Positions 1 to 64,000 of a stretch of 64,000 bases of DNA are shown piece by piece. Both the position numbers and the translations under genes were made by a program. Source of the stretch: Lewinella sp. LCG006 (lineage in GTDB: Bacteria > Bacteroidota > Bacteroidia > Chitinophagales > Saprospiraceae); NCBI RefSeq assembly GCF_040784935.1, contig NZ_CP160680.1, positions 3,566,501-3,630,500 on the forward strand, in the 5' to 3' direction. How positions within the stretch are numbered: the stretch's first letter is position 1; each line of letters begins with the position of its first letter. The notes below the pieces were generated by a model, which was given only the letters and a program-made list of their open reading frames with translations, did not search any database and was not told the DNA's origin.

Positions 1-423
1 AGCGAAGAATTGGTTCCTCAGTTGCAGATGAAGACAAGAAGCCACAAGGTAGCGGTAGCAGGCCCAAGCTTCGGCGGTTATCATGCGGCAAATTTTGCGT
101 TTCGCCATCCTAGCCAGGTAAGCCATATGTTCAGTATGAGTGGTGCTTTTGACATTAAAACCTTTATGGACGGCTATTACGATGAGAACACCTACTTCAA
201 TAACCCGATCGATTTTATGCAGAACGCCAATGATCCGGCCTTATGGGGCATGAAAATCATCTTGGGTACTTCCGAATGGGATATATGCCTGGAACCCAAC
301 CGCAAGATGTCGGCTATCTTGAGTGCAAAAGGGATTGATCACTGGTTGGATGTTCGTGGTTGGCAAAAGCACGACTGGCCTTTGTGGCGGGAAATGTTCC
401 CCCATTACCTGAGCTTGTTGTAG
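1..423 (+). CDS. alpha/beta-hydrolase esterase, 3' part only
   Basis: The reading frame is open from the first base, so the N-terminus lies outside the window; about 140 codons remain. The visible part carries a GPSFGGYHA nucleophile elbow (GxSxGG) and a C-terminal HDWPLW segment whose His fits the catalytic position of esterase-D-like hydrolases; DICL near the middle could hold the acid. This matches putative esterases of the alpha/beta-hydrolase fold that cleave carboxyl or thio-esters. It lies 115 bp upstream of an ATP-grasp gene on the same strand, followed by a glutamine amidotransferase, so it is probably part of that cluster. The substrate is unknown. Confidence 0.8.
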   Translation, partial: SEELVPQLQMKTRSHKVAVAGPSFGGYHAANFAFRHPSQVSHMFSMSGAFDIKTFMDGYYDENTYFNNPIDFMQNANDPALWGMKIILGTSEWDICLEPNRKMSAILSAKGIDHWLDVRGWQKHDWPLWREMFPHYLSLL

Positions 424-538
424 TTAGCTAAGCTTAGAAATTGGAAATCAATAGAAGAACAATGTTTCCATTCGCTAAGTAATCATTATTTTTAACACCT
501 ATTTTGGCATTGGTACAATTCGAAATCAACTTTTCAAT

Positions 539-1543
539 ATGAAAAAGATCGGTATTTTATTTGGTAAAGAACGTTCCTTTCCTGAAGCCTTTATTGAGCG
601 CATCAACAGCAAAGGAGAAAAAGGTATCATCGCAGAAGCGGTGAAAATCGATAAGGTGATCCAAGGAGAGCCCAGTGGTTACGCTGTCATTATCGACCGG
701 ATATCACAGGATGTACCTTTTTATCGTGCATATCTTAAAAATGCAGCAGCTACGGGAACGGCGGTCATCAACAACCCTTTCTGGTGGAGTGCCGACGAAA
801 AGTTTTTCAACAACGTACTTTCTGTTACGGAAATGAATGTACCCGTACCAAAGACGGTATTGCTGCCTTCGCATCAACATCCTGACGATACCTCCGGAGA
901 GTCTTTCTCCAACCTGGCTTATCCTATGGATTGGGAAGGTATCTTCGAATACATTGGTTTTCCAGCCTACATGAAACCCCACGCTGGTGGTGGCTGGAAG
1001 AGTGTATACCGCCTGGAGAACGCGCAGGAGTTTTTCGAAAAGCACAGCGAAACGGAGCAATTGGTGATGATGCTTCAGGAAGAAATCAAGTTTGATGCTT
1101 ACTTCCGTTGTTACGGCATTGGTGGGAAATACGTACGGATCATGGATTACGAACCACGCAACCCGCACCACCTGCGCTACGCTGCCAAGCACAATGTAAG
1201 CGACGAATTGCGTAAGCAAATGCACGACCTGGTATTGACCATCTGTCAAGGGCTAGGTTATGATTTCAATACCGTAGAGTTTGCGGTACGTGATGGTATT
1301 CCTATCGCCATCGACTTCTGCAATCCTGCACCAGACGCAGAGATCAGTTCTGTAGGCGCAGAAAACTTCGAATGGGTGGTAGAAACTGCTGCTACTTACG
1401 CGATCGAAAAAGCAAAAGCACACAAAGACGGTCAGAGCAACCTCACTTGGGGGAACTTTATCCGTAACAATGTAGCAGCAACCGCAGCTAAGCCAGCCAC
1501 TAAACCGGCTGCGAAAAAAAACAGCCGCAAAACCAGCAGCTAA
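539..1543 (+). CDS. ATP-grasp domain protein with Ala/Lys/Pro-rich tail
   Basis: A 334-residue protein read from ATG. ATP-grasp features are visible: a Lys/Gly-rich nucleotide loop (MKPHAGGGWKSV, around residues 147-158), a central strand region (MMLQEEIKFDAYFRCY) and an acidic/Asn metal site (EFAVRDGIPIAIDFCNPAPDAE region, about 250-270). ATP-grasp enzymes join a carboxylate to an amine or thiol through an acyl-phosphate. From about residue 310 the protein becomes a low-complexity AATAAKPATKPAAKK tail. The frame then ends abruptly after a run of eight A; dropping one A continues the same Ala/Lys/Pro pattern to a stop at 1580, so this stop is probably not the intended one. The downstream glutamine amidotransferase suggests an ammonia- or amine-dependent ligation. 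The product is unknown. Confidence 0.85.
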   Translation: MKKIGILFGKERSFPEAFIERINSKGEKGIIAEAVKIDKVIQGEPSGYAVIIDRISQDVPFYRAYLKNAAATGTAVINNPFWWSADEKFFNNVLSVTEMNVPVPKTVLLPSHQHPDDTSGESFSNLAYPMDWEGIFEYIGFPAYMKPHAGGGWKSVYRLENAQEFFEKHSETEQLVMMLQEEIKFDAYFRCYGIGGKYVRIMDYEPRNPHHLRYAAKHNVSDELRKQMHDLVLTICQGLGYDFNTVEFAVRDGIPIAIDFCNPAPDAEISSVGAENFEWVVETAATYAIEKAKAHKDGQSNLTWGNFIRNNVAATAAKPATKPAAKKNSRKTSS

Positions 1544-1580
1544 GCCAGCTGCAAAGCGTACAACGACGAAGAAAAAGTAG
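1514..1580 (+). other. probable frameshift site and displaced tail of the ATP-grasp gene
   Basis: The A8 run at 1514-1521 is followed in the annotated frame by a short SRKTSS ending. In the frame reached by removing one A, the codons read T-A-A-K-P-A-A-K-P-A-A-K-R-T-T-T-K-K-K and stop at 1578-1580, a seamless continuation of the preceding AKP repeats. The cause may be a homopolymer sequencing error, a real indel, or transcriptional slippage on A8. The sequence alone does not distinguish these. Confidence 0.7.
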
Positions 1581-1581
1581 A

Positions 1582-1607
1582 TTGGGCTTTGCTATAGCCC
1601 AACTTTT
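1582..1607 (+). terminator. hairpin terminator after ATP-grasp gene
   Basis: TTGGGCT and AGCCCAA (1582-1588, 1596-1602) form a 7-bp stem with a 7-nt loop, followed by CTTTT. It starts two bases after the stop of the frame-corrected ATP-grasp gene, which supports 1580 as the true end. Confidence 0.55.
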
Positions 1608-1612
1608 GGAGC

Positions 1613-1641
1613 AGCCCGAGCGTAGGTCTTACGCTCGGGCT
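1613..1641. repeat. perfect 12-bp inverted repeat
   Basis: AGCCCGAGCGTA (1613-1624) and TACGCTCGGGCT (1630-1641) pair perfectly around a 5-nt loop. There is no T-tract after it. It may be a second terminator stem or a small dispersed palindrome. The remaining intergenic sequence to 1912 shows no ORF. Confidence 0.6.
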
Positions 1642-1847
1642 GAAACCTAAGCCAGATCCCTTCCGACGAATAAAAACGTTAATTGTCGGATAGCTTAACC
1701 AAGAAAAGTTTAATTAATACCGCCTTTTTCCAGACCTTTACTTTACAACCTTTTGCCTCTGGCAGCTGTTTACCACCCTAACCTTCCTATACAATCTCCC
1801 AAAGCCAAAGCTTAGAACCCAGTTGTTTTGAATAAGAACAGCCACTT

Positions 1848-1868
1848 TTTTTGTTTACTAAACAAAAA
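1848..1868. promoter_or_regulatory. palindrome upstream of the glutamine amidotransferase
   Basis: TTTTTGTTTA and TAAACAAAAA flank a single central C, a perfect 10-bp dyad 44 bp before the start codon. The loop is too small for an RNA hairpin, so a dimeric regulator site is more likely than a terminator. No regulator can be named. Confidence 0.3.
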
Positions 1869-1912
1869 GAGAGGTTTTGAACATGAACTACACGCCCTGA
1901 AATTGTTGAATT

Positions 1913-2722
1913 ATGAGTATTGCTCGTTTAGCTATTCTGGATATGTACGACGGTACCCCTAATCAGGGGATGCGTTGTATCAAAGATATTGTCTTGCAGT
2001 TTGCTGGTAAGGTAGACTACGAGGTGTTTGATGTACGCGGCAAAGCCGAAGTACCCGATTTGAGCTTCGATTTTTACCTCTCTACTGGTGGCCCCGGCAA
2101 TCCACTGGAAGGAGACGGTCACTGGGATGCCAAATACTATGCCTGGTTACAGGCGGTTTGGACCTGGAACCAACACCAGGAGCAGAAAAAGCCCGTATTT
2201 TTCATCTGCCATTCCTTTCAGATGGCCGTTCATTTTTTCAACCTGGCGGAAGTTTCCGATCGTCGTACCATGTCGTTTGGTACGTTCCCGGTGCATCTTA
2301 CCGATGCAGGTGTAGAGGAGCCTGTTTTTGATGGTTTAAACAATCCTTTTTGGGCTGCTGATTTCCGCTACTACCAAGTTACCCAACCCAATGAAGCGCG
2401 TTTTGAGGAGCTAGGGGCAAGGATCTTGGCTTTGGAAAAAATCCGCCCCCACGTACCGCTGGATAGAGCCATCATGGCCATCCGTTTTTCGCCGGAAATG
2501 ATCGGTGTCCAGTTTCATCCCGAAGCCGACCCCGAGGGTATGATCTCCCACTTCATAGAACCCGAACGCCGCGAGGCGGTCATCACCGAGCACGGTGCCG
2601 AAAAATACCACCGAATTCTGGCCGATATGCGCCACCCGCGCCGGATCATGCATACCTACAACCGGATCTTGCCACAGTTTATAGAGCAGGCGATTGCGGC
2701 GGAAGAGATGGTGCTGGCGTAA
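1913..2722 (+). CDS. class I glutamine amidotransferase (GATase1) protein
   Basis: A 269-residue protein with a single GATase1 domain. The nucleophile is Cys99 in FFICHSFQM and the His-Glu pair is H202/E204 in GVQFHPEAD; the oxyanion region is STGGPGNP near residue 60. Such domains hydrolyse glutamine and pass ammonia to a partner synthase. The elbow CHS differs from the usual CxG, so transfer or hydrolysis of another gamma-glutamyl substrate is possible. No synthase domain is fused; the ATP-grasp protein upstream is the obvious partner. The gap to that gene is about 330 bp and holds a terminator-like stem, so it probably has its own promoter. Confidence 0.85.
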   Translation: MSIARLAILDMYDGTPNQGMRCIKDIVLQFAGKVDYEVFDVRGKAEVPDLSFDFYLSTGGPGNPLEGDGHWDAKYYAWLQAVWTWNQHQEQKKPVFFICHSFQMAVHFFNLAEVSDRRTMSFGTFPVHLTDAGVEEPVFDGLNNPFWAADFRYYQVTQPNEARFEELGARILALEKIRPHVPLDRAIMAIRFSPEMIGVQFHPEADPEGMISHFIEPERREAVITEHGAEKYHRILADMRHPRRIMHTYNRILPQFIEQAIAAEEMVLA

Positions 2723-2819
2723 AGGTGATATTTGGTAGAGTAAAATTTTAATATGTCGTCTTCTGTAAATTATCTTTTTTTATTGTAGCTTTATCTGCTG
2801 TTTACTAACCAAGTAGATC

Positions 2820-3401
2820 ATGCTTCGCTCATCTCGCGCTAATAAAAGAGAGCCGTGTCCAGACACAAGGCTTAGGGTTATTTCTAAAAACCAGAGTAGC
2901 AGTTCCCCACAAGGATTCAAATGGCTCTTTCTTTTGATCCTGGTAGGCATTGCCTTTTTGGTCTATCACGTTTACAATAGCGAAAAAAAAGTTGCTCCGG
3001 GTGTCATTGAAACACCTGAAGGGGGCTTTGGCTTGTCCTCTGAAAGGCAAGCCAAGCTAGATCGGGAATTAGAGGAAATAGACAATGCGGTTCAGTATGC
3101 GTTAGTTGCTAACCTTAATGGTGTTTATCCTTGTCTATCTTGCCCTTTCGGTCTGAAAACCATATATTTATATGAAGGAAACGTGTGGAAATACGGCGTG
3201 ACTCGAAAAAAAGAATCCGAACGTTACCCAGGCGGAAACTATGGTGCCGAGAACTTGTTATTTATTCCAATGTTTTTTGGCACCTATAGCGAATGTCTAA
3301 AGCAGGAGAAGCAAATGATTTACAGTTATCCTCTCTTGCCCGAAGTCACGGCACGTGACGTTATTTTAGCACGACCACCAGGAAACAAGTATGACAGTTA
3401 A
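2820..3401 (+). CDS. membrane-anchored GIY-YIG-like nuclease toxin candidate
   Basis: A 193-residue protein. One transmembrane helix lies at about 34-50 (FKWLFLLILVGIAFLVYHVY) after a basic N-terminus. The C-terminal half resembles the GIY-YIG-type toxin domains found at the ends of Bacteroidota polymorphic toxins: GVY at 101-103, WKYG at 123-126, then R135, E163 in the QEK motif and N189 in the RPPGNK ending, matching the order GIY, YIG, Arg, Glu, Asn. The GIY-YIG spacing is longer than usual. It overlaps the next gene by 11 bp, as toxin-immunity pairs often do. Nuclease activity is inferred; an inactive or housekeeping role is possible. Confidence 0.6.
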   Translation: MLRSSRANKREPCPDTRLRVISKNQSSSSPQGFKWLFLLILVGIAFLVYHVYNSEKKVAPGVIETPEGGFGLSSERQAKLDRELEEIDNAVQYALVANLNGVYPCLSCPFGLKTIYLYEGNVWKYGVTRKKESERYPGGNYGAENLLFIPMFFGTYSECLKQEKQMIYSYPLLPEVTARDVILARPPGNKYDS

Positions 3402-3867
3402 CAAGGAACAAATATCAACAGCAGAAATTCAGGATTTGGATAATGAGCGGATCTTTATCTCCGGTCGCATTTGGCACGAGCTTTACCCTAAAGTGAATCC
3501 TAGCCTCTTTCTAAAGGTACTACGCCAAAAAATCGATCTCCAAAAATATGGTGCTGGCATTGCCAAGTTTTACTTTACTTTCGTAGTGGTAGAGAACCTT
3601 ACGCCAAACTTCTCCAATTGGGTCGGCAGTGATTATTATCCCAAAAAGGCCAGTATTGACATAGGCATCCGAGTGCCTTATGAAGAAGTGGTAGCGGCTG
3701 ATAAAGCAACCGTTATCAAATTAATGGAAGACGCTTTACTTTTGGGTATTGATACTATTGGGGAATACAAACTGAGTGTACCTTTTGATTATAAGGCGTT
3801 CAAAGCTGATGTAGCGGCCATTTTTTCGGAAGAGGAATGGTACAAAATGGAGGAAACGTTGGATTGA
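3391..3867 (+). CDS. probable cognate immunity protein (unknown family)
   Basis: A 158-residue soluble, mixed alpha/beta protein with no signal peptide or membrane segment. I do not recognise a named family. Its start overlaps the end of the GIY-YIG-like gene, implying coupled translation. Size, predicted cytosolic location and position directly after a toxin-like gene make immunity protein the best guess. Acidic residues are frequent at the C-terminus (FSEEEWYKMEETLD), which would suit binding a basic nuclease surface. Confidence 0.5.
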   Translation: MTVNKEQISTAEIQDLDNERIFISGRIWHELYPKVNPSLFLKVLRQKIDLQKYGAGIAKFYFTFVVVENLTPNFSNWVGSDYYPKKASIDIGIRVPYEEVVAADKATVIKLMEDALLLGIDTIGEYKLSVPFDYKAFKADVAAIFSEEEWYKMEETLD

Positions 3868-3871
3868 GCGT

Positions 3872-4078
3872 TTGCGAAAAATAAAAGCTGCCCTAAGTAA
3901 GTTGGCAATAAATAAGTTAAGCCATCTCTGTGATTTTCCAAATGGCCGACACGCTTATGCCGAGGGTATACCATATAATGATCCCTTCGAGGACTTCTGG
4001 GAAGTGAACCGCTTAGCCAACTTTTTGAAAAACGATGGTTCAACTTATTTTCGTGCTGCTCTTAAATTTGTACTTTAG
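3872..4078 (+). CDS. small hypothetical ORF, TTG start
   Basis: 68 codons starting at a TTG 4 bp after the preceding stop and ending 17 bp before the next gene. The translation looks protein-like (DFPNGRHAYAEGIPYNDPFEDFW) but no family is recognised. It may be a third gene of the toxin-immunity locus, or a relic. The weak start codon keeps confidence low. Confidence 0.3.
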   Translation: MRKIKAALSKLAINKLSHLCDFPNGRHAYAEGIPYNDPFEDFWEVNRLANFLKNDGSTYFRAALKFVL

Positions 4079-4095
4079 CCATAAAGTGTAAATTT

Positions 4096-5208
4096 ATGTT
4101 AGCTACTCGTCTTCTTACCCTCCTGTGTTGCCTGGCTAGCCTTAACCTGCTGGCCCAGCGTACCCCCATTGATTCTTCCCTCATACTCAACTGGGAGGAA
4201 TACGATCCGCCCTCTACTTTGGTGGTGCCGGAAACGGAGGTAACGCACGCCAAGTTTCCCTTTATCGATGTTCATAGCCACCATTGGCGGATGGCGGAGC
4301 AGGATTTGGATTTGCTGATCCGGCAGATGGATAGTTTGAACATGGGGATTGTCGTCAACCTCAGCGGGCGCGGCGGGCAGGCGCTGAAGGACATCATGGA
4401 TCACATCAATGCCTCGGAGTATAAGAACCGGATCGTCTGTTTTACCAACATTGAACTGCGCTCCATCGACGAAGAAGACTGGTTGGAAAACACCCTCAAG
4501 CAGCTGGAATTCGATGTGAGTATCGGTGCCCGTGGCCTGAAAATCTACAAGAGCCAGGGGATGACCAATACCGACAAAGATGGCAACCGCATCAAGATCA
4601 ACGATCCTCGTATCGCACCCGTCTGGGAGAAATGTGGCGAACTGGGGATTCCCGTCATCATCCACTCGGCTGATCCTCCCTCTTTCTGGGAACCGCACGA
4701 CGAAAACAATGAGCGTTGGTTGGAACTCAAACTACGTCCTAACCGCAAGCGCGAAGCCGATGATCCCGCTCCTTTTGAGACTATTCTGGGCGAAGCGCAC
4801 GATATCTTCCGCCAGCACCGGGGCACTACCTTCATCAGTGCTCACATGAGCTGGTACGCCAATGACCTGGCCCGTTTGGGGCAATTTTTGGATGACAACC
4901 CCAATGTAGTGGTGGAGATTGGTGCCGTTATCGCCGAGCTGGGCCGCCAGCCACGGATGGCTAAACGCTTCTTTGAGCAGTACCAGGACCGAGTACTGTT
5001 TGGTAAAGATTCGTACCAACCGAATGAATACCCCACCTATTTCCGAGTACTCGAATCGGATGATGAGTACTTCCCGTACTACAAGCGCTACCACGCGTTC
5101 TGGAAAATGTATGGCCTTGATTTACCGGATGATGTTTTGCGAAAGCTGTACTACAAAAATGCCCTAAGGGTGATCCCCGGGCTGGATGCGAGCTTGTTTG
5201 ATGAATAA
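4096..5208 (+). CDS. secreted amidohydrolase-family protein
   Basis: A 370-residue protein with an N-terminal signal peptide (LLTLLCCLASLNLLAQ, cleavage near Gln21). The TIM-barrel metal motif HxH is seen in FIDVHSHHW, further ligands fit IHSADPPSFWEP and ISAHMSW, and the distal Asp fits LFGKDSYQP. This is the pattern of the amidohydrolase-2 family (Amidohydro_2, PF04909 type), which includes decarboxylases and hydrolases of aromatic or lactone substrates. The signal peptide places it in the periplasm or outside. It stands alone, followed by a palindromic repeat. The substrate is not deducible. Confidence 0.8.
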   Translation: MLATRLLTLLCCLASLNLLAQRTPIDSSLILNWEEYDPPSTLVVPETEVTHAKFPFIDVHSHHWRMAEQDLDLLIRQMDSLNMGIVVNLSGRGGQALKDIMDHINASEYKNRIVCFTNIELRSIDEEDWLENTLKQLEFDVSIGARGLKIYKSQGMTNTDKDGNRIKINDPRIAPVWEKCGELGIPVIIHSADPPSFWEPHDENNERWLELKLRPNRKREADDPAPFETILGEAHDIFRQHRGTTFISAHMSWYANDLARLGQFLDDNPNVVVEIGAVIAELGRQPRMAKRFFEQYQDRVLFGKDSYQPNEYPTYFRVLESDDEYFPYYKRYHAFWKMYGLDLPDDVLRKLYYKNALRVIPGLDASLFDE

Positions 5209-5257
5209 GCAAGGGCCGAATTTGAACCCCCAAAGGGCACTTGTTAGTAGGGACTTA

Positions 5258-5330
5258 TTGAACCATATCAGGATTATAAGAACATATAAGTATCTTTTTT
5301 ATAAGTCCTTATGGTGCTTATATGGTTCAA
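5258..5330. repeat. dispersed palindromic repeat, family A
   Basis: TTGAACCATAT (5258-5268) and ATATGGTTCAA (5320-5330) form the ends of an imperfect hairpin whose middle contains ATAAGTA and a T6 run. Related copies lie at 38821-38897 (full) and 20391-20432 (left half only), each shortly after a stop codon. In the two full copies a TACTTT(A/G)G hexamer-like box follows 10-17 bp beyond the right arm. The role may be terminator, mRNA-end stabiliser or mobile palindrome. Confidence 0.7.
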
Positions 5331-5442
5331 ATTAACTTTTACTTTAGCGCCAAGTTATTCCCCAAAAGTCAACGATTTTCCGTAATTTAGTAATTGCTCA
5401 AAAGCAATTTGAATTTTAGGCTATTGTTGAATCCCTCCGCTT

Positions 5443-8199
5443 ATGGATGCTTATTACCAGCTCCGCTACTTCCTCTTACTCTTTTGTCTACTTACCATCA
5501 GTGGACTTAAGGCGCAAGTCAGTAGGACCCATTCGCCGGAAGAGGATCCGCCCCAACAGTTTATCCAACCCAATCTGCCTCCTCAGAATGTGCGCACGAT
5601 GGGGGAGTGGGAAGAGGTAGAAGGCTTGGTGATCGCCTGGGAAGACAACTACGAAGACATCCTTACGCAGATCGTCCGTTACGCTGTTGAGGAGTGTTTG
5701 GTGTACATCATTGCACCGGATTTTAGCAGCCTGCAAATACACCTCATTCAAGCTCAGATTCCTACCCAAAATTTGCGGTTTATTACTTCGGGTTTCAACA
5801 GCGTCTGGATTCGCGATTATGGCCCCTGGACGGTCTACCTCAATAAAGTTCACGAGCGGGGAATCTCCGATTACCTCTACAATCGCCCCAACCGAACCCT
5901 GGACGATCAAATTCCTTATGAAGTAGCTGACTATATTGGTTCCCCTTTGTATAATGCCGACGAAAACCCTTACCAGTGGACGCACACTGGCGGAAACTTC
6001 TTACGAGACGGCGTGCGCTCAGCTTATTCCAGTGATTTGGTACTGCGGGAAAATTCTGGGAAAACCGGTCAGGAAATTGCAGAATACGCTCAGCTTTTTT
6101 TTGGGATAGAAGATTATCGCATTCTCTCTCGCTTGAATTACGATACCATTCATCATCTGGATATGCACATGCGTACGCTGGATGAAGAAACCATTGCCAT
6201 TGGCGAATATCCTCCCGGTGTGGCCGACGGGCCAGTGATTGAAGCCAACCTTCAGTTTTTGCGCAACCACTACCGAACGCCTTACGGTAAACCTTATCGC
6301 ATTCTACGCCTGCCCATGCCGCCGCAAGGAGGGCAGTACCCCCCATTTGCCGACTACCGCACGTATACCAACAGCGTCTTTGTCAATAAGACAATTATGG
6401 TGCCTACTTACGATGCCCCTTCCGATAGCATGGCCCTACAGTTGTACCGTGATTATTTTCCTGGTTACCGGGTAGTGGGGATCAACTGTAATGAAATCAT
6501 CGATGAGTTGGGGGCTTTGCATTGTATTACGAAGCTAGTGGGGGTAAAACGCCCTTTGTGGATTGCACACCCCCGTTTGCGAGATGTCTATGGTGGACAA
6601 AATGCGTATCCGGTAGATGCCTGGATCTATCATGAAACTGGTATTGCTGAGGCAAGTCTCTATTACCGTACCAGCGAGGAAGGGCCTTTCTTACTTATTC
6701 CAATGACCCAGCATACAACGGATACGGACCTTTGGCAAGCGGCCATTCCGGCTACAGCTCCGGGCACCGAGGTGCATTATTACATCGAGGCTTTGGCCAA
6801 TAGTGGTAAAAGACAAGTACGGCCACTGCCCGCGCCAACCGGTTATTACCATTTTCAAATAAAAAACTGGACCACTCCACCCGTCGCCCAATGGGTACAA
6901 ACGGAGCGGGAGGTAGCACCGGGAACCCAGATTTTGTTTACCAATGACGCTGAAGAAGGCCCTACTTCCTGGACCTGGACATTCCCTGGGGGATCTCCCA
7001 TTTTGTCGAACAGTGAAGAAGTGACCGTGACCTATGCTAATCCTGGAAATTATGCTGTTCGCCTGATTGCAGCAAACCCACTGGGAGCTGATACCCTTTT
7101 GCGGACTGATGGCGTTCGCGTAAGAGCATCCTTCCTGCCGTTTTCGGAGAGTTTTACGACAGGCAGCCTTACCGCTTGGGAAATCATCAATCCAGACAAC
7201 GGCCCCGTTCAATGGCAGTGGCGGGATGATGGTGGTTGTAACGGCGCCTGCCTGGAAGTCCGCCATCGGGATGCGCCACAAAAGCTCAACCGTGAATACC
7301 TGCGCACCGCTATCGATTTGCGAGGATATACCCAAGCCAGCCTTCAGTTTGCGGTAGCTTACGCCCAGCGTCACCCTCTCCATTTTGATGAATTACGGGT
7401 GAACCTGGTGGATCAGCAAGGACACCACCACAACATCTACAACAAGGGGGGCGATGTGCTCACTACGGTAGGTGTGCCTGTGCCTGGTTTTGTACCCTCA
7501 AGCTGCGCAGATTGGCGTACCGAAACCATTGACTTATCCCCTTGGGAAGGACAACAATTTATCCTGGAAATCGAGAGTATTGGCGATCAAGGCAACAGCA
7601 TCTACCTGGATGAAATCACCGTAGCGGCGAATGCCTTGCCACAGGCCAGTATTGCCTTTCCTGCCAACAATACATTCTACATCGGTTTTGGGCCTCTACA
7701 GCAAACGATGCGTGTAGCAGCCAGCGATAATGATGGTGAAATTAGTCAGGTAGACTTTTTCCTGGGAAGTGATTTTTTGGGTAGCGATGCAACGCCCCCC
7801 TACGAAATGCCCTTTCTGATGCCCAACTGGGGCTACTACAACCTGCAAGCCCGTGCCACCGATAACCAGGGCGCACAAGTCTGGACGGACATAGTTACGG
7901 TGCGCTATGATTACGAAAACAGTACTTCTGTATTAGGCAATCTACCGGTCAAGGTAAACCTGGTTCCCAATCCTGTCAACACCAACGCCGCACTGCTCAT
8001 CGAAAGCGAAGCTGCCTACCGCGGCCTGGAACTGACCATCAGCAACCCTGCCGGACAAACGCTCCACCAGTGGGGCAGTGACATTACGGGCGGAACATCT
8101 CGCTTGGAGTTGCCGGTAGAGCAGTTGCCTGCGGGGGCTTATTGGTTGCAAGTGCGGTATGAGGATCAGCAGGTAGTTTTGCCCTTAGTGAAGCAGTAG
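5443..8199 (+). CDS. T9SS-exported peptidyl-arginine/agmatine deiminase-family protein
   Basis: 918 residues. Signal peptide at 1-25 (LLLFCLLTISGLKAQ). Residues about 45-370 form a guanidine-group-modifying (PAD_porph) domain: WIRDYGPW (Asp), a HLDMHMR segment (His) and the catalytic-Cys motif GALHCIT. This family deiminates peptidyl-arginine or agmatine to citrulline or carbamoyl-putrescine plus ammonia. A PKD domain (SWTWTFPGGSP region), a cleaved-adhesin/MAM-like beta domain (DNGPVQWQWRDDGGCNG) and an Ig-like DNDGEISQVDFF domain follow. The end is a type A T9SS sorting domain (NPAGQTLHQW, LPAGAYWLQV). It is therefore a cell-surface enzyme, like Porphyromonas PPAD in function class but much larger. 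Confidence 0.85.
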   Translation: MDAYYQLRYFLLLFCLLTISGLKAQVSRTHSPEEDPPQQFIQPNLPPQNVRTMGEWEEVEGLVIAWEDNYEDILTQIVRYAVEECLVYIIAPDFSSLQIHLIQAQIPTQNLRFITSGFNSVWIRDYGPWTVYLNKVHERGISDYLYNRPNRTLDDQIPYEVADYIGSPLYNADENPYQWTHTGGNFLRDGVRSAYSSDLVLRENSGKTGQEIAEYAQLFFGIEDYRILSRLNYDTIHHLDMHMRTLDEETIAIGEYPPGVADGPVIEANLQFLRNHYRTPYGKPYRILRLPMPPQGGQYPPFADYRTYTNSVFVNKTIMVPTYDAPSDSMALQLYRDYFPGYRVVGINCNEIIDELGALHCITKLVGVKRPLWIAHPRLRDVYGGQNAYPVDAWIYHETGIAEASLYYRTSEEGPFLLIPMTQHTTDTDLWQAAIPATAPGTEVHYYIEALANSGKRQVRPLPAPTGYYHFQIKNWTTPPVAQWVQTEREVAPGTQILFTNDAEEGPTSWTWTFPGGSPILSNSEEVTVTYANPGNYAVRLIAANPLGADTLLRTDGVRVRASFLPFSESFTTGSLTAWEIINPDNGPVQWQWRDDGGCNGACLEVRHRDAPQKLNREYLRTAIDLRGYTQASLQFAVAYAQRHPLHFDELRVNLVDQQGHHHNIYNKGGDVLTTVGVPVPGFVPSSCADWRTETIDLSPWEGQQFILEIESIGDQGNSIYLDEITVAANALPQASIAFPANNTFYIGFGPLQQTMRVAASDNDGEISQVDFFLGSDFLGSDATPPYEMPFLMPNWGYYNLQARATDNQGAQVWTDIVTVRYDYENSTSVLGNLPVKVNLVPNPVNTNAALLIESEAAYRGLELTISNPAGQTLHQWGSDITGGTSRLELPVEQLPAGAYWLQVRYEDQQVVLPLVKQ

Positions 8200-8357
8200 G
8201 TTGAAGCTGGTCTCCCGACCAGCGTACTATACACCGCCCCATTTCACAGCAAAGTCCAGGGTATTCATTGCGCGGGCTGGGTTGCCGGTGAACGATTTTG
8301 TGCTGCCTGGGTTGTTCAGGCGTAAAACGTTCAACCAAAGTAATCAAATCGCTAAGT

Positions 8358-10756
8358 ATGAAAAACAGCTTACTGCTATTGTTTTTAGGACTTTTCCTGA
8401 TGGGGACCCAATTGTCGGCCCAGGAAGAGGGAGCCGCTAAAAGCAAGAAAAAGGCCCTAAAGCCTTCGATGAAGTCATCACTGCCGATGCGCAGACCGAC
8501 GAAGGCCTTTTTACTGTACACAAGGTGGATGGTAAATACTTCTTCGAAATTCCCTTCACCATGCTGGAGGAAGAAATTCTGGTCGTTAGCCGAATATCTG
8601 GGCACGTCAAAGGACTCAATTTCGGGGGTGCAGGCATGAAGTCGCGGCCACAGCAGGTGATCCGCTGGCAGCGAATGGATGACCAGGTAGTACTGCGCTC
8701 AGTGAGCTACAATGATGTCGCCAATTTTGAAGATCCCGTCTATCGTTCGGTGAAAAACAACAACTTTGAACCTATCATAGAAGTCTTTCCCATTGCTGCC
8801 TTCAACCCCGATAGCACTGCCGTAGTGTTTGAAGTCAATAGTCTCTTTACTACGGATATTCCCATGATTGGAGCCTTGCGGGCCAACGAACGCGAGCGTT
8901 TCAAGGTGAAGGCCTTGGACAAAAATCGCAGCATGATCTCCTGGATGAAAAGCTTCCCGGAAAACACGGAAGTTCGCCATATTCTTACCTACAACGGAGG
9001 CAAAGACCTGCCGGATAACCAGCTGACGGAGACCTTGTCGATTGAGATGAATCAATCTTTTATCCGTTTGCCGGAAAAACCCATGCAAGCCCGGCTTTAT
9101 GACGAGCGGGTAGGGTACTTCTCTCTGGAGCAGACCAACTATAGCCTGGATGCCCAACGCGCCGAGAGCCGCCGCTACATCACCCGCTGGCGTCTGGAAC
9201 CCAAAGATCCGGCAGCCTGGGCCCGCGGCGAGCTGGTAGAGCCCGTTAAGCAAATTGTCTACTACGTTGATCCAGCTACACCGGAGGAATGGGCTCCTTA
9301 CATTTTGCAGGGCGTCAACGATTGGCAAAAAGCCTTCGAAGCAGCTGGTTTTAAAAATGCCATTGTTGGCAAACGTGCTCCCACGCCGGAGGAAGATCCC
9401 GATTGGCATCCGGAGGATGTTCGCTACAGCGTTATCCGCTACATTACGACCGACATCCAAAATGCCCAAGGGCCTCACGTACATGATCCTCGTACGGGTG
9501 AAATTCTGGAGAGCGATATCTTGTGGTACCACAATGTGATGAATCTGCTGCGCAACTGGTACATGATGCAAACGGCAGCAGTCAATCCTGCTGCTCGCGG
9601 CGTGAAATTTGCACCGGAAGTGATGGGAGAGTTGATTCGCTTTGTTGCGGCGCATGAGGTGGGTCACACCCTGGGCTTGCCGCACAATATGGGCTCAAGT
9701 GTAGCCTATCCGGTAGACAGCCTCCGCGCCCCGGGCTTTGTGCAACGCATGGGTACGGCTCCTTCCATCATGGACTATGCTCGCTTCAATTATGTAGCTC
9801 AACCCGAGGATGAAGGTGCTGGTTTGCACCCTCGTATCGGCCCCTACGACGAGTGGTCGATCATCTACGGCTACCGCCCCATTCCCGAAGCTGCTGATGC
9901 CGAAGCAGAACGTCTTATCCTGAACAGTTGGGTGAAAGAGCGAGCGGGTAACCCTCTTTTCCGCTACGGTGCCCAAACGCGGGATGTACACGACCCTTCC
10001 GCCCAGACAGAAGACCTCAGTGACGATCCCATCCGCGCCAGCACCCTGGGTATGGCCAACCTCAAGCGCATCGTTCCTGAATTGCGGGATTGGTCCTTCG
10101 TTGAAGGGATGCCTTTTAAGGATTTGGAGGAATTGTACGGCAATGTCTATACCCAACTCGGACGCTACACCCGTCACGTAGCCACCAATGTGGGCGGTGT
10201 TTATGATTATCGTAAAACTGCCGATGAAGAGGGAGCTGTATTCACCGCTGTGCCCGCTAAACGGCAAGCCGATGCCGTTGACTGGTTAAACAAAAATATT
10301 TTTGCTACCCCGTCTTGGTTATTGGACGAAGCAATCCTAAGCCGGATATCACCCAATAGTGCGCTCGAAAGGGTACAGCGTCTTCAGACCAGCGCATTGA
10401 ATATCCTGATGGATGTTGATCGTTTGCATCGGGTTATAGAAAATGAAGCACGAACAAGTAATCCTTACACACTTAGTAGCTTGTTTGAAGACCTTACCGG
10501 AGGAATCCTCTCCGAATTGAGGAGCAACAGAACCCCAGATGCATATCGGCGTAACCTTCAGCGTACTTACGTGAACCAGCTGATTGCCTTTACTGAAAGC
10601 GACGATAAGAAGGTGAAACAATCGGATATCTCTGCTTACGCCCGAGCGGAATTACTCAAGCTTCAACGGACGCTGGGCTTGAAAGTAACGGCCAACAGTC
10701 ATCCTCATTGGCTTGATTTGCAAGCGAGTATTGCGGATGCCTTGGCGGTAGATTAG
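8358..10756 (+). CDS. secreted HExxH zinc metalloprotease (DUF5117/DUF5118 type), frameshifted near the N-terminus
   Basis: The long frame (from 8525) encodes a catalytic HEVGHTLGLPH site (HExxHxxxxxH) with a SIMDYARFN Met-turn and the TVHKVDGKYFFEIP start typical of the DUF5118-DUF5117-metallopeptidase family. The signal peptide is in another frame: ATG at 8358 gives MKNSLLLLFLGLFLMGTQLSAQ. Restoring one A, most simply in AAGAAAAAGG at 8448-8452, joins it to K-A-F-D-E-V-I-T-A-D-A-Q-T-D-E-G-L-F, exactly what the family has there. The repaired product is about 799 residues, near the family's usual length. It may be a sequencing error or a real inactivating indel. Expected role: extracellular or periplasmic protein degradation. 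Confidence 0.8.
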
Positions 10757-10792
10757 GGTTGTTTTTTACCTCTACAAGGGTATTGAAAAAAA

Positions 10793-10919
10793 CAGGATGG
10801 AACACGCCTGCCTGCTGCAGGCAGGGAAGGAACGGATCAGACGGATGAATACCGCTTTTTACAAAAATAGAAAGCCGTGAAAATCTGTTGAATCCGGTTA
10901 AACGCTGTGTTCTATCCTG
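10793..10919. repeat. dispersed palindromic repeat, family B, with a nested palindrome
   Basis: Arms CAGGATGGAACAC (10793-10805) and GTGTTCTATCCTG (10907-10919) pair with one mismatch, enclosing AACGGAT/GACGGAT-type units. A perfect palindrome CCTGCCTGCTGCAGGCAGG (10807-10825) is inserted just inside the left arm. Other family B copies flank the GxxExxY gene at 32682-33370. The rest of the 292-bp gap before 11049 shows no ORF. Confidence 0.75.
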
Positions 10920-11048
10920 CTTTTGCTCTCACCCAATTAGGATTTTCTTATGCCAGCCCCTTAGCAACACTTTCTTTATGGCAGTAAAGGAACAGTATTC
11001 AACTAAATCTGCCTATAATCGGTTATTTTAGGAGCTATTCTTCCCGAT

Positions 11049-11939
11049 ATGAAAAGAAGCGATTTCGTTAAGTCCCTGGCTTTACTGCCAGTAATGTCAA
11101 GTTCAATGAGGTTAAATGCGCTTACAAAATTGACGGACTCTTTTGAGGCCAGTCAGAAAATGCCCGTTCTTTTCTTAGGGCACGGAAGCCCGATGAACGC
11201 CATTGAGGAGAACCAGTTCGTAGCGGCGTTCAGAAAACTGGGCACAGAACTCCAACCGCCCAAGGCCATCCTTTGTATTTCGGCACACTGGGAAACGAAA
11301 GGAACCTTTGTCACCGCAATGCCTCACCCCAGGACCATCCATGATTTTGGAGGATTCCCGAGAGCACTGTATGATGTACAATATCCCGCACCGGGCAGCC
11401 CCGAACTAGCTTTGGAAACTAAAAGAATCATCACCAGCACAGAGGTCGTACTGGATGATAAATGGGGACTGGATCACGGCTCGTGGTCGGTGATCAAACA
11501 CTTATATCCCAATGCCGATGTGCCCGTCATTCAGATGAGTATCGACTACACAAAACCGGCACAATATCACTATGACCTGGCCAAACAATTAGCTAGCCTT
11601 AGAAACAAGGGAGTGCTGATCGTAGGCAGTGGTAACATGGTACACAACCTGCGCATGGTGGCCTGGGATAAGCTGGATAGCCCCTACGCTTTTGATTGGG
11701 CCACTGAAGCGAGTGAAAAAATGAAGGATTACATTTTGAATGACAATCACCAAAGCCTCATTGATTATCAAAAACAAGGTCAGGCATTTGCTTTAGCAAT
11801 TCCTTCGCCCGACCATTACTTGCCGCTGATCTACACGATGGCTCTGAAAGAAGAAAGCGATAAGGTGACCCTCTTTAACGATGAGCCATTAGGAGGTTCG
11901 CTGACGATGACCTCGGTGAAGCTGCTTCCTTCGGTTTAG
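11049..11939 (+). CDS. ygiD: LigB/YgiD-type extradiol ring-cleavage dioxygenase (4,5-DOPA dioxygenase-like)
   Basis: 296 residues, matching class III extradiol dioxygenases of the DODA/YgiD group. Iron-ligand and catalytic histidines are visible in LFLGHGSPMNAIEEN, SAHWETKG, LDHGSWSVIKHLYP and GSGNMVHNLRM. YgiD-type enzymes open the catechol ring of DOPA at 4,5. The N-terminus (MKRSDFVKSLALLPVMSSS) is longer than usual and looks like a weak export or twin-arginine-like leader without RR, so location is uncertain. It is monocistronic. Tyrosinases that could make catechols occur 43 kb away, but a functional link is speculation. Confidence 0.85.
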   Translation: MKRSDFVKSLALLPVMSSSMRLNALTKLTDSFEASQKMPVLFLGHGSPMNAIEENQFVAAFRKLGTELQPPKAILCISAHWETKGTFVTAMPHPRTIHDFGGFPRALYDVQYPAPGSPELALETKRIITSTEVVLDDKWGLDHGSWSVIKHLYPNADVPVIQMSIDYTKPAQYHYDLAKQLASLRNKGVLIVGSGNMVHNLRMVAWDKLDSPYAFDWATEASEKMKDYILNDNHQSLIDYQKQGQAFALAIPSPDHYLPLIYTMALKEESDKVTLFNDEPLGGSLTMTSVKLLPSV

Positions 11940-12013
11940 TGCCTACTACCTTAATACCATTGCTATCATTTAGATAATTTTTATCTTGTTACCTGACAAG
12001 ACAAAAATCAACA

Positions 12014-13762
12014 ATGAAGAAGCACACTTGGCCATTACTGATGATACTACTGCTGCTGGGTTGTACCAAGCAGCAGGAAACGGAAAAAGAAGTAGAAGCA
12101 ACACCAGCGGCAATTGAAACTAGTACCTGGTGGAAAGAAGGTATTCTTTATCAAGTTTACCCTCAGAGTTTTAAAGACACGGACGGCGACGGTTTCGGGG
12201 ATTTTAAAGGAGTGATAGAAAAGCTGGACTACATCCAGAGCCTTGGTGTCACCATGGTTTGGATGAATCCGTTTTTTGAATCACCGCTGGTGGATAATGG
12301 CTACGACGTCAGCGATTATCGGGCGATACTGCCTCGCTATGGGACCATGGAGGATTTTCAGACCATGTTAGACGGCCTACACGAACGGGGAATAAAATTC
12401 GTGCTGGATGTAGTGGTTAATCACAGTAGCAACCAACACGAATGGTTTAAGCAATCGCGTAGCTCAAGAGATAATCCTTACCGGGATTACTACCATTGGT
12501 GGCCAGCAGAAAAGGGCGACCCTCCTTACCGACGCAGCCTTTTTGACCCAGAAGGGGCTTGGGAATATGACTCCCTGACCAATGCTTATTACCTGCACTA
12601 TTTTGCGGATGAACAGCCCGATCTGAACTGGGAGAACCCCAAAGTTCGGCAAGAAGTATATGACATTATGAAATTTTGGGCGGAGAAAGGAGTTGATGGA
12701 TTCCGGATGGATGCCTTTCAGTTTGCCAGCAAAGACACTACCTTTCCCGTTTGGCCAGAAGGCCACGAAAAAGATTTCATAAAATGGTACGGCATGCGTC
12801 CGCAATTGCATGAGTACCTCAAGGAGATGTACGAGGAGGTCATCACTAAATACGATGTATTCGCCGTCGCCGAAGGTGCAGGCAGCAGCTTCGAAGATGC
12901 CCACAACTTGGTGGATGCCGAACGCAAGGAACTTCAGGTAGCCTACCACTTTGAGACGGTAGATATGTCGAGAACGCCTGAACGCTTTGAATTAGCGGAG
13001 TTCAAAGAAGTATTCAGCCGTTGGGACAGTGCCTTTGCGGAAAAAGGATGGATCGCTGTATTTCTCTCCAATCATGACAACGCCAGGCTCGTCGACCGTT
13101 TTGGTGATCCAAGCCCTGAGTTTCGGGCCGTTTCTACCCAAATGCTGAACACTTTTCTGCTCAGTATGAGAGGCACCCCCTACACCTACTACGGTGATGA
13201 ATTGGGCATGACCAATATCGATATGCCAACCATTGAAGAATATGTGGATATTGATGCAATAGGTAAATACAAGACGGCCTTATCGGCAGGAGAAGATATG
13301 GCTGAATTTATGAAAGTACTCAACTATAGTTCCCGTGAAAACGGGCGTACCCCCATGCAGTGGGACGATACCAAAAACGCCGGATTCTCCACGGGAACCC
13401 CTTGGAAACGGGTCAATGAAAACTATGTGGAGATCAATGTAGCAGCTCAAGATAAAAATCCTAATAGTGTACTCAATCATTTCCGTCGTATGGCCAAGCT
13501 CAGAAATGATAACCTTGTTTTGGTTTACGGCGATTATGAGCTGTTGCAAAAAGAGCACCCTCAAATCTATGCTTACACCAGGACGCGGGGGGAAGACAAG
13601 ATGCTTGTTTTGCTCAACTTTACAAAAGAAGCAGCCACCATTAACTTGCCTGAAATGGGTAATGTTGGGGCTCCTCTGATCAATAATTATCCTGCTTGTG
13701 AGATCGTGGGAGATGAGGTGAAACTATCACCCTATCAAGCGGTCATCTTTAAGGTCAAATAG
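12014..13762 (+). CDS. GH13 alpha-glucosidase/amylase-family lipoprotein
   Basis: 582 residues. The lipobox LLLLGC (Cys17) marks an outer- or inner-membrane lipoprotein. The TIM barrel carries the GH13 conserved regions: LDVVVNHSS, GFRMDAFQF (nucleophile Asp), VAEGAGSS (acid/base Glu) and LSNHDNARL. An early YQVYPQSFKDTDGDGFGD block includes a calcium-binding DxDxDG loop, and NHSSNQHEWF plus YRDYYHW resemble oligo-1,6-glucosidases and trehalose synthases. It would cleave alpha-glucosidic oligosaccharides at the cell surface or in the periplasm. Monocistronic, ending in a strong terminator shared with the convergent gene. Confidence 0.88.
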   Translation: MKKHTWPLLMILLLLGCTKQQETEKEVEATPAAIETSTWWKEGILYQVYPQSFKDTDGDGFGDFKGVIEKLDYIQSLGVTMVWMNPFFESPLVDNGYDVSDYRAILPRYGTMEDFQTMLDGLHERGIKFVLDVVVNHSSNQHEWFKQSRSSRDNPYRDYYHWWPAEKGDPPYRRSLFDPEGAWEYDSLTNAYYLHYFADEQPDLNWENPKVRQEVYDIMKFWAEKGVDGFRMDAFQFASKDTTFPVWPEGHEKDFIKWYGMRPQLHEYLKEMYEEVITKYDVFAVAEGAGSSFEDAHNLVDAERKELQVAYHFETVDMSRTPERFELAEFKEVFSRWDSAFAEKGWIAVFLSNHDNARLVDRFGDPSPEFRAVSTQMLNTFLLSMRGTPYTYYGDELGMTNIDMPTIEEYVDIDAIGKYKTALSAGEDMAEFMKVLNYSSRENGRTPMQWDDTKNAGFSTGTPWKRVNENYVEINVAAQDKNPNSVLNHFRRMAKLRNDNLVLVYGDYELLQKEHPQIYAYTRTRGEDKMLVLLNFTKEAATINLPEMGNVGAPLINNYPACEIVGDEVKLSPYQAVIFKVK

Positions 13763-13777
13763 TGTGTTAATGATATG

Positions 13778-13816
13778 ATTCACCTGGGTTTTGATGGTGT
13801 CAAAACCCAGGTGAAT
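13778..13816. terminator. bidirectional terminator
   Basis: A perfect 17-bp stem (13778-13794 with 13800-13816) around a 5-nt loop lies between the convergent GH13 and transglutaminase-like genes. The core is CACCTGGGTTTTGA with its complement. Confidence 0.85.
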
Positions 13817-13826
13817 TTATCCAGTT

Positions 13827-14762
13827 TTAGCTCCCCAATCGATATTCTACCACCGGCCAGATACGGTCGCCTTCCATTGCGCGAATCATAATCGTTCGAC
13901 CTCTTATTTCACTGCGTTCCAGGCGGTAGTAATAATAACCTTCTGTATCCAACTCCATCTCGTAGCGACGGCTGCCCATCGTAAGGAACATGATGTCTGC
14001 TCCCGTAAAGCGAACCTTGAATTCGTAGGCGGTTTCCCCTGAAGGGAGCATGCCTTCAGTAGGAGAAAAATCGGAAAGTTGTAAGGTTTGCGGAATACGA
14101 AAAACACTAGGCTGGTTAACAAAATCAACGGCTGTACGGACTTCGGGCAGTAGTTGCCAGCGGTCATCGGCAGGAAAATGACGTAGAAAAAAACTTTCAG
14201 GGTCCTCCATGAAAAAGCGATCATCAAAGGAGCGGGTAAATTTGGTTGCTTCCGGATCGGTATACCCTGATGCCCAGGTAACATCCAATAAGTGCCATTC
14301 CCCATCAATCTCAATAGCATTCCAGGCGTGGGTCTCCGGAAGGCGTTCTGGATGATAACGTTGGGAGCCCGTGCGCGGGGTACCGCCGACTACCTCTGCG
14401 TTTAGGCCTGCAACCTCACACATCTCCTCAAAAAGGATGGCATATCCTGCACAAACACCAAGGTTTTTCTCAAAAGCACGTTCCAATATTTCCGGGCGGG
14501 TACGGGCTTTTCGGTCTTCTAACTCTCGGTGATATTCTTTACAATCGTAACTCATCGAAGAGGCTACGTAGGTGAAAATGGCGCGGGCCTTTTCCAGCTC
14601 TGTGCGGTAAGGTGCCACCAGTTGTTGGGTGGTTGTGGTGAGGTCGCCACTGGCTTTGAAGTTCATCGCATGCTGGTCGATGGCTGCAAAGTCTTGTGCT
14701 TGCAGGAGTAAGCCATTGCCAAAAATGAGAAATATAGCAAGGAGTAAAGATGCGCGTATCAT
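13827..14762 (-). CDS. secreted transglutaminase-like (KY-type) protein
   Basis: 311 residues with a signal peptide (LLLAIFLIFGNGLLLQAQ). A papain-fold transglutaminase core is clear: Cys104 in LGVCAGYAILFEEMC, His145 in THAWNAIEIDGEWHLLD and Asp160 in the same motif followed by VTWASG. This set matches kyphoscoliosis-peptidase-like bacterial proteins, which probably act as proteases or peptide-bond remodelers rather than true crosslinkers. The C-terminal 110 residues form a beta-rich domain. It is periplasmic or secreted, transcribed alone, and converges with the GH13 gene. Confidence 0.82.
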   Translation of the reverse strand: MIRASLLLAIFLIFGNGLLLQAQDFAAIDQHAMNFKASGDLTTTTQQLVAPYRTELEKARAIFTYVASSMSYDCKEYHRELEDRKARTRPEILERAFEKNLGVCAGYAILFEEMCEVAGLNAEVVGGTPRTGSQRYHPERLPETHAWNAIEIDGEWHLLDVTWASGYTDPEATKFTRSFDDRFFMEDPESFFLRHFPADDRWQLLPEVRTAVDFVNQPSVFRIPQTLQLSDFSPTEGMLPSGETAYEFKVRFTGADIMFLTMGSRRYEMELDTEGYYYYRLERSEIRGRTIMIRAMEGDRIWPVVEYRLGS

Positions 14763-14900
14763 ACTAGATTTTTTAGAGAGATGAGAAGAGATTCGGAGCT
14801 AACATCATCTTGTTTTTATATGCTCAAAAAGTTGTTAGCCCCGATTCGCTAAAATAAAGAAAATAAATAATTCTCTTTTGATTTTGTGTTCTCAAAGTTT

Positions 14901-16850
14901 CTAACGCAATAACAAAACATCGCCACTCACCACTTCCGACCTAGCCGCCGCTGTTTCTACGGCTGGCACTAGCGTGTATTCGATCTGATAGAGATAAACA
15001 TTCTGTTCGGCAGGATCACCATTTTGGCGTTTGCCATTCCAGCCCTGAGCGGGATTGTTTGATTGAAAGACCAAGCCACCCCAGCGGTCGAAAACCTGCA
15101 TGTGGTAATCACTTAAATCACCTGCAAAGCCGATATTGAAAACATCGTTGCTGCCATCCTGATTAGGAGAGAAAACATTGGGGACAAATATGCGTACCGC
15201 ATTTTCTACGACAAGCTGTTGGCTAATACTGTCGACACAATTTCCAGGCCCCTCCACGCGCAGATTTACAGTATAAATGCCTGCTTCGTTAAATACATGC
15301 AGCGGATTGAAGAGTGTACTGCTGGTGCTATCACCAAAGGTCCAAACGGTTTCGTAAATGATGCCCGTGCTGGTATTGTTGAAGTTTACCTCGTTGTTCA
15401 ACGTATTCACGCCTCTAGGATCGTAGGTGAAGCTGGCCTCTGGTTGCTCATAAATCTGAATAGGAGTACTGATGTCAACCGTCGTGCGGCAGTTTGCGGC
15501 GTAAATGATCGTCACCTCAGAGGTATAGTCTCCCGCGGTTTGATAAGTATGGTTAATCGTTGGGGTTGTCGTCGTCTCCATTGTTCCGTCACCAAAAATC
15601 CACTCGTATTCGGCGGAAGGGGGAGCGACTAAGTCAGTAAAGGTGATGGTGTGAGGAGCACAGCCTGTCGGCTCATCCAGTACCAGCTCATTGGCGGGCA
15701 ATTCCGCAACTTCTACCAAGACGGTGTAGTCGTTTGCACAATCTGCGTTCGATGAAAAATTCAGTTCAAAGCTTCCTGCGCCAGTGATACTAGGGTCAAA
15801 TAGCCCCGTTGTGTTATTGATAATTCCAGGCCCAGACCAGGTGCCGCTTTCATTATTGTAGCTCACAGTTACGGGGCTACTGACCGTACACAGAACGTCG
15901 GGATGATCCAATAAAGGGGGGGCTAACACGGTAATCTGTACCGAATCCAACTTGGTACATCCCTGATTACCGATAGCTTCTACATAGTAAGTGACGCTCT
16001 CCGTAGGACTGACCGTTACGGAACGAGTGGTGTCAGAAGTTGTGCCGTCGGTCCAGTTGAGCGAATAGTTAGAAACAAAATCCAGCGTGACACTTTCCCC
16101 CGGACAAATCGTCATATCCTCGGGTACTTCTACATTTACGCGTTCTACAACTACCTCGTCAATCCACACATAAAAACCGAGCATAAAATTATCGTTGGCT
16201 ACGGTGAAGGTTGAAGTAGACACATTGCCCATGTAACCGATGTAGAGGTATTCGTAAGCCTCAGGAGCTGTATAGGTAAACTGGACCTGGTGCCAGATGG
16301 TATCGCTAATGACCATTTCTGTTGCAACCCACTGATCGGCCATCAATGAGAAATCAGCGAGGTTGGCATTGAAAAATGGTGTTGGCGTATCAGAGAAAAA
16401 GACGCCCCATTGGTTGGTTTCAAACAGGTTGTTGGGGTTGTCTTTTTTATTATTAATCCAGAAAGAAATTTCGTAGCAATCTTCGGGGACCAAGGGTTCC
16501 AATAGTTGGGTGCCGGCCCATTCTTTCGTACCATCGGCACCGTTGCCTTTGTAAACCCCAAGCACCCCGCCGCCTTCGTGTGGCATTCCGCAAGTGCTGT
16601 CTCCTTCTCCCTGTGGGCATGGATTGAGTAAAGTTAGGTTGGAGCCAAACTCAATATCTACGTGGTGATGATCGGGTGTACCGTTGGCCTCGTACCAGTG
16701 GGTCAGTCCGTTAAGTGTTCCCGGAGGCGAAATATTATTGCTTGGGTCCCAAATTTCGAACCCCGGATCAGCAATTAAGTTTTGGGCAGAAAGGGTATTG
16801 TAAACTTCCACAAGCAGGAGCAGCAAAAAGCAAGAAACAGTAATTCGCAT
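14901..16850 (-). CDS. PKD-domain surface protein with gliding-motility-type (T9SS type B) C-terminus
   Basis: I place the start at 16850, giving MRITVSCFLLLLLVEVYNTLSAQ as signal peptide (an upstream start at 16904 would put the signal inside). 649 residues. The N-terminal 230 residues form a carbohydrate-binding/jelly-roll-like domain (DPGFEIWDPSN). Ig-like and at least two PKD domains (YEWIFGDGT; ETVWTFGDSTS) follow. The end, IFVPNVFSPNQDGSNDVFNI and VFDRWGGLVFQS, is the CHU_C gliding-motility-associated C-terminal domain used for type IX secretion. An adhesin-like or matrix function is likely. No catalytic residues seen. Confidence 0.85.
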   Translation of the reverse strand: MRITVSCFLLLLLVEVYNTLSAQNLIADPGFEIWDPSNNISPPGTLNGLTHWYEANGTPDHHHVDIEFGSNLTLLNPCPQGEGDSTCGMPHEGGGVLGVYKGNGADGTKEWAGTQLLEPLVPEDCYEISFWINNKKDNPNNLFETNQWGVFFSDTPTPFFNANLADFSLMADQWVATEMVISDTIWHQVQFTYTAPEAYEYLYIGYMGNVSTSTFTVANDNFMLGFYVWIDEVVVERVNVEVPEDMTICPGESVTLDFVSNYSLNWTDGTTSDTTRSVTVSPTESVTYYVEAIGNQGCTKLDSVQITVLAPPLLDHPDVLCTVSSPVTVSYNNESGTWSGPGIINNTTGLFDPSITGAGSFELNFSSNADCANDYTVLVEVAELPANELVLDEPTGCAPHTITFTDLVAPPSAEYEWIFGDGTMETTTTPTINHTYQTAGDYTSEVTIIYAANCRTTVDISTPIQIYEQPEASFTYDPRGVNTLNNEVNFNNTSTGIIYETVWTFGDSTSSTLFNPLHVFNEAGIYTVNLRVEGPGNCVDSISQQLVVENAVRIFVPNVFSPNQDGSNDVFNIGFAGDLSDYHMQVFDRWGGLVFQSNNPAQGWNGKRQNGDPAEQNVYLYQIEYTLVPAVETAAARSEVVSGDVLLLR

Positions 16851-16864
16851 CTTCTTCGTTTTAA

Positions 16865-16914
16865 TAAAAAAAACCTCTGCCAGGCACGTAGTTACTACGA
16901 TCACCCGGCAGAGG
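16865..16914 (-). terminator. terminator of the delta-60 gene
   Basis: On the minus strand CCTCTGCC (16914-16907) pairs with GGCAGAGG (16881-16874), followed by a run of T. It lies between the stop of the delta-60 repeat gene and the start of the PKD protein, so these two are probably separate transcripts. Confidence 0.65.
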
Positions 16915-16944
16915 ATATTAGGTTACTCACCTTCTTTCGGGGAA

Positions 16945-18750
16945 TTATTGCTTAACAATCCGCTTGATGGCCTTTCCGGCTTCAGTATGAATGGTTAAGA
17001 TCAAAATGCCTTGCGGTAAATTTGCAAGATCCAGGCGAGCGATATGGTTGTTGAATTCCAGATTTACGATTTGTAGTACTTGTCCGGTCACGTTGGTCAA
17101 TACGGCCTGATGAGGCTGCTGGCCTTCTGCTTCGTATTGGAGGTAGACGAATTCTCCAGCAGGGTTAGGGTACACCAAAAACTGGCTGGAAATTTCCGTT
17201 TCCTGTACACCTACCAGAATAATGTCATCACAGTTTTCATCCACGTCGTTGTTTGGAATTTCTTCTGCATCAGGATTGATGAGAGGGTTGGTATCATCAC
17301 AATCTTCGTCGGAGTTGAAACCATCCATGTCTTCGTCGATGATGAGGATTTCGTTATCACAGTTTTCGTCAATGTCATTGTTCGGAATCTCTTCCGCATC
17401 AGGGTTAATGGCGGCATTGAAATCGTCACAGTCATCAGCGATGCTGAAACCGTCCATGTCGGCATCAATAAAATTATTGTAGCGAACAATGGTCATGTCA
17501 TTCTGGGTGGTAGGCGTTGCAGAAGCTCCCACCAAAATCACCTTGCCATCGGGTTGTATAACGCTCCCATTGGCAAAGGCAAATAAGGTGGAGGTCAAGG
17601 TTCTTACGACACCATTTTCGCCCCAGGTAGAATCAGGTACTCCCATTGCATCAAAGCGAGCAGCAAGAAACTGGCGCGGACCACCCTGGAAGAAGGTACC
17701 ACCGCTTTCACCACTGGCAATGATTTTACCGTCAGGCTGCACCAAAATCGACAAGCCTCTGTCATTAATATCTACATCTACATAAGAAACACCGTTCGTG
17801 CCAAAATCAGCAACTGGCAAGCCGTTTTGGTCAAAAGCAGCAAGAACGAGATTGTCGCCCTGGTTGGTAGCGTTTTGTCCTGTAACCAGTATATTGCCAT
17901 TAGGGTGGATGGCCAAATCGAAGCCAGTACCCTGGTAAGGGGCTAATATTCCGCCGTCGGTACCAAAGCTTGTATCAAGACCGCTACCATCGTTGAGGAC
18001 TTTGTAAATAGAAACCCTATCCGATCCGGCAGGCTTAGCGCGGCCAGAAACAAGCAGGTGCCCGTCGGGCAAAATCTCCATACTGCGAATGTCGGTAATG
18101 ATAGAATCTGTATTCCATACAAAAGCACCATTGGTGCCAAAAGTACTGTCGACGACGCCAGCGGCGGTGAATTTGCCAACCACTGACCGATAGAAAGAGA
18201 ATCCAGGAATCTGGCTCACACCTCCTACGAAAATAGAACCATCCGCAGCGACTTCCAATGTACGCGCATAGTCCTGCATGGTGTCTATCGCCAGCGTAGC
18301 GATACCATCTGTTCCGAACATAGAATCGAGTACACCTTCGGCAGTTACTTTGTAGACGGCGATACTCAGGTTGTTGATGGTATTGGCATAATCACCAGCA
18401 ATCAGAAAGCTACCATCCTCCTGGAGGTCTAGGTCGTAAGGAATGTCTGATCCGGCAGGATTGTCAACAAAAAAGTAGCCGTTATTCGCAAAAGTAGAAT
18501 CAATGGTGCCGTCCTCCAACAGGCGGATCAGCTCTACATTGAGGTTGTTGGAGCCATAAGACCCTGAGGCCAGGACAACAATTTTGCCATCATTCTGAAC
18601 CACTACATCGTTTGCGGTTTCATTAGCTTCGATAAAATCCAGCAAAAGTACCCCTGTTTGGGCAAAGGTTGAGTCAAGCCCTCCGTCTTGCGCATTTGCG
18701 TTAAAGACCAGGCATCCGAGTAAAAAAGTAAACGTAAAAATCTTATTCAT
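16945..18750 (-). CDS. delta-60 repeat surface protein with MopE-like metal repeats and T9SS type A tail
   Basis: Start placed at 18750, which gives a clean signal peptide MNKIFTFTFLLGCLVFNANAQ; 601 residues. Residues about 22-430 contain at least seven delta-60 repeats (pattern LxxDGKIVVxG, e.g. VQNDGKIVVLASG, QPDGKIIASGES), expected to form a beta-propeller. Then come two near-identical acidic MopE-type units (DADMDGFSIADDCDD and DEDMDGFNSDEDCDD, each ending AEEIPNND-DENCD), likely calcium- or metal-binding. The last 80 residues are a type A T9SS sorting domain. Probably a cell-surface binding protein; no enzyme motif. Confidence 0.85.
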   Translation of the reverse strand: MNKIFTFTFLLGCLVFNANAQDGGLDSTFAQTGVLLLDFIEANETANDVVVQNDGKIVVLASGSYGSNNLNVELIRLLEDGTIDSTFANNGYFFVDNPAGSDIPYDLDLQEDGSFLIAGDYANTINNLSIAVYKVTAEGVLDSMFGTDGIATLAIDTMQDYARTLEVAADGSIFVGGVSQIPGFSFYRSVVGKFTAAGVVDSTFGTNGAFVWNTDSIITDIRSMEILPDGHLLVSGRAKPAGSDRVSIYKVLNDGSGLDTSFGTDGGILAPYQGTGFDLAIHPNGNILVTGQNATNQGDNLVLAAFDQNGLPVADFGTNGVSYVDVDINDRGLSILVQPDGKIIASGESGGTFFQGGPRQFLAARFDAMGVPDSTWGENGVVRTLTSTLFAFANGSVIQPDGKVILVGASATPTTQNDMTIVRYNNFIDADMDGFSIADDCDDFNAAINPDAEEIPNNDIDENCDNEILIIDEDMDGFNSDEDCDDTNPLINPDAEEIPNNDVDENCDDIILVGVQETEISSQFLVYPNPAGEFVYLQYEAEGQQPHQAVLTNVTGQVLQIVNLEFNNHIARLDLANLPQGILILTIHTEAGKAIKRIVKQ

Positions 18751-18777
18751 AACAATAGCTTCGATAGTGAACATTTT

Positions 18778-18809
18778 CAAGGCGATAGGTTTATTACCTA
18801 ATCGCCTTG
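18778..18809 (-). other. hairpin in the leader of the delta-60 gene
   Basis: CAAGGCGATAGGT (18778-18790) and ACCTAATCGCCTTG (18796-18809) pair with one bulge around a 5-nt loop, 28 bp before the start codon. There is no T-tract on the minus strand. It may stabilise the 5' leader. The 130 bp up to the divergent gene at 18940 are very AT-rich and must hold both promoters. Confidence 0.45.
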
Positions 18810-18939
18810 GCAAAGATCAGTGGCTCGAAGCGTTCAGAAAAATACAAAATTTCAAATTTTATTTTCTTTAAAAAATTTTATAAATATGTAAAAAGCTGTA
18901 TAATAGTAAGTAATAGTGTTATTAATAGTATAAAATATT

Positions 18940-20367
18940 TTGAAATCACTTCAGAAAACTAAGCTAGCACGCCAATTTAACTGCCTAAATTCTAAGGATC
19001 AGCAGCAATTTTTGTTGTTTGTAAGTTCTCCTTACTTCAATACTTACCAGCCTTTAGCAGATTTAGCAGCTTATCTACTCGGGCCTCCATGCTGCAATTG
19101 GGCCACCACTACGAAGCGGGATATTCATCGTGCGTTGTTTCGTAAGGAAGCCTACAATGAGGCCAAAATCAATGCCTTGATGACCAAGTTGTTGGCATTG
19201 TTAAGGCGCTTTCTTATTCATCATCAACTAGAGGAAAGACCGGAAGCCAAGGAATTTATGTTGCAAAACATGCTTCAGTATGGTATGCACGATTGGTTTG
19301 CCCAGGAATTTAAAAAAATGCCTAATTCGCAAACCGAGCAACAGCAAAAGCTGAACGAGCAACAAATTCACTGGTTGGACGATTTGGAAAAGACCATACC
19401 CAGTAATTTACTCCTGGAGAATATCTATCTGGCAGCACAAACTTTTTTCAAAAATAGCCTGGAGTATGCCTGCACCCTTGTGCAAAGAGCTCAAACCACC
19501 AATGCTGCCATTGATACCCAAGTGGTGACGAGCATCCACGATCAGCTTACTCATCAATGGCCTCAATTGCTGGAAATCCCCGTCATCCAATTGTATTATT
19601 ACAACTTAAAAGTAATTTGGGGTGAGGAACGAGAGGAAGCTTACCAGCAATTGAAGAGGGTATTCTACAAATTTACCCACAATTGGGAAGACAGAGATTT
19701 GTTCAATGCCTACCGAAGTATGCTCAACTTTTGCATTCGTAAAACCAATACTGGAGACAAGTACTTTCAGCACGAAACACTGAATATCTATAAGTTCATT
19801 ATTGACAGAAAGCACATTCTGAAAAATGGTCAGCTCAAGCAGGTCTCTTATAACAATGTTATCTCCCTAGCTTGCCTTGAAAAAGAGTTTTCGTGGGCAA
19901 AAGATTTCGCGGAAAAATTTAAAAGCTACCTTGCTGAGGATGTTCAAAAAAATGCCTATTTCTTTAATTTTATGAACATCTACTATCATGAAGAAGACTA
20001 CGATTCCTCTTTGGGGATTATGCAAAAAGTGAATTTCACCAGCGTCTACTACCAGGCCAAGACCAAAATTATTCAGCTAAAAATTTATTACGAACTAGCA
20101 GAGTGGCTGCTACTGGATGCAGCACTCAATAGCTTCCGTTTATTTCTTTTGCGGACCAAGAAATCGGGGCTGCATACTCAAGAGTTGCTGAGTTTTGCAA
20201 AAATCCTACGGCAGTTGGCAAAAATCCGAGAGCAAAAACCCTTTATTCCCTCAACGGAACTCACCCGACGCTTGGCAGCGCTGGAAGAGAAAATAACCAC
20301 TTCCCCAAAAAACATTTTTGACCAGCGTTGGCTGCTGCTAAAAATCTCTGAGCAAAGTCAGGGGTAG
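18940..20367 (+). CDS. conserved hypothetical all-helical protein
   Basis: 475 residues from a TTG start; no ATG lies near the N-terminus. The opening (LARQFNCLNSKDQQQFLLFVSSPYFN) resembles a family of unknown function I associate with Saprospiraceae, which starts with a conserved rule about a short helical repeat and SPYFN. The whole protein looks alpha-helical, TPR-like, with many Leu/Gln/Tyr and no signal peptide, so cytosolic. Divergent from the delta-60 gene and monocistronic. No catalytic motif is visible and no function is proposed. Confidence 0.7.
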   Translation: MKSLQKTKLARQFNCLNSKDQQQFLLFVSSPYFNTYQPLADLAAYLLGPPCCNWATTTKRDIHRALFRKEAYNEAKINALMTKLLALLRRFLIHHQLEERPEAKEFMLQNMLQYGMHDWFAQEFKKMPNSQTEQQQKLNEQQIHWLDDLEKTIPSNLLLENIYLAAQTFFKNSLEYACTLVQRAQTTNAAIDTQVVTSIHDQLTHQWPQLLEIPVIQLYYYNLKVIWGEEREEAYQQLKRVFYKFTHNWEDRDLFNAYRSMLNFCIRKTNTGDKYFQHETLNIYKFIIDRKHILKNGQLKQVSYNNVISLACLEKEFSWAKDFAEKFKSYLAEDVQKNAYFFNFMNIYYHEEDYDSSLGIMQKVNFTSVYYQAKTKIIQLKIYYELAEWLLLDAALNSFRLFLLRTKKSGLHTQELLSFAKILRQLAKIREQKPFIPSTELTRRLAALEEKITTSPKNIFDQRWLLLKISEQSQG

Positions 20368-20390
20368 CTACTTATTACAGGGAGATTTTT

Positions 20391-20432
20391 GAACCATGTA
20401 AGGGAATAGAAGGGCAAGTACGTTTTTTGAGG
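20391..20432. repeat. left half of palindromic repeat family A
   Basis: GAACCATGTAAGGGAATA and the following AAGTACGTTTTTT match the left arm and loop of the copies at 5258 and 38821; no matching right arm follows. It sits just after the stop at 20367. Confidence 0.55.
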
Positions 20433-20443
20433 GGAGAGGTGTT

Positions 20444-20487
20444 TTTATCCCGCCGCGATTGATTCTACTGCTGGGGGGCGGGATAAA
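20444..20487. terminator. hairpin between convergent genes
   Basis: TTTATCCCGCC (20444-20454) and GGCGGGATAAA (20477-20487) form an 11-bp perfect stem with a 22-nt loop between the helical-protein gene and copB. It is probably a two-way terminator. Confidence 0.5.
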
Positions 20488-20556
20488 TCTCGCGATACAA
20501 TAAACCATCGAACAACCAACCTTCAACCCTCACATCTTTAAAACTTCCGACTTCCT

Positions 20557-22581
20557 TCACCCCATCTCCCTTCTCAATAATTGTGCATTCACCGCACAAA
20601 TCACCGTACTCAGGCTCATCAAGGCGGCCCCGAAGGCTGGGCTGATCATCAAGCCAGGAATAAAACCGGTGGCTAGTGGCATGGCGATCACGTTGTAGCC
20701 AGTGGCCCAACCCAGGTTTTGAATCATCTTTCGGTAGGTCGCTTTTCCGAAAAGGAGTAAGTTGACGATGTCTTTGGGGTCACTGTTCACCAAGATAATA
20801 TCGGCGGTTTCGGCGGCGACATCCGTACCGGTTCCAATTGCAATGCCGACCTCGGCTTGTGCCAATGCTGGTGCATCATTGATGCCATCTCCAGTCATGG
20901 CCACAAATTCTCCGGCGGCTTGGAGCTCTTTTACTTTGTCTTGTTTGGCTTCGGGTAATACCTCCGCGAGGTACTCGTCCATCCCCAGTTCTTTTGCTAC
21001 TGCTGCGGCTACTTTTTCGTTGTCGCCTGTGAGCAGGAAGCATTTGATGCCGTTTTTCTGGAGGGTTTGAATAGCTTCGGAAGAACTTTCCCTGATTTGA
21101 TCGGCGAAGGTGATGAAGCCTACCAGCTGTTCCTCAATGATGATAAAGATTTTTGTTTCAGTACCATCTTCTGCTGTTTCGTTTGGAGCCGTTATGTCTA
21201 GTTTTTTTAACAACAAATACCCTCCTGCTTTGACGGTTTTTCCTTCTACCACAGCACTCACGCCGACACCAGATTGGTAGTTGAAATCTTTACTCTCGGG
21301 CACTTTCAGGTTTTCTTCTTCCGCTTTACGTTGCAAGCCTTTGGCAATATGATGTTCTGACGAACTTTCGGCTGCGGCGGCGTAATTCAAAATCGCCTGC
21401 TCATCGTAGGTTTCATTTAAACTCACGATGCGTACCACTTCATGCGAGCCCTTGGTGAGGGTGCCCGTTTTGTCAAATAGGATGGTCGTAATTTTTCGGG
21501 CATTTTCAAAGGCGGTACGATTGCGAATGAGTAGGCCGTTTTTAGCGGAAACGCTGGTAGAGATCGCCGCTACCAGTGGAATAGCCAAACCTAGTGCATG
21601 CGGACAACAGATCACCATCACGGTCACCATTCGCTCCAGAGCAAAGGAGAGTTCACGCCCCAGCAACAGCCATACGATGAAGGTTCCAAAACCTGCCGTA
21701 AGTGCAATGATGGTTAGCCAAAAGGCTGCCCGATCCGCCAGGCGCTGGGTTTTCGATTTTTGCCCTTGGGCTTCCTGTACCATATTGATGACCTGCGAGA
21801 GGTAGGTGTCGTCGCCAATGCCTTTTACTTCCACTTTGATGGCGCCGCTACCGTTGATAGCGCCACCGATAACTTTCTGTCCTTTGGTTTTCGTCACGGG
21901 CTTACTTTCGCCGGTTAGCATACTTTCGTTGAGGTCACTTTCACCTTCGGTGATGACGCCGTCGGCAGGTACTTTTTCGCCGGGTTTGATAAGGATAATG
22001 TTTCCTTGTTCCAATTCGCTGACTTTCACTTTCTTAATGTGGTCACCGTGGACTAAGTTGGCTTCGTCAGGCATCAAGGCTGCTAGTGCTTCCAGGGCTT
22101 TGCTCGCTCCTAATATCGACCGCATTTCAATCCAGTGCCCTACCAACATCACCACAATCAATGTCGCCAGTTCCCAAAAAAAGGTTTTGCCTTCCAGCCC
22201 AAAAACCACCGCAGAGCTATACAGGTAAGCCGCAGAAATAGCCACCGCAATCAGGGTCATCATCCCCGGTGACTTCTTCTTCAGTTCGTCTACCAGGCCT
22301 TTCAAGAAGGGCCAACCACCATAAAAGTAAATGATGCTTGACAAGGCGAAAAGCACATAACGATCTCCGTTGAAGGACCAGCTAAGCCCGAGTAGGTTTT
22401 GGATCATTGGAGCCAGTAGTAGCACGGGTAAGGTCAATACCAGTGAGACCCAAAAGCGACGCTTGAAATCTTTAATCATCATGCGGTGATGATCCTGATG
22501 GTTGTGGTGTTGAGCATGATCCTCGTGACCTTTTTGATCGTGCTCGTGGTGCTGATCATTATGGTGTTGATGCTTTTTCAT
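20557..22581 (-). CDS. copB: CopB-type copper-translocating P1B ATPase
   Basis: Start placed at 22581 (MKKHQHH); 674 residues. The N-terminus is a His-rich tract (about 15 His in the first 45 residues) in place of CxxC domains. The metal-site motif in the membrane is CPH (VICCPHALGLAIPLV), the mark of the P1B-3 CopB group that exports Cu(II)/Cu(I) or silver. Other landmarks: MLTGESKPV (actuator), FDKTGTLTKG (phosphorylated Asp), an SEHHIAKG HP-type loop and MTGDGINDAPAL. It sits in the inner membrane. The neighbouring Cus-type operon and heavy-metal-binding lipoprotein make copper the likely substrate. An upstream ATG at 22602 is possible but less convincing. Confidence 0.9.
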   Translation of the reverse strand: MKKHQHHNDQHHEHDQKGHEDHAQHHNHQDHHRMMIKDFKRRFWVSLVLTLPVLLLAPMIQNLLGLSWSFNGDRYVLFALSSIIYFYGGWPFLKGLVDELKKKSPGMMTLIAVAISAAYLYSSAVVFGLEGKTFFWELATLIVVMLVGHWIEMRSILGASKALEALAALMPDEANLVHGDHIKKVKVSELEQGNIILIKPGEKVPADGVITEGESDLNESMLTGESKPVTKTKGQKVIGGAINGSGAIKVEVKGIGDDTYLSQVINMVQEAQGQKSKTQRLADRAAFWLTIIALTAGFGTFIVWLLLGRELSFALERMVTVMVICCPHALGLAIPLVAAISTSVSAKNGLLIRNRTAFENARKITTILFDKTGTLTKGSHEVVRIVSLNETYDEQAILNYAAAAESSSEHHIAKGLQRKAEEENLKVPESKDFNYQSGVGVSAVVEGKTVKAGGYLLLKKLDITAPNETAEDGTETKIFIIIEEQLVGFITFADQIRESSSEAIQTLQKNGIKCFLLTGDNEKVAAAVAKELGMDEYLAEVLPEAKQDKVKELQAAGEFVAMTGDGINDAPALAQAEVGIAIGTGTDVAAETADIILVNSDPKDIVNLLLFGKATYRKMIQNLGWATGYNVIAMPLATGFIPGLMISPAFGAALMSLSTVICAVNAQLLRREMG

Positions 22582-22623
22582 TGGTAGTTTTAATTTAATC
22601 AAGTATGAGGCGGTCAGACCTTT

Positions 22624-22827
22624 CTAATCGGTTTGTTCCAAACGCTGGATGATGTTTTGGTAAATATCACAGCGTACATGATCACAAAGGAGGTGGCCAT
22701 CTTGATGGCAAGTTTCAAGTAGTTGTTCCTACTGTCTTTGGCTTGTAAACGAGAAGGTTATTGGATAATGCTTGTTATTACTGTAATCGGTCACTACGCT
22801 ACAAATGTTCGCTTGATGTTTTGCCAT
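22624..22827 (-). pseudogene. Cys/His-rich small protein gene interrupted by an in-frame TAG
   Basis: Reading the minus strand from ATG at 22827 gives MAKHQANICSVVTDYSNNKH and onward for 32 codons. An amber codon follows at 22731-22729, then without any frame change EQLLETCHQDGHLLCDHVRC and a final LEQTD before TAG at 22624. The second half has a CH-x(5)-H-x(2)-C-x-H-x(2)-C pattern that looks metal-binding. It lies 43 bp upstream of copB on the same strand, so it may have been a copper accessory or sensor protein. A single CAG-to-TAG change would explain the break. I do not recognise the family. Confidence 0.45.
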
Positions 22828-22874
22828 TTCTAAGTGTTGCCTTATTAACATTAAAAGTACCAATCAAAACGTGT

Positions 22875-23095
22875 CCCGATAGATTAGAGATGATCGTATC
22901 GGTTGCGCAAGGCGTAGCCTGAAGCGCGCCAGACGGAGGAGGACGAGCTACTCCGTAGGGCAGGGTTTCATACCTTGCACGTAGGAGCAGCGGATAGCCC
23001 GGTGCCGTATTGGTGTTTGCAATGCAACGACAATACCAGCATGGCCCCCAGAACTACTTAAACGCAACGGCAATCTAAACTTGTGTGGATTTTAG
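22875..23095. other. GC-richer non-coding stretch, possible dispersed repeat or RNA
   Basis: Between copB's broken upstream gene and the DUF457-type gene lies about 220 bp with no ORF and a base composition unlike its AT-rich flanks. It contains CGGATAGCCCGGTGCCG, whose complement CGGCACCGGGCTATCCG I associate with intergenic repeats in other Bacteroidota. No clear terminator or tRNA fold was found. Confidence 0.3.
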
Positions 23096-23105
23096 GCACA
23101 GTACC

Positions 23106-24074
23106 CTACTCTTTCGGGTGCATACCCGTACTCAACTCATAGCCACCACCCATTTCGGGCACGATCTGGAAATAGAAGGCCGTAGGTGCTTTGTAATCAC
23201 CAAAATGCCTTACTCCTTGCATATCGCATTGCATATTGTATACCCGGATCGTGCGACCCTCCTGAGCAACGGTGTAAAACCCCTGGGCAAACCATTTCAT
23301 CCGGTCGGCCAGTTCGGGGTCTACTCCTTCGAGAAGTTGTTCATTGATGGGAAAGGACTCGAACGCAATAGTATTTCCAGAGAGCATCGAATACTTGCCG
23401 ATATGGAGTTGCTCGCCGTCGTTGGCCACACCGTACCAGGTCGTATTTCCTACTTTCACGGGTACGGTGAGCAATTTCTCAAATTTAATATCCTGTTCGG
23501 CCAAAGCCGCCGCAAATACGTTCTCGATGTGTGCTTTATTGGCCAAGGTAAACAACAGATAAGCCGTACTCACCAGCAAGCCCAGCTGGTTAGGTAGCGC
23601 CCTGCGTTTGGCATCCGGCGCAAAGCGAAAAACACTAAGGAGTACCCCTGCCAATAGCGGCACGGTATAAAATGGATCCACAATATTGATACTGTCAAAA
23701 GACACCCGCCAGTCGGTAAACGGCAGAAAAAGCTGCGTGCCGTAAGTCGTAAAAGCATCCAGCAGCACATGGGTAAACAAGCCGAGGAAGCTCAGCAACC
23801 ACAGCCGCCAATAAGCTTCCGCTTTGGTTACCTTGAGGTGACTCAGAAGGTAAGCGATCAGCAGTGCCCCGAGGAGACAAAACAGTATCGAGTGACTGTA
23901 GCCCCGGTGAATACTGATGTTTTCCAGTGGTGAAAAAAAAGGCGTCAGCAAAACGTCCAGGTCAGGAATAGTGCCAATGGCGGCACCGATCAAGGCCGCT
24001 TTACCACCAATTTTCTTACCCAGTATTGCTTCGCCAACCGCAGCGCCTAAGGCTGCTTGTGTTAAAGAGTCCAT
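23106..24074 (-). CDS. membrane-bound metal-dependent hydrolase (YdjM/DUF457 family)
   Basis: I start it at 24074 (MDSLTQAALGAAVGEAILG); an earlier ATG at 24095 would overlap the upstream gene by 16 bp. 322 residues. The N-terminus matches the YdjM family: DSLTQAALGAAVG, IGTIPDLDVLL, and HRGYSHSILF, with His/Asp residues thought to bind metal, plus four hydrophobic segments up to about residue 165 (LLSFLGLFTHVLLDAFTTYG). The C-terminal 150 residues are soluble. Members are inner-membrane proteins with hydrolase-like signatures; the E. coli homologue is LexA-regulated. It is translationally close to the sialidase-like lipoprotein gene. Confidence 0.8.
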   Translation of the reverse strand: MDSLTQAALGAAVGEAILGKKIGGKAALIGAAIGTIPDLDVLLTPFFSPLENISIHRGYSHSILFCLLGALLIAYLLSHLKVTKAEAYWRLWLLSFLGLFTHVLLDAFTTYGTQLFLPFTDWRVSFDSINIVDPFYTVPLLAGVLLSVFRFAPDAKRRALPNQLGLLVSTAYLLFTLANKAHIENVFAAALAEQDIKFEKLLTVPVKVGNTTWYGVANDGEQLHIGKYSMLSGNTIAFESFPINEQLLEGVDPELADRMKWFAQGFYTVAQEGRTIRVYNMQCDMQGVRHFGDYKAPTAFYFQIVPEMGGGYELSTGMHPKE

Positions 24075-24079
24075 AGCGC

Positions 24080-25333
24080 TTACTTGTTTTTCCATTCCAC
24101 CACGCCTGAAACTACCCGCGTGAGGCTATCCACCTGGGTATAGGCAAAGTAGACTTTGTCATCGTGCATGGTGATCACCGGAAAGCCGCTCTGCCGCGAA
24201 GCTTCCACTTCAGCGAGCACCAGTTCTTCTTCCTTTTCGCCTTGGAGGCTGACGCGTGCCAGGCGGATTTCTGCCGCTTCTTCGGTCTGTTCCACCCAGG
24301 TGAGTATCAATTTTTGGTCTTTCGTGAAAGCCAAGCCAACCCGACCTAGTGGTAAGCCATGGTCTATACGGATGGGCTCACTAAAGTTGGCCCCCTGATC
24401 GGTAGAGCAGGCTATTTTTACTTCCCCTTTACCTTCGGGAGCCGTAAACCAGGCTACGGCGACGTTGTTTCCTTGGGCTTTGATGACGGGGCCATTGACG
24501 GGGCAGCCCGCTATTTTCCAGTTATCCTGGTGAACTGCGGTGGGTGCTTGCCACTGGCCAGCTACCTGGCGTACGATGTAAATGTCTCGGATTTCTTCTT
24601 CGGAACGATCGCGATAAGCCACAATGGGCCCATTGGGGGTGAGTGCTGCACTGGTCTGGCAACAATCACAAACCCTAGCGTCTAATTCGGCTTCTTGACT
24701 AAGCGCCCCAGCGGGGTCAACAACCGCCGCGCGGAGGGTCATGGCACCGCCGTGGCCATGGCCGTGATCGTCGGAAGGGGCTTCGTGTTCGTCGCCCTTG
24801 GTATTGCGTCCATCCAACCAGGTGACGAATACCTGCTGCTCAGAAATGGGGAGCATACTCACAAAACCGTGTTCAGCCGCGATGCTATCGCGATGCGGGA
24901 TGAAAGAAGGCGACCAAGTCTGTCCGCCATCCTGTGACTGTGAGAGGTGAACGTCGTAATCGTAGGTTCCTTCGGCGCGCATTTGCAACCAGTGGGCTAC
25001 CATTTTTTGGTCGTTACCTGGGTAGGTCACCAAGGCAGGAAAGTCGGCCCAATTGACGAACCAATCTGCACCTTGGGCAATTTCCTGAGGCGTACCCCAC
25101 TGTCCATCTTCCAGGCGCGCGAAGCGCAGGGCGTCGGTGCTGTCGTTGAGAAATTCTACCCAAGAGAGGTATACTTCTCCGTTGGAAGAGGTAAACAAGC
25201 GGCCTTCGCCACCTTCCTGGCAGGGTGTGGCCAGGGATTGGATGACTGGAGAGGTTGACGCTTTCTGTGTTGGTTCTGACTGGCAGGCCCAAACTAAAAG
25301 GAGGGTACAAGTGTAGATAGTGGTTCTTAACAT
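24080..25333 (-). CDS. sialidase-fold (BNR-repeat) lipoprotein
   Basis: 417 residues. The lipobox LLLVWAC marks Cys17 as the lipidated residue. The body is a beta-propeller with Asp-box/BNR motifs (SQDGGQTWSPSF, STDQGANFSEP). A DARVCDCCQTSAAL segment, conserved in a subgroup of sialidase-like proteins, is present, and a His/Asp stretch (SDDHGHGHGG) is inserted between blades. Canonical sialidase Arg triad and Tyr/Glu are not obvious, so true sialidase activity is uncertain. The CDCC and His stretches could bind metal. It is followed directly by the YdjM-type gene. Confidence 0.75.
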   Translation of the reverse strand: MLRTTIYTCTLLLVWACQSEPTQKASTSPVIQSLATPCQEGGEGRLFTSSNGEVYLSWVEFLNDSTDALRFARLEDGQWGTPQEIAQGADWFVNWADFPALVTYPGNDQKMVAHWLQMRAEGTYDYDVHLSQSQDGGQTWSPSFIPHRDSIAAEHGFVSMLPISEQQVFVTWLDGRNTKGDEHEAPSDDHGHGHGGAMTLRAAVVDPAGALSQEAELDARVCDCCQTSAALTPNGPIVAYRDRSEEEIRDIYIVRQVAGQWQAPTAVHQDNWKIAGCPVNGPVIKAQGNNVAVAWFTAPEGKGEVKIACSTDQGANFSEPIRIDHGLPLGRVGLAFTKDQKLILTWVEQTEEAAEIRLARVSLQGEKEEELVLAEVEASRQSGFPVITMHDDKVYFAYTQVDSLTRVVSGVVEWKNK

Positions 25334-25350
25334 GACATATCGGATTATTA

Positions 25351-25389
25351 GAGCGTGTTAGGAAAAAACTCCCAACACGCTCTTTTTTT
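25351..25389. terminator. hairpin between two minus-strand genes
   Basis: GAGCGTGTT (25351-25359) and AACACGCTC (25374-25382) form a 9-bp stem, with a T7 run on the plus side. It probably ends transcripts from the upstream T9SS protein gene, although the T-tract favours plus-strand reading. Confidence 0.5.
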
Positions 25390-25393
25390 AATA

Positions 25394-27580
25394 TTATCGC
25401 TGTACGATAATCTTTTCAAACACCTGATAACCATTTCCGCTGATCTGGAGCAGGTAAATGCCAGCAGGAAGATTAGCTAAATGGAGGGTTTGGGTGCGTT
25501 GCAAAGGCTTTGCCGGGATCAATACTTTTCCGGTCAAGCTTACTACCGAAATCATTGCGTCGGCGTAGTTGTTCATCTCAGGAATAGAAACGTTCATTAC
25601 ATCGGTGGCAGGGTTGGGACTCAGATTGATGGCGATCTCTAGCCCGGCTTCCCTGGTGCTGGAAATATCGCCAGGGGTGGCAATTTTCAGTGTATTTTGT
25701 ACTCTGTTGACGAACCATAAGTTGCCATCAGGGCCAATTTTGATACCTGTAAGTCCTAGTTCGCCAGTAACAATACGGGTGATTTCAGCAAAATCATTGG
25801 CCATGTCATAAGCAACAATATCGCCCGTAGCGTAGTCGCCTACGTAAAGAATACCATCGAAAATTTCAATACCACAAGGAGCTTCCAGGCCGCTTTCGAT
25901 AATCGTTTCAGTGGTAAAGCCCGTAATTCGCAAGTGCTCCGCCAGTGGTTCATTGATTTCGGGAAGATTGACCGAGCCTGTTCCTGAATTAATATCGAGG
26001 CGCATTACACGATCATTGCCATTGTCTACAAAATAGAGCCAGCCAGTAGCTTTGTCCAAGACCAAATGATTGGGAATATTGCTATCGGCGGTAATACCAA
26101 TTCCTTTGTAGCGATGCACTTTTCCATCAGAGTGGTCATCGTTGCCAGGGCCATGATCCTCAGCAAAGTCATAGCGAACAATATCTTTGTTCCAATCATC
26201 ATAGACCCAGAATACATTATCTACTTCATGAGCAATGCCCATGGTGTAAGGGCTACCGTGCAGCATATCCAGGTGACTGCCATTTCCACCGGAAGGCTGG
26301 GCGTAGATCTCTGGGTCACTCGACCAAAGTGCTGGCCCCGTAAAGGTCCCTCCGTTGTGGTTGGCATCTTGTACCCCGGCGGAGTTGGCAAAGTTGAAGT
26401 TGTCATTGCTAAAAGCTATACCCGTTGGCAAGGACATAAAATGCCAGGAATTACCATCTACTTTTTCCTCGAAGCCCGGGTTGTCAGAGGTACTTCCGGA
26501 CATGGTCAAGGTACTACCACCTATATTTTCGGTACGTTGATTGATGACCCACAGTTCATCCTTGCCCAAGATTGGAAAGAAATCCAGGTCGGTAGGCTTG
26601 TCAAGAAAATTAGTGGCACCTTCTACTTCTGAGATAATTGCAGGAGCTGCTGCAAATTCGGTGATTTTATTAGGAGGAACAACCAAGTCGAATATTTCTG
26701 AAGCAAAAGACAGGGCATTGTTCGTCTGGTCTTCATCATTGGCCATATTAACCGAAACGATGGATACTTCTACTTCAAAAACACCAGGACTATCAGGTAT
26801 CCAAGGAGTTGCCATGGTGAAGGTGTAGTAGCTGAATGCAGGAATGTCCAATCCTTCCAAAGTTTCGACAACCGGAGCAGCTCCAGTAATGGAATAACTC
26901 AGCTCTAAGGTGTTGATTGCGTTCACACCTGCATTATAAATGGTGCCATTCAGCGTCAGTGGACGACCTACTTCGCCGAATAAACGGCGATCAAGTTCGA
27001 CGAGTGAAACCTCCAACGCAGGCGGTACTTCAACCGTCACGTTGTCGATGGCAAAACCGTAGAGCCAACCACCGCCATCATCATAGCGAAAGCCTACGAG
27101 TACGTTGGTTTCCCCTGCATAAGCACTTAGGTCGACGTTGTGGCGATCCCAGCTGCCGTGGCCATGGAGGTCTTCCAGTACGGTCCAGGTCGTTCCATCC
27201 AGCGATACTTCAATGGTAGCATCTTCCTGATTGCCCTGGTAGGATTGGTCGGTGTAAAAAGCATCAAAACCTACCACTACGCTGGTTACATCACTGAGAT
27301 CAAGCGGTGGCATAATCAAGTATTCATTACTTTTGTTGCAATTGCAAGCATCATCATTGGTTGCAATAATACGACTGGAACCATTGCTCTCAATGGGAAA
27401 CGACTGGCTGGATAATGCTGGTGCAGAACCTACTAACCAACCGCCGTCAGTGGCATTTGTAGTAATGGTCCAGCCATCAGGAAAGGTAAGACCTTCAAAA
27501 TTTTCTTCAAAAATAACCTGGGCCGATAGTGTTCCCAACATTATTAGGGACGATAAAAGGGTAGCAATTAATTTATTCAT
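25394..27580 (-). CDS. T9SS type A secreted protein with cleaved-adhesin and NHL-like propeller domains
   Basis: Start placed at 27580 (MNKLIATLLSSLIMLGTLSAQ signal peptide); 728 residues. Residues about 22-180 match a cleaved-adhesin/MAM-like domain (FEENFEGLTFPDGWTITTNA, LGLSSQSFP-type pattern, VGFRYDDGGGWLYGFAIDNV). A beta-sandwich of about 110 residues follows, then an NHL/YVTN-like propeller (NHLVLDKATGWLYFVDNGND, GPDGNLWFVN). The end is a type A T9SS sorting domain (LSPNPATDVMNV, LPAGIYLLQISG). It is secreted or surface-attached, function unknown. Domain content resembles copper-island-associated secreted proteins but no metal motif is clear. Confidence 0.82.
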   Translation of the reverse strand: MNKLIATLLSSLIMLGTLSAQVIFEENFEGLTFPDGWTITTNATDGGWLVGSAPALSSQSFPIESNGSSRIIATNDDACNCNKSNEYLIMPPLDLSDVTSVVVGFDAFYTDQSYQGNQEDATIEVSLDGTTWTVLEDLHGHGSWDRHNVDLSAYAGETNVLVGFRYDDGGGWLYGFAIDNVTVEVPPALEVSLVELDRRLFGEVGRPLTLNGTIYNAGVNAINTLELSYSITGAAPVVETLEGLDIPAFSYYTFTMATPWIPDSPGVFEVEVSIVSVNMANDEDQTNNALSFASEIFDLVVPPNKITEFAAAPAIISEVEGATNFLDKPTDLDFFPILGKDELWVINQRTENIGGSTLTMSGSTSDNPGFEEKVDGNSWHFMSLPTGIAFSNDNFNFANSAGVQDANHNGGTFTGPALWSSDPEIYAQPSGGNGSHLDMLHGSPYTMGIAHEVDNVFWVYDDWNKDIVRYDFAEDHGPGNDDHSDGKVHRYKGIGITADSNIPNHLVLDKATGWLYFVDNGNDRVMRLDINSGTGSVNLPEINEPLAEHLRITGFTTETIIESGLEAPCGIEIFDGILYVGDYATGDIVAYDMANDFAEITRIVTGELGLTGIKIGPDGNLWFVNRVQNTLKIATPGDISSTREAGLEIAINLSPNPATDVMNVSIPEMNNYADAMISVVSLTGKVLIPAKPLQRTQTLHLANLPAGIYLLQISGNGYQVFEKIIVQR

Positions 27581-27599
27581 TTTACTGATTATAGGATAA

Positions 27600-27643
27600 A
27601 AAAGGAAACGATCCATTAGGCCGGAAGCAAATCACTCCCGGCC
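27600..27643 (-). terminator. terminator after the heavy-metal-binding lipoprotein
   Basis: On the minus strand a GGCCGGGAG / CTTCCGGCC stem (27643-27619) lies 10 bp after the stop at 27654 and is followed by a T-rich CCTTTTTT. Confidence 0.6.
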
Positions 27644-27653
27644 TGCTCGTTTT

Positions 27654-27950
27654 TTAATGATTATGTCCTTCGTGGTCACCGTGGTCATGCCCTTCATGAT
27701 CGTCGTGAGAATGCTCTCCTTCTTTGGCGTTCTCATTCTTGACGTAATCCATGCCGCACACGGGGCATTTTCCGGGTTCTTCACTGCCCGATCCTGAGCA
27801 ATGCATGGGGCAGATGTAAGCGGAGGTATACTCTTTGCCTTGCTGCTCGGTACCATCGCCGTGATCGTGGCTGTGGTTTCCGCAGGCGGTAAATAGGGCG
27901 CTTGAGCCGACGAAGGCCAGTAAAAACATTAAGAATTTCAGATTTTTCAT
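27654..27950 (-). CDS. small heavy-metal-binding-domain lipoprotein
   Basis: Start placed at 27950 (MKNLKFLMFLL); 98 residues. The lipobox LFTACGN gives a lipidated Cys. The middle holds a heavy-metal-binding domain (HMBD) signature, YICPMH then PGKCPVCGMDYV, as found in Cus/Sil adaptors. Both ends are His/Asp/Glu-rich (NHSHDHGDG; HSHDDHEGHDHGDHEGHNH), well suited to chelating Cu, Zn or Ni. It probably buffers copper in the periplasm for the CusABC pump. It reads in the same direction as cusB but is now separated from it by the insertion sequence. Confidence 0.85.
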   Translation of the reverse strand: MKNLKFLMFLLAFVGSSALFTACGNHSHDHGDGTEQQGKEYTSAYICPMHCSGSGSEEPGKCPVCGMDYVKNENAKEGEHSHDDHEGHDHGDHEGHNH

Positions 27951-28049
27951 TTTTTCAAATTTTGAAGTAGTTAAAAAGAATGATTTATTGATCGTGCGTA
28001 AGTGACGGATTAAAAACAACTGATTCCATTCCTGCCTGCCATCCGCCGG

Positions 28050-28066
28050 CTAATCTTTATACACAT
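28050..28066. repeat. left terminal inverted repeat of the insertion sequence
   Basis: CTAATCTTTATACACAT, the exact complement of the right end; the transposase stop codon begins at the next base. Confidence 0.95.
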
Positions 28067-29500
28067 TTAATCAAGCTTAATTTGATTGACAATTCGCCAA
28101 GCGGAGAGTTGCTCCTGAAATCTTCGCCATCCCCAGCGCATGGTTTTTGGCCCTGGTGGCGACTGGCTTTTGTAGCCACTGTACCCCCCCATTCTGCCGA
28201 TTAACCATGCCAATCGAGCCAAGGACTCAGGAGGGTGGGGATTTTTTTGCTTTTGGGTTTGACCCTCATAGATCGGAATAAGTAGTTCCACGAAAGTCAG
28301 ATCCTGCGTATCGATTAGTAATGTAGCCTTTTCTTGGTAGACATGGTCGCGGTCTTTGAGCAATTGTAATAAATGCAATGCCGCCTGCATGGCCATGATC
28401 ACGAGTCGTTTCATAGCAATGCCTGATTCAACCTGAGCGGATTCGCATTCTAGCCCTTTGGTTTTTAACAAGCTAAAAAGCTCCTCAATATTCCATCTAT
28501 TTTGGTAGATATCGACAATTTTCAATGCTTGATGCTCATTTTCAATGACCATATCCGTCCAGATCGTCCAATGAACAGGAGCCTCGCCATCAGGTACGCT
28601 GTGTTCCAATTCTTTGAGTTGTACAAAGTATAATGGAATTCGGTCTGGCCCTTGCGCTTTGGTACGATCTTTAGGCCGGGCAATCTCTACCCGACCATAA
28701 CTCAAGGCCATCTTTGCTTTTCGGGCTTTGCGCTTTTTTTGTCTTGGGATAGCTACTTCAATGACGAGTCCCTTGGTAGCTTGCTCTTCTAAATACTGCC
28801 ACAATAAATGCTTGCTGTCAGACTCGTCATAAATCACCCGCTGCTTGCTAGTGCGAATAACCAAATGATGATTGGGGGGCATTGGCTTAGCGAAGAGTTC
28901 GTAGATATCCCCTTCCCGATCCATGACATGAACAACTTTTCCCCGATGCCCCTTTAAAACTTGTGTACTATAATCTATACTCTCCAACCAGCGATAAGAA
29001 CTCTTCTGCTCAATAGGCTGCCTCTTGTAATTACGCTCATGTCGATTCGGTTGGTCTACACATCGATTCCAGATATGAAGGTGTGTGTAGCCCAATGGAA
29101 ATCCACTATCGCCATCCAACACAAGGCCGGGATGAAGAAAAAAACCGAATTCTTGATTCGTATCATCTTTCCAAAGTGGCCCCAAGTCCTCATCCGACTC
29201 ACTTAAACGCCCCTTATGGCCAATTGCATTATAGTCGGTCGTGTCTTGTATGACATATAAATCCCGGTCAGCATACTCCTCCGTATACCAAGACTGGGTA
29301 ATACTGTTCACCAGAGCATCCATACTCAATCGATTGTTATTTAAAAATCGACTCATCCCCATTCGTTCTCGATGGTGTGTATTCAGTCGATTGGGAACAC
29401 CGCTGCCACTTTTTATCATCTGATGTAATATACGGTTTGCTCGTTTTTCTAAGCGAGCATCACCTAATTTATGATCAAATACTACACTAATAGCTGTCAT
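28067..29500 (-). CDS. IS4-family (Tn5-like) transposase
   Basis: I start it at the ATG at 29500 rather than a GTG at 29509; 477 residues. The N-terminal domain has the Tn5-type DNA-binding segment (ARLEKRANRILHQM). The catalytic DDE set is visible: Asp in QDTTDYN, Asp in VMDREGDIYELF and the Y-R-E-K signature YQNRWNIEELFSLLKTKG. It cuts and pastes the element by recognising the 17-bp ends. The gene fills the element almost end to end and shows no frameshift, so it is probably active. Confidence 0.95.
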   Translation of the reverse strand: MTAISVVFDHKLGDARLEKRANRILHQMIKSGSGVPNRLNTHHRERMGMSRFLNNNRLSMDALVNSITQSWYTEEYADRDLYVIQDTTDYNAIGHKGRLSESDEDLGPLWKDDTNQEFGFFLHPGLVLDGDSGFPLGYTHLHIWNRCVDQPNRHERNYKRQPIEQKSSYRWLESIDYSTQVLKGHRGKVVHVMDREGDIYELFAKPMPPNHHLVIRTSKQRVIYDESDSKHLLWQYLEEQATKGLVIEVAIPRQKKRKARKAKMALSYGRVEIARPKDRTKAQGPDRIPLYFVQLKELEHSVPDGEAPVHWTIWTDMVIENEHQALKIVDIYQNRWNIEELFSLLKTKGLECESAQVESGIAMKRLVIMAMQAALHLLQLLKDRDHVYQEKATLLIDTQDLTFVELLIPIYEGQTQKQKNPHPPESLARLAWLIGRMGGYSGYKSQSPPGPKTMRWGWRRFQEQLSAWRIVNQIKLD

Positions 29501-29583
29501 AATTAACACGTGATTAAGTAGATATTACTGCGATTGCTTAGGCAGATCGTGTACGCCTCTACAAATATATTCGTAATCTTGCG

Positions 29584-29600
29584 ATGTGTATAAAGATTAG
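29584..29600. repeat. right terminal inverted repeat of the insertion sequence
   Basis: ATGTGTATAAAGATTAG, a perfect match to the left end in inverted orientation, followed by the 10-bp target duplication. Confidence 0.95.
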
Positions 29601-29660
29601 CATCCGCCGGGCAGGCAGGTAAGGCCCCTGCAGGAGGTACGCCCCAATTGTCCCGATTAA

Positions 29661-31433
29661 TCACTCCGGTTCTAATGCGACAATGGTCTCTTCAATGATG
29701 CCACAATGCAGCATCGCCTCCCCAAAATAGGGATTCAATACCTTATCCTCGGCACTTAGCCAATCGGCACCATTGTCGTCGAAGGCCATGGGGCAATGTT
29801 GAATATATAAAGTGTCGGAAGCTGCACCAAAAACTTTGACGGCATGAATGAGGGCCTGCGAAAGGAAATCAAACTGCTTGCGCTGGGTTTCCAGGTCTTT
29901 GGTGGTGGTGATTTTTTCGCTGTGCGCTTGTAGGGCTTGCAATTGTTCCATCCAATAAAGGTGAGCATCTCCTTTGAGCAGGCTCATGTCTACTTTACTC
30001 AGCGATTGCCGCATCAGTTGGGCTGCCGCTTCAGCTGCTGTTGCATCGGAGGCTACCAGTGCATCCTTGACCTGAAGGTAGGCATTCACGGTATGGGTAA
30101 GCTGTCGTTGGAATGCAGCAGGGGTGAGGGCTTGATAATCGGGGAGTACGGCTGCTGCTGTGGCCTCATTTTTCAGGGCTACCTCCTTGTTCATCATACT
30201 CGCCTGGTTGTTGAGTTGCGCAGCGGCATCAATGGCAAAACTACCATAAGTGACGACTTCCTCACCTCTTGCCAGTCCACTGGTGACCTGATAGAAATCC
30301 CCTACGGCTTCGCCTACTTCCACTTCCCGGTATTGGAAAGAAGGTACCGTAGCCTCCTGAATTTTGACGTAAACGACGGAGCGTGGGCCCGTCCACAAGA
30401 CAGCAGATTTTGGGACCATCAAGGCAGTGTTCGCACCAGTGGTTTGTTGCACGTTGCCGTACACCAGCATCTCGGGTTTGAGCAGTCTTTGCGGGTTATC
30501 CACTTCGGTGCGTAATGATGCTGTACGAGTACGGGGATTGATCACCGGATCGATGAAGGTGACGCGCGCATTAAAGGTTCGGTTGGGGATGGCCGGTGTG
30601 GTGAATTCGATACGATCGCCCATTTTCAGGTGCGCCAGATCATCTTCGTAGGCTTCAAAAAGCACCCACACTTTGCTGAGGTTGACCAGTGCAAAGAGGG
30701 GTTCACCCTGGCGAACATAATCTCCTACGGCGACCATTTTGTTGGTGACAATACCACTTTCATCTGCGAATACGGTGAAGGTTTCCTGAATGACACCTTC
30801 TTCCTCAATGCGGGTGATGGTAGCTTCGGGGATTTTCCAATAGCGGAGTTTGTTGCGTGCCGCAGGCAGTAGCCCAGGGCTAACGTCGGCAAGCTTACGC
30901 GCTTCGAGAAGTTCACGTTGTGCGGTGATCAACTCAGGAACATAAAGGTCTGCCAGTTTTTGTCCTTTTTTGACCTGTTCTCCAGTGAAGGTGACGTACA
31001 GTTTCTCTATACGACCTGGCACGTGAGCCACTTGGGAAGAAGCCAGGCGTTCGTCGGACTGCACCGTTCCTGAAAGCCTCAGGGTGGTATTTTCTGCGCT
31101 GTTGGATGTTCCCACGATGGTGGTCTGAATATCGGATAAACGTATAGCTTCTTCCGTCATTTGCAACACCAGAGGATCATCGGATGCGTTGTCGTCTAGC
31201 TGGATGAGATCCATCCCACAGATGGGGCAGTCGCCGGGTTCATTCTGTCGAATTTGGGGATGCATGGAGCAGGTCCATATGGCTTCTGTTGTGCTGCCTG
31301 GTATTGTGTCTCCATGATCGTGAGTAGGGCTTGATGCTGTTGTTCTAAAACTCATGATGGCTACACTCAGTAAGGCTCCCAGGAGGATGCCAGCGATACC
31401 AAATAGCCACTTTTTATTGCTTTGTTGATCCAT
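29661..31433 (-). CDS. cusB: CusB-type RND efflux adaptor with heavy-metal-binding domain
   Basis: 590 residues. An N-terminal membrane anchor (LFGIAGILLGALLSVAIMSF) is followed by an HMBD (WTCSMHPQIRQNEPGDCPIC then GMDLI). Next come the barrel-sandwich hybrid and alpha-hairpin (LRLSGTVQSDERLASSQVAH, LYVPELITAQRELLEARK) and beta-barrel domains (GDRIEFTTPAIPNRTFNARV) of CusB. The last 170 residues match a DUF3347-like domain with Cys/His (HCPMAFDDNGADW, LHCGI), often seen in Bacteroidota copper adaptors. It links the inner-membrane CusA pump to the CusC channel in the periplasm. It lies 7 bp after cusC; same operon. Confidence 0.92.
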   Translation of the reverse strand: MDQQSNKKWLFGIAGILLGALLSVAIMSFRTTASSPTHDHGDTIPGSTTEAIWTCSMHPQIRQNEPGDCPICGMDLIQLDDNASDDPLVLQMTEEAIRLSDIQTTIVGTSNSAENTTLRLSGTVQSDERLASSQVAHVPGRIEKLYVTFTGEQVKKGQKLADLYVPELITAQRELLEARKLADVSPGLLPAARNKLRYWKIPEATITRIEEEGVIQETFTVFADESGIVTNKMVAVGDYVRQGEPLFALVNLSKVWVLFEAYEDDLAHLKMGDRIEFTTPAIPNRTFNARVTFIDPVINPRTRTASLRTEVDNPQRLLKPEMLVYGNVQQTTGANTALMVPKSAVLWTGPRSVVYVKIQEATVPSFQYREVEVGEAVGDFYQVTSGLARGEEVVTYGSFAIDAAAQLNNQASMMNKEVALKNEATAAAVLPDYQALTPAAFQRQLTHTVNAYLQVKDALVASDATAAEAAAQLMRQSLSKVDMSLLKGDAHLYWMEQLQALQAHSEKITTTKDLETQRKQFDFLSQALIHAVKVFGAASDTLYIQHCPMAFDDNGADWLSAEDKVLNPYFGEAMLHCGIIEETIVALEPE

Positions 31434-31440
31434 TTCTTTT

Positions 31441-32667
31441 TTATTTTATTGCAACGAATTGCTCTATTTTACTTTTTGCCAAATGTGTTTGTACACTGGC
31501 TTTTAACCATTGTAAGCGGTAGCGGATAAGGTCTTGTTCGAGACGAAGTAGTTCTGCAAAATCACCACCCTGAGCACTGTATTGATCCTGGAGGATTTGT
31601 AAGGTGGTTTGGGTCAGGCTGATCTGTTTTTCCAGGAAATCCTTCTGCAACATAGCCGCACGGTGGTTGCTGTAGGCTTGTTCTACCATGGCCAGCATTC
31701 GGCTGAGGGCATTGTCTTCCTGTTGGGAGAGACCCAGTATGCGAAACTGTTCCTCGCGTTCGCGGGCGCGGTATTGCTCTCTGAAGAGTGGTACTTTGAT
31801 GGTGGCTCGCAGCATGAGGATATCACGACCGTTGCTGGGTACCATCATATCGGTGCGTTCGTTGACCATGATATAATCGACGCCTACACCGAAGGAGGGT
31901 CTGGTATTCAGGTCATTGAGTGCGATCATTTGTCGGGATACCTCTTGTTGTTGCTGGAGCATCCGCAATTGAGGGTGGTACTGTCGGAGATAAGCTTCGA
32001 GCGTGTCTTGCTGAAAGGGCAGTGCTGTAAATACCAGGCTGTCATTCAATGACAAGGGGGCTTGTAACTCCCGCTGGCGCAATTGGTTGATGGTTACCGT
32101 AGGAGGTACTTCTGCTTCGGCAAGGAGCGCCAGCTGCTGTAATAGTTCTTCCTTTTTCAATTGTACCCGTAGTACATCTGCCAGCGTGGCTCGGCCGCTT
32201 TCTACTTTCGCCAGTGCCAACTGTTCCAGCGCATCAAGTAGTTGCAGGTTTTCCTGGATGATGGTCTGGCTGTGCTGTATTTCGTAGAGTTGCAGGTAGG
32301 CTTGTCGCAATTCAAAAAGAAGATTCAGTGCTTCGGCACCGATGCGCTCGTAAGCGGCCTTGGCTTTGGTTATTTCCAACTTCTCTTTCTGCGACAGTGT
32401 ACCAAACCAGGGCAACATCTGGGTTGCACTCACCCGTAGGACTTGTGGCCCCAGGCGGGTTTCTACTGGCAGTGGGAAGCCGCCCAGCCCCAGCTCCGGA
32501 TCAGGCAGTTGGCTCACTTGTGGTGCGCGCTCGCGGGCGGCGAGATACTCACTTTCGAGCGCTTTCAAAGCGGGGTTATTCGCCCGTACCTCTTCCACCA
32601 AAGCTTCCAGTGACTGCGCGTGCAGGCTGGTGGACAGTAGTAAGAGGAGGATTAGCAATTTATTCAT
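31441..32667 (-). CDS. cusC: TolC-family outer membrane channel of the Cus system
   Basis: 408 residues with signal peptide (LLILLLLLSTSLHAQ). Two long OEP coiled-coil repeats are visible (e.g. LNLLFELRQAYLQLYEIQHS; LSRMLAMVEQAYSNHRAAML), as in TolC/CusC/CzcC. An ELGLGGFPLPVETRLGPQVL region fits the beta-barrel strands. It forms the outer-membrane exit duct of the tripartite pump. The stop is 7 bp from the cusB start. Upstream, the usual contact with cusA is broken by the GxxExxY cassette. Gene symbol by context; czcC-type is equally possible. Confidence 0.87.
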   Translation of the reverse strand: MNKLLILLLLLSTSLHAQSLEALVEEVRANNPALKALESEYLAARERAPQVSQLPDPELGLGGFPLPVETRLGPQVLRVSATQMLPWFGTLSQKEKLEITKAKAAYERIGAEALNLLFELRQAYLQLYEIQHSQTIIQENLQLLDALEQLALAKVESGRATLADVLRVQLKKEELLQQLALLAEAEVPPTVTINQLRQRELQAPLSLNDSLVFTALPFQQDTLEAYLRQYHPQLRMLQQQQEVSRQMIALNDLNTRPSFGVGVDYIMVNERTDMMVPSNGRDILMLRATIKVPLFREQYRAREREEQFRILGLSQQEDNALSRMLAMVEQAYSNHRAAMLQKDFLEKQISLTQTTLQILQDQYSAQGGDFAELLRLEQDLIRYRLQWLKASVQTHLAKSKIEQFVAIK

Positions 32668-32681
32668 AGTTACGTTTTTAT

Positions 32682-32782
32682 AGGATGGAACACGGATAAA
32701 ACGGATTGAACAGGATTTTCACGGTTTTTTTAGTTTAGGAATCTGTGTAGATCCGTTGTATCCGTTCGATCTGCGTTCTATC
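32682..32782. repeat. palindromic repeat family B, full copy downstream of the GxxExxY gene
   Basis: Left arm AGGATGGAACACGGAT, middle AACGGATTGAACAGGATTTT, right arm ending GATCTGCGTTCTATC. It matches the copies at 10793 and 33257. Confidence 0.8.
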
Positions 32783-32792
32783 ACGTTAGCTT

Positions 32793-33248
32793 GGATGGAA
32801 CACGGATTTTTATTTCAAACTGTTTTCAAAAATTTTCCTGACCACTTTGGGTTCAAGTCCAAAATTGAGAAGTAGTCCTACTTCAATTTCTGTAGCTTTC
32901 AAGTAATTAATCAGTTGTGCTTCATGCGCTTCAATTAATCCTTCTGCAGCTTTCAATTCGATAATCACTTTCCCTTCCACGAGTAAATCCGCGAAATAAT
33001 TCCCCACCAGTTCTTCTTGGTAATAAACCTTAATGGACTGCTGTTGAACTACCGATAGGCCTAATCGCTTAAGTTCAAAAAGCATTGCGTTTTCATAGAC
33101 CTTTTCCAAAAAACCATGTCCTAATTCGTTATAGACATTGTAGTAAGCACGAATAATTTTCCCTGTCAAATCATTGTGAAGTAGCTCCATTGGTTTATTA
33201 CTTAAATCAGTGTAAATCCGTCTGATCCGTTGGATCCGTGGCCTATCA
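32793..33248. mobile_element. family B repeat split by a GxxExxY gene (putative cassette)
   Basis: The segment begins with the left end of a repeat copy (GGATGGAACACGGAT, 32793-32807), runs into the GxxExxY gene in place of the repeat's loop, and ends with the right half (AAATCAGTGTAAATCCG through GGATCCGTGGCCTATCA, about 33204-33248). A complete copy lies on each side (32682-32782 and 33257-33370). This suggests that repeat and gene move or are maintained together. No transposase is present. Confidence 0.55.
32810..33190 (-). CDS. GxxExxY-family protein (PD-(D/E)XK-like, PF13366 type)
   Basis: 126 residues starting at ATG 33190; the longer frame to 33268 is translated repeat sequence, so I reject it. 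The name-giving motif is GFLEKVY in LGHGFLEKVYENAMLFEL. FADLLVEGKVIIELKAAEGL is the nuclease-like core: Asp, then ELKA as the (D/E)XK element. The function of the family is not established; the fold suggests a DNA-acting nuclease. It is in the same direction as the cus genes but was clearly inserted between cusA and cusC with flanking family B repeats. Confidence 0.85.
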   Translation of the reverse strand: MELLHNDLTGKIIRAYYNVYNELGHGFLEKVYENAMLFELKRLGLSVVQQQSIKVYYQEELVGNYFADLLVEGKVIIELKAAEGLIEAHEAQLINYLKATEIEVGLLLNFGLEPKVVRKIFENSLK

Positions 33249-33256
33249 TGTTTTGC

Positions 33257-33370
33257 AGGATGGAACACGGATGTAACGGATTAAACAGGATTTTCACAGT
33301 TTTTTTTGTTTAGAAATCTGTGTTGATCCGTCTGATCCCTGACAGCAGCAGGCAGGCGTAGCCTATCACG
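33257..33370. repeat. palindromic repeat family B, full copy overlapping the cusA stop
   Basis: Left arm AGGATGGAACACGGATG, middle AAACAGGATTTTCACAG, right part AATCTGTGTTGATCCGTC, then CAGCAGGCAGGC and CCTATCACG. The last bases supply the cusA stop codon (33366-33368), so the repeat has replaced the natural end of that gene. Confidence 0.8.
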
Positions 33371-36300
33371 TTCTTTTTCTCACCCGCCACTCCTCGCGCA
33401 TAGCGAAAAGGACAGGAACGGTAAACATCGTAATCATCTGTAGGCTCATCCCGCCGAAAGAGGGGATCGCCATGGGGAGCATAATATCCGATCCGCGGCC
33501 GGTGGAGGTCAGGATGGGTAAAAGTGCGAGTATCGTCGTAGCAGTTGTCATCATTGCGGGACGGACCCGGCGCAGGCCACCTTCTACTACGGCATCTCTT
33601 ACTTCCGCTATCGTAGTGGGCTCATTCTTTTGGAAGCTGTCTTGCAGGAAGGTCGCTACCAGCACCCCATCATCGGTAGCAATACCGAAGAGCGCCAGAA
33701 AGCCCACCCAGACGGCTACACTCAGGTTGATGGTGTGAACCTGGAAAAGATCTCGGAAGTTGGTGCCAAACAATTCGAAATTCAGGAACCAACTGGTATC
33801 ATACAATCCAATCATCAGGAAGCCACCCGCAAAGGCAATGAATACCCCACTGAAAACCATCAGAGAAACACTCACCGAGCTGAACTGAAAGTACAGAATC
33901 AGGAAAATGATTGCCAGCGCGATGGGTACCACCAGGCTCAGGCGCTTGCTGGCGCGAACCTGTTGTTCGTAGTTACCCGCAAAACGGTAGCTAACGCCGG
34001 CTGGCACCACCAGCTCTCCGCGTTCAATGAGTTGTTGTAAATGCTGCTGTGCATTATGCACGACCTCCACCTCCGAGTAATCTCCCTCGCGATCAAACAG
34101 CACGTAGCCTAGCAGGAAGCCGTCTTCACTCTTGATCGACTGTGGGCCTGCTTCGTACCTTACGTCCACCAAATCACCCAGCAAAATCTGCTGCCCTTGT
34201 GGGGTGGGAATGTAAATACGTTGGAGGGCTTCGGGGTTGTTGCGGAATTCACGCGGGTAACGGATACGGATGGCGTAACGCTCGCGACCTTCTACCGTGG
34301 AGGTCATCTTCATGCCCCCTACGGCTGCCTGGATATGTTGTTGGACCTTGTCAATCGTGAGACCATAGCGACTGATCGCCTCTCGGTCAATATCCAGTAG
34401 GAGGTAAGGCTTGCCAACGATACGATCCGCAAACACCGCCGCATCTTTGACACCATCCACCTCTTTGAGGTGTTTTTCCAGCTCCAGGCCAAAGCCTTCG
34501 ATCGTCGCCAAATCAGGCCCTTGCACTTTGATGCCCATGGGCGCACGCATGCCCGTTTGTAGCATCACCAGCCGGGTTTCAATCGGTTGGAGTTTCGGAG
34601 CCGAAGTGACACCGGGCAGTCGGGTAGCCTGCACAATTTCGTTCCAAATATCATCTGGATTTTTGATGTGATCGCGCCACTGGCGGAAGTATTGGCCCTG
34701 GTCATCAGGAATCAATTCACCCTGTTCATCCCGTACGTATTCGCCATTTTTTACGCGAAAGCGTAGCCGGTGGCCAGCTTCGTCGGTTTTGTATTCAGAT
34801 TTATACAAGATGATGTTTTCGTACATCGACATTGGCGCAGGGTCAAGCGGGCTGTTTACACGACCAGCTTTTCCTACGACGGAATAGACCTCTGGAATGG
34901 CCGTGACGCTCATGTCCAGCAAGCGGAGGTTTTTGATGTTCTCCTGCATCCCAGCGTGCGGCATAGCGGTGGGCATCAGGAGGAAAGAACCTTCGTTGAG
35001 GGCGGGCATAAATTCTTCTCCCGTGGATTGGAAGACCCGGAATCCTTGCCAAATCACCACACTTACGACCAGAAGGAAGAGTATTTTGAAACGCAGTAAA
35101 AAACGTAGGATGCGCTCGTAGAAATAGATAACAACGTAGAAAATACCAATCAAACCACCAGCCAGTGATACCACAAAAAGGAAGTTGGTCAAATTGCTTT
35201 TCGTAACCCCCAGCGGCATCCAAACAGTGGTCAGTAACCAGGTCACCAAAAGCGCATAGATGATATTCGTAGCCCAGGATAGTAGGGTCGACTGGCGGTT
35301 ACTTCCCCGCTCGCGTACCCAGATTGCCGCTAGCCCTGCCAGTCCTACAATGGCGAGCACCGTGCCGGGAAAGGCACCATAAACAAAGGCAACGACCAAG
35401 CCGGCCACCACTGCCAGCGCATTGCCCACCAGAGAAATACTGCGACTTCGCAACTTGATTGAGAAAATACTGTGTGCTAAGGCAGGAATGATGGTAATAG
35501 CCACAACAATCGAAGCTACCAGCGCAAAAGTTTTGGTGAACGCCAGTGGTCGAAAAAGCTTCCCTTCCGCAGCTTCCATCGTAAAGACCGGAAGAAAACT
35601 GATCACGGTAGTCGCTACTGCCGTGATGACCGCCGAGGCCACCTCTACGGTAGCTTCGTAGATGCTGGTAAGTAAGCTCTCTTCTGGTGGAGCGTCTTCT
35701 ATACGTTTGACCATGCTTTCCGTCAGCACGATGCCCATGTCAACCATGGTGCCAATGGCAATGGCAATTCCCGAAAGGGCCACGATGTTGGCGTCAACGC
35801 CAAAGTAGCGCATGGCGATAAAACACATCAGCACTGCCACTGGTAAGGTGCCTGAAATCAGCAACGACGACTTGAGGTTGAGCAACATCAGGATGACAAC
35901 CATGATGGTAATCAATACTTCCAAAGTGAGGGCTTCCTCCAGGGTACCGATGGTTTCGTTGATGAGTTGGGTACGGTCGTAGAAGGGGACCAGCTTTACC
36001 TGCGAGATGGTGCCATCGGCGAGGGTCTTGGAGGGTAAGCCGGGTTCAAGTTCGGCAATCTTCGCTTTGACATTTTTGATGACTTCCAAGGGGTTGGCCC
36101 CATAACGAGCTACCACCACGCCGCCGACAGCATCGGCGCCGGATTTATCGAGCACGCCTCTGCGGGTAGCGGGGCCCAGGCTTACGTGGGCTACATCTCC
36201 TACCCGTAGCGGGATGTTATTATTGACGACCACTACGGCCTGCTCAAGGTCTTCGATGTTTTTGACGTAGCCCAGGCCGCGGACGAAATACTCCGCCAGA

Positions 36301-37028
36301 TTGATCTCAATGGTTTGCGCACCGATGTCGATATTACTGCCTTTGACTGCTTGCATCACTTGGTCGAGCGTAATACCATAGACCTTCATCGCTTCGGGGT
36401 CGACATCAATTTGGTATTCCTTGACAAAACCTCCGATGGAAGCTACTTCGGCCACACCCGTAGCGGCCGACAAGCCGTAGCGCACGTAGAAATCCTGGAT
36501 GGTACGCAGCTCTTGAGGATCCCAACCGCCGGTGGGCTTGCCGTCTTTATCGCGGCCTTCGAGGGTATACCAATAGATTTGACCGAGGGCGGTAGCATCT
36601 GGCCCCAGGGCTGGCTGGACTCCATCAGGCAGCGTGTTGGCTGGCAAGGAGTTCAACTTTTCCAGGATACGACTACGGCTCCAATAAAATTCAATGTCTT
36701 CCTCGAAAATGAGGTAGATGCTGGAGAAGCCGAACATGGAATTGCTGCGCACACTCTTCACGCCTGGCACCCCTAAGAGAGCCGTGGTAAGAGGATAAGA
36801 AATCTGGTCTTCCACATCCTGTGGCGAGCGTCCGGGCCATTGGGTGAAGACGATTTGCTGGTTTTCACCAATATCCGGGATCGCATCTACGGCCACCGGA
36901 TCACGTGGGAGAAAATCAATTCCAAAATCAAAAGGTGCCGTCACCAACCCCCAGCCCACAAAAAGCAGGAGTAGGAGATAAGCGACCAGCTTGTTTTCCA
37001 GGAAGAAACGTATATATTTTGCTAACAT
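33366..37028 (-). CDS. cusA: CusA/CzcA-type heavy-metal RND efflux pump
   Basis: 1220 residues, longer than the roughly 1040 of E. coli CusA because of extra membrane and loop segments in the middle (about residues 530-650). Landmarks of heavy-metal RND pumps: DAIPDIGENQQIVFTQWPGR near the N-terminus, GIAIAIGTMVDMGIVLTESM in TM4 with its proton-relay Asp, and TGMRAPMGIKVQGPDLATIE in the second pore domain. It drives proton-coupled export of Cu(I)/Ag(I) or divalent metals from periplasm to outside. It is the first gene of the cus operon. Its stop codon comes from a family B repeat. The adaptor HMBD and neighbouring CopB favour copper. Confidence 0.93.
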   Translation of the reverse strand: MLAKYIRFFLENKLVAYLLLLLFVGWGLVTAPFDFGIDFLPRDPVAVDAIPDIGENQQIVFTQWPGRSPQDVEDQISYPLTTALLGVPGVKSVRSNSMFGFSSIYLIFEEDIEFYWSRSRILEKLNSLPANTLPDGVQPALGPDATALGQIYWYTLEGRDKDGKPTGGWDPQELRTIQDFYVRYGLSAATGVAEVASIGGFVKEYQIDVDPEAMKVYGITLDQVMQAVKGSNIDIGAQTIEINLAEYFVRGLGYVKNIEDLEQAVVVVNNNIPLRVGDVAHVSLGPATRRGVLDKSGADAVGGVVVARYGANPLEVIKNVKAKIAELEPGLPSKTLADGTISQVKLVPFYDRTQLINETIGTLEEALTLEVLITIMVVILMLLNLKSSLLISGTLPVAVLMCFIAMRYFGVDANIVALSGIAIAIGTMVDMGIVLTESMVKRIEDAPPEESLLTSIYEATVEVASAVITAVATTVISFLPVFTMEAAEGKLFRPLAFTKTFALVASIVVAITIIPALAHSIFSIKLRSRSISLVGNALAVVAGLVVAFVYGAFPGTVLAIVGLAGLAAIWVRERGSNRQSTLLSWATNIIYALLVTWLLTTVWMPLGVTKSNLTNFLFVVSLAGGLIGIFYVVIYFYERILRFLLRFKILFLLVVSVVIWQGFRVFQSTGEEFMPALNEGSFLLMPTAMPHAGMQENIKNLRLLDMSVTAIPEVYSVVGKAGRVNSPLDPAPMSMYENIILYKSEYKTDEAGHRLRFRVKNGEYVRDEQGELIPDDQGQYFRQWRDHIKNPDDIWNEIVQATRLPGVTSAPKLQPIETRLVMLQTGMRAPMGIKVQGPDLATIEGFGLELEKHLKEVDGVKDAAVFADRIVGKPYLLLDIDREAISRYGLTIDKVQQHIQAAVGGMKMTSTVEGRERYAIRIRYPREFRNNPEALQRIYIPTPQGQQILLGDLVDVRYEAGPQSIKSEDGFLLGYVLFDREGDYSEVEVVHNAQQHLQQLIERGELVVPAGVSYRFAGNYEQQVRASKRLSLVVPIALAIIFLILYFQFSSVSVSLMVFSGVFIAFAGGFLMIGLYDTSWFLNFELFGTNFRDLFQVHTINLSVAVWVGFLALFGIATDDGVLVATFLQDSFQKNEPTTIAEVRDAVVEGGLRRVRPAMMTTATTILALLPILTSTGRGSDIMLPMAIPSFGGMSLQMITMFTVPVLFAMREEWRVRKRT

Positions 37029-37071
37029 GATTGCTCTTTTCTATAGCCGAAGACCTGTCTGTCAGTAAACT

Positions 37072-37094
37072 GGCCTGTCTGCTGCAGGCAGGCC
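37072..37094. repeat. palindrome with CTGCCTGC core
   Basis: GGCCTGTCTGC and TGCAGGCAGGCC form an 11-bp dyad with one mismatch. The same core is at 10807-10825, around the IS target (28031-29621) and in part at 33346-33358. The surrounding 190 bp between cusA and the next gene are otherwise featureless. Confidence 0.6.
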
Positions 37095-37218
37095 TTACAG
37101 GTAGTGGCACGGAAACACGGAGATGAAATAGAAAGGCTAAGATGCCTTTGACTCCAAAATGAAGCATTTACTACAGTATCCATTGATACCAGTAGTAATC
37201 ATTAAAGAAAATAGCAAT

Positions 37219-37644
37219 CTAACAAAGGAAGGTTTGCAAACTCACAGGGAGGTCACAAACAAGAAGCGGAGGTTTGTAGTGAAGATGATGCTGGGTTTTA
37301 TCATCTACAGCAATAATTTCGAAAGGCAGAAAGAAGAATACTGCGGCGAGAAGTGCCAGTGTATCAAAAGTCAAGAAATCAGCAGCGGTAGATAGCTGAG
37401 CATCCTCTACTTTGAGAAAATCTGTTTGTGTATCGCAGCAGCCTTTTTGGTTGATCCCATCCTCCTGAGCAGGAGCATGTCGGGGGCATATAGCTGCTTT
37501 AGTGGCTCCATGGCAAGGAGTAGCTTCCACAAAAAGTGAAGTATTCTTCAATACTCCCTGGCAATAATGTTTGCTGAACACCAGCCCGGAAGAGCTAACG
37601 AACACCAAAACGGCCAACAGGATATGGAATACTTTACGCAGCAA
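37219..37644 (-). CDS. HYC_CC_PP family protein
   Basis: 141 residues from a TTG start (no ATG is in frame upstream). Signal peptide/anchor: VFHILLAVLVFVSSSGLVFS. The motifs naming the family are present in order: KHYCQG, then GCCDTQTDFLKV, then YKPPLLV. A second hydrophobic segment (LALLAAVFFFLPFEIIAV) follows the CC motif. Members are usually encoded just upstream of CusA-type pumps in Bacteroidota. The conserved Cys and His suggest that it binds copper and delivers or senses it. The role is inferred from context only. Confidence 0.75.
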   Translation of the reverse strand: MLRKVFHILLAVLVFVSSSGLVFSKHYCQGVLKNTSLFVEATPCHGATKAAICPRHAPAQEDGINQKGCCDTQTDFLKVEDAQLSTAADFLTFDTLALLAAVFFFLPFEIIAVDDKTQHHLHYKPPLLVCDLPVSLQTFLC

Positions 37645-37793
37645 AATGGATGATTAATTGGATGGCAAAGGTAAGCCCTTTTTAAGGAAACTTGCAAATG
37701 ACTAAGTTTTAAACATTTGTAGTTGTTGGATAGTTTGGTAAGTAACTTACATAAATACTAGGATCAGGTAAGCCTTCTCCGTGAGGAATTAGC

Positions 37794-37801
37794 TAAATTT
37801 G
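37794..37801 (+). promoter_or_regulatory. possible -7 promoter box for the MbnP-like gene
   Basis: TAAATTTG matches the Bacteroidota -7 consensus TAnnTTTG, 35 bp before the start codon. No convincing TTTG at -33 is seen. A short dyad GTAAGT-A-ACTTAC lies at 37738-37750 in the shared divergent region. Confidence 0.3.
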
Positions 37802-37836
37802 TTAAAATTTTAATCTAAAGAACAAAAGTAACTTTC

Positions 37837-38805
37837 ATGAAAACACGTCTACTTTCCCTTTTTGTTTTTCTTTTTGTAAGCATGATGATCCAAGCGCAGA
37901 CCAATGTGACGCTCAATATCCATCACAAATTAGGCGATCAAGCTTTTGCGATGCAAACCAGCGTGACCAACAATGTGGGCAGCACTTTTGATTACAGTCG
38001 ACTAGAGTATTACATCGCCGAAATATCGCTGATCCACGATGGCGGCCAGGAAACCATAATCGAAGACCGTTACATGTTAGTAGATGCCACCGAAGAAACC
38101 ACTGAATTGCTGGGTGACCTGCCCATCACAGAAATTGAGGCTATTCGCTTTCACATTGGTGTAGACGAAGCAAAAAATCACCTGGATCCCACGACTTACC
38201 ATAGCTCGCATCCGCTCTCTCCTCAATTTCCTTCGATGCACTGGGGATGGGCATCGGGTTATCGCTTTGGCGCTTTCGAAGGAAAAAGTGGCAGCGCACT
38301 CAATCAGAATTGGGAGATCCATGCCCTCGAAGACGAAAACTACTTTATGACGGAAGTAGCCCTGGATTTGGCCATTATAGACAATGAGCTTACGATTGAT
38401 TTGGATGCCGATTACATTCGTGCCATGGAAAACATCAATCTGAATAGTGGCCCTATCACCCATGGTGGCTACGGTGAGGCAAAGGTGGCTTTGCGCAATT
38501 TTCAAGACTATGTTTTTAGCCCTTCTTCTTTGATCAACAGCAACGAAGAGGCTTTGGCCATCAATGCTTTCAAGGTGTACCCTAATCCTGGTACAACCAA
38601 GGCTGCTCATGTCTTCATTGCTACCGATACCGACGAGGTTTACCAACTGCAGGTAACCAACGCTCAAGGTCAGCTGGTTCGCCAAATGACTCAAGTACGC
38701 AGCAACAACGAAATTGATCTTGGCTTAGAGACAGCCGGACTTTACTTTATCAGCTTGCAGCAAAACGGCAAGGTGGTGATGACAGAGAAGCTGGTGATTC
38801 AGTAA
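37837..38805 (+). CDS. MbnP-like copper-binding protein with T9SS type A sorting domain
   Basis: 322 residues. Signal peptide MKTRLLSLFVFLFVSMMIQAQ. Residues 22-230 match the MbnP family: NVTLNIHHKLGDQAF start, SRLEYYIAEISLI, IRFHIGVDEAKNH and the FPSMHWGWASGYRF block with W136/W138. In the methanotroph system MbnH oxidises a tryptophan of MbnP to kynurenine, creating a copper site; whether that happens here is inference. A type A T9SS domain (KVYPNPGTTKAAHVF) anchors or secretes it. The next two genes are di-heme peroxidases, as in mbnPH pairs. Confidence 0.82.
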   Translation: MKTRLLSLFVFLFVSMMIQAQTNVTLNIHHKLGDQAFAMQTSVTNNVGSTFDYSRLEYYIAEISLIHDGGQETIIEDRYMLVDATEETTELLGDLPITEIEAIRFHIGVDEAKNHLDPTTYHSSHPLSPQFPSMHWGWASGYRFGAFEGKSGSALNQNWEIHALEDENYFMTEVALDLAIIDNELTIDLDADYIRAMENINLNSGPITHGGYGEAKVALRNFQDYVFSPSSLINSNEEALAINAFKVYPNPGTTKAAHVFIATDTDEVYQLQVTNAQGQLVRQMTQVRSNNEIDLGLETAGLYFISLQQNGKVVMTEKLVIQ

Positions 38806-38820
38806 TACGGGTTGTTTTTT

Positions 38821-38897
38821 TGAACCATATGAGGAATATGAGGGATGATAAGTACATCTTTTTACTTGATACGGCCTTGTATTCCTTATATGGTTCC
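38821..38897. repeat. dispersed palindromic repeat, family A, full copy
   Basis: Arms GAACCATATGAGGAATATG (from 38822) and its near-complement ending ATATGGTTC (to 38896) form a 22-bp stem with three mismatches. The inside has ATAAGTA, T5 and TACTTGAT. It lies between the MbnP-like gene and the first peroxidase gene and may end or attenuate transcription there. Confidence 0.75.
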
Positions 38898-38921
38898 ATA
38901 AATGGACATTAGTACTTTGGC

Positions 38922-39959
38922 GTGAGCATCATTTTAACAAAAAAAAATCCTGCGGCCTTATTGGGTTTGTCAGTCATTGTCCTTTTGGTTGCCTGTCAGC
39001 CGGAAGAGGCTGCTCCTTTGCCGCTTTTTCCACTTTTGATGGAGGTACCGGAAGGTTTTCCGGAGATCCCTTATCCTGCTGATAACGCGTTTACCGAAGC
39101 ACGCTGGGCGTTGGGAAAGAAGCTCTTTTTCGACCCGATCATGTCGGCTGAAATGACCATCAGTTGCGCTTCGTGCCACCAGCCAGGATTAGCATTTAGC
39201 GACGATCAAGCGTTCAGTCCTGGAGTAGCCCAGCGGCCAGGGACACGCAACTCACCGAGCTTGGCCAATGTCGCTTACCACCCCTACTATACGCGAGAAG
39301 GAAGTGTGCCAACCTTGGAAATGCAGGTGTTGGTCCCGATTCAGGAGCACAATGAATTTGATTTCAATATTCTTCTGATTGCCGAACGGCTGCGCGCGGA
39401 TAGTACCTACTACCAAATGGCCCTTGATGCTTACCAACGAGAGCCCGACCCTTACGTGATCACCCGCTCGCTGGCTTGTTTTGAGCGCAGCCTGCTCAGT
39501 GGCAACAGCGCTTATGACCAGTACACACGAGGTGACAGTCAACTTTCAGCCACGGTTTTGCGCGGCAAAGCACTCTTCTTTAGTGAGCGTACGCAGTGCA
39601 GCAGTTGTCACGGTGGTTTCAATTTTACCAACTACGCTTTTGCCAACAATGGGCTATATACCGACTACCCTGATCCAGGCCGGTTTCGCTTTACGGGTGA
39701 AGAGGCGGATCGCGCCACCTTCAAGGTGCCCAGTTTGCGCAATGTTGGTCTCACAGCGCCATACATGCACGATGGTTCTTTGACCAGCTTGGAAGCGGTA
39801 GTGGATCATTACAATTCCGGAGGGAAAGATCACCCCAATAAAAGTCCGCTGTTGCAACCGCTATTACTCAGTGAGCAGGAAAAACAAGACTTGGTCGCTT
39901 TCTTGCAAAGCCTGACAGATCCACTTTTTACGGGAAACCCAATTTTTAAAAACGATTAA
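38922..39959 (+). CDS. di-heme cytochrome c peroxidase (MbnH/CcpA/MauG family) lipoprotein
   Basis: 345 residues from a GTG start. Lipobox VLLVACQ. Two haem-c sites, SCASCHQPG and CSSCHGGFN, with the family blocks ARWALGKKLFFDP, RNSPSLANVAY and TFKVPSLRNVGLTAPYMHDG. It contains the N-terminal (high-potential/low-potential) di-heme peroxidase fold used by CcpA, MauG and MbnH. Acting in the periplasm it could reduce peroxide or oxidise a protein Trp. Position after the MbnP-like gene favours the MbnH role. No ATG is available upstream. Confidence 0.85.
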   Translation: MSIILTKKNPAALLGLSVIVLLVACQPEEAAPLPLFPLLMEVPEGFPEIPYPADNAFTEARWALGKKLFFDPIMSAEMTISCASCHQPGLAFSDDQAFSPGVAQRPGTRNSPSLANVAYHPYYTREGSVPTLEMQVLVPIQEHNEFDFNILLIAERLRADSTYYQMALDAYQREPDPYVITRSLACFERSLLSGNSAYDQYTRGDSQLSATVLRGKALFFSERTQCSSCHGGFNFTNYAFANNGLYTDYPDPGRFRFTGEEADRATFKVPSLRNVGLTAPYMHDGSLTSLEAVVDHYNSGGKDHPNKSPLLQPLLLSEQEKQDLVAFLQSLTDPLFTGNPIFKND

Positions 39960-39969
39960 CCCAACCCTT

Positions 39970-41064
39970 ATGTCACTTCGATATCTACTTCTTTTCAGCC
40001 TGTTAACTACCTTGGTACTCGTTGCTTGTGGAGACGATGATGGCCCTGTGGGCGAACTCCCCGTGTACGATGATACGCCCTATGTGTTATTTTATGGTAG
40101 CAACCTCCCCGCACCTCAGTTGCCCGCCGACAACCCATTGACGGAGCAAAAAGTACTTCTCGGGCGGATGCTTTTTCACGAAACGATGCTGAGTAAAGAT
40201 GGTAGCCAGGCTTGTGCTTCCTGTCATTTGCAAACCGATGGCTTTTCAGACCCAAATCGCTTTTCTATAGGTGTAGAAGGCTTACCCGGCAAACGGCAGG
40301 CCATGCCCGTATTCAATATGGCTTGGCATAGCAACCAATTCTTCTGGGACGGAAGAGCGAACCTTCTCCGCGATCAGGCATTGAAACCCATTGAGGATCC
40401 ACTGGAAATGAACGAAACCCTGGAGAATGTGATCGCCAAATTGAGCGATAGCAAAATGTACCGCGACCAATTTGTTCGTGCTTTTGACAGCGAAGAGATC
40501 ACCGAAGAGAAAATGGCCCTTGCGCTGGAGCAGTTCATGCTCAGCATCGTTTCCTACCAGTCGAAATACGATCGCTACCTGGCCGGCGAAGTAGAACTCA
40601 CCGAAAGCGAAGAACGCGGCCGAATCTTGTTTGAAACCGAATACAATCCTTTCTTCCCTGAATTTTCTGGTGCTGATTGTGCGCACTGTCATGGCGGTAA
40701 GAATTTCGAAAACGACCAGTACATGAACAATGGTTTGGATAGCGATGCTGATTTTACCGATCTTGGTCGGGAAATGGTTACTCAAAATGCGGCCGACCGC
40801 GCCAAGTTCAAAGTACCAAGCTTACGCAATGTAGCCATCACTGCGCCTTACATGCACGACGGGCGTTTCCAGACCCTGGAGCAGGTTGTTGATCATTACA
40901 ACCAAGGTATCAGAAATTCTTCGACCGTTGATCCTACCGTGGAAAACACGCGAGAAACAGGCCTGTTCCTTACCCCTCAAGACAAGATGGATCTGGTGAA
41001 TTTTCTCCACACCCTCACGGATGAGGTGATGATGAGTGAGCCTGCTTACCAGTCGCCGTTTTGA
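39970..41064 (+). CDS. second di-heme cytochrome c peroxidase (MbnH/CcpA family) lipoprotein
   Basis: 364 residues; lipobox LVLVACG. Haem sites ACASCHLQTDG and DCAHCHGGKN; also ERGRILFE, FKVPSLRNVAITAPYMHDGR. It is 10 bp after the first peroxidase and closely related to it, probably a duplication that has diverged (the first-haem loop here reads GFSDPNRFSIGVEG). WDGRANLLRDQALKPIEDPL is the family's conserved block after the first haem. One of the pair may be the true partner of the MbnP-like protein and the other an ordinary peroxidase. Confidence 0.85.
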   Translation: MSLRYLLLFSLLTTLVLVACGDDDGPVGELPVYDDTPYVLFYGSNLPAPQLPADNPLTEQKVLLGRMLFHETMLSKDGSQACASCHLQTDGFSDPNRFSIGVEGLPGKRQAMPVFNMAWHSNQFFWDGRANLLRDQALKPIEDPLEMNETLENVIAKLSDSKMYRDQFVRAFDSEEITEEKMALALEQFMLSIVSYQSKYDRYLAGEVELTESEERGRILFETEYNPFFPEFSGADCAHCHGGKNFENDQYMNNGLDSDADFTDLGREMVTQNAADRAKFKVPSLRNVAITAPYMHDGRFQTLEQVVDHYNQGIRNSSTVDPTVENTRETGLFLTPQDKMDLVNFLHTLTDEVMMSEPAYQSPF

Positions 41065-41067
41065 TGT

Positions 41068-41245
41068 GCCTAACCCTTACACTTTTCCAACTCTTACACT
41101 TTTAAGATACGGAGTGCAGTTCAAAACTTCCGACTTCCGACTTCCCACTTCCGACCTTGTGCAGTTGGTGTTTGATGGTTGATGGTTAACCTAACCCTTC
41201 CACCCTTACACTTTTCCAACCCTTACACCTTTCTGTGTGCAATAT
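41068..41245. repeat. low-complexity intergenic repeat, family C
   Basis: The gap between the convergent peroxidase and histidine-kinase genes is filled by CCCTTACACTTTTCC-type units, a CTTCCGACTTCCGACTTCCC block and GATGGTTGATGGTT units. Related blocks lie at 41578, 44006, 50392 and 51862. Confidence 0.7.
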
Positions 41246-41247
41246 CT

Positions 41248-42621
41248 CTACATGGCAATCACAAACCGCGTCCAGCCATCTGCGTCGGTGGCTAAGGAAA
41301 AGGAATAATCATGGTTGGTCAAAATTTCCCGTACCAGGGTCAACCCAATACCTTGACCGTTGGGTTTGGAGGTGAAGAAGGGCGTAAAAATACCCGCGAG
41401 GGCTTCTTCGTCCAGTCCAGGGCCATTGTCGGCGATAATGATTTGGCGGGGTCGTTCGGTGAGGATCAATTGGATCTCCCCGCCAGCACCGATGCTCTCC
41501 AATGCATTTTTTACCACATTCACCAATACCTGCTCCAACTGGTTGGAATCAGCGTTGATGAATTGTGAGTCCGGAATGACTTCCCACTTCCCACTTCCCA
41601 CTTCCGACCTCCCACTTCCGCCTTCCGACCTTAACAATGGTAATTCCGCCACTTTCCCACTAAGATAACCTACTCGAAATCTCGTATTCTGCTGTTGGGC
41701 CTGAGCCTGAAAAAGGGTCGCCATTTGTGGTAATAGCAGACTAAGATCGACGCGCTCTCGCTGCGGTTTCGGTAAACGGACAACGTCGGCAAAGTTGCGC
41801 ATAAAAACATTCAATTGGTGGTTACGTTTGCGGGCGATGGGCAAGCTCTCTCGTACATCTGCCACCCACTGCTCATCGATCTCCGCCTCCGAAACACTAA
41901 GGGTGTCGAGTAAGGCATTGATGGCACCAATGCTGTTATTCACCTCGTGGGCCATCATCCGAATGACCTTGCCGTAGGCTCGTTTTTCAGCCGCGAGTAT
42001 TTCCCCGGTAAGGGTCTGGATCTGGACGAACTTTCGCGGAAAGCCTCGGTCAATAAAAGCACTCGCCTCCAGCCGGTAATGGTGGGTGCCTTCGATGATG
42101 AGAGGGAGTGATTCGCCCAGGCCAAGGGTAGCAGCAGCATTCAGCAGAGGGTGCTCTTTATCGCTGGCGCTGGGGTCAAAGCCAATAATTTGGCGGGCAG
42201 TTGGGTTGGTTTCGGTGATGTTTCCATCGTGGTCCATGATCAGAATGCCGCTGGGGGAGGCTTCGATGAGTTTGCGAAGAAAATAATGTTGCTCTTGCAG
42301 GAGGGTCCGTTCTTCGCGCAGGGTGTCGATCATGTTGTTGTAAGTCGCTATCAGCGCGTCTACTTCGCGGGCACCAGTAAGGCGGTATTTGACACTGAAA
42401 TCCCGGTCTTGCAGCGCACTTTTACCACCATTGATCAAATCCAGCGGACGGCGAAAATGCCGATATACCCGGTAGGCCAATACCAGGGATAGCAGCCCAC
42501 CCACTTGTGCCAAAATAAACCAGTAGTAGGTTTCGTGCAGCATGAAATAAGCCGCTACGAGCAACAGGGTATGCCATAGAATAACCAGTCCCCAATAGTA
42601 GAGCCTAAGTCGCATGATCAA
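41248..42621 (-). CDS. sensor histidine kinase (NtrY-like) paired with sigma-54 regulator
   Basis: 457 residues (start 42621; Met3 at 42615 also possible). Two N-terminal membrane helices, a HAMP-like region (RRPLDLINGGKSAL), a PAS domain (GILIMDHDGNITETNPTARQ), the phospho-acceptor H in MMAHEVNNSIGAINALL, and an HATPase domain with NVVKNALESIGAGGE, IIADNGPGLDEE and QGIGLTLV. Between LPLL and VIPDSQF lies an extra about 20-residue Ser/Gly/Glu stretch (SEGGSGRSEVGSGKW) encoded by a family C repeat. The stop of the regulator gene overlaps its start by 17 bp. It probably responds to envelope stress or the pump's substrate. Confidence 0.88.
   Translation of the reverse strand: MIMRLRLYYWGLVILWHTLLLVAAYFMLHETYYWFILAQVGGLLSLVLAYRVYRHFRRPLDLINGGKSALQDRDFSVKYRLTGAREVDALIATYNNMIDTLREERTLLQEQHYFLRKLIEASPSGILIMDHDGNITETNPTARQIIGFDPSASDKEHPLLNAAATLGLGESLPLIIEGTHHYRLEASAFIDRGFPRKFVQIQTLTGEILAAEKRAYGKVIRMMAHEVNNSIGAINALLDTLSVSEAEIDEQWVADVRESLPIARKRNHQLNVFMRNFADVVRLPKPQRERVDLSLLLPQMATLFQAQAQQQNTRFRVGYLSGKVAELPLLRSEGGSGRSEVGSGKWEVIPDSQFINADSNQLEQVLVNVVKNALESIGAGGEIQLILTERPRQIIIADNGPGLDEEALAGIFTPFFTSKPNGQGIGLTLVREILTNHDYSFSLATDADGWTRFVIAM
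41578..41632. repeat. family C repeat inserted in frame in the histidine kinase gene
   Basis: ACTTCCCACTTCCCACTTCC followed by CTTCCGACCTCCCACTTCC units lie entirely inside the kinase coding region and keep the frame. The same motifs are intergenic elsewhere in the window. Confidence 0.8.
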
Positions 42622-43957
42622 TGCCGAATTTTTGCAATCGCCGATAGAGTGCCGACCGCGTGATGCCCAATGATTTAGCTGCCGCTGTAATGTTGTTTTC
42701 GTGGATCGACAAGGCTCGTTTTATGGCCGCCAATTCCATTTCTTCCAACGAGATTTCGCCAGTTAAGAAAGCCACTTCTCCGGTAAGCGCATTACTGGAA
42801 GAGAGATGACGGGCGAAATCTTCGGCGGTGAGGAGGCTCGTTTTCGCAAGTAAAACGGTACGCTCCACCACGTTTTTTAGCTGCCGGATATTTCCCGGAA
42901 AAGCCTGACGTTTCAACCACTCCCTGGCACTTGGTGCCAGTTCCAGACCACTGCGCTCGTAGGTTTGTTCCAGCCGCTGGAGAAAGTGCTCCACCAGCAG
43001 GGGAATATCACCAGGGCGCTGCCGTAATGGGGGCAGATGCAAGGTGATCAAGTTGATGCGATAGAGGAGATCTTCGCGAAAACTCCCTTGCTGTACCAGG
43101 TTGTCCAATTGCTTGTTGGTGGCGGAGATCACGCGGACATCTACCCGTTGCTGTTGGCTACTACCCAGCACTTCGAACGTCTGCTCCTGGAGGACACGCA
43201 GTAACTTGACCTGGTTGGCTGCGGGTAAATCTCCTATTTCATCCAGGAAAATAGTGCCTCCATTGGCGATCGCAAAGCGACCTTGACGATCGGAACGGGC
43301 ATCCGTAAAGGCTCCCTTAATATGGCCAAACATCTCGCTCTCGAAAAGGGAAGCCGGAATGCCGCCCAAATTAACTTTCACAAAAGCTGCTTCCGCTCGC
43401 TTGCTCCCTGCGTGAATCGCCTCGGCAATCAGTTCTTTGCCTGTACCGCTTTCTCCCGTGATCAGTACACTGGCATTGGTAGGTGCTATTTGGCGGGCCG
43501 TATCCAAGACTTCCATCAGCGCAGGGTCTTTGCCGATGATGTGATCAAAATCCAGGAGTTTGTCCTCGCCAGCACGGGAAGGTGCCTGTGCTAAAATATC
43601 GCGAATGGAGCGTATCAAATCCTTGTTGTCCCAAGGTTTGGCCATAAAATCGCGCGCGCCCAGCTTCATCCCCTCTACAGCAAGCTGCACCGTTGCCCAA
43701 CCTGTAAGCAAAATGACGGGTAAGCGCGGATCTGTCGCTAGCAGTTCCTTGAGAAGCGACAACCCCTGGCGCCCAGAGGTGTCGACGGTGAAGTTCATGT
43801 CCAAGAGTACTACATCGGGTTGGAGCTCTGCTACCCGTTGGGAAGCCTTACGGAACAGTTGTACGCTTTCTGCACGAAAACCTGCACGGCGCATCACTAC
43901 CCGCAAAGCGGCGCATACTGCTTCATCATCATCGATTATCAGGATCAGTGGTTCCAT
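42605..43957 (-). CDS. NtrC-family sigma-54-dependent response regulator
   Basis: 450 residues. Receiver domain with DDDE acidic pocket, phospho-Asp in VVLLDMNF and Lys in FMAKPW. AAA+ domain with GESGTGKELIAEAI (Walker A), GAFTDARSDRQGRF (GAFTGA-like loop, here GAFTDA) and LDEIGDLP (Walker B). The C-terminal Fis-type HTH is NNITAAAKSLGITRSALYRR. It activates sigma-54 promoters when phosphorylated by the kinase next to it. It lies downstream of the ABC genes, so it probably autoregulates the export operon; no -24/-12 site was confirmed. Confidence 0.93.
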   Translation of the reverse strand: MEPLILIIDDDEAVCAALRVVMRRAGFRAESVQLFRKASQRVAELQPDVVLLDMNFTVDTSGRQGLSLLKELLATDPRLPVILLTGWATVQLAVEGMKLGARDFMAKPWDNKDLIRSIRDILAQAPSRAGEDKLLDFDHIIGKDPALMEVLDTARQIAPTNASVLITGESGTGKELIAEAIHAGSKRAEAAFVKVNLGGIPASLFESEMFGHIKGAFTDARSDRQGRFAIANGGTIFLDEIGDLPAANQVKLLRVLQEQTFEVLGSSQQQRVDVRVISATNKQLDNLVQQGSFREDLLYRINLITLHLPPLRQRPGDIPLLVEHFLQRLEQTYERSGLELAPSAREWLKRQAFPGNIRQLKNVVERTVLLAKTSLLTAEDFARHLSSSNALTGEVAFLTGEISLEEMELAAIKRALSIHENNITAAAKSLGITRSALYRRLQKFGIDHAT

Positions 43958-44005
43958 AAGGTGAAGGTAAGGGTTTTAAGGGGTGTAAAAGTGGAAGGGT
44001 TTATA

Positions 44006-44125
44006 AAAGTCGGAAAGCGGAGGTGGGAAGTCGGAATTAAACAGATGCTGTTTAACATTAATTATCGAGTGCTACTACTAGCTCAATCAAATATTTCCGA
44101 TTTCCTACTTCCGACCTCCGACTTT
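44006..44125. repeat. family C repeat, long palindrome
   Basis: Left arm 44006-44036 (AAAGTCGGAAAGCGGAGGTG...) and right arm 44095-44125 (...CTTCCGACCTCCGACTTT) are inverted, with a 58-nt spacer. It fills the gap between the second permease gene and the regulator gene. Confidence 0.7.
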
Positions 44126-44131
44126 AGATAA

Positions 44132-45298
44132 TTATTCCTCATGCAAAGCCTGCGCCGGATGAATTCCGGCAGCCTGCCGACTGGGCGTAATGGCACACCC
44201 TAATACCACCAAACTAATCAGCAACATGGTGGCCAATATCGACCAGTAGAAATTATTAGGTGGTATTTCGACAATATTCAAGAGTGGAAACTGTACTGCC
44301 AGGATTGCCGCCAAAAGCATTCCTGCAAAGGCTACCGTAAATACTTCTAGGGTAAATTGGCTGGTGATTTCTCCTTTGGTAGCTCCCAGCGCACGGCGTA
44401 AACCGATCTCTGCACGCCTTTTGTTGATGCTGTAATAGAGTACACCAAAAAGGCCGAGTGCAATATTTAAGATCAAAAAACCACAGATGGATAAACCTGC
44501 GATCAGCGGTATCCAGGTGAGGCGACTGGTACGTTCGCGGCGAGCATCCAGGGAGAGAATCACAAAATCACGCCGTTTGGTGACCCGTGCCAGGCCTTCG
44601 TTCAGCTTGGCTTCGAATTCTGCTGGTGTATTTGGTGACAATTTAATTTGAATGCTATTAAGGTCCTGCTCGTGGAGAGGACGAAGCAAGAAGGTCAAAG
44701 GAATTTCTTCTGTAAATTCGTCTTGGTACTTAAAATGCTTCGCCACGCCGATGATCTTATTTTCGCCGTCAAGGTTGAAAATAGAATCCAGAATTGGCTT
44801 GTCGGGATAGTACGTGTCTTTTAGCTTTTGATTAATAATTACCGGAGGGTAAGTGGCTGAATAATCTTGTTCTTCAAACCAGCGGCCTTCCACCAGTTCG
44901 ATACCAGCGGTTTGCTGGTAATCTGTATCAGTTGGATAAATGGCCGTCCTCATATAAAAGCCGTTTTCATCATTTCCCCAAGTCCACATCGAACCGGAAA
45001 AAGGCGTGATGCCGGAAAGAAAAGACATTGATTCTACCTCAGGGTAGCTTTCAATCTCCCGGCGAAGTTGTTGGCGCATTTCCAGGTAGCCTACCGAATC
45101 CATATCTTGATCGGTCATCAAGTGCACCATTAAGGTGTCTTCTGTTTCGAAGCCTAGCGGCGACTGATAAATTCGCAAGTAATAGATACTAAAGGTAAAG
45201 ACCGCAAAGAGGATCAGAAACGCTACAAATATCTCCAGGAGCATCAGCACATTGTTGCGCTTTTTATTCCAAACCAGGGTAAGAATATGTTTGATCAT
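44132..45298 (-). CDS. ABC transporter permease (FtsX/MacB type)
   Basis: 388 residues. One N-terminal helix (MLLEIFVAFLILFAVFTFSIYYL), a large periplasmic MacB-PCD domain (about 45-240) and three C-terminal helices with the FtsX block INKRRAEIGLRRALGATKGE and a HPAQALHEE ending. Such permeases do not pump across the inner membrane but move the adaptor-channel for macrolide, peptide or lipoprotein export. Its ATG overlaps the stop of the other permease by 4 bp (ATGA), indicating translational coupling. Confidence 0.9.
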   Translation of the reverse strand: MIKHILTLVWNKKRNNVLMLLEIFVAFLILFAVFTFSIYYLRIYQSPLGFETEDTLMVHLMTDQDMDSVGYLEMRQQLRREIESYPEVESMSFLSGITPFSGSMWTWGNDENGFYMRTAIYPTDTDYQQTAGIELVEGRWFEEQDYSATYPPVIINQKLKDTYYPDKPILDSIFNLDGENKIIGVAKHFKYQDEFTEEIPLTFLLRPLHEQDLNSIQIKLSPNTPAEFEAKLNEGLARVTKRRDFVILSLDARRERTSRLTWIPLIAGLSICGFLILNIALGLFGVLYYSINKRRAEIGLRRALGATKGEITSQFTLEVFTVAFAGMLLAAILAVQFPLLNIVEIPPNNFYWSILATMLLISLVVLGCAITPSRQAAGIHPAQALHEE

Positions 45299-46629
45299 AA
45301 TTGGTTACTTTTTAAAACGTCCGCAATCTGTAAACGCGACACTTTCCAGGCCGGTAGCAGGCCCGATAAGATGCCGAAACCGAGACAAATAAAGATACTG
45401 TAGAAGAAAACCCTCATGTTGAAACCCAGGGTGATTTCGGGCAGTATCTGGCTGTCGTTGATGAGGTACAAGACCAGCACCGCCAACACCATTCCGATGA
45501 TTCCGCCGATGAAGGTGATGATGATGTTTTCGAAAACAAACTGGTACAGAATCGTCCCGGAATAAGCACCAAAAGCTTTCCGAACCCCAATTTCAGCTTC
45601 TCGTTCCATAATCCGGCTAAGGTTCATGTTGATCAGATTGAGGGTGGGTAAAAGGATGAAAAACAGCAATAATAAACCAAAGACCAGCCGAATCCGCTGG
45701 AGCCCTTTCGCCGGGTCGTCCTGGTTAACGATTTCACTTGCATACCACTCGCCAAAATTGATGGGAATAATTTTCATACGGTTGTATTCCTCGGGGTTTG
45801 GCATCGCTATTGTGGCAACCTTACTGGTTATTTGCGATTTAATGAGCGGCATTTGGCGGGAGTTTTCGGCCAGGTAAACGGCATTGAAATTTCCTAAAAA
45901 ATCCTGGCCTTCAAGATCTTGATCCTCCATGGTAGATAGCGGGAGGAAGATATCAGCAGCCACCATTGGGCTGGTAGTATGTGCATTCTCCACGAGGCCA
46001 ATGACGCGATAACTGCGATTGCCAATTTCGATTTCTTGGTTGATCGCTTTTTCTTCATCACCAAAATACTCGCGCGCTAATTTGCTGGTCATCACTGCTA
46101 CCTGACTAGCATCACGCAGATGAGAAGCGCCAAAAGGGGCACCATTTGTAAAATGAAAGTCGAAGATTTCCCAATAAGGATCATCGGTGTAAATAGCGGC
46201 CACCGATATTTTTCTGTTCTCCAGAAAGACATTGAAATCGTGCCCCGGGCTAAAGAAGGTGTATTGACTAACACCATCAAGGTCGCGAAGGTAGTCATCC
46301 AGGAATTTATAACTAGGATTGGAAATAGAAGTACTGTTCACGGCTTCTCCAATCTCATAGGTGGAGTCATAGGTCATCAAGCCATCCACTAAGGTGGAGT
46401 CTATCGTCCAGGTAGTGTCGGGACGAACCAACTCCTGCTGTAGCCGATTGATGATCACCATTTTTCCTTTTTCCGACAAAGGAGGATTTTTGCCAAACTC
46501 TGCGTCGTAAAAAGCAGTAATCACCATCAGAATCAGCAAGGTAAAGCTGATCCCAAACAAGCTGATGCCCGTGAAGAATTTATTGCGCCCCAATACTTTG
46601 AGCGCTAGTTTGAAGTAATTTCTAAGCAT
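45295..46629 (-). CDS. ABC transporter permease (FtsX/MacB type)
   Basis: I start it at 46629 (MLRNYFKLALKVLGRNKFF); the longer frame to 46689 is translated repeat. 444 residues: N-terminal helix, periplasmic domain and three C-terminal helices with MEREAEIGVRKAFGA, the FtsX coupling block, and WKVSRLQIADVLKSNQL at the end. It forms a heterodimer with the next permease. A short TACTTGGTAC-type repeat precedes the start. Confidence 0.9.
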   Translation of the reverse strand: MLRNYFKLALKVLGRNKFFTGISLFGISFTLLILMVITAFYDAEFGKNPPLSEKGKMVIINRLQQELVRPDTTWTIDSTLVDGLMTYDSTYEIGEAVNSTSISNPSYKFLDDYLRDLDGVSQYTFFSPGHDFNVFLENRKISVAAIYTDDPYWEIFDFHFTNGAPFGASHLRDASQVAVMTSKLAREYFGDEEKAINQEIEIGNRSYRVIGLVENAHTTSPMVAADIFLPLSTMEDQDLEGQDFLGNFNAVYLAENSRQMPLIKSQITSKVATIAMPNPEEYNRMKIIPINFGEWYASEIVNQDDPAKGLQRIRLVFGLLLLFFILLPTLNLINMNLSRIMEREAEIGVRKAFGAYSGTILYQFVFENIIITFIGGIIGMVLAVLVLYLINDSQILPEITLGFNMRVFFYSIFICLGFGILSGLLPAWKVSRLQIADVLKSNQL

Positions 46630-46638
46630 TTTATTTAA

Positions 46639-46673
46639 GGTACTGGGTACAGAGTACTTGGTACTTGGTACAG
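46639..46673. repeat. GGTACTTGGTAC repeat, family D
   Basis: GGTACTGGGTACAGAGTACT followed by TGGTACTTGGTACAG lies between the ABC ATPase and permease genes. A related block is at 47431-47503. Confidence 0.6.
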
Positions 46674-46712
46674 TTTTATAAAATAGCAAACATCTGATTT
46701 TAGCTCAAATAC

Positions 46713-47378
46713 TTATTGCACTTGGCTACCGTCGAAGAGGCGTACCAGACGGTGGGTGCGTTGGGCCATACGCTCGTCGTGGGTGACCATCACGATGGTG
46801 GTTCCTTCTTGCTCGTTGAGACGCAAGAGAATGTCCATGATTTCGTTGCCCATGACGCTGTCCAGGTTACCAGTGGGCTCATCGGCGAGGATGATTTCTG
46901 GTCGGCCTACGATGGCCCGCGCGATGGCTACCCTTTGCTTCTGGCCCCCCGAGAGCTGGCTGGGGAAATGATGCATCCGGTTGTGAAGACCTACTTGTTC
47001 GAGGGCTTCTTCGGCCAGGCGGCGGCGTTCCTTGCTACTCACCTTGCGGTAAAGCAAGGGGAGCTCTACATTGTCGAGTACAGATAGGTCGTTGATGAGA
47101 TGGAAGCTTTGAAAGATAAAGCCCAGGTGCTGGTTGCGAAATCGCGCCGTCGCTTTGCTATTGTAGTCGGCAACCGTTTGGTTAGCCACCACGACCCGAC
47201 CCTCGCTGGGCTCATCGATGAGGCCCATGATATTGAGCAGGGTGCTTTTGCCACAACCCGAAGGTCCCATGATGGAAAGGAATTCTCCTTTTTCAATCTT
47301 CAGGTTGATGGTGTTCAACGCAAGGGTTTCAATCGTGTCCGTGCGGTAAACTTTACTGATGTTTTCCAGATTCAGCAT
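46713..47378 (-). CDS. ABC transporter ATP-binding protein (MacB/LolD type)
   Basis: 221 residues. Walker A GPSGCGKST, signature LSGGQKQRVAIARAI, Walker B ILADEPTGNLDS and H-loop VTHDERMA are all intact. The start LENISKVYRTDTIETLALN is typical of MacB/LolD ATPases. It powers the two FtsX-type permeases in the same operon. It is flanked on both sides by family D repeats, yet remains in operon order. Confidence 0.93.
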   Translation of the reverse strand: MLNLENISKVYRTDTIETLALNTINLKIEKGEFLSIMGPSGCGKSTLLNIMGLIDEPSEGRVVVANQTVADYNSKATARFRNQHLGFIFQSFHLINDLSVLDNVELPLLYRKVSSKERRRLAEEALEQVGLHNRMHHFPSQLSGGQKQRVAIARAIVGRPEIILADEPTGNLDSVMGNEIMDILLRLNEQEGTTIVMVTHDERMAQRTHRLVRLFDGSQVQ

Positions 47379-47430
47379 ATTAGGAAGGTTTTGATTTTAA
47401 AGGAACAGTTGGTTGATTATGGTATTTTAG

Positions 47431-47503
47431 GTAGACGGTACTTGGTGTATTATTGAATGAGGGTTATCAAAAGTCCCTATCCCTTTACTCAGTACCTGGT
47501 ACC
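47431..47503. repeat. TACTTGGTAC/CAGTACCTGGTACC repeat, family D
   Basis: GACGGTACTTGGTGTATT and, 50 bp on, ACTCAGTACCTGGTACCTC are inverted relatives of the block at 46639, so the ATPase gene is bracketed. The stop of the TolC gene follows directly. Confidence 0.55.
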
Positions 47504-47505
47504 TC

Positions 47506-48939
47506 TTATATATTCTCCAAGGTCAACTGCCGCAGGCTGGCATAAGCCAACCAGTAAGCACGTTGGGTATCGGAATAAGTACGAGCAGCCTGGTCTTTCT
47601 CGCGTTGGGCCAGGGTAAGGTCGGAGAGCGGAATGGCTCCCAGAATATAACTTTCGGTGGTGATGCGGAAACGTTCTGCGGCTAATTCTCGCAAGCGAGT
47701 TGCCAGCTTCAGCTCCTCTTGTAGACTTAGGAATTGCTGGACGCTGGTACGGACATCGTTCTCCAGTGTCAGTTGTTCGCGAGCGATGGATGCTTGCGCA
47801 AAAGATTGTAGCACCTCCGCGCGTTCGCGTTGGTGTCGGCGGCGGCCGCCATCAAGGATAGGGACGCTGATCTGTAATTCCAGAAAAGCTTCTGGTAGTG
47901 CCTCCTGATAAATAGTAGCCAACTCGGTACCACTGCGCACGCGTCCTACTGCACCTACCAGAGACAGCTCCGGGCCTCCTTCACGTCGGGCCTGGTCGCT
48001 GGCCTGGCGAGCTTCCAGAAGGCGGCGCTGGAAAGCCAGCCACTCGGGGCGTTTGGCGCGCGCCCAAGCCATGGCTTGATCGTGGGTGATGTCTACTGCT
48101 ACATGAACTTCCGGGGTACTAGCGAGGTAGGAATGCTCATCAGGCTGTTGGCCCAAATAGACTGCTACGGCTGCCGAGGCTTGTCGGACGGCTTGTGTGG
48201 CGTTGATTTGAGCGCGTTGTGCGGAGATCTTTTCCAGCTCAAGTTGCAGGAGGTCGCGGCGGCTAATTTTACCTAATTCGTAGCGTTCTTCCGCTATAGC
48301 GTAAAGCCTTTCATTGGCTACGAAGTTGGTATCCGCAATACGACTCTCCTGCCCTGCCATTAGCAAATCAAAAAACAGTCGGGTGACTTCTTCGCGAATG
48401 ATTTCCAGATCGAGTTGGTAATTGGCTTCGGCTTCGGCAACACGTAAGGGTGCCAGCTGCCGTTCCCACTTGAATGGGTTGTAAGCAAAAATGGGCTGCA
48501 TAATTCCCAGCCGAAAAGGAAGACCATTGTAAATGCTGAAGTCGGATTCAAAATCGTCAAATCTTTGGAGGTTGGTTTGTAAAAACAGCTGCCCTCCCGT
48601 AGCGGCTATCCGCTGGCGCAGGTCGAGCCCCAGCGCAGAATTGTTGTTTTGTACAGCTTCGAATCGGATGGTACCATCAGGTTGGGTGATTTCACTGAAG
48701 GTTTTGAGGTAGTTGGGGATGTTGGCGTTGAGCGTGAGTTGGGGTTTCAGACCGGCCCGAAAAATTTGGTAATCCAGGTTGGCCAATTGCTGATCACGCT
48801 CAGCGGCCTGCTTGCGCAGCGATAGCGTCTGGGCAAGCCTCAGAAATTCATCCAGCGATAGGGAGTCGACGGCCTGCGCATGAGCAACCGTAGAAGGGAG
48901 CAAAAAAGCAAACAGGATGATGGGTAATAAAAATTTCAT
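47506..48939 (-). CDS. TolC-family outer membrane efflux protein
   Basis: 477 residues; signal peptide LPIILFAFLLPSTVAHAQA. OEP repeats: DSLSLDEFLRLAQTLSLRKQ and the coiled-coil region GKISRRDLLQLELEKISAQR, DGGRRRHQRERAEVLQSF, then GAIPLSDLTLAQREKDQAAR. It forms the outer-membrane channel for the neighbouring ABC system. Third-last gene of a 5-part export unit; it lies 43 bp after the HlyD adaptor and 127 bp before the ATPase. Confidence 0.9.
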   Translation of the reverse strand: MKFLLPIILFAFLLPSTVAHAQAVDSLSLDEFLRLAQTLSLRKQAAERDQQLANLDYQIFRAGLKPQLTLNANIPNYLKTFSEITQPDGTIRFEAVQNNNSALGLDLRQRIAATGGQLFLQTNLQRFDDFESDFSIYNGLPFRLGIMQPIFAYNPFKWERQLAPLRVAEAEANYQLDLEIIREEVTRLFFDLLMAGQESRIADTNFVANERLYAIAEERYELGKISRRDLLQLELEKISAQRAQINATQAVRQASAAVAVYLGQQPDEHSYLASTPEVHVAVDITHDQAMAWARAKRPEWLAFQRRLLEARQASDQARREGGPELSLVGAVGRVRSGTELATIYQEALPEAFLELQISVPILDGGRRRHQRERAEVLQSFAQASIAREQLTLENDVRTSVQQFLSLQEELKLATRLRELAAERFRITTESYILGAIPLSDLTLAQREKDQAARTYSDTQRAYWLAYASLRQLTLENI

Positions 48940-48982
48940 CGTTGATTTCTTTTGAGGATAATTAGGTTGCGCGAACCCTGCT

Positions 48983-50230
48983 TTATTCCAACTTCACGCT
49001 ATTGAGGTGCTCAAAATCATGGGTGTCGCTGATGATGATCCGATCACCGGTCTTAAGTTCATCGGTCAATAGTTCAATGTATTCTCCACTACTGATGCCC
49101 GTACGAACCTCTACTTTTACGGCTTCATCGCCCCGCATCACAAATACAGGTTGGCGGAGTCCTCCTTTGAAAACGGGGCCCTGGCGGACTTTCAGCACAT
49201 CGCCCTTATAGTCGGTGACGATGTAAATTTCAAGCCGCATGTTAGGCCGTAATTGAGGATGATCGGGTGTTTCGAGGCTGACGACAAACTCTACCGTATT
49301 GTTGGCAACGGCGGGGAGGATGTTGATAATTTGGCCATTGATCTGCTCGCCATTGAGCCGAACCCTCACGGGCTGCCCCACGGCGATACGATCCGCGTAG
49401 CGGTCTGAACAACTGCCTTCGATTTGGAAGCTACGCAAGTCGGCAACACGTACGAGGGGGTTACCTTCCGGCACCTGTTCACCTATGTTCTCATTGACCC
49501 AGGTGATAACTCCAGGGCCAGGTGCGCGCACTTCGGTAAGCGCCATCTTGTTGACCATTTCTTGCAATTCCTGTTCCTCAATATTGGCTTCGAGAACCAC
49601 TTCCCGGCGGCGGCCCGCCAGACTTTTGCGGCGGTAGTTGAGTTCGTTTTCGAGCTTGGCTTTTTCCAGTTGCAGAATCTCCAATTGGGTGGCCGCTTCT
49701 TCCGCTTCTTCGGCCGTAGCCCCCCCAATTTTTTCTAAACGCCGGGCATCCGCCAACTGCGCCTTGGCAGCAGCAACTTGCAAGCCTTTGATTTGATCAT
49801 TGTACTCCAATTCTTGCAAATCGCGATCCAGCTCTAATTGTAGTAAATCAATAGAGTTGCGACGCAAATCCAGGCGGCTCCGGCGAGCGGCTACATCCAA
49901 TTCGATAAAGGAGCGGTTGAGTTCGAGGATGAGGTCACCGGGTTTGACTTCCGTACCCGTGCGGAGGTGAATTTTGGTAATATCCGTCGCGATAGGGGCG
50001 TTGATCTGCTGCTCAAAAGAAGGTATCACGCGTCCTGAAGCGGTAATGGTACTCTCTAAGGCACCACGCTCGATATTGGCAAAACGAAAATCGGTGACCC
50101 TGGCACTAGGCTTGAGTAGTGCTCGAAAACCCCATAACCCTGCCAGTAAAACCAAGATAACCAAGGCTATTCGGCCCCAGTTTTTGCGGCGCTGCTGTTG
50201 AATTTTCTTTTCGTCTATATTTCGATCCAT
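48983..50230 (-). CDS. HlyD/MacA-type efflux adaptor
   Basis: 415 residues. N-terminal membrane helix (IALVILVLLAGLWGFRALL), lipoyl/biotinyl halves (GRVIPSFEQQINAPIATDIT; APGPGVITWVNENIGEQV), a long coiled-coil hairpin (about 100-215, many Leu/Glu/Arg) and a beta-barrel domain (QPVRVRLNGEQINGQIINIL). It joins the permeases to TolC. First gene of the operon; upstream is a repeat-filled gap, where a promoter must lie. Confidence 0.9.
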   Translation of the reverse strand: MDRNIDEKKIQQQRRKNWGRIALVILVLLAGLWGFRALLKPSARVTDFRFANIERGALESTITASGRVIPSFEQQINAPIATDITKIHLRTGTEVKPGDLILELNRSFIELDVAARRSRLDLRRNSIDLLQLELDRDLQELEYNDQIKGLQVAAAKAQLADARRLEKIGGATAEEAEEAATQLEILQLEKAKLENELNYRRKSLAGRRREVVLEANIEEQELQEMVNKMALTEVRAPGPGVITWVNENIGEQVPEGNPLVRVADLRSFQIEGSCSDRYADRIAVGQPVRVRLNGEQINGQIINILPAVANNTVEFVVSLETPDHPQLRPNMRLEIYIVTDYKGDVLKVRQGPVFKGGLRQPVFVMRGDEAVKVEVRTGISSGEYIELLTDELKTGDRIIISDTHDFEHLNSVKLE

Positions 50231-50391
50231 GTTGATGGCTACTGTTTGAGGACCATTAAGCCAAGCGACATGCCAAAATATTATTTACCAAATAATCAGT
50301 TTTTTATGTATTTGTTTTTGTTTAACGTGTTTGATAACGGACGGTTGCATGGGCGATTTTGGGAAAATGTTATGCTCGACCAAACAATTTT

Positions 50392-50556
50392 AAAAGTTGG
50401 AAAGGTGTAAGGGTTGGTATAAGGTGTAAGTGTTGGAAAAGTGTAAGGGTGGTGACCATCAACCATCAACCATCAATTTCTCAAGATCGGAAATCAGAAG
50501 AATTGGTTTTTCCCAACTTTTACACCCTTACACTTTTACACCTTTCTAACAATCAT
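50392..50556. repeat. family C composite repeat
   Basis: GTTGGAAAGGTGTAAGGGTT on the left and CCCTTACACTTTTACACC on the right are inverted, around ATCAACCATCAACCATCAA and a GGAAATCAGAAG unit. It occupies most of the 420-bp gap before the hydrolase-OsmC gene; no ORF or promoter stands out in the rest. Confidence 0.7.
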
Positions 50557-50650
50557 CAAACCATCAAACCCCTTATTTATCCGCCAGTCGACAACCCATC
50601 TGTGGTGAGAGTTGTATTTTTGGTATTATTCTGTGCAATACCCTACCATT

Positions 50651-51862
50651 ATGGCCAGTACCAAAGTTTCCTTTACCAATAATACCGGTTACACCTTAGC
50701 AGCGAGTTTGGAGCTCCCCGTGAACCAGCACCCGGTGGCTTTTGCCATTTTTGCGCATTGTTTTACTTGCAGTAAAAACCTCACGGCGGTGCGGAACATC
50801 AGCCGGGCTTTGCATCAGGGGGGGATAGCGGTCTTGCGTTTTGATTTTACTGGACTGGGCGAAAGCGAAGGGGAATTTGCGGACACCAACTTCACCTCCA
50901 ACGTCGCTGATCTGGAGGCTGCTGCTGCTTTTTTGGAAACCCATTATCAGGCACCAGCACTACTTATTGGGCATTCGTTGGGTGGGGCCGCGGTGATTCA
51001 CGTGGCAGATCGGCTACCTTCGGTGAAGGCGGTGGTGACGATTGGCGCACCGCACGATCCCGCTCACGTTAATCATCTTTTTAGCGAAGAAGCTCCAAAA
51101 ATTGTCAAGGAGGGTGAAGCCGAAGTTAGCATCGGCGGCCGCTCCTTTAAGGTGAAGAAGCAGTTTCTGGAAGATATCAAAGCGCACAGCCAGGAAGAAA
51201 AAATCAAGCATCTCAAGCGGGCGCTGTTGATCTTACATTCCCCGCAAGACCTTACCGTTCCTATTGAGAACGCAGCAAAAATATACCTGGAGGCCAAGCA
51301 CCCCAAAAGTTTCGTTACCCTTGATGGTGCCGACCACCTGATGAGTCGCAAGGAGGACTCCCAGTACGCAGGTCAAATCATTGCTACCTGGGTGCAACGC
51401 TATCTGGAGGTTCCGCAAAAGGAAAAACTGGCGAGTGACCGCGATGTCGTCGTGCGACTAGGGCAGGAAGGCTTCACTACCGAAGTCATGGTTCGCCATC
51501 ACAGCCTCTCCGCCGACGAGCCCGCAGAGGTGGGAGGGAATGATTTTGGCCCCACTCCCTACGAGCTGCTTTGCGCCAGCCTGGGAGCTTGCACCGCCAT
51601 GACCATGCAAATGTATGCCCGTCGTAAAAAGTGGGACCTGCAGGAAGTAAAAGTGCACCTCAGTCACCGTAAGGACTACACCGAGGACATGAATAATCCG
51701 GAGCATGGTCAGAGCAAAATTGACTACTTTGATCGCCTCATCGAAATGGAAGGTAACCTGGATGAATCCCAAAAAGCCAAGCTGATGGAAATTGCTGACA
51801 AATGCCCCGTGCACCGAACCTTGCACAGTGATGTGGTGGTGAAGACGGAATTGAAGGGTTGA
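50651..51862 (+). CDS. bifunctional alpha/beta hydrolase-OsmC protein
   Basis: Start placed at 50651 (MASTKVSFTNN) rather than a TTG 39 bp upstream; 403 residues. Residues 1-250 are an alpha/beta hydrolase with nucleophile elbow LIGHSLGGAAVIH, acid near HSPQDLTVP and His in DGADHLMSR. Residues 265-403 are an OsmC/Ohr-like domain with peroxidatic Cys in SLGACTAMTMQMYA and resolving Cys in IADKCPVHRTL. OsmC domains reduce organic hydroperoxides. The fusion is a known bacterial arrangement; the hydrolase substrate is unknown. Cytosolic; monocistronic. Confidence 0.92.
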   Translation: MASTKVSFTNNTGYTLAASLELPVNQHPVAFAIFAHCFTCSKNLTAVRNISRALHQGGIAVLRFDFTGLGESEGEFADTNFTSNVADLEAAAAFLETHYQAPALLIGHSLGGAAVIHVADRLPSVKAVVTIGAPHDPAHVNHLFSEEAPKIVKEGEAEVSIGGRSFKVKKQFLEDIKAHSQEEKIKHLKRALLILHSPQDLTVPIENAAKIYLEAKHPKSFVTLDGADHLMSRKEDSQYAGQIIATWVQRYLEVPQKEKLASDRDVVVRLGQEGFTTEVMVRHHSLSADEPAEVGGNDFGPTPYELLCASLGACTAMTMQMYARRKKWDLQEVKVHLSHRKDYTEDMNNPEHGQSKIDYFDRLIEMEGNLDESQKAKLMEIADKCPVHRTLHSDVVVKTELKG

Positions 51863-52090
51863 AAGTTGATTGTTGAAAGTTGATGGTCAACCAACAACCA
51901 TCAACCATCAACTTTTCAAGGTCGGAAGTCGGAAGTGGGAAGTCGGAAATTTTGAACCTCACTCCGTATCTAAATGGTGTAAAGGTTGGTCCTGTGACCC
52001 TGAAACTATCAACCATCAACCAACAACCAACAACTTTTCAAGGTCAGAAGTCGAAATATTGGTTTTCCCAACTTTTACACTCTTCCAACC
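51863..52090. repeat. family C composite repeat
   Basis: AAGTTGATGGT and ACCATCAACTT inverted units, then GGTCGGAAGTCGGAAGTGGG, a CAACCATCAACCAACAACC block and CCCAACTTTTACACTC. It fills the gap between the convergent hydrolase-OsmC and TonB genes. Confidence 0.7.
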
Positions 52091-52094
52091 ACGC

Positions 52095-52979
52095 TTATTC
52101 CAACTTAAACCTCACCGGCAAATTAAACTGCACCCGTACCGGGCGGCCCTGTTGTTTGCCCGGCGACCATTTCGGGGCACTATCGGCCATCAATTGTACT
52201 ACTCTTTGGGCTTCTTGCCCGAGGGTGGCTCCTGGATCACGAACAATTTCAATCTGGGTGAGAGATCCGTCTTTTTCCACGACAAACCGGATCACGGCAG
52301 TGCCGCTCACGCCGTTTTCTTTAGCGATGGCCGGATAGCGAACGTGCTGGCCAATAAATGCCATGATCGCACGATCGGAGCATTGGCGCTTGCTGGCTTC
52401 GTCTTCCATGCCAGCACAATCCCCAAATACAGGCATCTTTTCGGCGATAATGACGAGATCCGGACCATTATCTACGATGGGCGGAGGTGGGGGGATGTAT
52501 TTAGGTGGGATAGGCCGGGAAATGGTAGAAGGTGCCACGGGCGTATTGCCGCCAATGTCTCCACTCCGGAAAGTGAGGGTGTCAACAATGTTCGGATCAA
52601 CGACAGCCTCAAATTTTGGAGGTGGCGGCGGCGGTGGTGGGGGAGGAGGATGGTTAGTGATCGGCGGGGCATTGTCGATTTCATCATCCCAATATTCCCC
52701 TGCGCCAATAATATTGGGGCTGGGAGCCGTAAACTGGGTCCAGTTGAACGCCAAAAAAGTAAAGGCGAGGGAGCAGACCAAGCCCAAGCGCAGAAAAACA
52801 GGTTGGTAGCGGAATACATCCACAGAGGGGTATTTGGTACGGGAACCTGCGGTAGCTTTTTTAGAAGAACCAGGATGTCGGAATAATCGTCGACCTAGCA
52901 AAACCAAACCCAAGAGCAGGAGTAGGATCATACCCGTCCCAAGCAGTACCTCGGTACCACTGAAGTTTAAATTCAGCAT
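52095..52979 (-). CDS. TonB-family energy transducer
   Basis: 294 residues. Membrane segments at about 10-30 (LLGTGMILLLLLGLVLLG) and 62-80 (LGLVCSLAFTFLAFN). A proline stretch of 11 residues (PPPPPPPPPP) followed by a linker and a C-terminal TonB domain with YPAIAKENGVSGTAVIRFVV and GKQQGRPVRVQFNLPVRF. It transmits inner-membrane proton force to outer-membrane receptors. The two-helix N-terminus is like BlaR/MecR1-type TonB fusions but short. No receptor or ExbBD gene is adjacent. Confidence 0.88.
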   Translation of the reverse strand: MLNLNFSGTEVLLGTGMILLLLLGLVLLGRRLFRHPGSSKKATAGSRTKYPSVDVFRYQPVFLRLGLVCSLAFTFLAFNWTQFTAPSPNIIGAGEYWDDEIDNAPPITNHPPPPPPPPPPPKFEAVVDPNIVDTLTFRSGDIGGNTPVAPSTISRPIPPKYIPPPPPIVDNGPDLVIIAEKMPVFGDCAGMEDEASKRQCSDRAIMAFIGQHVRYPAIAKENGVSGTAVIRFVVEKDGSLTQIEIVRDPGATLGQEAQRVVQLMADSAPKWSPGKQQGRPVRVQFNLPVRFKLE

Positions 52980-53570
52980 GATTAATGATTTAGAAAGTTA
53001 TGAAATGATCACAGAGATAGCGGTGGAATAAAAAGTAGAGTGATTCTCCTGCAGGGAGGTAAATAAGCTTACTGAGTAATCTTATTCTTCGCCGACCCCT
53101 TAGAGATGCACCAGGGGTTGATTTTGGTGTTTGCTCTCTGGGAAAAGATTGTAGCAAAGAAAAAATGGAAAACGAGAAAATATCTAAAATTTATTTTTAA
53201 CTTTGGTTAGCATCACTAATGATAGGTAAAAAACAGTACTGCTGGTTTTTACGGAATATTTGCTGGTGAACCTCCCCTCTTTTAAAATAAATAAGCAGTT
53301 TTAAGCTTGTTTCTCCCCTCTTAAATAATCGCTATGAACGTAGTGATATTCATTTTGTCAAGTGGACTTCCTCTATACTTTTAGGGAAAGCTTGCCACGT
53401 CTTTTGCTCAATTTGATTACAAGGATTTACTAAGTCAATGCCAACTTAGTAACTGGTCACTATGATCTTCACAATCTTTTACTTTTCCTATCAGGGGGTA
53501 AGATGCCTCGTGATAGCTTGGATGTAGTTTGTTTTGACTCGAATGATAATTCACCAATCACCTAAATATT
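52980..53570. other. 591-bp gene-free region before the tyrosinase cluster
   Basis: AT-rich sequence without a credible ORF on either strand. TAACTTTG at 53198-53205 fits the Bacteroidota -7 box TAnnTTTG, without a clear -33 element. No family A-D repeat is present, in contrast to other gaps of the window. It must contain the promoters of tonB (minus) and of the cluster (plus). Confidence 0.5.
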
Positions 53571-54164
53571 ATGCCTTACCCATTATTCAAATTATTCAAT
53601 GCTAGTAGGACCGAAATACGACGCCGATTTTCGGTTTTTTGGAAGAAGGAATTATCCATGCAGACAAGTGATTCCGTAAGGGAATGCCCACAGGAAATGG
53701 CTGGAGTAGATCCTGCCCAAAAGACCTGTTCGTGTCATCTTGCTGCTGTTCCCGAAAAAGCAACGACAGCGCCTTTATTGAATGTCAAGCATTCAGCGCG
53801 GTCAGTGCCTTCCTTGATCCTCAGTGTTTTGGTTGCCTTTTTTCCCAAATGCCCGATGTGTTGGGCTGCATACATGAGTATGTTTGGCAGCGTCAGTCTG
53901 GCACAAACACCTTATCAAAGTTGGCTCTTTCCTGTTTTACTCGGATTTCTGGGTTTACACCTGTTTTTGGTATTTCGAAAAGTACCAGAAAAAGGTTACG
54001 GTCCATTCTTGCTTAGCGTTGCAGGAGTCGTAGTTATTTTAGTAAGTCGGCGCTTGTTGTTACCTGGCAATACTTTACTGATTATAGGAATGCTTTGCAT
54101 TCTAACGGGCTCTCTGTGGAACAGTTTTTCTTTCCATCGTAGGGAAACATCTTTTACTCAATAA
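53571..54164 (+). CDS. four-helix membrane protein with KCPMCW motif (MerC-like)
   Basis: 197 residues (an internal ATG at 53658 is a possible start). After a Cys-rich soluble segment (CPQEMAGVD, KTCSCHLA) come four hydrophobic segments: LILSVLVAFFPKCPMCWAAY, WLFPVLLGFLGLHLFLVF, FLLSVAGVVVILVS and LLIIGMLCILTGSLW. FFPKCPMCWAAYMSMFG resembles MerC-type metal uptake proteins, with paired Cys in the first helix. It may import or bind copper for the tyrosinases. It precedes the first tyrosinase by 23 bp, so it is probably the first gene of the cluster. Confidence 0.65.
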   Translation: MPYPLFKLFNASRTEIRRRFSVFWKKELSMQTSDSVRECPQEMAGVDPAQKTCSCHLAAVPEKATTAPLLNVKHSARSVPSLILSVLVAFFPKCPMCWAAYMSMFGSVSLAQTPYQSWLFPVLLGFLGLHLFLVFRKVPEKGYGPFLLSVAGVVVILVSRRLLLPGNTLLIIGMLCILTGSLWNSFSFHRRETSFTQ

Positions 54165-54187
54165 ATATTCAAAAACATCCAATCATT

Positions 54188-55768
54188 ATGAAAAAGAAAA
54201 GATTGCGCATCCGCTATTCTGTTCGCCAGTTACAGGAAATGTATGAAAACAATAACAAGGCACCCCTTGAAAAATTGATGAAAGCATGGGCTGGAATCAA
54301 AGCTTTACCCCCTGATGATCCCAATTCGTTTTTTGTGATTGGAGGGTATCATGGAGAGCCCTTCGTAGGGGCTGGCTGGGGCAATGCATCTTACTGGGGT
54401 GGTTACTGCAATCACGGCAATGTTCTGTTTCCCACATGGCATCGTGTTTATATGATGAAACTTGAGGAAGCGCTACAAAGTATAGAAGGTTGTGAAGATG
54501 TGATGATGGCCTACTGGGATGAAACCAGTGAAGCGTCTATCAAGGAAGGCATTCCCTGGGCCTTAACCGATGAGTTTTTCCCTCGGGATAGTAAGACACC
54601 CAATCCATTGAGGTCTTTTGTGTTTCCTACCAATATTACTGATAATATCAATGGCGATAATCCAAATTACAGTAAGCCTGCCGGTTATGAAACGGTACGC
54701 TATCCATTGTCGGGTTTGGTAGGTACAGAAGCGGACAGGGCTGCTACGCAATGCCATAATGCCAATTTCCCAAACTACAAGGAGAATGTTAAGACCTTGA
54801 ATGATAATGTCGTAGCCTGGCTTAATACTTTCATTACGGTAAATGGGCAAAAGTTTCCTACAGATGTTAAGCACAAGTATGAAGCATGTTTGTATGCTCC
54901 CAACTATACGGTGTTTTCAAATACAACCTCAGCCGCAGAATGGAACTCAAAGTTGTCATCAACAGGAGACAAAGGCAATGTCGTTGTTCCGCTAGAGTCG
55001 CCACACAACAGTATTCATCTTGCGGTGGGGGGATACGATGCCCCTGGTTATGATCGTTCGCCCATTCCGGGAGCCAACGGCGATATGGGGGAAAACGATA
55101 CGGCAGGGCTCGACCCCATCTTCTTCTTTCACCATTGTAATGTAGACCGCATGTTTTGGGTTTGGCAGAAGCTTAACGGCCATACCAACGAGCTTGATAT
55201 TATCAAATATTATCCAGGAACTAATTCCGTCGATAGCCAGGGGCCAACACCGGGTACCACGCCCAATTCATGGCTGACGATGGACTCTCCACTTGATCCC
55301 TTTACGCTTAAGGAAAATGGAAAAGAACGCCCTTATACTTCGCGGGATTGCATCAATATTGAGCAGCAACTAGGGTTTACCTACAGCCCTGGTTCATTGG
55401 ATGATGGCAAACTAAAAAAACGCAATTCAACACCGAGGAAGGCCTCTAAGATTGTAGAAATTACGAATATCAATCGGGCGGCCCTCAATGGTTCTTTTGT
55501 CGTCACGGCAGTCGCTAATATTGACGGTAAAAAACAGGTGATCGGCCACGAAGCGGTCTTGAGCCGTTGGAGCGTAAAGAATTGTGCGAATTGCCAAACC
55601 CACCTTGAAGTTAAAGCTCATTTCGAATTGCCGGAGGTGGTCAAGCCGATGATTATGCTGAGTAATGCCAGTATTGCAGAAGAGGATCGCCATACCGCCG
55701 GGGTGGAGTTGATGACGAGAAGACAAACGAACAATCGACCGCAGCGCATTAGCGTGAGTGTAAAGTAA
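54188..55768 (+). CDS. type-3 copper tyrosinase-family protein
   Basis: 526 residues with no signal peptide, so apparently cytosolic unless co-exported. CuA ligands: H55 (GGYHGEP), H76 (YCNHGN) and H85 (FPTWHRVY), the last two with the standard 8-residue spacing. CuB: H273 and H277 (SPHNSIH) and H315 or H316 (FFFHHCNVDRMFW). The CuB block DPIFFFHHCNVDR is classic. The 130-residue C-terminal beta region carries NCANCQTH. It should oxidise phenols to o-quinones or couple aromatic residues. Substrate unknown; second family member at 60108. Confidence 0.88.
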   Translation: MKKKRLRIRYSVRQLQEMYENNNKAPLEKLMKAWAGIKALPPDDPNSFFVIGGYHGEPFVGAGWGNASYWGGYCNHGNVLFPTWHRVYMMKLEEALQSIEGCEDVMMAYWDETSEASIKEGIPWALTDEFFPRDSKTPNPLRSFVFPTNITDNINGDNPNYSKPAGYETVRYPLSGLVGTEADRAATQCHNANFPNYKENVKTLNDNVVAWLNTFITVNGQKFPTDVKHKYEACLYAPNYTVFSNTTSAAEWNSKLSSTGDKGNVVVPLESPHNSIHLAVGGYDAPGYDRSPIPGANGDMGENDTAGLDPIFFFHHCNVDRMFWVWQKLNGHTNELDIIKYYPGTNSVDSQGPTPGTTPNSWLTMDSPLDPFTLKENGKERPYTSRDCINIEQQLGFTYSPGSLDDGKLKKRNSTPRKASKIVEITNINRAALNGSFVVTAVANIDGKKQVIGHEAVLSRWSVKNCANCQTHLEVKAHFELPEVVKPMIMLSNASIAEEDRHTAGVELMTRRQTNNRPQRISVSVK

Positions 55769-55776
55769 CATGAGGA

Positions 55777-55809
55777 GCCCTCGGTAGATTATACCTGCCT
55801 ACCGAGGGC
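55777..55809 (+). terminator. strong hairpin inside the tyrosinase cluster
   Basis: GCCCTCGGTAG (55777-55787) and CTACCGAGGGC (55799-55809) pair perfectly with an 11-nt loop, starting 8 bp after the first tyrosinase stop; the following TTGTTGG is only mildly T-rich. It may partly terminate or protect the upstream transcript. Confidence 0.6.
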
Positions 55810-55906
55810 CTTGTTGGCTAACTTTTAATAATAGACTTGTTTGGTATTACCTAATTACCCGTTGCAGACCATAGTGGTCGTGCCAAACAAGGCTTAAACC
55901 CATATT

Positions 55907-56353
55907 ATGAAAAATATCAATAACGACGTCCTGAGCGGAATTTGGACGTACCGCAGTTGGAACAACGATCCCAACCTCAATACCGCGCTCAGTGATCTCC
56001 TTTTCGGAGAAGGTTTTATCCAGATCAATCATGGGCCAATGAATGAATTTCATGGCATCATCTTCGGCACCGACGACAATAAGCCAGGTGGCACTAAAAC
56101 CTGGCAGCTCAAATTAACGGGCTCTACCAATTATGGTAACCCTTTTACCGTGCGCTTCCAGGGTAAAGGTGTTGTTGGAGGCGATGAATGGATTTATGAC
56201 TACGTGGGGTACCTTACCTTACCCTGGCCCAATGGCGTAGATCAAAAAGCAGCACTCACGGGCTCCATCGTGCGTGTTATCCCTCATCCCGGAGGCGATG
56301 GTGGCCTTCATCCCGCAGGGGTGACTGCTTCCTGGTACGCGGTAAAGAATTAA
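55907..56353 (+). CDS. hypothetical beta-rich protein of the tyrosinase cluster
   Basis: 148 residues, no signal peptide. Not recognised. The pattern of Trp/Gly strands (GIWTYRSWNN, FGEGFIQINHG, TKTWQLKLTGSTNYG, GGDEWIYDYVGYLTLPW) suggests a small beta-barrel, possibly lipocalin- or avidin-like. It lies 98 bp after the cluster hairpin and 40 bp before a haem lipoprotein. Aromatic residues are numerous, so it could bind a phenolic ligand or be a tyrosinase substrate; both are guesses. Confidence 0.6.
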   Translation: MKNINNDVLSGIWTYRSWNNDPNLNTALSDLLFGEGFIQINHGPMNEFHGIIFGTDDNKPGGTKTWQLKLTGSTNYGNPFTVRFQGKGVVGGDEWIYDYVGYLTLPWPNGVDQKAALTGSIVRVIPHPGGDGGLHPAGVTASWYAVKN

Positions 56354-56393
56354 AATCAACCTATTTACACCTCCATCATTCAAAAAAAAAATC

Positions 56394-57941
56394 ATGACAA
56401 AGCGTAATAGCATTTCAATAAGCTACTTCCTCAGAACCTCTTCGCTGAGTTTATTCGTCTTTCTAACTTTAAGCTTCGTACTAACGGCTTGCGGGGATAA
56501 AGACAAAAACAATACCGGGGAAGACGAGATTATGACAGAAGTAGCCACCGATAATCCTTATCAGGTTAATTTTAATCCCTTCCCGCCCTTGGATTTGGCA
56601 GCGGACGCAAGCCCAACGGATCTGGTGAATTTTGCCTGGGAAGAATTTATCGCCCTGACCTGGAAATCTTCTTATGCGACCAATAACCGGAGAGATTATC
56701 CGGATACTACCTGGAGTTGGACCAGCGACAGCAGCCCATATCCAGACTTAGTGGTCTGGGAGACCTATGCCCACCGTACAGAATTACGGCCTTATGACGG
56801 TAATATGCAGCCATTTGACAATCCGCCGCACTACAGTTTCGGCGACCAGCTTACTCCGGCCACTCCGAGTACCAGCTTTACCTTGTTTAATAACCTGGAT
56901 GAGAACAATGAGATTGGCTCCTGTGATCTGTACGCCCATGTGGATAAATACGGCAAAGAAGACATGGTACTTTACCAGGCTAAATGCAATCGGGATGAGT
57001 ATGAGTACATTCTGAACAACTATAATACGAATGACAAACTGAAAAGTGCTACGAGTTTAACATTGAGTAATATCAAAAGTGACAGTACTTATTACAAGGG
57101 GGCTACCAGTACATGCAACTGCCCGCCTAGTGAAGGGGTTATCTGCCTGCCTTGTGGTGGTTCTACAAATGCGGCTACCGGTAAACCCTACACCGGGGCG
57201 ATGGAAATAAAAACGGCTTGGAGGGTATTAGTAGCGGAGGACGATGCTGCTCAATTTTTTACCCGGAATGTTATCTATTACGAAAAAGGCCCTAACGGAG
57301 AAACTCTCTATAAGAACAAGACCTTCGGTTTGATAGGAATCCATATTATCCATAAGACAACGAATTACCCGGATTTTATCTTTGCAACCTGGGAGCACGT
57401 TGGGGTACAGGATGATGATATGGGGTATACAGAAATAGAAAATGATGGATCAGTAGGCCCCATCGTGAGCAATTTTCCGCGGATCAATGGTCCAATTCCT
57501 GATTTGGTGAACGAAAGTACAAGTGCTGTACACGATCAGATGGCGGCACTTAACCCCAATTCCATTTGGCTTAACTATCGACTGGTAGGTGTACAGGGGC
57601 ACCCGACCAATGACTCTACTTCTTTTAGCTATTTCCTGGCCAACTATGTAATCGAGTCAGATAGTACCCTGGCTGATTTCAGGGGTAGTGGTATCGGAAA
57701 ACCTCACGATGGCGGAGTCAATCTCCTTTCTGATAAAGCTTTCTTTACAATGGGGGGCTGTAAAGGCTGCCACGGGGTCGCGCAGATTACTTTAGGAACA
57801 GACTTCTCTTTCCTTTTAGATCAGGCTGGTAAACCCGTAAAAGAACCTGACTTGATTGATACAGTCCCAAGTCTAAGCCTTACTGCTGGCGAAATTTCTA
57901 AGTTGCAACTTTATATAAACGAAACGCAAAAACAGCAGTAG
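56394..57941 (+). CDS. mono-haem c lipoprotein of the tyrosinase cluster
   Basis: 515 residues. Lipobox FVLTACG at about residue 33. Most of the protein shows no family I recognise (FAWEEFIALTWKSSYATNNR, LVVWETYAHRTELRPYDGN). Two Cys-rich patches, CNCPPSEG and CLPCGGS, and near the C-terminus one haem-c site GGCKGCHGVAQ. It is probably an outer-membrane or periplasmic electron-transfer or oxidase protein. The stop is 1 bp before the DJ-1-like gene, showing tight coupling. Redox partner role with the cupredoxin and tyrosinases is inferred. Confidence 0.7.
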   Translation: MTKRNSISISYFLRTSSLSLFVFLTLSFVLTACGDKDKNNTGEDEIMTEVATDNPYQVNFNPFPPLDLAADASPTDLVNFAWEEFIALTWKSSYATNNRRDYPDTTWSWTSDSSPYPDLVVWETYAHRTELRPYDGNMQPFDNPPHYSFGDQLTPATPSTSFTLFNNLDENNEIGSCDLYAHVDKYGKEDMVLYQAKCNRDEYEYILNNYNTNDKLKSATSLTLSNIKSDSTYYKGATSTCNCPPSEGVICLPCGGSTNAATGKPYTGAMEIKTAWRVLVAEDDAAQFFTRNVIYYEKGPNGETLYKNKTFGLIGIHIIHKTTNYPDFIFATWEHVGVQDDDMGYTEIENDGSVGPIVSNFPRINGPIPDLVNESTSAVHDQMAALNPNSIWLNYRLVGVQGHPTNDSTSFSYFLANYVIESDSTLADFRGSGIGKPHDGGVNLLSDKAFFTMGGCKGCHGVAQITLGTDFSFLLDQAGKPVKEPDLIDTVPSLSLTAGEISKLQLYINETQKQQ

Positions 57942-57942
57942 C

Positions 57943-58713
57943 ATGAAAAATAGCGCAGTAATTAACATTGGTGTACCCATCTACGAAGCCGTCGATTCTT
58001 TAGATACCATGGGAGCTTTTCAGGTATTCTATTTGTTGGATGGTGGAACAAACATAAGGCCCTTCCTCATCACTGAAGACGGAGCACCCATTACCAGCCT
58101 TGAAGGCGTGACGATAACACCAAAGTATTCCTTTGCAAATTGCCCACCTTTGGATGTGATTTTTGTTCCGGGAGCTGCAGGTTATCCAAATGGCTTTCCG
58201 GATAGCGGGACAAAGAAGAAGGACAAGAAGATGATGGATATGCCTTCCCTTGTTCATCCTGGACAGCCTTACTTGAATTTTTTAGCCGAAAAAGCTAAAC
58301 ATGCCAGCTGGATAACTGGGGTCTGCACCGGTACTATTTTACTTGCCGCCACAGGTTTGCTGGATGGCCGAAGGGCTACTACACATTGGGCGTTTAAAAA
58401 TTCCTTGGCATTATTCCCCCATGTAACAGTTGCTGATGGATATCCTCGTTATGTTATTGATGGCAATGTGATCACTGGTGGTGGAATCTCTTCCACCATT
58501 GATTGTGGCTTAGCCATTGGTACATTGATTGCAGGAGCACAGGCGGCAAAGAATGCCCAACTGATCATGCAGTACGCACCCAATCCGCCTTATCAGGTAG
58601 GTAACCCTGATTTGGCTGACATCCCTACGATGGCAACGGTGAGTGTCAATATGAAGACCACGATCGATAAGACGGCTCAAACGGTAGCTTCATTTTTAGA
58701 TCAAGCACAATAA
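57943..58713 (+). CDS. DJ-1/PfpI-family protein, isonitrile hydratase-like
   Basis: 256 residues, cytosolic. The nucleophile elbow GVCTGTILLAATGLLDGRRA and the following TTHWAF, GNVITGGGISSTIDCGL and QYAPNPPY match Pseudomonas InhA, where an Asp, Cys and Thr hydrate isocyanides to N-formamides. Asp in SLDTMGAFQVF, the Cys in VCTG and the adjoining Thr are all present. An insertion (SGTKKKDKKMMD) is unusual. DJ-1 members also act as chaperones or amidotransferase-like enzymes, so the isonitrile role is possible, not proven. It abuts the next gene (TAA-ATG). Confidence 0.75.
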   Translation: MKNSAVINIGVPIYEAVDSLDTMGAFQVFYLLDGGTNIRPFLITEDGAPITSLEGVTITPKYSFANCPPLDVIFVPGAAGYPNGFPDSGTKKKDKKMMDMPSLVHPGQPYLNFLAEKAKHASWITGVCTGTILLAATGLLDGRRATTHWAFKNSLALFPHVTVADGYPRYVIDGNVITGGGISSTIDCGLAIGTLIAGAQAAKNAQLIMQYAPNPPYQVGNPDLADIPTMATVSVNMKTTIDKTAQTVASFLDQAQ

Positions 58714-59631
58714 ATGAAGCTATTAAAAGTGCCATGCTGCTGCCTGTGTTTCCTGTTAATTTTTACATGGGCACATGGGCAGCAGCAACATTTGATCATA
58801 GGACGGACCACCGGAGAACTTTTACTCAAAGTTGAAAAGATTCGGGTGTTTGGGTTTACCAATACCCTTTCAGGGCAAGTCACGCTGCCGGGGACAAGCA
58901 TTGAGGTGATGACTGGAGATAGCGTTCTGATTGATTTTTGGAACATCTCTCAAGGCAATCCCCACGTCATTTTTATGGACAGTATTCCCTTGGTGAGAAC
59001 AACCAGTGATGGCGTATTAGCCGAAGAGAAAGCAGTGTACCACATGGACCACGGTTATTATCATTTTACCGCACCTGCACCGGGAACTTACCTCTATTAT
59101 TGTTCGGAAAACTTTCCCTTTAATTTACGAGCAGGCATGTTTGGGGTGATGATTGTCCGGCCGAAAGCAGCACCACAGGAGGAAGGGCAGGAGTTTTTGT
59201 GGTGTAGCTTCGAAATGGATCCCGTTTGGCAGGAATTGGCCCTTTTGGAAGCCGAAAATACCCCGCAACCTAACGAACGGCCCATTTACCAACCTCAGCA
59301 TTTTCTCCTTAACGGAAAGCCTTTTAAGGAAACGGAACCATTAGCGTTGAGTGAAGGAAAAAGCAAGGAACCCATTTTGATTCGCCTGGTAAATGCAGGG
59401 CACTGGCAACAGGAAATTAGTTTCCCTAAAGGCCTTAGGCTTCAGCTCCTGGGCGAGAGGAAAACCTTGCTTAAAACCAAGCATCAACAACAGCTGGTTT
59501 TAGCTCCGAGAGAAACGTGCGAATTGCTACTTGAGCTTCCCCCTGTCAAGAAAAAACGCCGAATAAAGTATATCTTCCGAGACCCTGAGACGGGACGAAT
59601 GAAACACCGAGCTTTTCTGGCAATTTATTAA
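58714..59631 (+). CDS. cupredoxin-like (multicopper-oxidase-type) secreted protein
   Basis: 305 residues, signal peptide VPCCCLCFLLIFTWAHGQ. Residues 30-150 form a plastocyanin/MCO type-3-like domain: IRVFGFTNTLSGQVTLPGTS, HVIFMDSIPL and TYLYYCSENFPFNLRAGMFG. The Cys and Met of a type-1 copper site and the first His (NPHVIF) are visible, but the second His expected between Cys and Met is missing. A second beta domain without obvious ligands follows. It could be an atypical copper electron carrier for the cluster. The start ATG follows directly the preceding stop. Confidence 0.65.
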   Translation: MKLLKVPCCCLCFLLIFTWAHGQQQHLIIGRTTGELLLKVEKIRVFGFTNTLSGQVTLPGTSIEVMTGDSVLIDFWNISQGNPHVIFMDSIPLVRTTSDGVLAEEKAVYHMDHGYYHFTAPAPGTYLYYCSENFPFNLRAGMFGVMIVRPKAAPQEEGQEFLWCSFEMDPVWQELALLEAENTPQPNERPIYQPQHFLLNGKPFKETEPLALSEGKSKEPILIRLVNAGHWQQEISFPKGLRLQLLGERKTLLKTKHQQQLVLAPRETCELLLELPPVKKKRRIKYIFRDPETGRMKHRAFLAIY

Positions 59632-59642
59632 AACCCATTTCT

Positions 59643-60071
59643 ATGAAAGCTTTTTTTCTGACCCTCTTTTTATTTAACTGTTCCTGCTGGCTGATGGCTC
59701 AATCACCTGCTACTTTTATGGTAGTAGGAGAGGACACCAACCGGGAAATCGTCGCCAAAGGAGGGCGACTGGATATCTCAAAAATCAAAGTAGAGAATAT
59801 CACTAAAAACACCATCTATCTCGCCTGGGAAACGGTCTACAACTCTTTCCCCAAAGCCTGGGATTGCTCCATGTGTCAGCACGGAGATTGCCAAATAGGG
59901 ATTCCTAAAGGATCCGAGTTCAAAGCGCTGCGTGCGGATCAACAAGGTTTCATCGCTATCCACGTCATGCCCGGCAACTATTCGGGCGAAGGGGTGGTAA
60001 AGTTTAAAATCTATGACAAGGAGCACCCCGATTTTTATGAGACCCTCACTTTTGAGGTCGAAGTAAAATAA
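59643..60071 (+). CDS. small secreted hypothetical protein of the tyrosinase cluster
   Basis: 142 residues with a signal peptide (FLTLFLFNCSCWLMAQ). A single beta-sandwich-like domain; WDCSMCQHGDCQIGIP carries three Cys and one His that may bind copper. No known family. It lies 11 bp after the cupredoxin gene and 36 bp before the second tyrosinase gene. A caddie- or chaperone-like role for the tyrosinase, as in Streptomyces MelC1, is conceivable but there is no detectable similarity. Confidence 0.6.
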   Translation: MKAFFLTLFLFNCSCWLMAQSPATFMVVGEDTNREIVAKGGRLDISKIKVENITKNTIYLAWETVYNSFPKAWDCSMCQHGDCQIGIPKGSEFKALRADQQGFIAIHVMPGNYSGEGVVKFKIYDKEHPDFYETLTFEVEVK

Positions 60072-60107
60072 CAACAACCCATTATTCACGCTTATTAAAT
60101 TTTCAAC

Positions 60108-61616
60108 ATGAGAACCAACCTATTAAAAAAAGGAGCAGGTTTACTCGCGATTTTATTGGTCGCGATTGCTGCTTTTGGTCAAAGCCCAAGACTTCAAACC
60201 GCTACAAAATCAGCATTGTATGTCCGAAAAAATGCGGCTTCTCTGGAAGCCAAAGAAGACTTGGAGGCCATGGCCAGGGCCTTTAAAATTATGCGAGCGA
60301 TGACTTGCGAGGATAGCCGCTCCTGGTATTACCAGGGAGCTATTCACAATATTCCTCACGAAATTATTGGTGCTAATAAAATTTGCGCCATGTACGAAAC
60401 GGATAAGGAGAAATTATTCGCCTGGGGTGATTGTACCCACACCAAGACGGAAGCATCAAGCCTGCACTTCTTGCTTTGGCACCGAATGTATACCTGGCAT
60501 TTGGAACAGATCGTTCGCGAGCTTTCCGGGAAAGCCGATTTTGCCATGCCTTACTGGAATTATGGTAGCGAGGTGCTTTCCGATAATCAGCTGCCTGCTA
60601 TTTTTACGGATACGAAAGGTTCGTTGTTCGCGAGTGCAAGATACAGCCTACTCAATAATGGAAAACCCATTGATGACACCACCAGAATGGACCTCAAGGA
60701 AGAGCTTGATCGTTTGGCCATAACCCACGGATTTGCGGGCAAGGAGGGTTTTAGTCAGCAATTGGAGGCGGCTCCTCATGGGCTCATGCACGATTACATT
60801 GGGGCCGATGGAAAAGAAACCTTTTTCAATCCTATTTTCCAAAAAGAAATGTCGGGCCTGATGGCCAACGTCCCTTCAGCAGGTTTTGATCCCGTCTTCT
60901 GGTTGCATCACAGTATGGTTGATCGTATCTGGACACAATGGGATCAATCAGCTTATGGCGAAAGGCCTACCTTGAAGCATCTCAAAGTACAACCCTGGGA
61001 GTATAACTTTATTCAACCCAACGGCAATGAAGTGACCTACACGCTTGACGAAGTATACGCCATTGTGTTCAATCCAGACTATGTCTACGACGATATGCAA
61101 GCCCCGGTATTAGCTGCTGTACCAAATGATCAGATGTCTGATATGTCAAGAGGTATGCTGGGGCAAGACCCTCCCAAAGAAAGGGTCATCTGGAAACAGC
61201 AAGTAGATAAGGTGATTACGGATCAGCAAGTGATTGGACAACCGAAAGCACTACTTCAGCAAGCTCGTAATTTCACCAAGTCGGAAAGAAGTCTGGAAAC
61301 AAAACCACTGCTACTGAGACTAGATGTTTCCGTTTATAAAGAAATAGGCGACTATTATAAGGTATACATCCATTACCCAAGCGGTAAAAAAGCGGATCAA
61401 TACATTGGTATGATGACCTTCTTCGGCGTCAGTCACGTACATGATCTCGGGGAGCTTCATTCTTTTGAAGAAGAAGGTGCTGACCTTAGTTTTACCTACC
61501 GTGTTCCTGGCAGCTTGCTGGCGGATGGAGAGCCTTTTGAAGTCAAATTCATAAAGCGAGGTCAGGGTGCTGGAAGTGTAACACTGGAATCTATTACCTT
61601 GTCTGCTCAGGAATAG
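60108..61616 (+). CDS. secreted type-3 copper tyrosinase-family protein
   Basis: 502 residues with signal peptide (GLLAILLVAIAAFGQ). CuA: H80 (GAIHNIP), H111 or H120 (CTHTKTEASSLHFLLWHR) and H125; the CuA central region departs from the usual H-x8-H spacing. CuB: H224, H228 (APHGLMH) and H267/H268 (FWLHHSMVDRIW). The C-terminal region (FTKSERSLETKPLLLRLDVS onwards) resembles the tail domain of plant-type polyphenol oxidases. It should act in the periplasm or outside on phenols. Last gene of the cluster, ended by a strong terminator. Paralogue of the tyrosinase at 54188 but distantly related. Confidence 0.87.
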   Translation: MRTNLLKKGAGLLAILLVAIAAFGQSPRLQTATKSALYVRKNAASLEAKEDLEAMARAFKIMRAMTCEDSRSWYYQGAIHNIPHEIIGANKICAMYETDKEKLFAWGDCTHTKTEASSLHFLLWHRMYTWHLEQIVRELSGKADFAMPYWNYGSEVLSDNQLPAIFTDTKGSLFASARYSLLNNGKPIDDTTRMDLKEELDRLAITHGFAGKEGFSQQLEAAPHGLMHDYIGADGKETFFNPIFQKEMSGLMANVPSAGFDPVFWLHHSMVDRIWTQWDQSAYGERPTLKHLKVQPWEYNFIQPNGNEVTYTLDEVYAIVFNPDYVYDDMQAPVLAAVPNDQMSDMSRGMLGQDPPKERVIWKQQVDKVITDQQVIGQPKALLQQARNFTKSERSLETKPLLLRLDVSVYKEIGDYYKVYIHYPSGKKADQYIGMMTFFGVSHVHDLGELHSFEEEGADLSFTYRVPGSLLADGEPFEVKFIKRGQGAGSVTLESITLSAQE

Positions 61617-61641
61617 GATAATCGTTGAACGCTATCATAAA

Positions 61642-61683
61642 AAAGCCCTGGTTTATCCTCCTAAAGAGATAAACCAGGGCTTT
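61642..61683. terminator. bidirectional terminator after the tyrosinase cluster
   Basis: A 16-bp perfect stem (AAAGCCCTGGTTTATC at 61642-61657 with its complement at 61668-61683), with A- and T-tracts, between the convergent tyrosinase and M48 genes. Confidence 0.85.
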
Positions 61684-61701
61684 CCTTGTCAGCGAAGCGC
61701 T

Positions 61702-62502
61702 TTACTGCAATAAACTCTTGATGCGCATATATTCTCCGCGGTTGTCACTGGTGCCCCGGCAGCCTAGTTCCTTGGCTTTGGCGTCGATATCCGCTACTCG
61801 GTTGCCCGGGTTGGGGTGAGTAGATAAAAATTCTGGTGGGCGAGCAGCACTGGATTCCTCCATCTTACGGAAAAAACCGGCCGCACCGTTGGCATTGTAG
61901 CTCGTGCCGCACAGGTAAATTACCGAGTATTCATCGGCTTCACTTTCGTGAGAACGGCTGTTTTTCAAGCTGGCCAGTCCCAAGGCAATTTGCTCAATCA
62001 TCCCTGGTTCAGAGTTGCCGGTAACGACACTGGCCAGGATTTGCAAGCCATAAATTTTGGTCATCTGCTGGGTACTATGGCGCTGGGCTGCGTGGGCAAT
62101 CTCGTGGCCCATCACTCCTGCCAGCTCGTCTTCTGAATCAAGAAACTTGATTAACCCGGTGTAGACATAAATATATCCACCAGGTGTCGCGAAGGCATTA
62201 AGGGTTTCTGGATCATCAATGATTTTCACTTCCCAGGCAAAGTCGTCTTTGTGCGCCACTTTGCCAGTACTCAGGAGGCGGTTGGTAATATTTCTAATGT
62301 ATTGGTAGACTTCCCGGTTACTTTGTTCTGGAAGAATAGGAAACTCCGAAGGGTTACTGTTGATTTCCTGGCTTACTTGCCTGCCCAACTCAATATCCTG
62401 TTCTACCGAAAAGAAGTTGAGGCCGCCACCGCTACCGCCACAGCCGATAGCAATCAAAGAACTCATCATCGTGCCAATAATGGCTAAACTGAAATATCGC
62501 AT
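61702..62502 (-). CDS. M48-family metallopeptidase lipoprotein
   Basis: 266 residues. Lipobox IAIGCGG (Cys21). Zinc site MGHEIAHAAQRHS (HExxH) with the third ligand Glu in HESEADEY and the LSTHPNPGNRVAD motif near the C-terminus, as in BepA/Oma1-like periplasmic M48 peptidases. It probably degrades misassembled outer-membrane proteins. The start ATG at 62502 lies 282 bp before the divergent OmpH gene. Confidence 0.92.
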   Translation of the reverse strand: MRYFSLAIIGTMMSSLIAIGCGGSGGGLNFFSVEQDIELGRQVSQEINSNPSEFPILPEQSNREVYQYIRNITNRLLSTGKVAHKDDFAWEVKIIDDPETLNAFATPGGYIYVYTGLIKFLDSEDELAGVMGHEIAHAAQRHSTQQMTKIYGLQILASVVTGNSEPGMIEQIALGLASLKNSRSHESEADEYSVIYLCGTSYNANGAAGFFRKMEESSAARPPEFLSTHPNPGNRVADIDAKAKELGCRGTSDNRGEYMRIKSLLQ

Positions 62503-62783
62503 ATTGTAACTCGTTTGAGGTTGGTTGATAATTGCTTAAACGCACAATAAAAGCAATTTGTTAGTTGCCGCTTATTAAACGCGACTAGACAACGAAAATG
62601 CTACACGTCTTGTTAAAAAAAAGATAAGGGATTATAAAAATAATCTAATGCCGTTAAACAATAGTTAAAGACAGTAGCTAACTTCGGCCCTCTTTGTATC
62701 TTTTTCGTTGTTAATCCGTCCACAAGGTGAAGATAAATTTTAATTTTGGCCTTGAATTCCAAGAAATTAATTCATTACCCGTT

Positions 62784-63296
62784 ATGATGTACCGCAAAAT
62801 ATTACCGCTGCTTTTCGGAGCACTCTTTTTTTTCAGCCTTTCGGCCAATGCCCAAAAAATCGCTTTTGTTGATGTTCAGGAAATCCTGGAAAACATCGTA
62901 GAATACCAGGAAGCACAAACAGAACTCGACCGTTTGGCCAACCAGTGGCGGCAAGATATTGCCAAAGAATACGATCAAATTAAAGGCATGTACAACCGTT
63001 ACCAGGCAGAACAAGTCCTTCTTAGCGAAGATGCTCGTAAACAACGCGAAGAAGAGATTATGAATAAGGAAAAAGAGGTACGAGATATGCAGCGCGAACG
63101 TTTTGGCCCAGAAGGACAATTGTTCGAACGTCGCCAGCAACTTGTACAACCGATTCAAGAGAAAGTCTACGCTGCCATCGAAAGCTATGCCAACGAACGT
63201 GGTTACGACTTCATTTTTGATCGCTCCAGCGATTCAGGAATGATTTTCTCTAACCCCCAGTACAATAAAACGGAGGATATTCTCCGCAGACTTTAA
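62784..63296 (+). CDS. OmpH/Skp-family periplasmic chaperone
   Basis: Start placed at 62784 (MMYRKILPLLFGALFFFSLS signal peptide); an upstream in-frame ATG at 62727 would bury the signal. 170 residues. FVDVQEILENIVEYQEAQTE then a long coiled coil (LANQWRQDIAKEYDQIKGMY) and YDFIFDRSSDSGMIFSNP at the end match OmpH/Skp, a holdase for outer-membrane proteins. Paralogue of the next gene; both precede murI, a common Bacteroidota order. Confidence 0.9.
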   Translation: MMYRKILPLLFGALFFFSLSANAQKIAFVDVQEILENIVEYQEAQTELDRLANQWRQDIAKEYDQIKGMYNRYQAEQVLLSEDARKQREEEIMNKEKEVRDMQRERFGPEGQLFERRQQLVQPIQEKVYAAIESYANERGYDFIFDRSSDSGMIFSNPQYNKTEDILRRL

Positions 63297-63376
63297 TTGG
63301 TTGGAAAAAACTATTAATTTCGCCGACCAATTCATTGATTACAACATTTGAGAGTTACACAAAATCACTAGAAGAG

Positions 63377-63886
63377 ATGAAGAATGTATTGAAAATAGGC
63401 GCTTTAGCCCTCGCAATGTTCACCTTTGCTTTTTCTGCCCAAGCTCAGCAGACCTTTGGTTACGTTGATGCCCAGGCTATCCTGACGGAACTTCCTGCCG
63501 TAAAGCAGGCCGAAGCTAACCTGGAAGCATTGCAAGCACAATTGCAAAAGAAATTGGAAGCTAGTATTACCCAGTTCCAAACAGATGTGCAAGCATTCCA
63601 GCAAAAAGTGGAGCGTGGAGAATTGTCTCGAATTCAGCAGGAGGATCAACAAGCTGCTCTGGAAAAGCGTCAGCAGGAACTGGCAGGCGAAGAGCAAAAA
63701 ATGGTTCAGCAAATTCAAGATAAGCGCACCGAACTATTGGAGCCTATCTATGACAGCTTGAACGAAGCTATTGCTGCTGTAGCTAAAGAAAACGGCTTCA
63801 CGTTTATCTTCGATAAGCAGGTACTCCTGTACAGCGAGGAAAGCCAGGATGTGAGCGAAGCAGTAAAAGCTAAGATCAATATCTAG
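63377..63886 (+). CDS. OmpH/Skp-family periplasmic chaperone (second copy)
   Basis: Start placed at 63377 ([24 protein letters not shown] signal peptide); a longer frame from 63335 is not needed. 169 residues. [20 protein letters not shown], a Gln-rich coiled coil and [17 protein letters not shown] are the OmpH pattern. Eighty base pairs after the first OmpH gene, so same operon, and 2 bp before the murI start. Confidence 0.9.
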
Positions 63887-63888
63887 TT

Positions 63889-64000
63889 TTGTCTTCCGGA
63901 AATAATAATCCGATTGGAGTTTTTGACTCCGGCATTGGCGGCCTCTCGGTCGCCAATGCTATTTCTGGCCTTCTGCCCAAAGAAAGCCTGATCTATTTTG
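63889..64000 (+). CDS. murI: glutamate racemase, 5' part
   Basis: Open to the window's end. From a TTG at 63889, two bases after the OmpH stop, the frame reads [20 protein letters not shown], the N-terminal signature of glutamate racemase (first catalytic Asp-Ser in FDSGIGG). The enzyme makes D-glutamate for peptidoglycan. Only about 37 codons are visible. The start codon is uncertain because no ATG is near. Confidence 0.85.

Follow-up and report, generated by a model that had tools for sequence, protein, structure and literature searches.

The accessible text of Campillo-Brocal et al. (2015; PMC4417212) describes "group ID" lodA operons, in which a small gene of unknown function is found together with genes for a tyrosinase and a multicopper oxidase, and treats this small gene as a component of the LodA operon. 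In the melC operon of Streptomyces, the tyrosinase MelC2 is accompanied by the caddie protein MelC1. The available sections of PMC6312201 report that Tyr98 of a caddie is oxidised by the tyrosinase itself. The ppoB operon of Marinomonas mediterranea encodes the tyrosinase PpoB1 and a membrane copper protein, PpoB2, which belongs to COG5486 and transfers copper to tyrosinase (PMC2855505, in its accessible part). For isonitrile hydratase, catalytic roles of an Asp and a Cys are given in the available text of PMC10971408.

The locus discussed here lies in a stretch of 64,000 nucleotides from Lewinella sp. LCG006, hereafter the window. A first-pass annotation of this DNA knew of no described system with the content of this cluster, a statement that the group ID lodA operons, as presented in the accessible text of PMC4417212, correct.

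Organization of the cluster and its proteins

As annotated earlier, the cluster consists of eight open reading frames on the + strand (53571-61616). The gaps between stop and next start are, from gene 1 to gene 8, 23, 138, 40, 1, 0, 11, and 36 bp. Hence, the spacing of 0-40 bp claimed for the last five genes holds, and the single wide gap separates the genes for the tyrosinase TyrA and the small protein b148. Promoter- and terminator-like sites across the cluster were not more numerous than in shuffled sequences, and it is solely from gene spacing that we infer a single transcript. Four of the eight proteins were queried in three congeners and gave no close match there; the cluster is therefore considered accessory. 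PHROGs gave no match for four cluster proteins and PADLOC none for all eight, and Pfam at E 0.1 returned nothing for the membrane protein, b148, the haem lipoprotein, and the 142-aa protein. Signal peptides and the lipobox were called by eye throughout.

The first gene (53571-54164, with a start possibly internal, near 53658) encodes a membrane protein with an FPKCPxCWAAYM motif. Its earlier designation as MerC-like finds no support in Pfam or NCBIfam, and it had no match in PHROGs or in plasmids. It shares 43% identity over 98 aa with a protein of a tyrosinase/LodA cluster in G033, a genome of another genus of the same family, and, encoded next to the tyrosinase, is a candidate for a metal- or thiol-related role in the membrane.

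Both large copper proteins, TyrA (54188-55768, no signal peptide) and TyrB (60108-61616, signal-like leader), contain the Pfam tyrosinase domain PF00264 (E 2e-43 and 6e-31). In an alignment of 12 tyrosinases, both keep all six copper-binding histidines as well as the CxH motif; as judged from these residues, they are complete type-3 copper oxidases, for which phenol oxidation is predicted. TyrA is a close homologue of the Burkholderia thailandensis tyrosinase BtTYR (PDB 5ZRD; E 2.3e-172; residues 7-483) and is 63-65% identical to a Burkholderia pyrrocinia tyrosinase, which is also encoded beside b148. Thus, of the two distant tyrosinases announced earlier, both are indeed tyrosinases, but "distant" does not apply to TyrA. 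TyrB belongs to another subfamily.

The haem lipoprotein, hemeLP (56394-57941), is a member of an unnamed family. The description as a haem-c lipoprotein agrees with its lipobox, LTAC, and its one CxxCH haem-c motif, which is invariant in 11/11 aligned members. PDB searches gave matches at chance level, except for a stretch of cytochrome c555 (E 0.02, profile), and the structure predicted for hemeLP together with five relatives (pLDDT 35) was too poor for use. Tyrosinase and b148 are neighbours of hemeLP in four Bacteroidota loci, i.e., those of the window, G033, G226, and G429. The last two have the order Tyr-LodA-b148-LodB-hemeLP on one strand, and a hemeLP profile built without these two genomes matched their proteins with E 5e-89 and 1.5e-92, whilst direct identity between the G226 and window proteins is only 22%. 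Paracoccus denitrificans also has a tyrosinase with a hemeLP relative. The idea that hemeLP is specific to this system was rejected, as the family is broad and occurs in many other contexts: tyrosinase was near in 6 and b148 in 4 of 29 hemeLP loci read, and PF00264 is absent genome-wide in 4/5 of the genomes behind loci L013-L017. A CxxCH lipoprotein beside b148 in G025 was not supported as a hemeLP relative, the alignment being confined to 13 residues around the haem motif.

P0005 (57943-58713, no signal peptide) carries a DJ-1_PfpI domain (E 3e-16). Earlier named DJ-1/isonitrile-hydratase-like, it resembles specifically the isonitrile hydratase InhA (PDB 3NON; E 5.5e-36; 223 residues aligned) and keeps the equivalents of InhA Asp17, Cys101, and Thr102. 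A DJ-1 protein of R. ruizarguesonis was considered as a second isonitrile hydratase, a proposal weakened by the change of VCTG to VCEG there. The next gene (58714-59631) encodes a two-domain, multicopper-oxidase-like cupredoxin with a signal-like leader and a Cu-oxidase_3 domain (E 5e-8). It resembles two-domain laccases, but in an alignment to 3G5W its HxH and HCH motifs are replaced and its set of type 1, 2, and 3 copper ligands is not complete. The incomplete copper site noted before is thus real, and it weakens the proposal that this protein carries electrons. The 142-aa protein (59643-60071) also has a signal-like leader. Since it has weak relatives in many other contexts, in 29/110 genomes searched including its own, it is not special to the cluster.

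Only part of the cluster recurs elsewhere. Co-occurrence of at least five of the eight genes across genera, which would have spoken for a system, was not found among the genomes searched. The best case is four of the eight families in one other genus, namely the tyrosinase, b148, hemeLP, and CPxC membrane protein in G033. Three families recur in G226 and G429, two members of a single genus that belongs to the same class but to a different family. Two recur in Alphaproteobacteria, where some loci also have a multicopper oxidase and one has a DJ-1 gene, and two in Betaproteobacteria (Burkholderia). The isonitrile hydratase, cupredoxin, 142-aa protein, and TyrB were found together in none of the other loci read. 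The alternative that the genes lie apart in other genomes therefore applies to the rear half of the operon but not to the tyrosinase-b148 core.

Distribution and conservation of b148

The b148 gene (55907-56353) encodes a protein of 148 aa without a signal peptide; members of its family are encoded between lodA and lodB where lodA operons include a tyrosinase gene. A tyrosinase gene is present within ~5 kb at 14 of the 22 b148 loci read, i.e., in the window, G033, G226, G429, G472, and G624 and at the plasmid loci L026, L048, L027, L029, and L064-L067. Three other loci have only a multicopper oxidase (full or partial) and one only LodA/LodB. The remaining four, in G025, G379, G655, and G682, show no tyrosinase, multicopper oxidase, or LodA; those of G379 and G655, whose contigs measure 9.4 and 8.6 kb, are only partly visible, and the weak G379 match falls inside a 762-aa protein. 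The gene is located between lodA and lodB in G033, G226, G429, G624, R. ruizarguesonis, and M. huakuii (lodA partial). No LodA was seen at 16/22 loci, including the window. Burkholderia, Sinorhizobium, Mesorhizobium, Rhizobium, and G472 all have b148 paired with a tyrosinase and no LodA in the sequence read.

The family is rare. It was found in 3/148 relatives and 4/316 genomes of the phylum, the own genome being counted in both, and in 4/337 genomes of an alphaproteobacterial class. A profile search, run without a positive control, found it in 0/321 genomes of a gammaproteobacterial class; none was confirmed in viral contigs, and none of the six tyrosinase loci L011, L020, and L086-L089 contains it. 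Tyrosinase-linked copies are known from Bacteroidota, Alphaproteobacteria, and Betaproteobacteria. Rhizobial plasmids hold many copies, including p42d of Rhizobium etli, its symbiotic plasmid. On two Rhizobium plasmids, b148 and tyrosinase are followed by a gene annotated as DUF2182, which we take to be equivalent to COG5486; as PpoB2 is a copper donor, this gene is another candidate for copper supply at those loci. The tyrosinases associated with b148 span several subfamilies, with 18-65% identity to TyrA, and the S. meliloti tyrosinase has a twin-arginine-like leader at its N-terminus.

Particular W, Y, R, and H positions of b148 do not vary among the 14 copies linked to tyrosinase and are largely retained in unlinked copies. 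Among them are Y12, W83, Y85, Y87, and W95 (profile numbering); a single His is invariant, but no Cys. The window copy is intact, has all invariant positions, and is 47-64% identical to the copies between lodA and lodB. Between the window and G033, b148 is 67% and the tyrosinases are 23% identical. Where the oxidase is of the TyrA type, the tyrosinase is better conserved than b148, with 61% identity for b148 and 65% for tyrosinase in Burkholderia, and 41 and 53%, respectively, in G472. Thus, a general claim that b148 is the better conserved of the two was dropped: for the window pair, it holds against 9/11 partners, and in two the reverse is seen. The b148 and tyrosinase identities gave a Mantel correlation of 0.63 (p 0.0002) and a rank correlation of 0.20 (p 0.11). 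PDB searches with b148 gave chance-level matches only, and its predicted structure (pLDDT 49) was too poor for use; Foldseek with this model returned mixed barrels, nothing below E 0.08. Two other hemeLP genes adjoin a gene for a small DUF1842 protein, whose relatedness to b148 was not supported.

Possible functions of b148 and the cluster

The explanation that we favor, if tentatively, is an accessory operon for phenol oxidation that lacks LodA but is related to the group ID lodA operons with tyrosinase; in it, b148 would handle the quinone product and haem c would accept electrons. TyrA, together with TyrB outside the cytosol, would convert a phenol or catechol into an o-quinone with O2, whilst the CPxC membrane protein might aid in copper supply. 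A pocket of aromatic, Arg, and His residues in b148 may bind the product of the phenol oxidase and then convert or carry it, which would explain why b148 partners with several tyrosinase subfamilies and sometimes with a multicopper oxidase only. The haem lipoprotein would be the electron acceptor at the membrane, and the isonitrile-hydratase-like protein could clear copper-binding isonitriles that would otherwise poison the copper enzymes. Of the pathway proposed earlier, the copper-dependent oxidation of a phenol, in which haem c would be a partner, is plausible. In a wider version, which is more doubtful, b148 would represent a hitherto unrecognised protein family that handles quinones as an isomerase, cyclase, or carrier and forms the constant element of a module for phenol oxidation, spread across phyla and partly by plasmids. 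Two parts of the module would be interchangeable: the oxidase, which could be a tyrosinase of one of several subfamilies or a multicopper oxidase, the quinoprotein LodA being present or absent, and the electron sink, for which either the haem lipoprotein or a multicopper oxidase could serve. Isonitrile hydratase would protect the copper enzymes.

The main rival to product handling, about as doubtful as this wider version, is that b148 is a maturation partner of tyrosinase, a caddie-like chaperone as MelC1 is in Streptomyces, in an otherwise ordinary two-tyrosinase operon. It would bind the apo-tyrosinase and insert copper or use a conserved tyrosine to plug the active site, and the frequent proximity of a tyrosinase gene and the oxidation of the caddie tyrosine described above are consistent with this. 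Folding before export is plausible when a leaderless b148 meets a tyrosinase with a twin-arginine-like leader, and the Mantel correlation, together with the joint divergence from the window pair seen in Burkholderia and G472, leaves room for a co-evolving chaperone, though the rank correlation is low. However, with its single invariant His and no invariant Cys, b148 would be a poor copper carrier, and it matches no Pfam family at E 0.1, MelC1 included. Moreover, its partners include tyrosinases only 18-25% identical to TyrA, three loci offer a multicopper oxidase only, and that of G025 neither oxidase. In addition, six bacterial tyrosinases, not necessarily including BtTYR, were expressed in E. 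coli (PMC8466947, in its accessible part).

We consider it improbable that the cluster is a decayed or recombined group ID operon, in which a b148 that once served the LodA quinoprotein is left over beside unrelated copper genes. The position between lodA and lodB at six loci, the inclusion of the small gene in group ID operons (accessible text of PMC4417212), and the accessory nature of the cluster would fit such a history, but the window copy has kept every invariant position, LodA-free pairs recur in the five groups listed above, and the window's tyrosinase type is shared by Burkholderia. About equally improbable is an ordinary operon for melanin formation or phenol detoxification, where redox genes cluster loosely and b148 has no dedicated link to tyrosinase. 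The many other contexts of hemeLP and the 142-aa protein, the lack of conservation of the second operon half, and the six tyrosinase loci without b148 argue for it; yet, a gene so rare is near tyrosinase at 14 of the 22 loci read, across three bacterial groups. Least likely, b148 is itself the substrate, an invariant Tyr or Trp being turned into a protein-bound quinone so that it becomes a small redox carrier between the oxidase, LodA, and haem c or multicopper oxidase. Its invariant aromatic residues and the precedent of a partner-protein tyrosine oxidised by tyrosinase (available sections of PMC6312201) agree with this, but these residues are mostly kept without a nearby oxidase, as expected for a fold or pocket.

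Since b148 also occurs in the absence of LodA, in the neighbourhood of varied phenol oxidases, the question of its function shifts to tyrosinase chemistry and can now be tested with two purified proteins. The recurrence of the tyrosinase-b148 pairing in distant bacteria points to a candidate step in bacterial phenol oxidation. Animal melanin synthesis involves product-steering proteins, and b148 would be their bacterial counterpart, useful in the production of catechols and melanin, if it steers the fate of o-quinones.

Comparison with known systems

The cluster and the scattered group ID lodA operons, which occur in several classes, share a tyrosinase (PF00264, twice in the cluster) and a small gene, the b148 gene being equated with the printed one (138-142 aa; PMC4417212, accessible text) by place, size, and context rather than by direct comparison with the paper's sequences. 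In contrast to these operons, no window ORF matches LodA, for which the LodA_N matches of the own genome lie >1 Mb away, or the LodB-like protein of G033. As a candidate counterpart of the multicopper oxidase, the window has only the two-domain relative lacking copper ligands, and it adds the haem lipoprotein, a second tyrosinase, and the isonitrile-hydratase-like gene. The latter differs from InhA by net 26 extra residues before the catalytic Cys region. With Streptomyces melC, the cluster shares a small protein adjoining a tyrosinase. However, b148 lacks any Pfam match, including one to MelC1, which we assume to be among the Pfam families, and it is associated with several tyrosinase subfamilies and, at some loci, with a multicopper oxidase only. 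The ppoB operon likewise combines a tyrosinase with a membrane protein of possible metal role, but no relation was detectable (E 0.72) between the window membrane protein and the protein annotated as DUF2182 at a rhizobial b148 locus. Thus, the core of b148 with tyrosinase is partly in print already, as a side remark on LodA in the accessible text of PMC4417212. As judged from the sequences compared here, what is new is the occurrence of b148 without LodA at most of the loci read and alongside several tyrosinase subfamilies, the invariance of its W, Y, R, and H positions beside tyrosinase, and its association with hemeLP in four Bacteroidota loci.

The tyrosinase cluster and its borders

All eight ORFs listed in the first-pass annotation are intact and lie on the same strand. 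They encode, in this order, a CPxC membrane protein (53571..54164), a tyrosinase, TyrA (54188..55768), a 148-aa protein, b148 (55907..56353), a haem-c lipoprotein, hemeLP (P0004; 56394..57941), an isonitrile-hydratase-like DJ-1/PfpI protein, P0005 (57943..58713), a cupredoxin-like protein (58714..59631), a 142-aa protein (59643..60071) and a second tyrosinase, TyrB (60108..61616), with stop-to-start spacings of 23, 138, 40, 1, 0, 11, and 36 bp. The cluster is bordered by two genes on the minus strand, i.e., a gene that appears TonB-like by eye (52095-52979) and an M48 peptidase gene (61702-62502).

The genome that contains the window is a single contig of 7.5 Mb, and the presence of a T9SS tail domain in the window agrees with Bacteroidota. 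Four of the eight proteins were searched for in three congeners (G001-G003). For b148, the 142-aa protein and TyrB, there were no matches, and hemeLP gave a weak match in G002 only. That match corresponds, at 90% identity, to a distant paralogue that the window's genome also contains. In G002, what comes after the TonB-like gene is not the cluster but an ORF still open at the contig end, after 915 codons; other genes follow the M48 gene in G003, and the contigs of G001 and G002 stop 0.5-0.6 kb past M48. Since neither the searched proteins nor the flanks reveal the cluster in these congeners, it is accessory, either acquired in the window's genome or lost from the congeners.

Intergenic DNA at 50359-52886 translates, across several ORFs, into repeated peptides resembling INHQP, which suggests short intergenic repeats. 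Approximately 12 kb upstream of the cluster (37837-41064, plus strand), a gene for an MbnP-family protein with a T9SS tail precedes two for di-haem CCP_MauG-type cytochromes, a set which we take to be a copper-linked MbnP/MbnH-like cassette.

Tyrosinases and the isonitrile-hydratase-like protein

In an alignment of twelve tyrosinases, none of the six copper ligands is missing from TyrA or TyrB, and both have the CxH motif; they are complete and look functional as judged from their sequences. TyrA, in which no signal peptide was discerned by eye, matches the crystallised tyrosinase of Burkholderia thailandensis over residues 7-483. TyrB starts with a signal-like leader, and its closest relative among 110 genomes searched, in G054, is 39% identical; none of the other cluster proteins is matched in the 17 kb surrounding that relative. 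Because of these different affinities, TyrA and TyrB represent separate subfamilies rather than duplicates that arose inside the operon. The cupredoxin-like protein has lost copper ligands and is unlikely to be an oxidase.

P0005 aligns with isonitrile hydratase InhA (PDB 3NON) over 223 residues (E 5.5e-36), with the catalytic Asp, the Cys and the next Thr kept. Rhabduscin is an isonitrile. Isonitrile hydratase is described as using Cys101 as the nucleophile and Asp17 as acid/base, and as a likely defence against isocyanides, which often bind copper (PMC10971408). Products of the Xenorhabdus rhabduscin cluster inhibit an insect phenoloxidase, as described in PMC6386379. It is reasonable to suppose that P0005 may shield the copper enzymes of the cluster; a literature search retrieved no paper naming both tyrosinase and isonitrile hydratase. 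The cluster of R. ruizarguesonis contains a DJ-1 gene whose product is 36% identical to P0005 and has Glu after the Cys, where InhA has Thr. An in-frame stop lies upstream of its annotated start (L027 near 8504-9130), and this copy may be shortened.

Distribution of the haem lipoprotein and b148

No match to hemeLP was found in Pfam (E 0.1), NCBIfam (above cut-off), PHROG or PDB (E 1), and its CxxCH motif is invariant in 11 aligned members. We inspected 29 hemeLP loci (the window, L008-L021, L053, L054, and L112-L123), including 16 of the 19 places of one search. Tyrosinase, b148 and hemeLP occur together at four of them, including the window, in three genera (g1, g141, g31) of two families. 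In G226 and G429, hemeLP (profile E 5e-89 and 1.5e-92; 22% identical to P0004) ends the gene order Tyr-LodA-b148-LodB-hemeLP, and in G033 it is transcribed divergently from the Tyr-LodA-b148-LodB-CPxC membrane protein series. A dedicated role for hemeLP is opposed by its neighbour counts, i.e., a tyrosinase at 6/29 loci (the window, G033, G226, G429, P. denitrificans, and, ~6 kb away, G032) and b148 at 4/29, and by the absence of PF00264 matches from four of the five genomes of loci L013-L017. Other neighbours are a GMC oxidoreductase (1/29), an FAD amine oxidase (1/29), DUF1842 (2/29), and a family of 577-701-aa proteins, paired with hemeLP at seven loci (L011, L014, L016, L020, L114, L115, L116), of which two members scanned had no Pfam match. 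Hence, hemeLP is most plausibly a reused haem-c protein, often found in oxidase clusters. The pairing with the 577-701-aa family occurs in Bacteroidota, Alteromonadaceae and Paracoccus, once beside an FAD amine oxidase and once beside a tyrosinase. Two genomes of a single genus (L119:5575-5988, L120:8879-9292) encode the DUF1842 protein, which is small, immediately ahead of hemeLP; it has no detectable kinship to b148.

As b148 is rare, it was chosen as the tracer of the cluster. It was matched in 3/148 relatives and 4/316 genomes of the phylum (the window's genome included in both), in 4/337 genomes of the class of one alphaproteobacterium, in none of 321 of the class of one gammaproteobacterium (searched without a positive control), and in 107 of 72,556 plasmid records, 105 rhizobial and two from Burkholderia. 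Inspection covered 22 loci: the window, nine in genomes and 12 of the 107 plasmid records. A tyrosinase lies within ~5 kb at 14 of them: the window, G033, G226, G429, G472 (divergent), and G624, and, on plasmids, both Burkholderia pyrrocinia records, R. ruizarguesonis, S. meliloti, S. fredii, Mesorhizobium AR10, Rhizobium Kim5, and R. leguminosarum A1. At three loci (two in R. phaseoli and one in R. etli CFN42), a multicopper oxidase, full or partial, is present without a tyrosinase match, and the locus of M. huakuii has a partial LodA (LodA is a quinoprotein) and LodB amid insertion sequences. The other four (G025, G379, G655, and G682) are without tyrosinase, multicopper oxidase or LodA, on contigs of only 9.4 and 8.6 kb in G379 and G655. 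Overall, LodA is present at 6/22 loci and a full or partial multicopper oxidase at 8/22, a count that leaves out the window's two-domain relative. In G025, b148 is present in tandem copies, parts of which are separated by a stop codon (L047:5821-8289), followed by a CxxCH lipoprotein without detectable kinship to hemeLP; this contig has no tyrosinase match.

The Sinorhizobium plasmid copies of b148 are near-identical and, therefore, represent few independent events. By coordinates, b148 match and tyrosinase are 66-67 bp apart in at least 13 of the 16 Sinorhizobium records listed, in a comparison with 60 of 64 tyrosinase records, which do not include the other three accessions. Both TyrA-type records in the plasmid collection carry b148. 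Tyrosinases are not generally accompanied by b148, since it is absent from six tyrosinase loci inspected (L011, L020, L086, L087, L088, and L089).

Conservation and possible function of b148

Compared with 11 other pairs, the window's b148 and tyrosinase are, respectively, 67 and 23% identical to those of G033, 62 and 23% for both G226 and G429, 57 and 24% for R. ruizarguesonis, 49 and 23% for G624, 47 and 22% for S. meliloti, 46 and 21% for S. fredii, 46 and 18% for AR10, 41 and 22% for Kim5, 61 and 65% for Burkholderia, and 41 and 53% for G472. Thus, b148 is the better kept partner in nine pairs and the less kept one in two, both of the TyrA type. Over 12 pairs, the Mantel correlation of the identities was 0.63 (p 0.0002) and the rank correlation 0.20 (p 0.11; pairs not independent). 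The partners thus have a common history inside a subfamily, yet b148 has been paired with very different tyrosinases. Nine residues (W10, Y12, R13, W83, Y85, Y87, W95, R111, and H115; profile numbering) are invariant in the 14 tyrosinase-linked copies. Where covered, they are retained in three unlinked stretches from G025, of which one is 19 residues long and one is without its start, and in those from G682 and G655, except for W95 and H115 in G655; a weak G379 match was left out. A single invariant His, with no Cys conserved throughout, would fit a binding or catalytic pocket better than a copper carrier.

In the module as we envisage it, phenols or catechols would be the substrates, the CPxC membrane protein would supply copper, b148 would handle the quinones, haem c would accept the electrons, and P0005 would act as protector. 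That b148 handles the oxidation product is the reading we favour, if at somewhat short of an even chance. More doubtful is the broader proposal that b148 founds a quinone-handling family and is the constant part of the module, with swappable oxidase and electron sink and an isonitrile hydratase protecting the copper enzymes. Alternatively, b148 could be a chaperone, which we consider rather unlikely. The two pairs in which the tyrosinase is better kept, together with the lack of b148 at six tyrosinase loci, shifted our weighing slightly toward the chaperone and away from both product handling and the founding of a family.

The window's genome also contains two LodA-family genes, each followed by a LodB-like gene (G000:C1:911412 and G000:C1:4854617), both far from the tyrosinase cluster. 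The full-text literature found on LodA with tyrosinase consists of PMC4417212 and a 2010 review; most subscription journals lay outside this search, and later work may exist. Among the group ID lodA operons described in PMC4417212, all but one of 11 have, between lodA and lodB, a 138-142-aa gene that lacks a conserved domain, and one of the 11 genomes is that of a Bacteroidete; tyrosinase and multicopper oxidase genes are also present, and the function of the small protein is reported there as unknown. By position, size and context, and without sequence comparison, we equate this gene with b148. Relative to that description, three points are new: a nearby LodA is unnecessary for b148, as 16/22 loci are without it; b148 accompanies tyrosinases of several subfamilies; and the tyrosinase-linked copies share a set of invariant residues.
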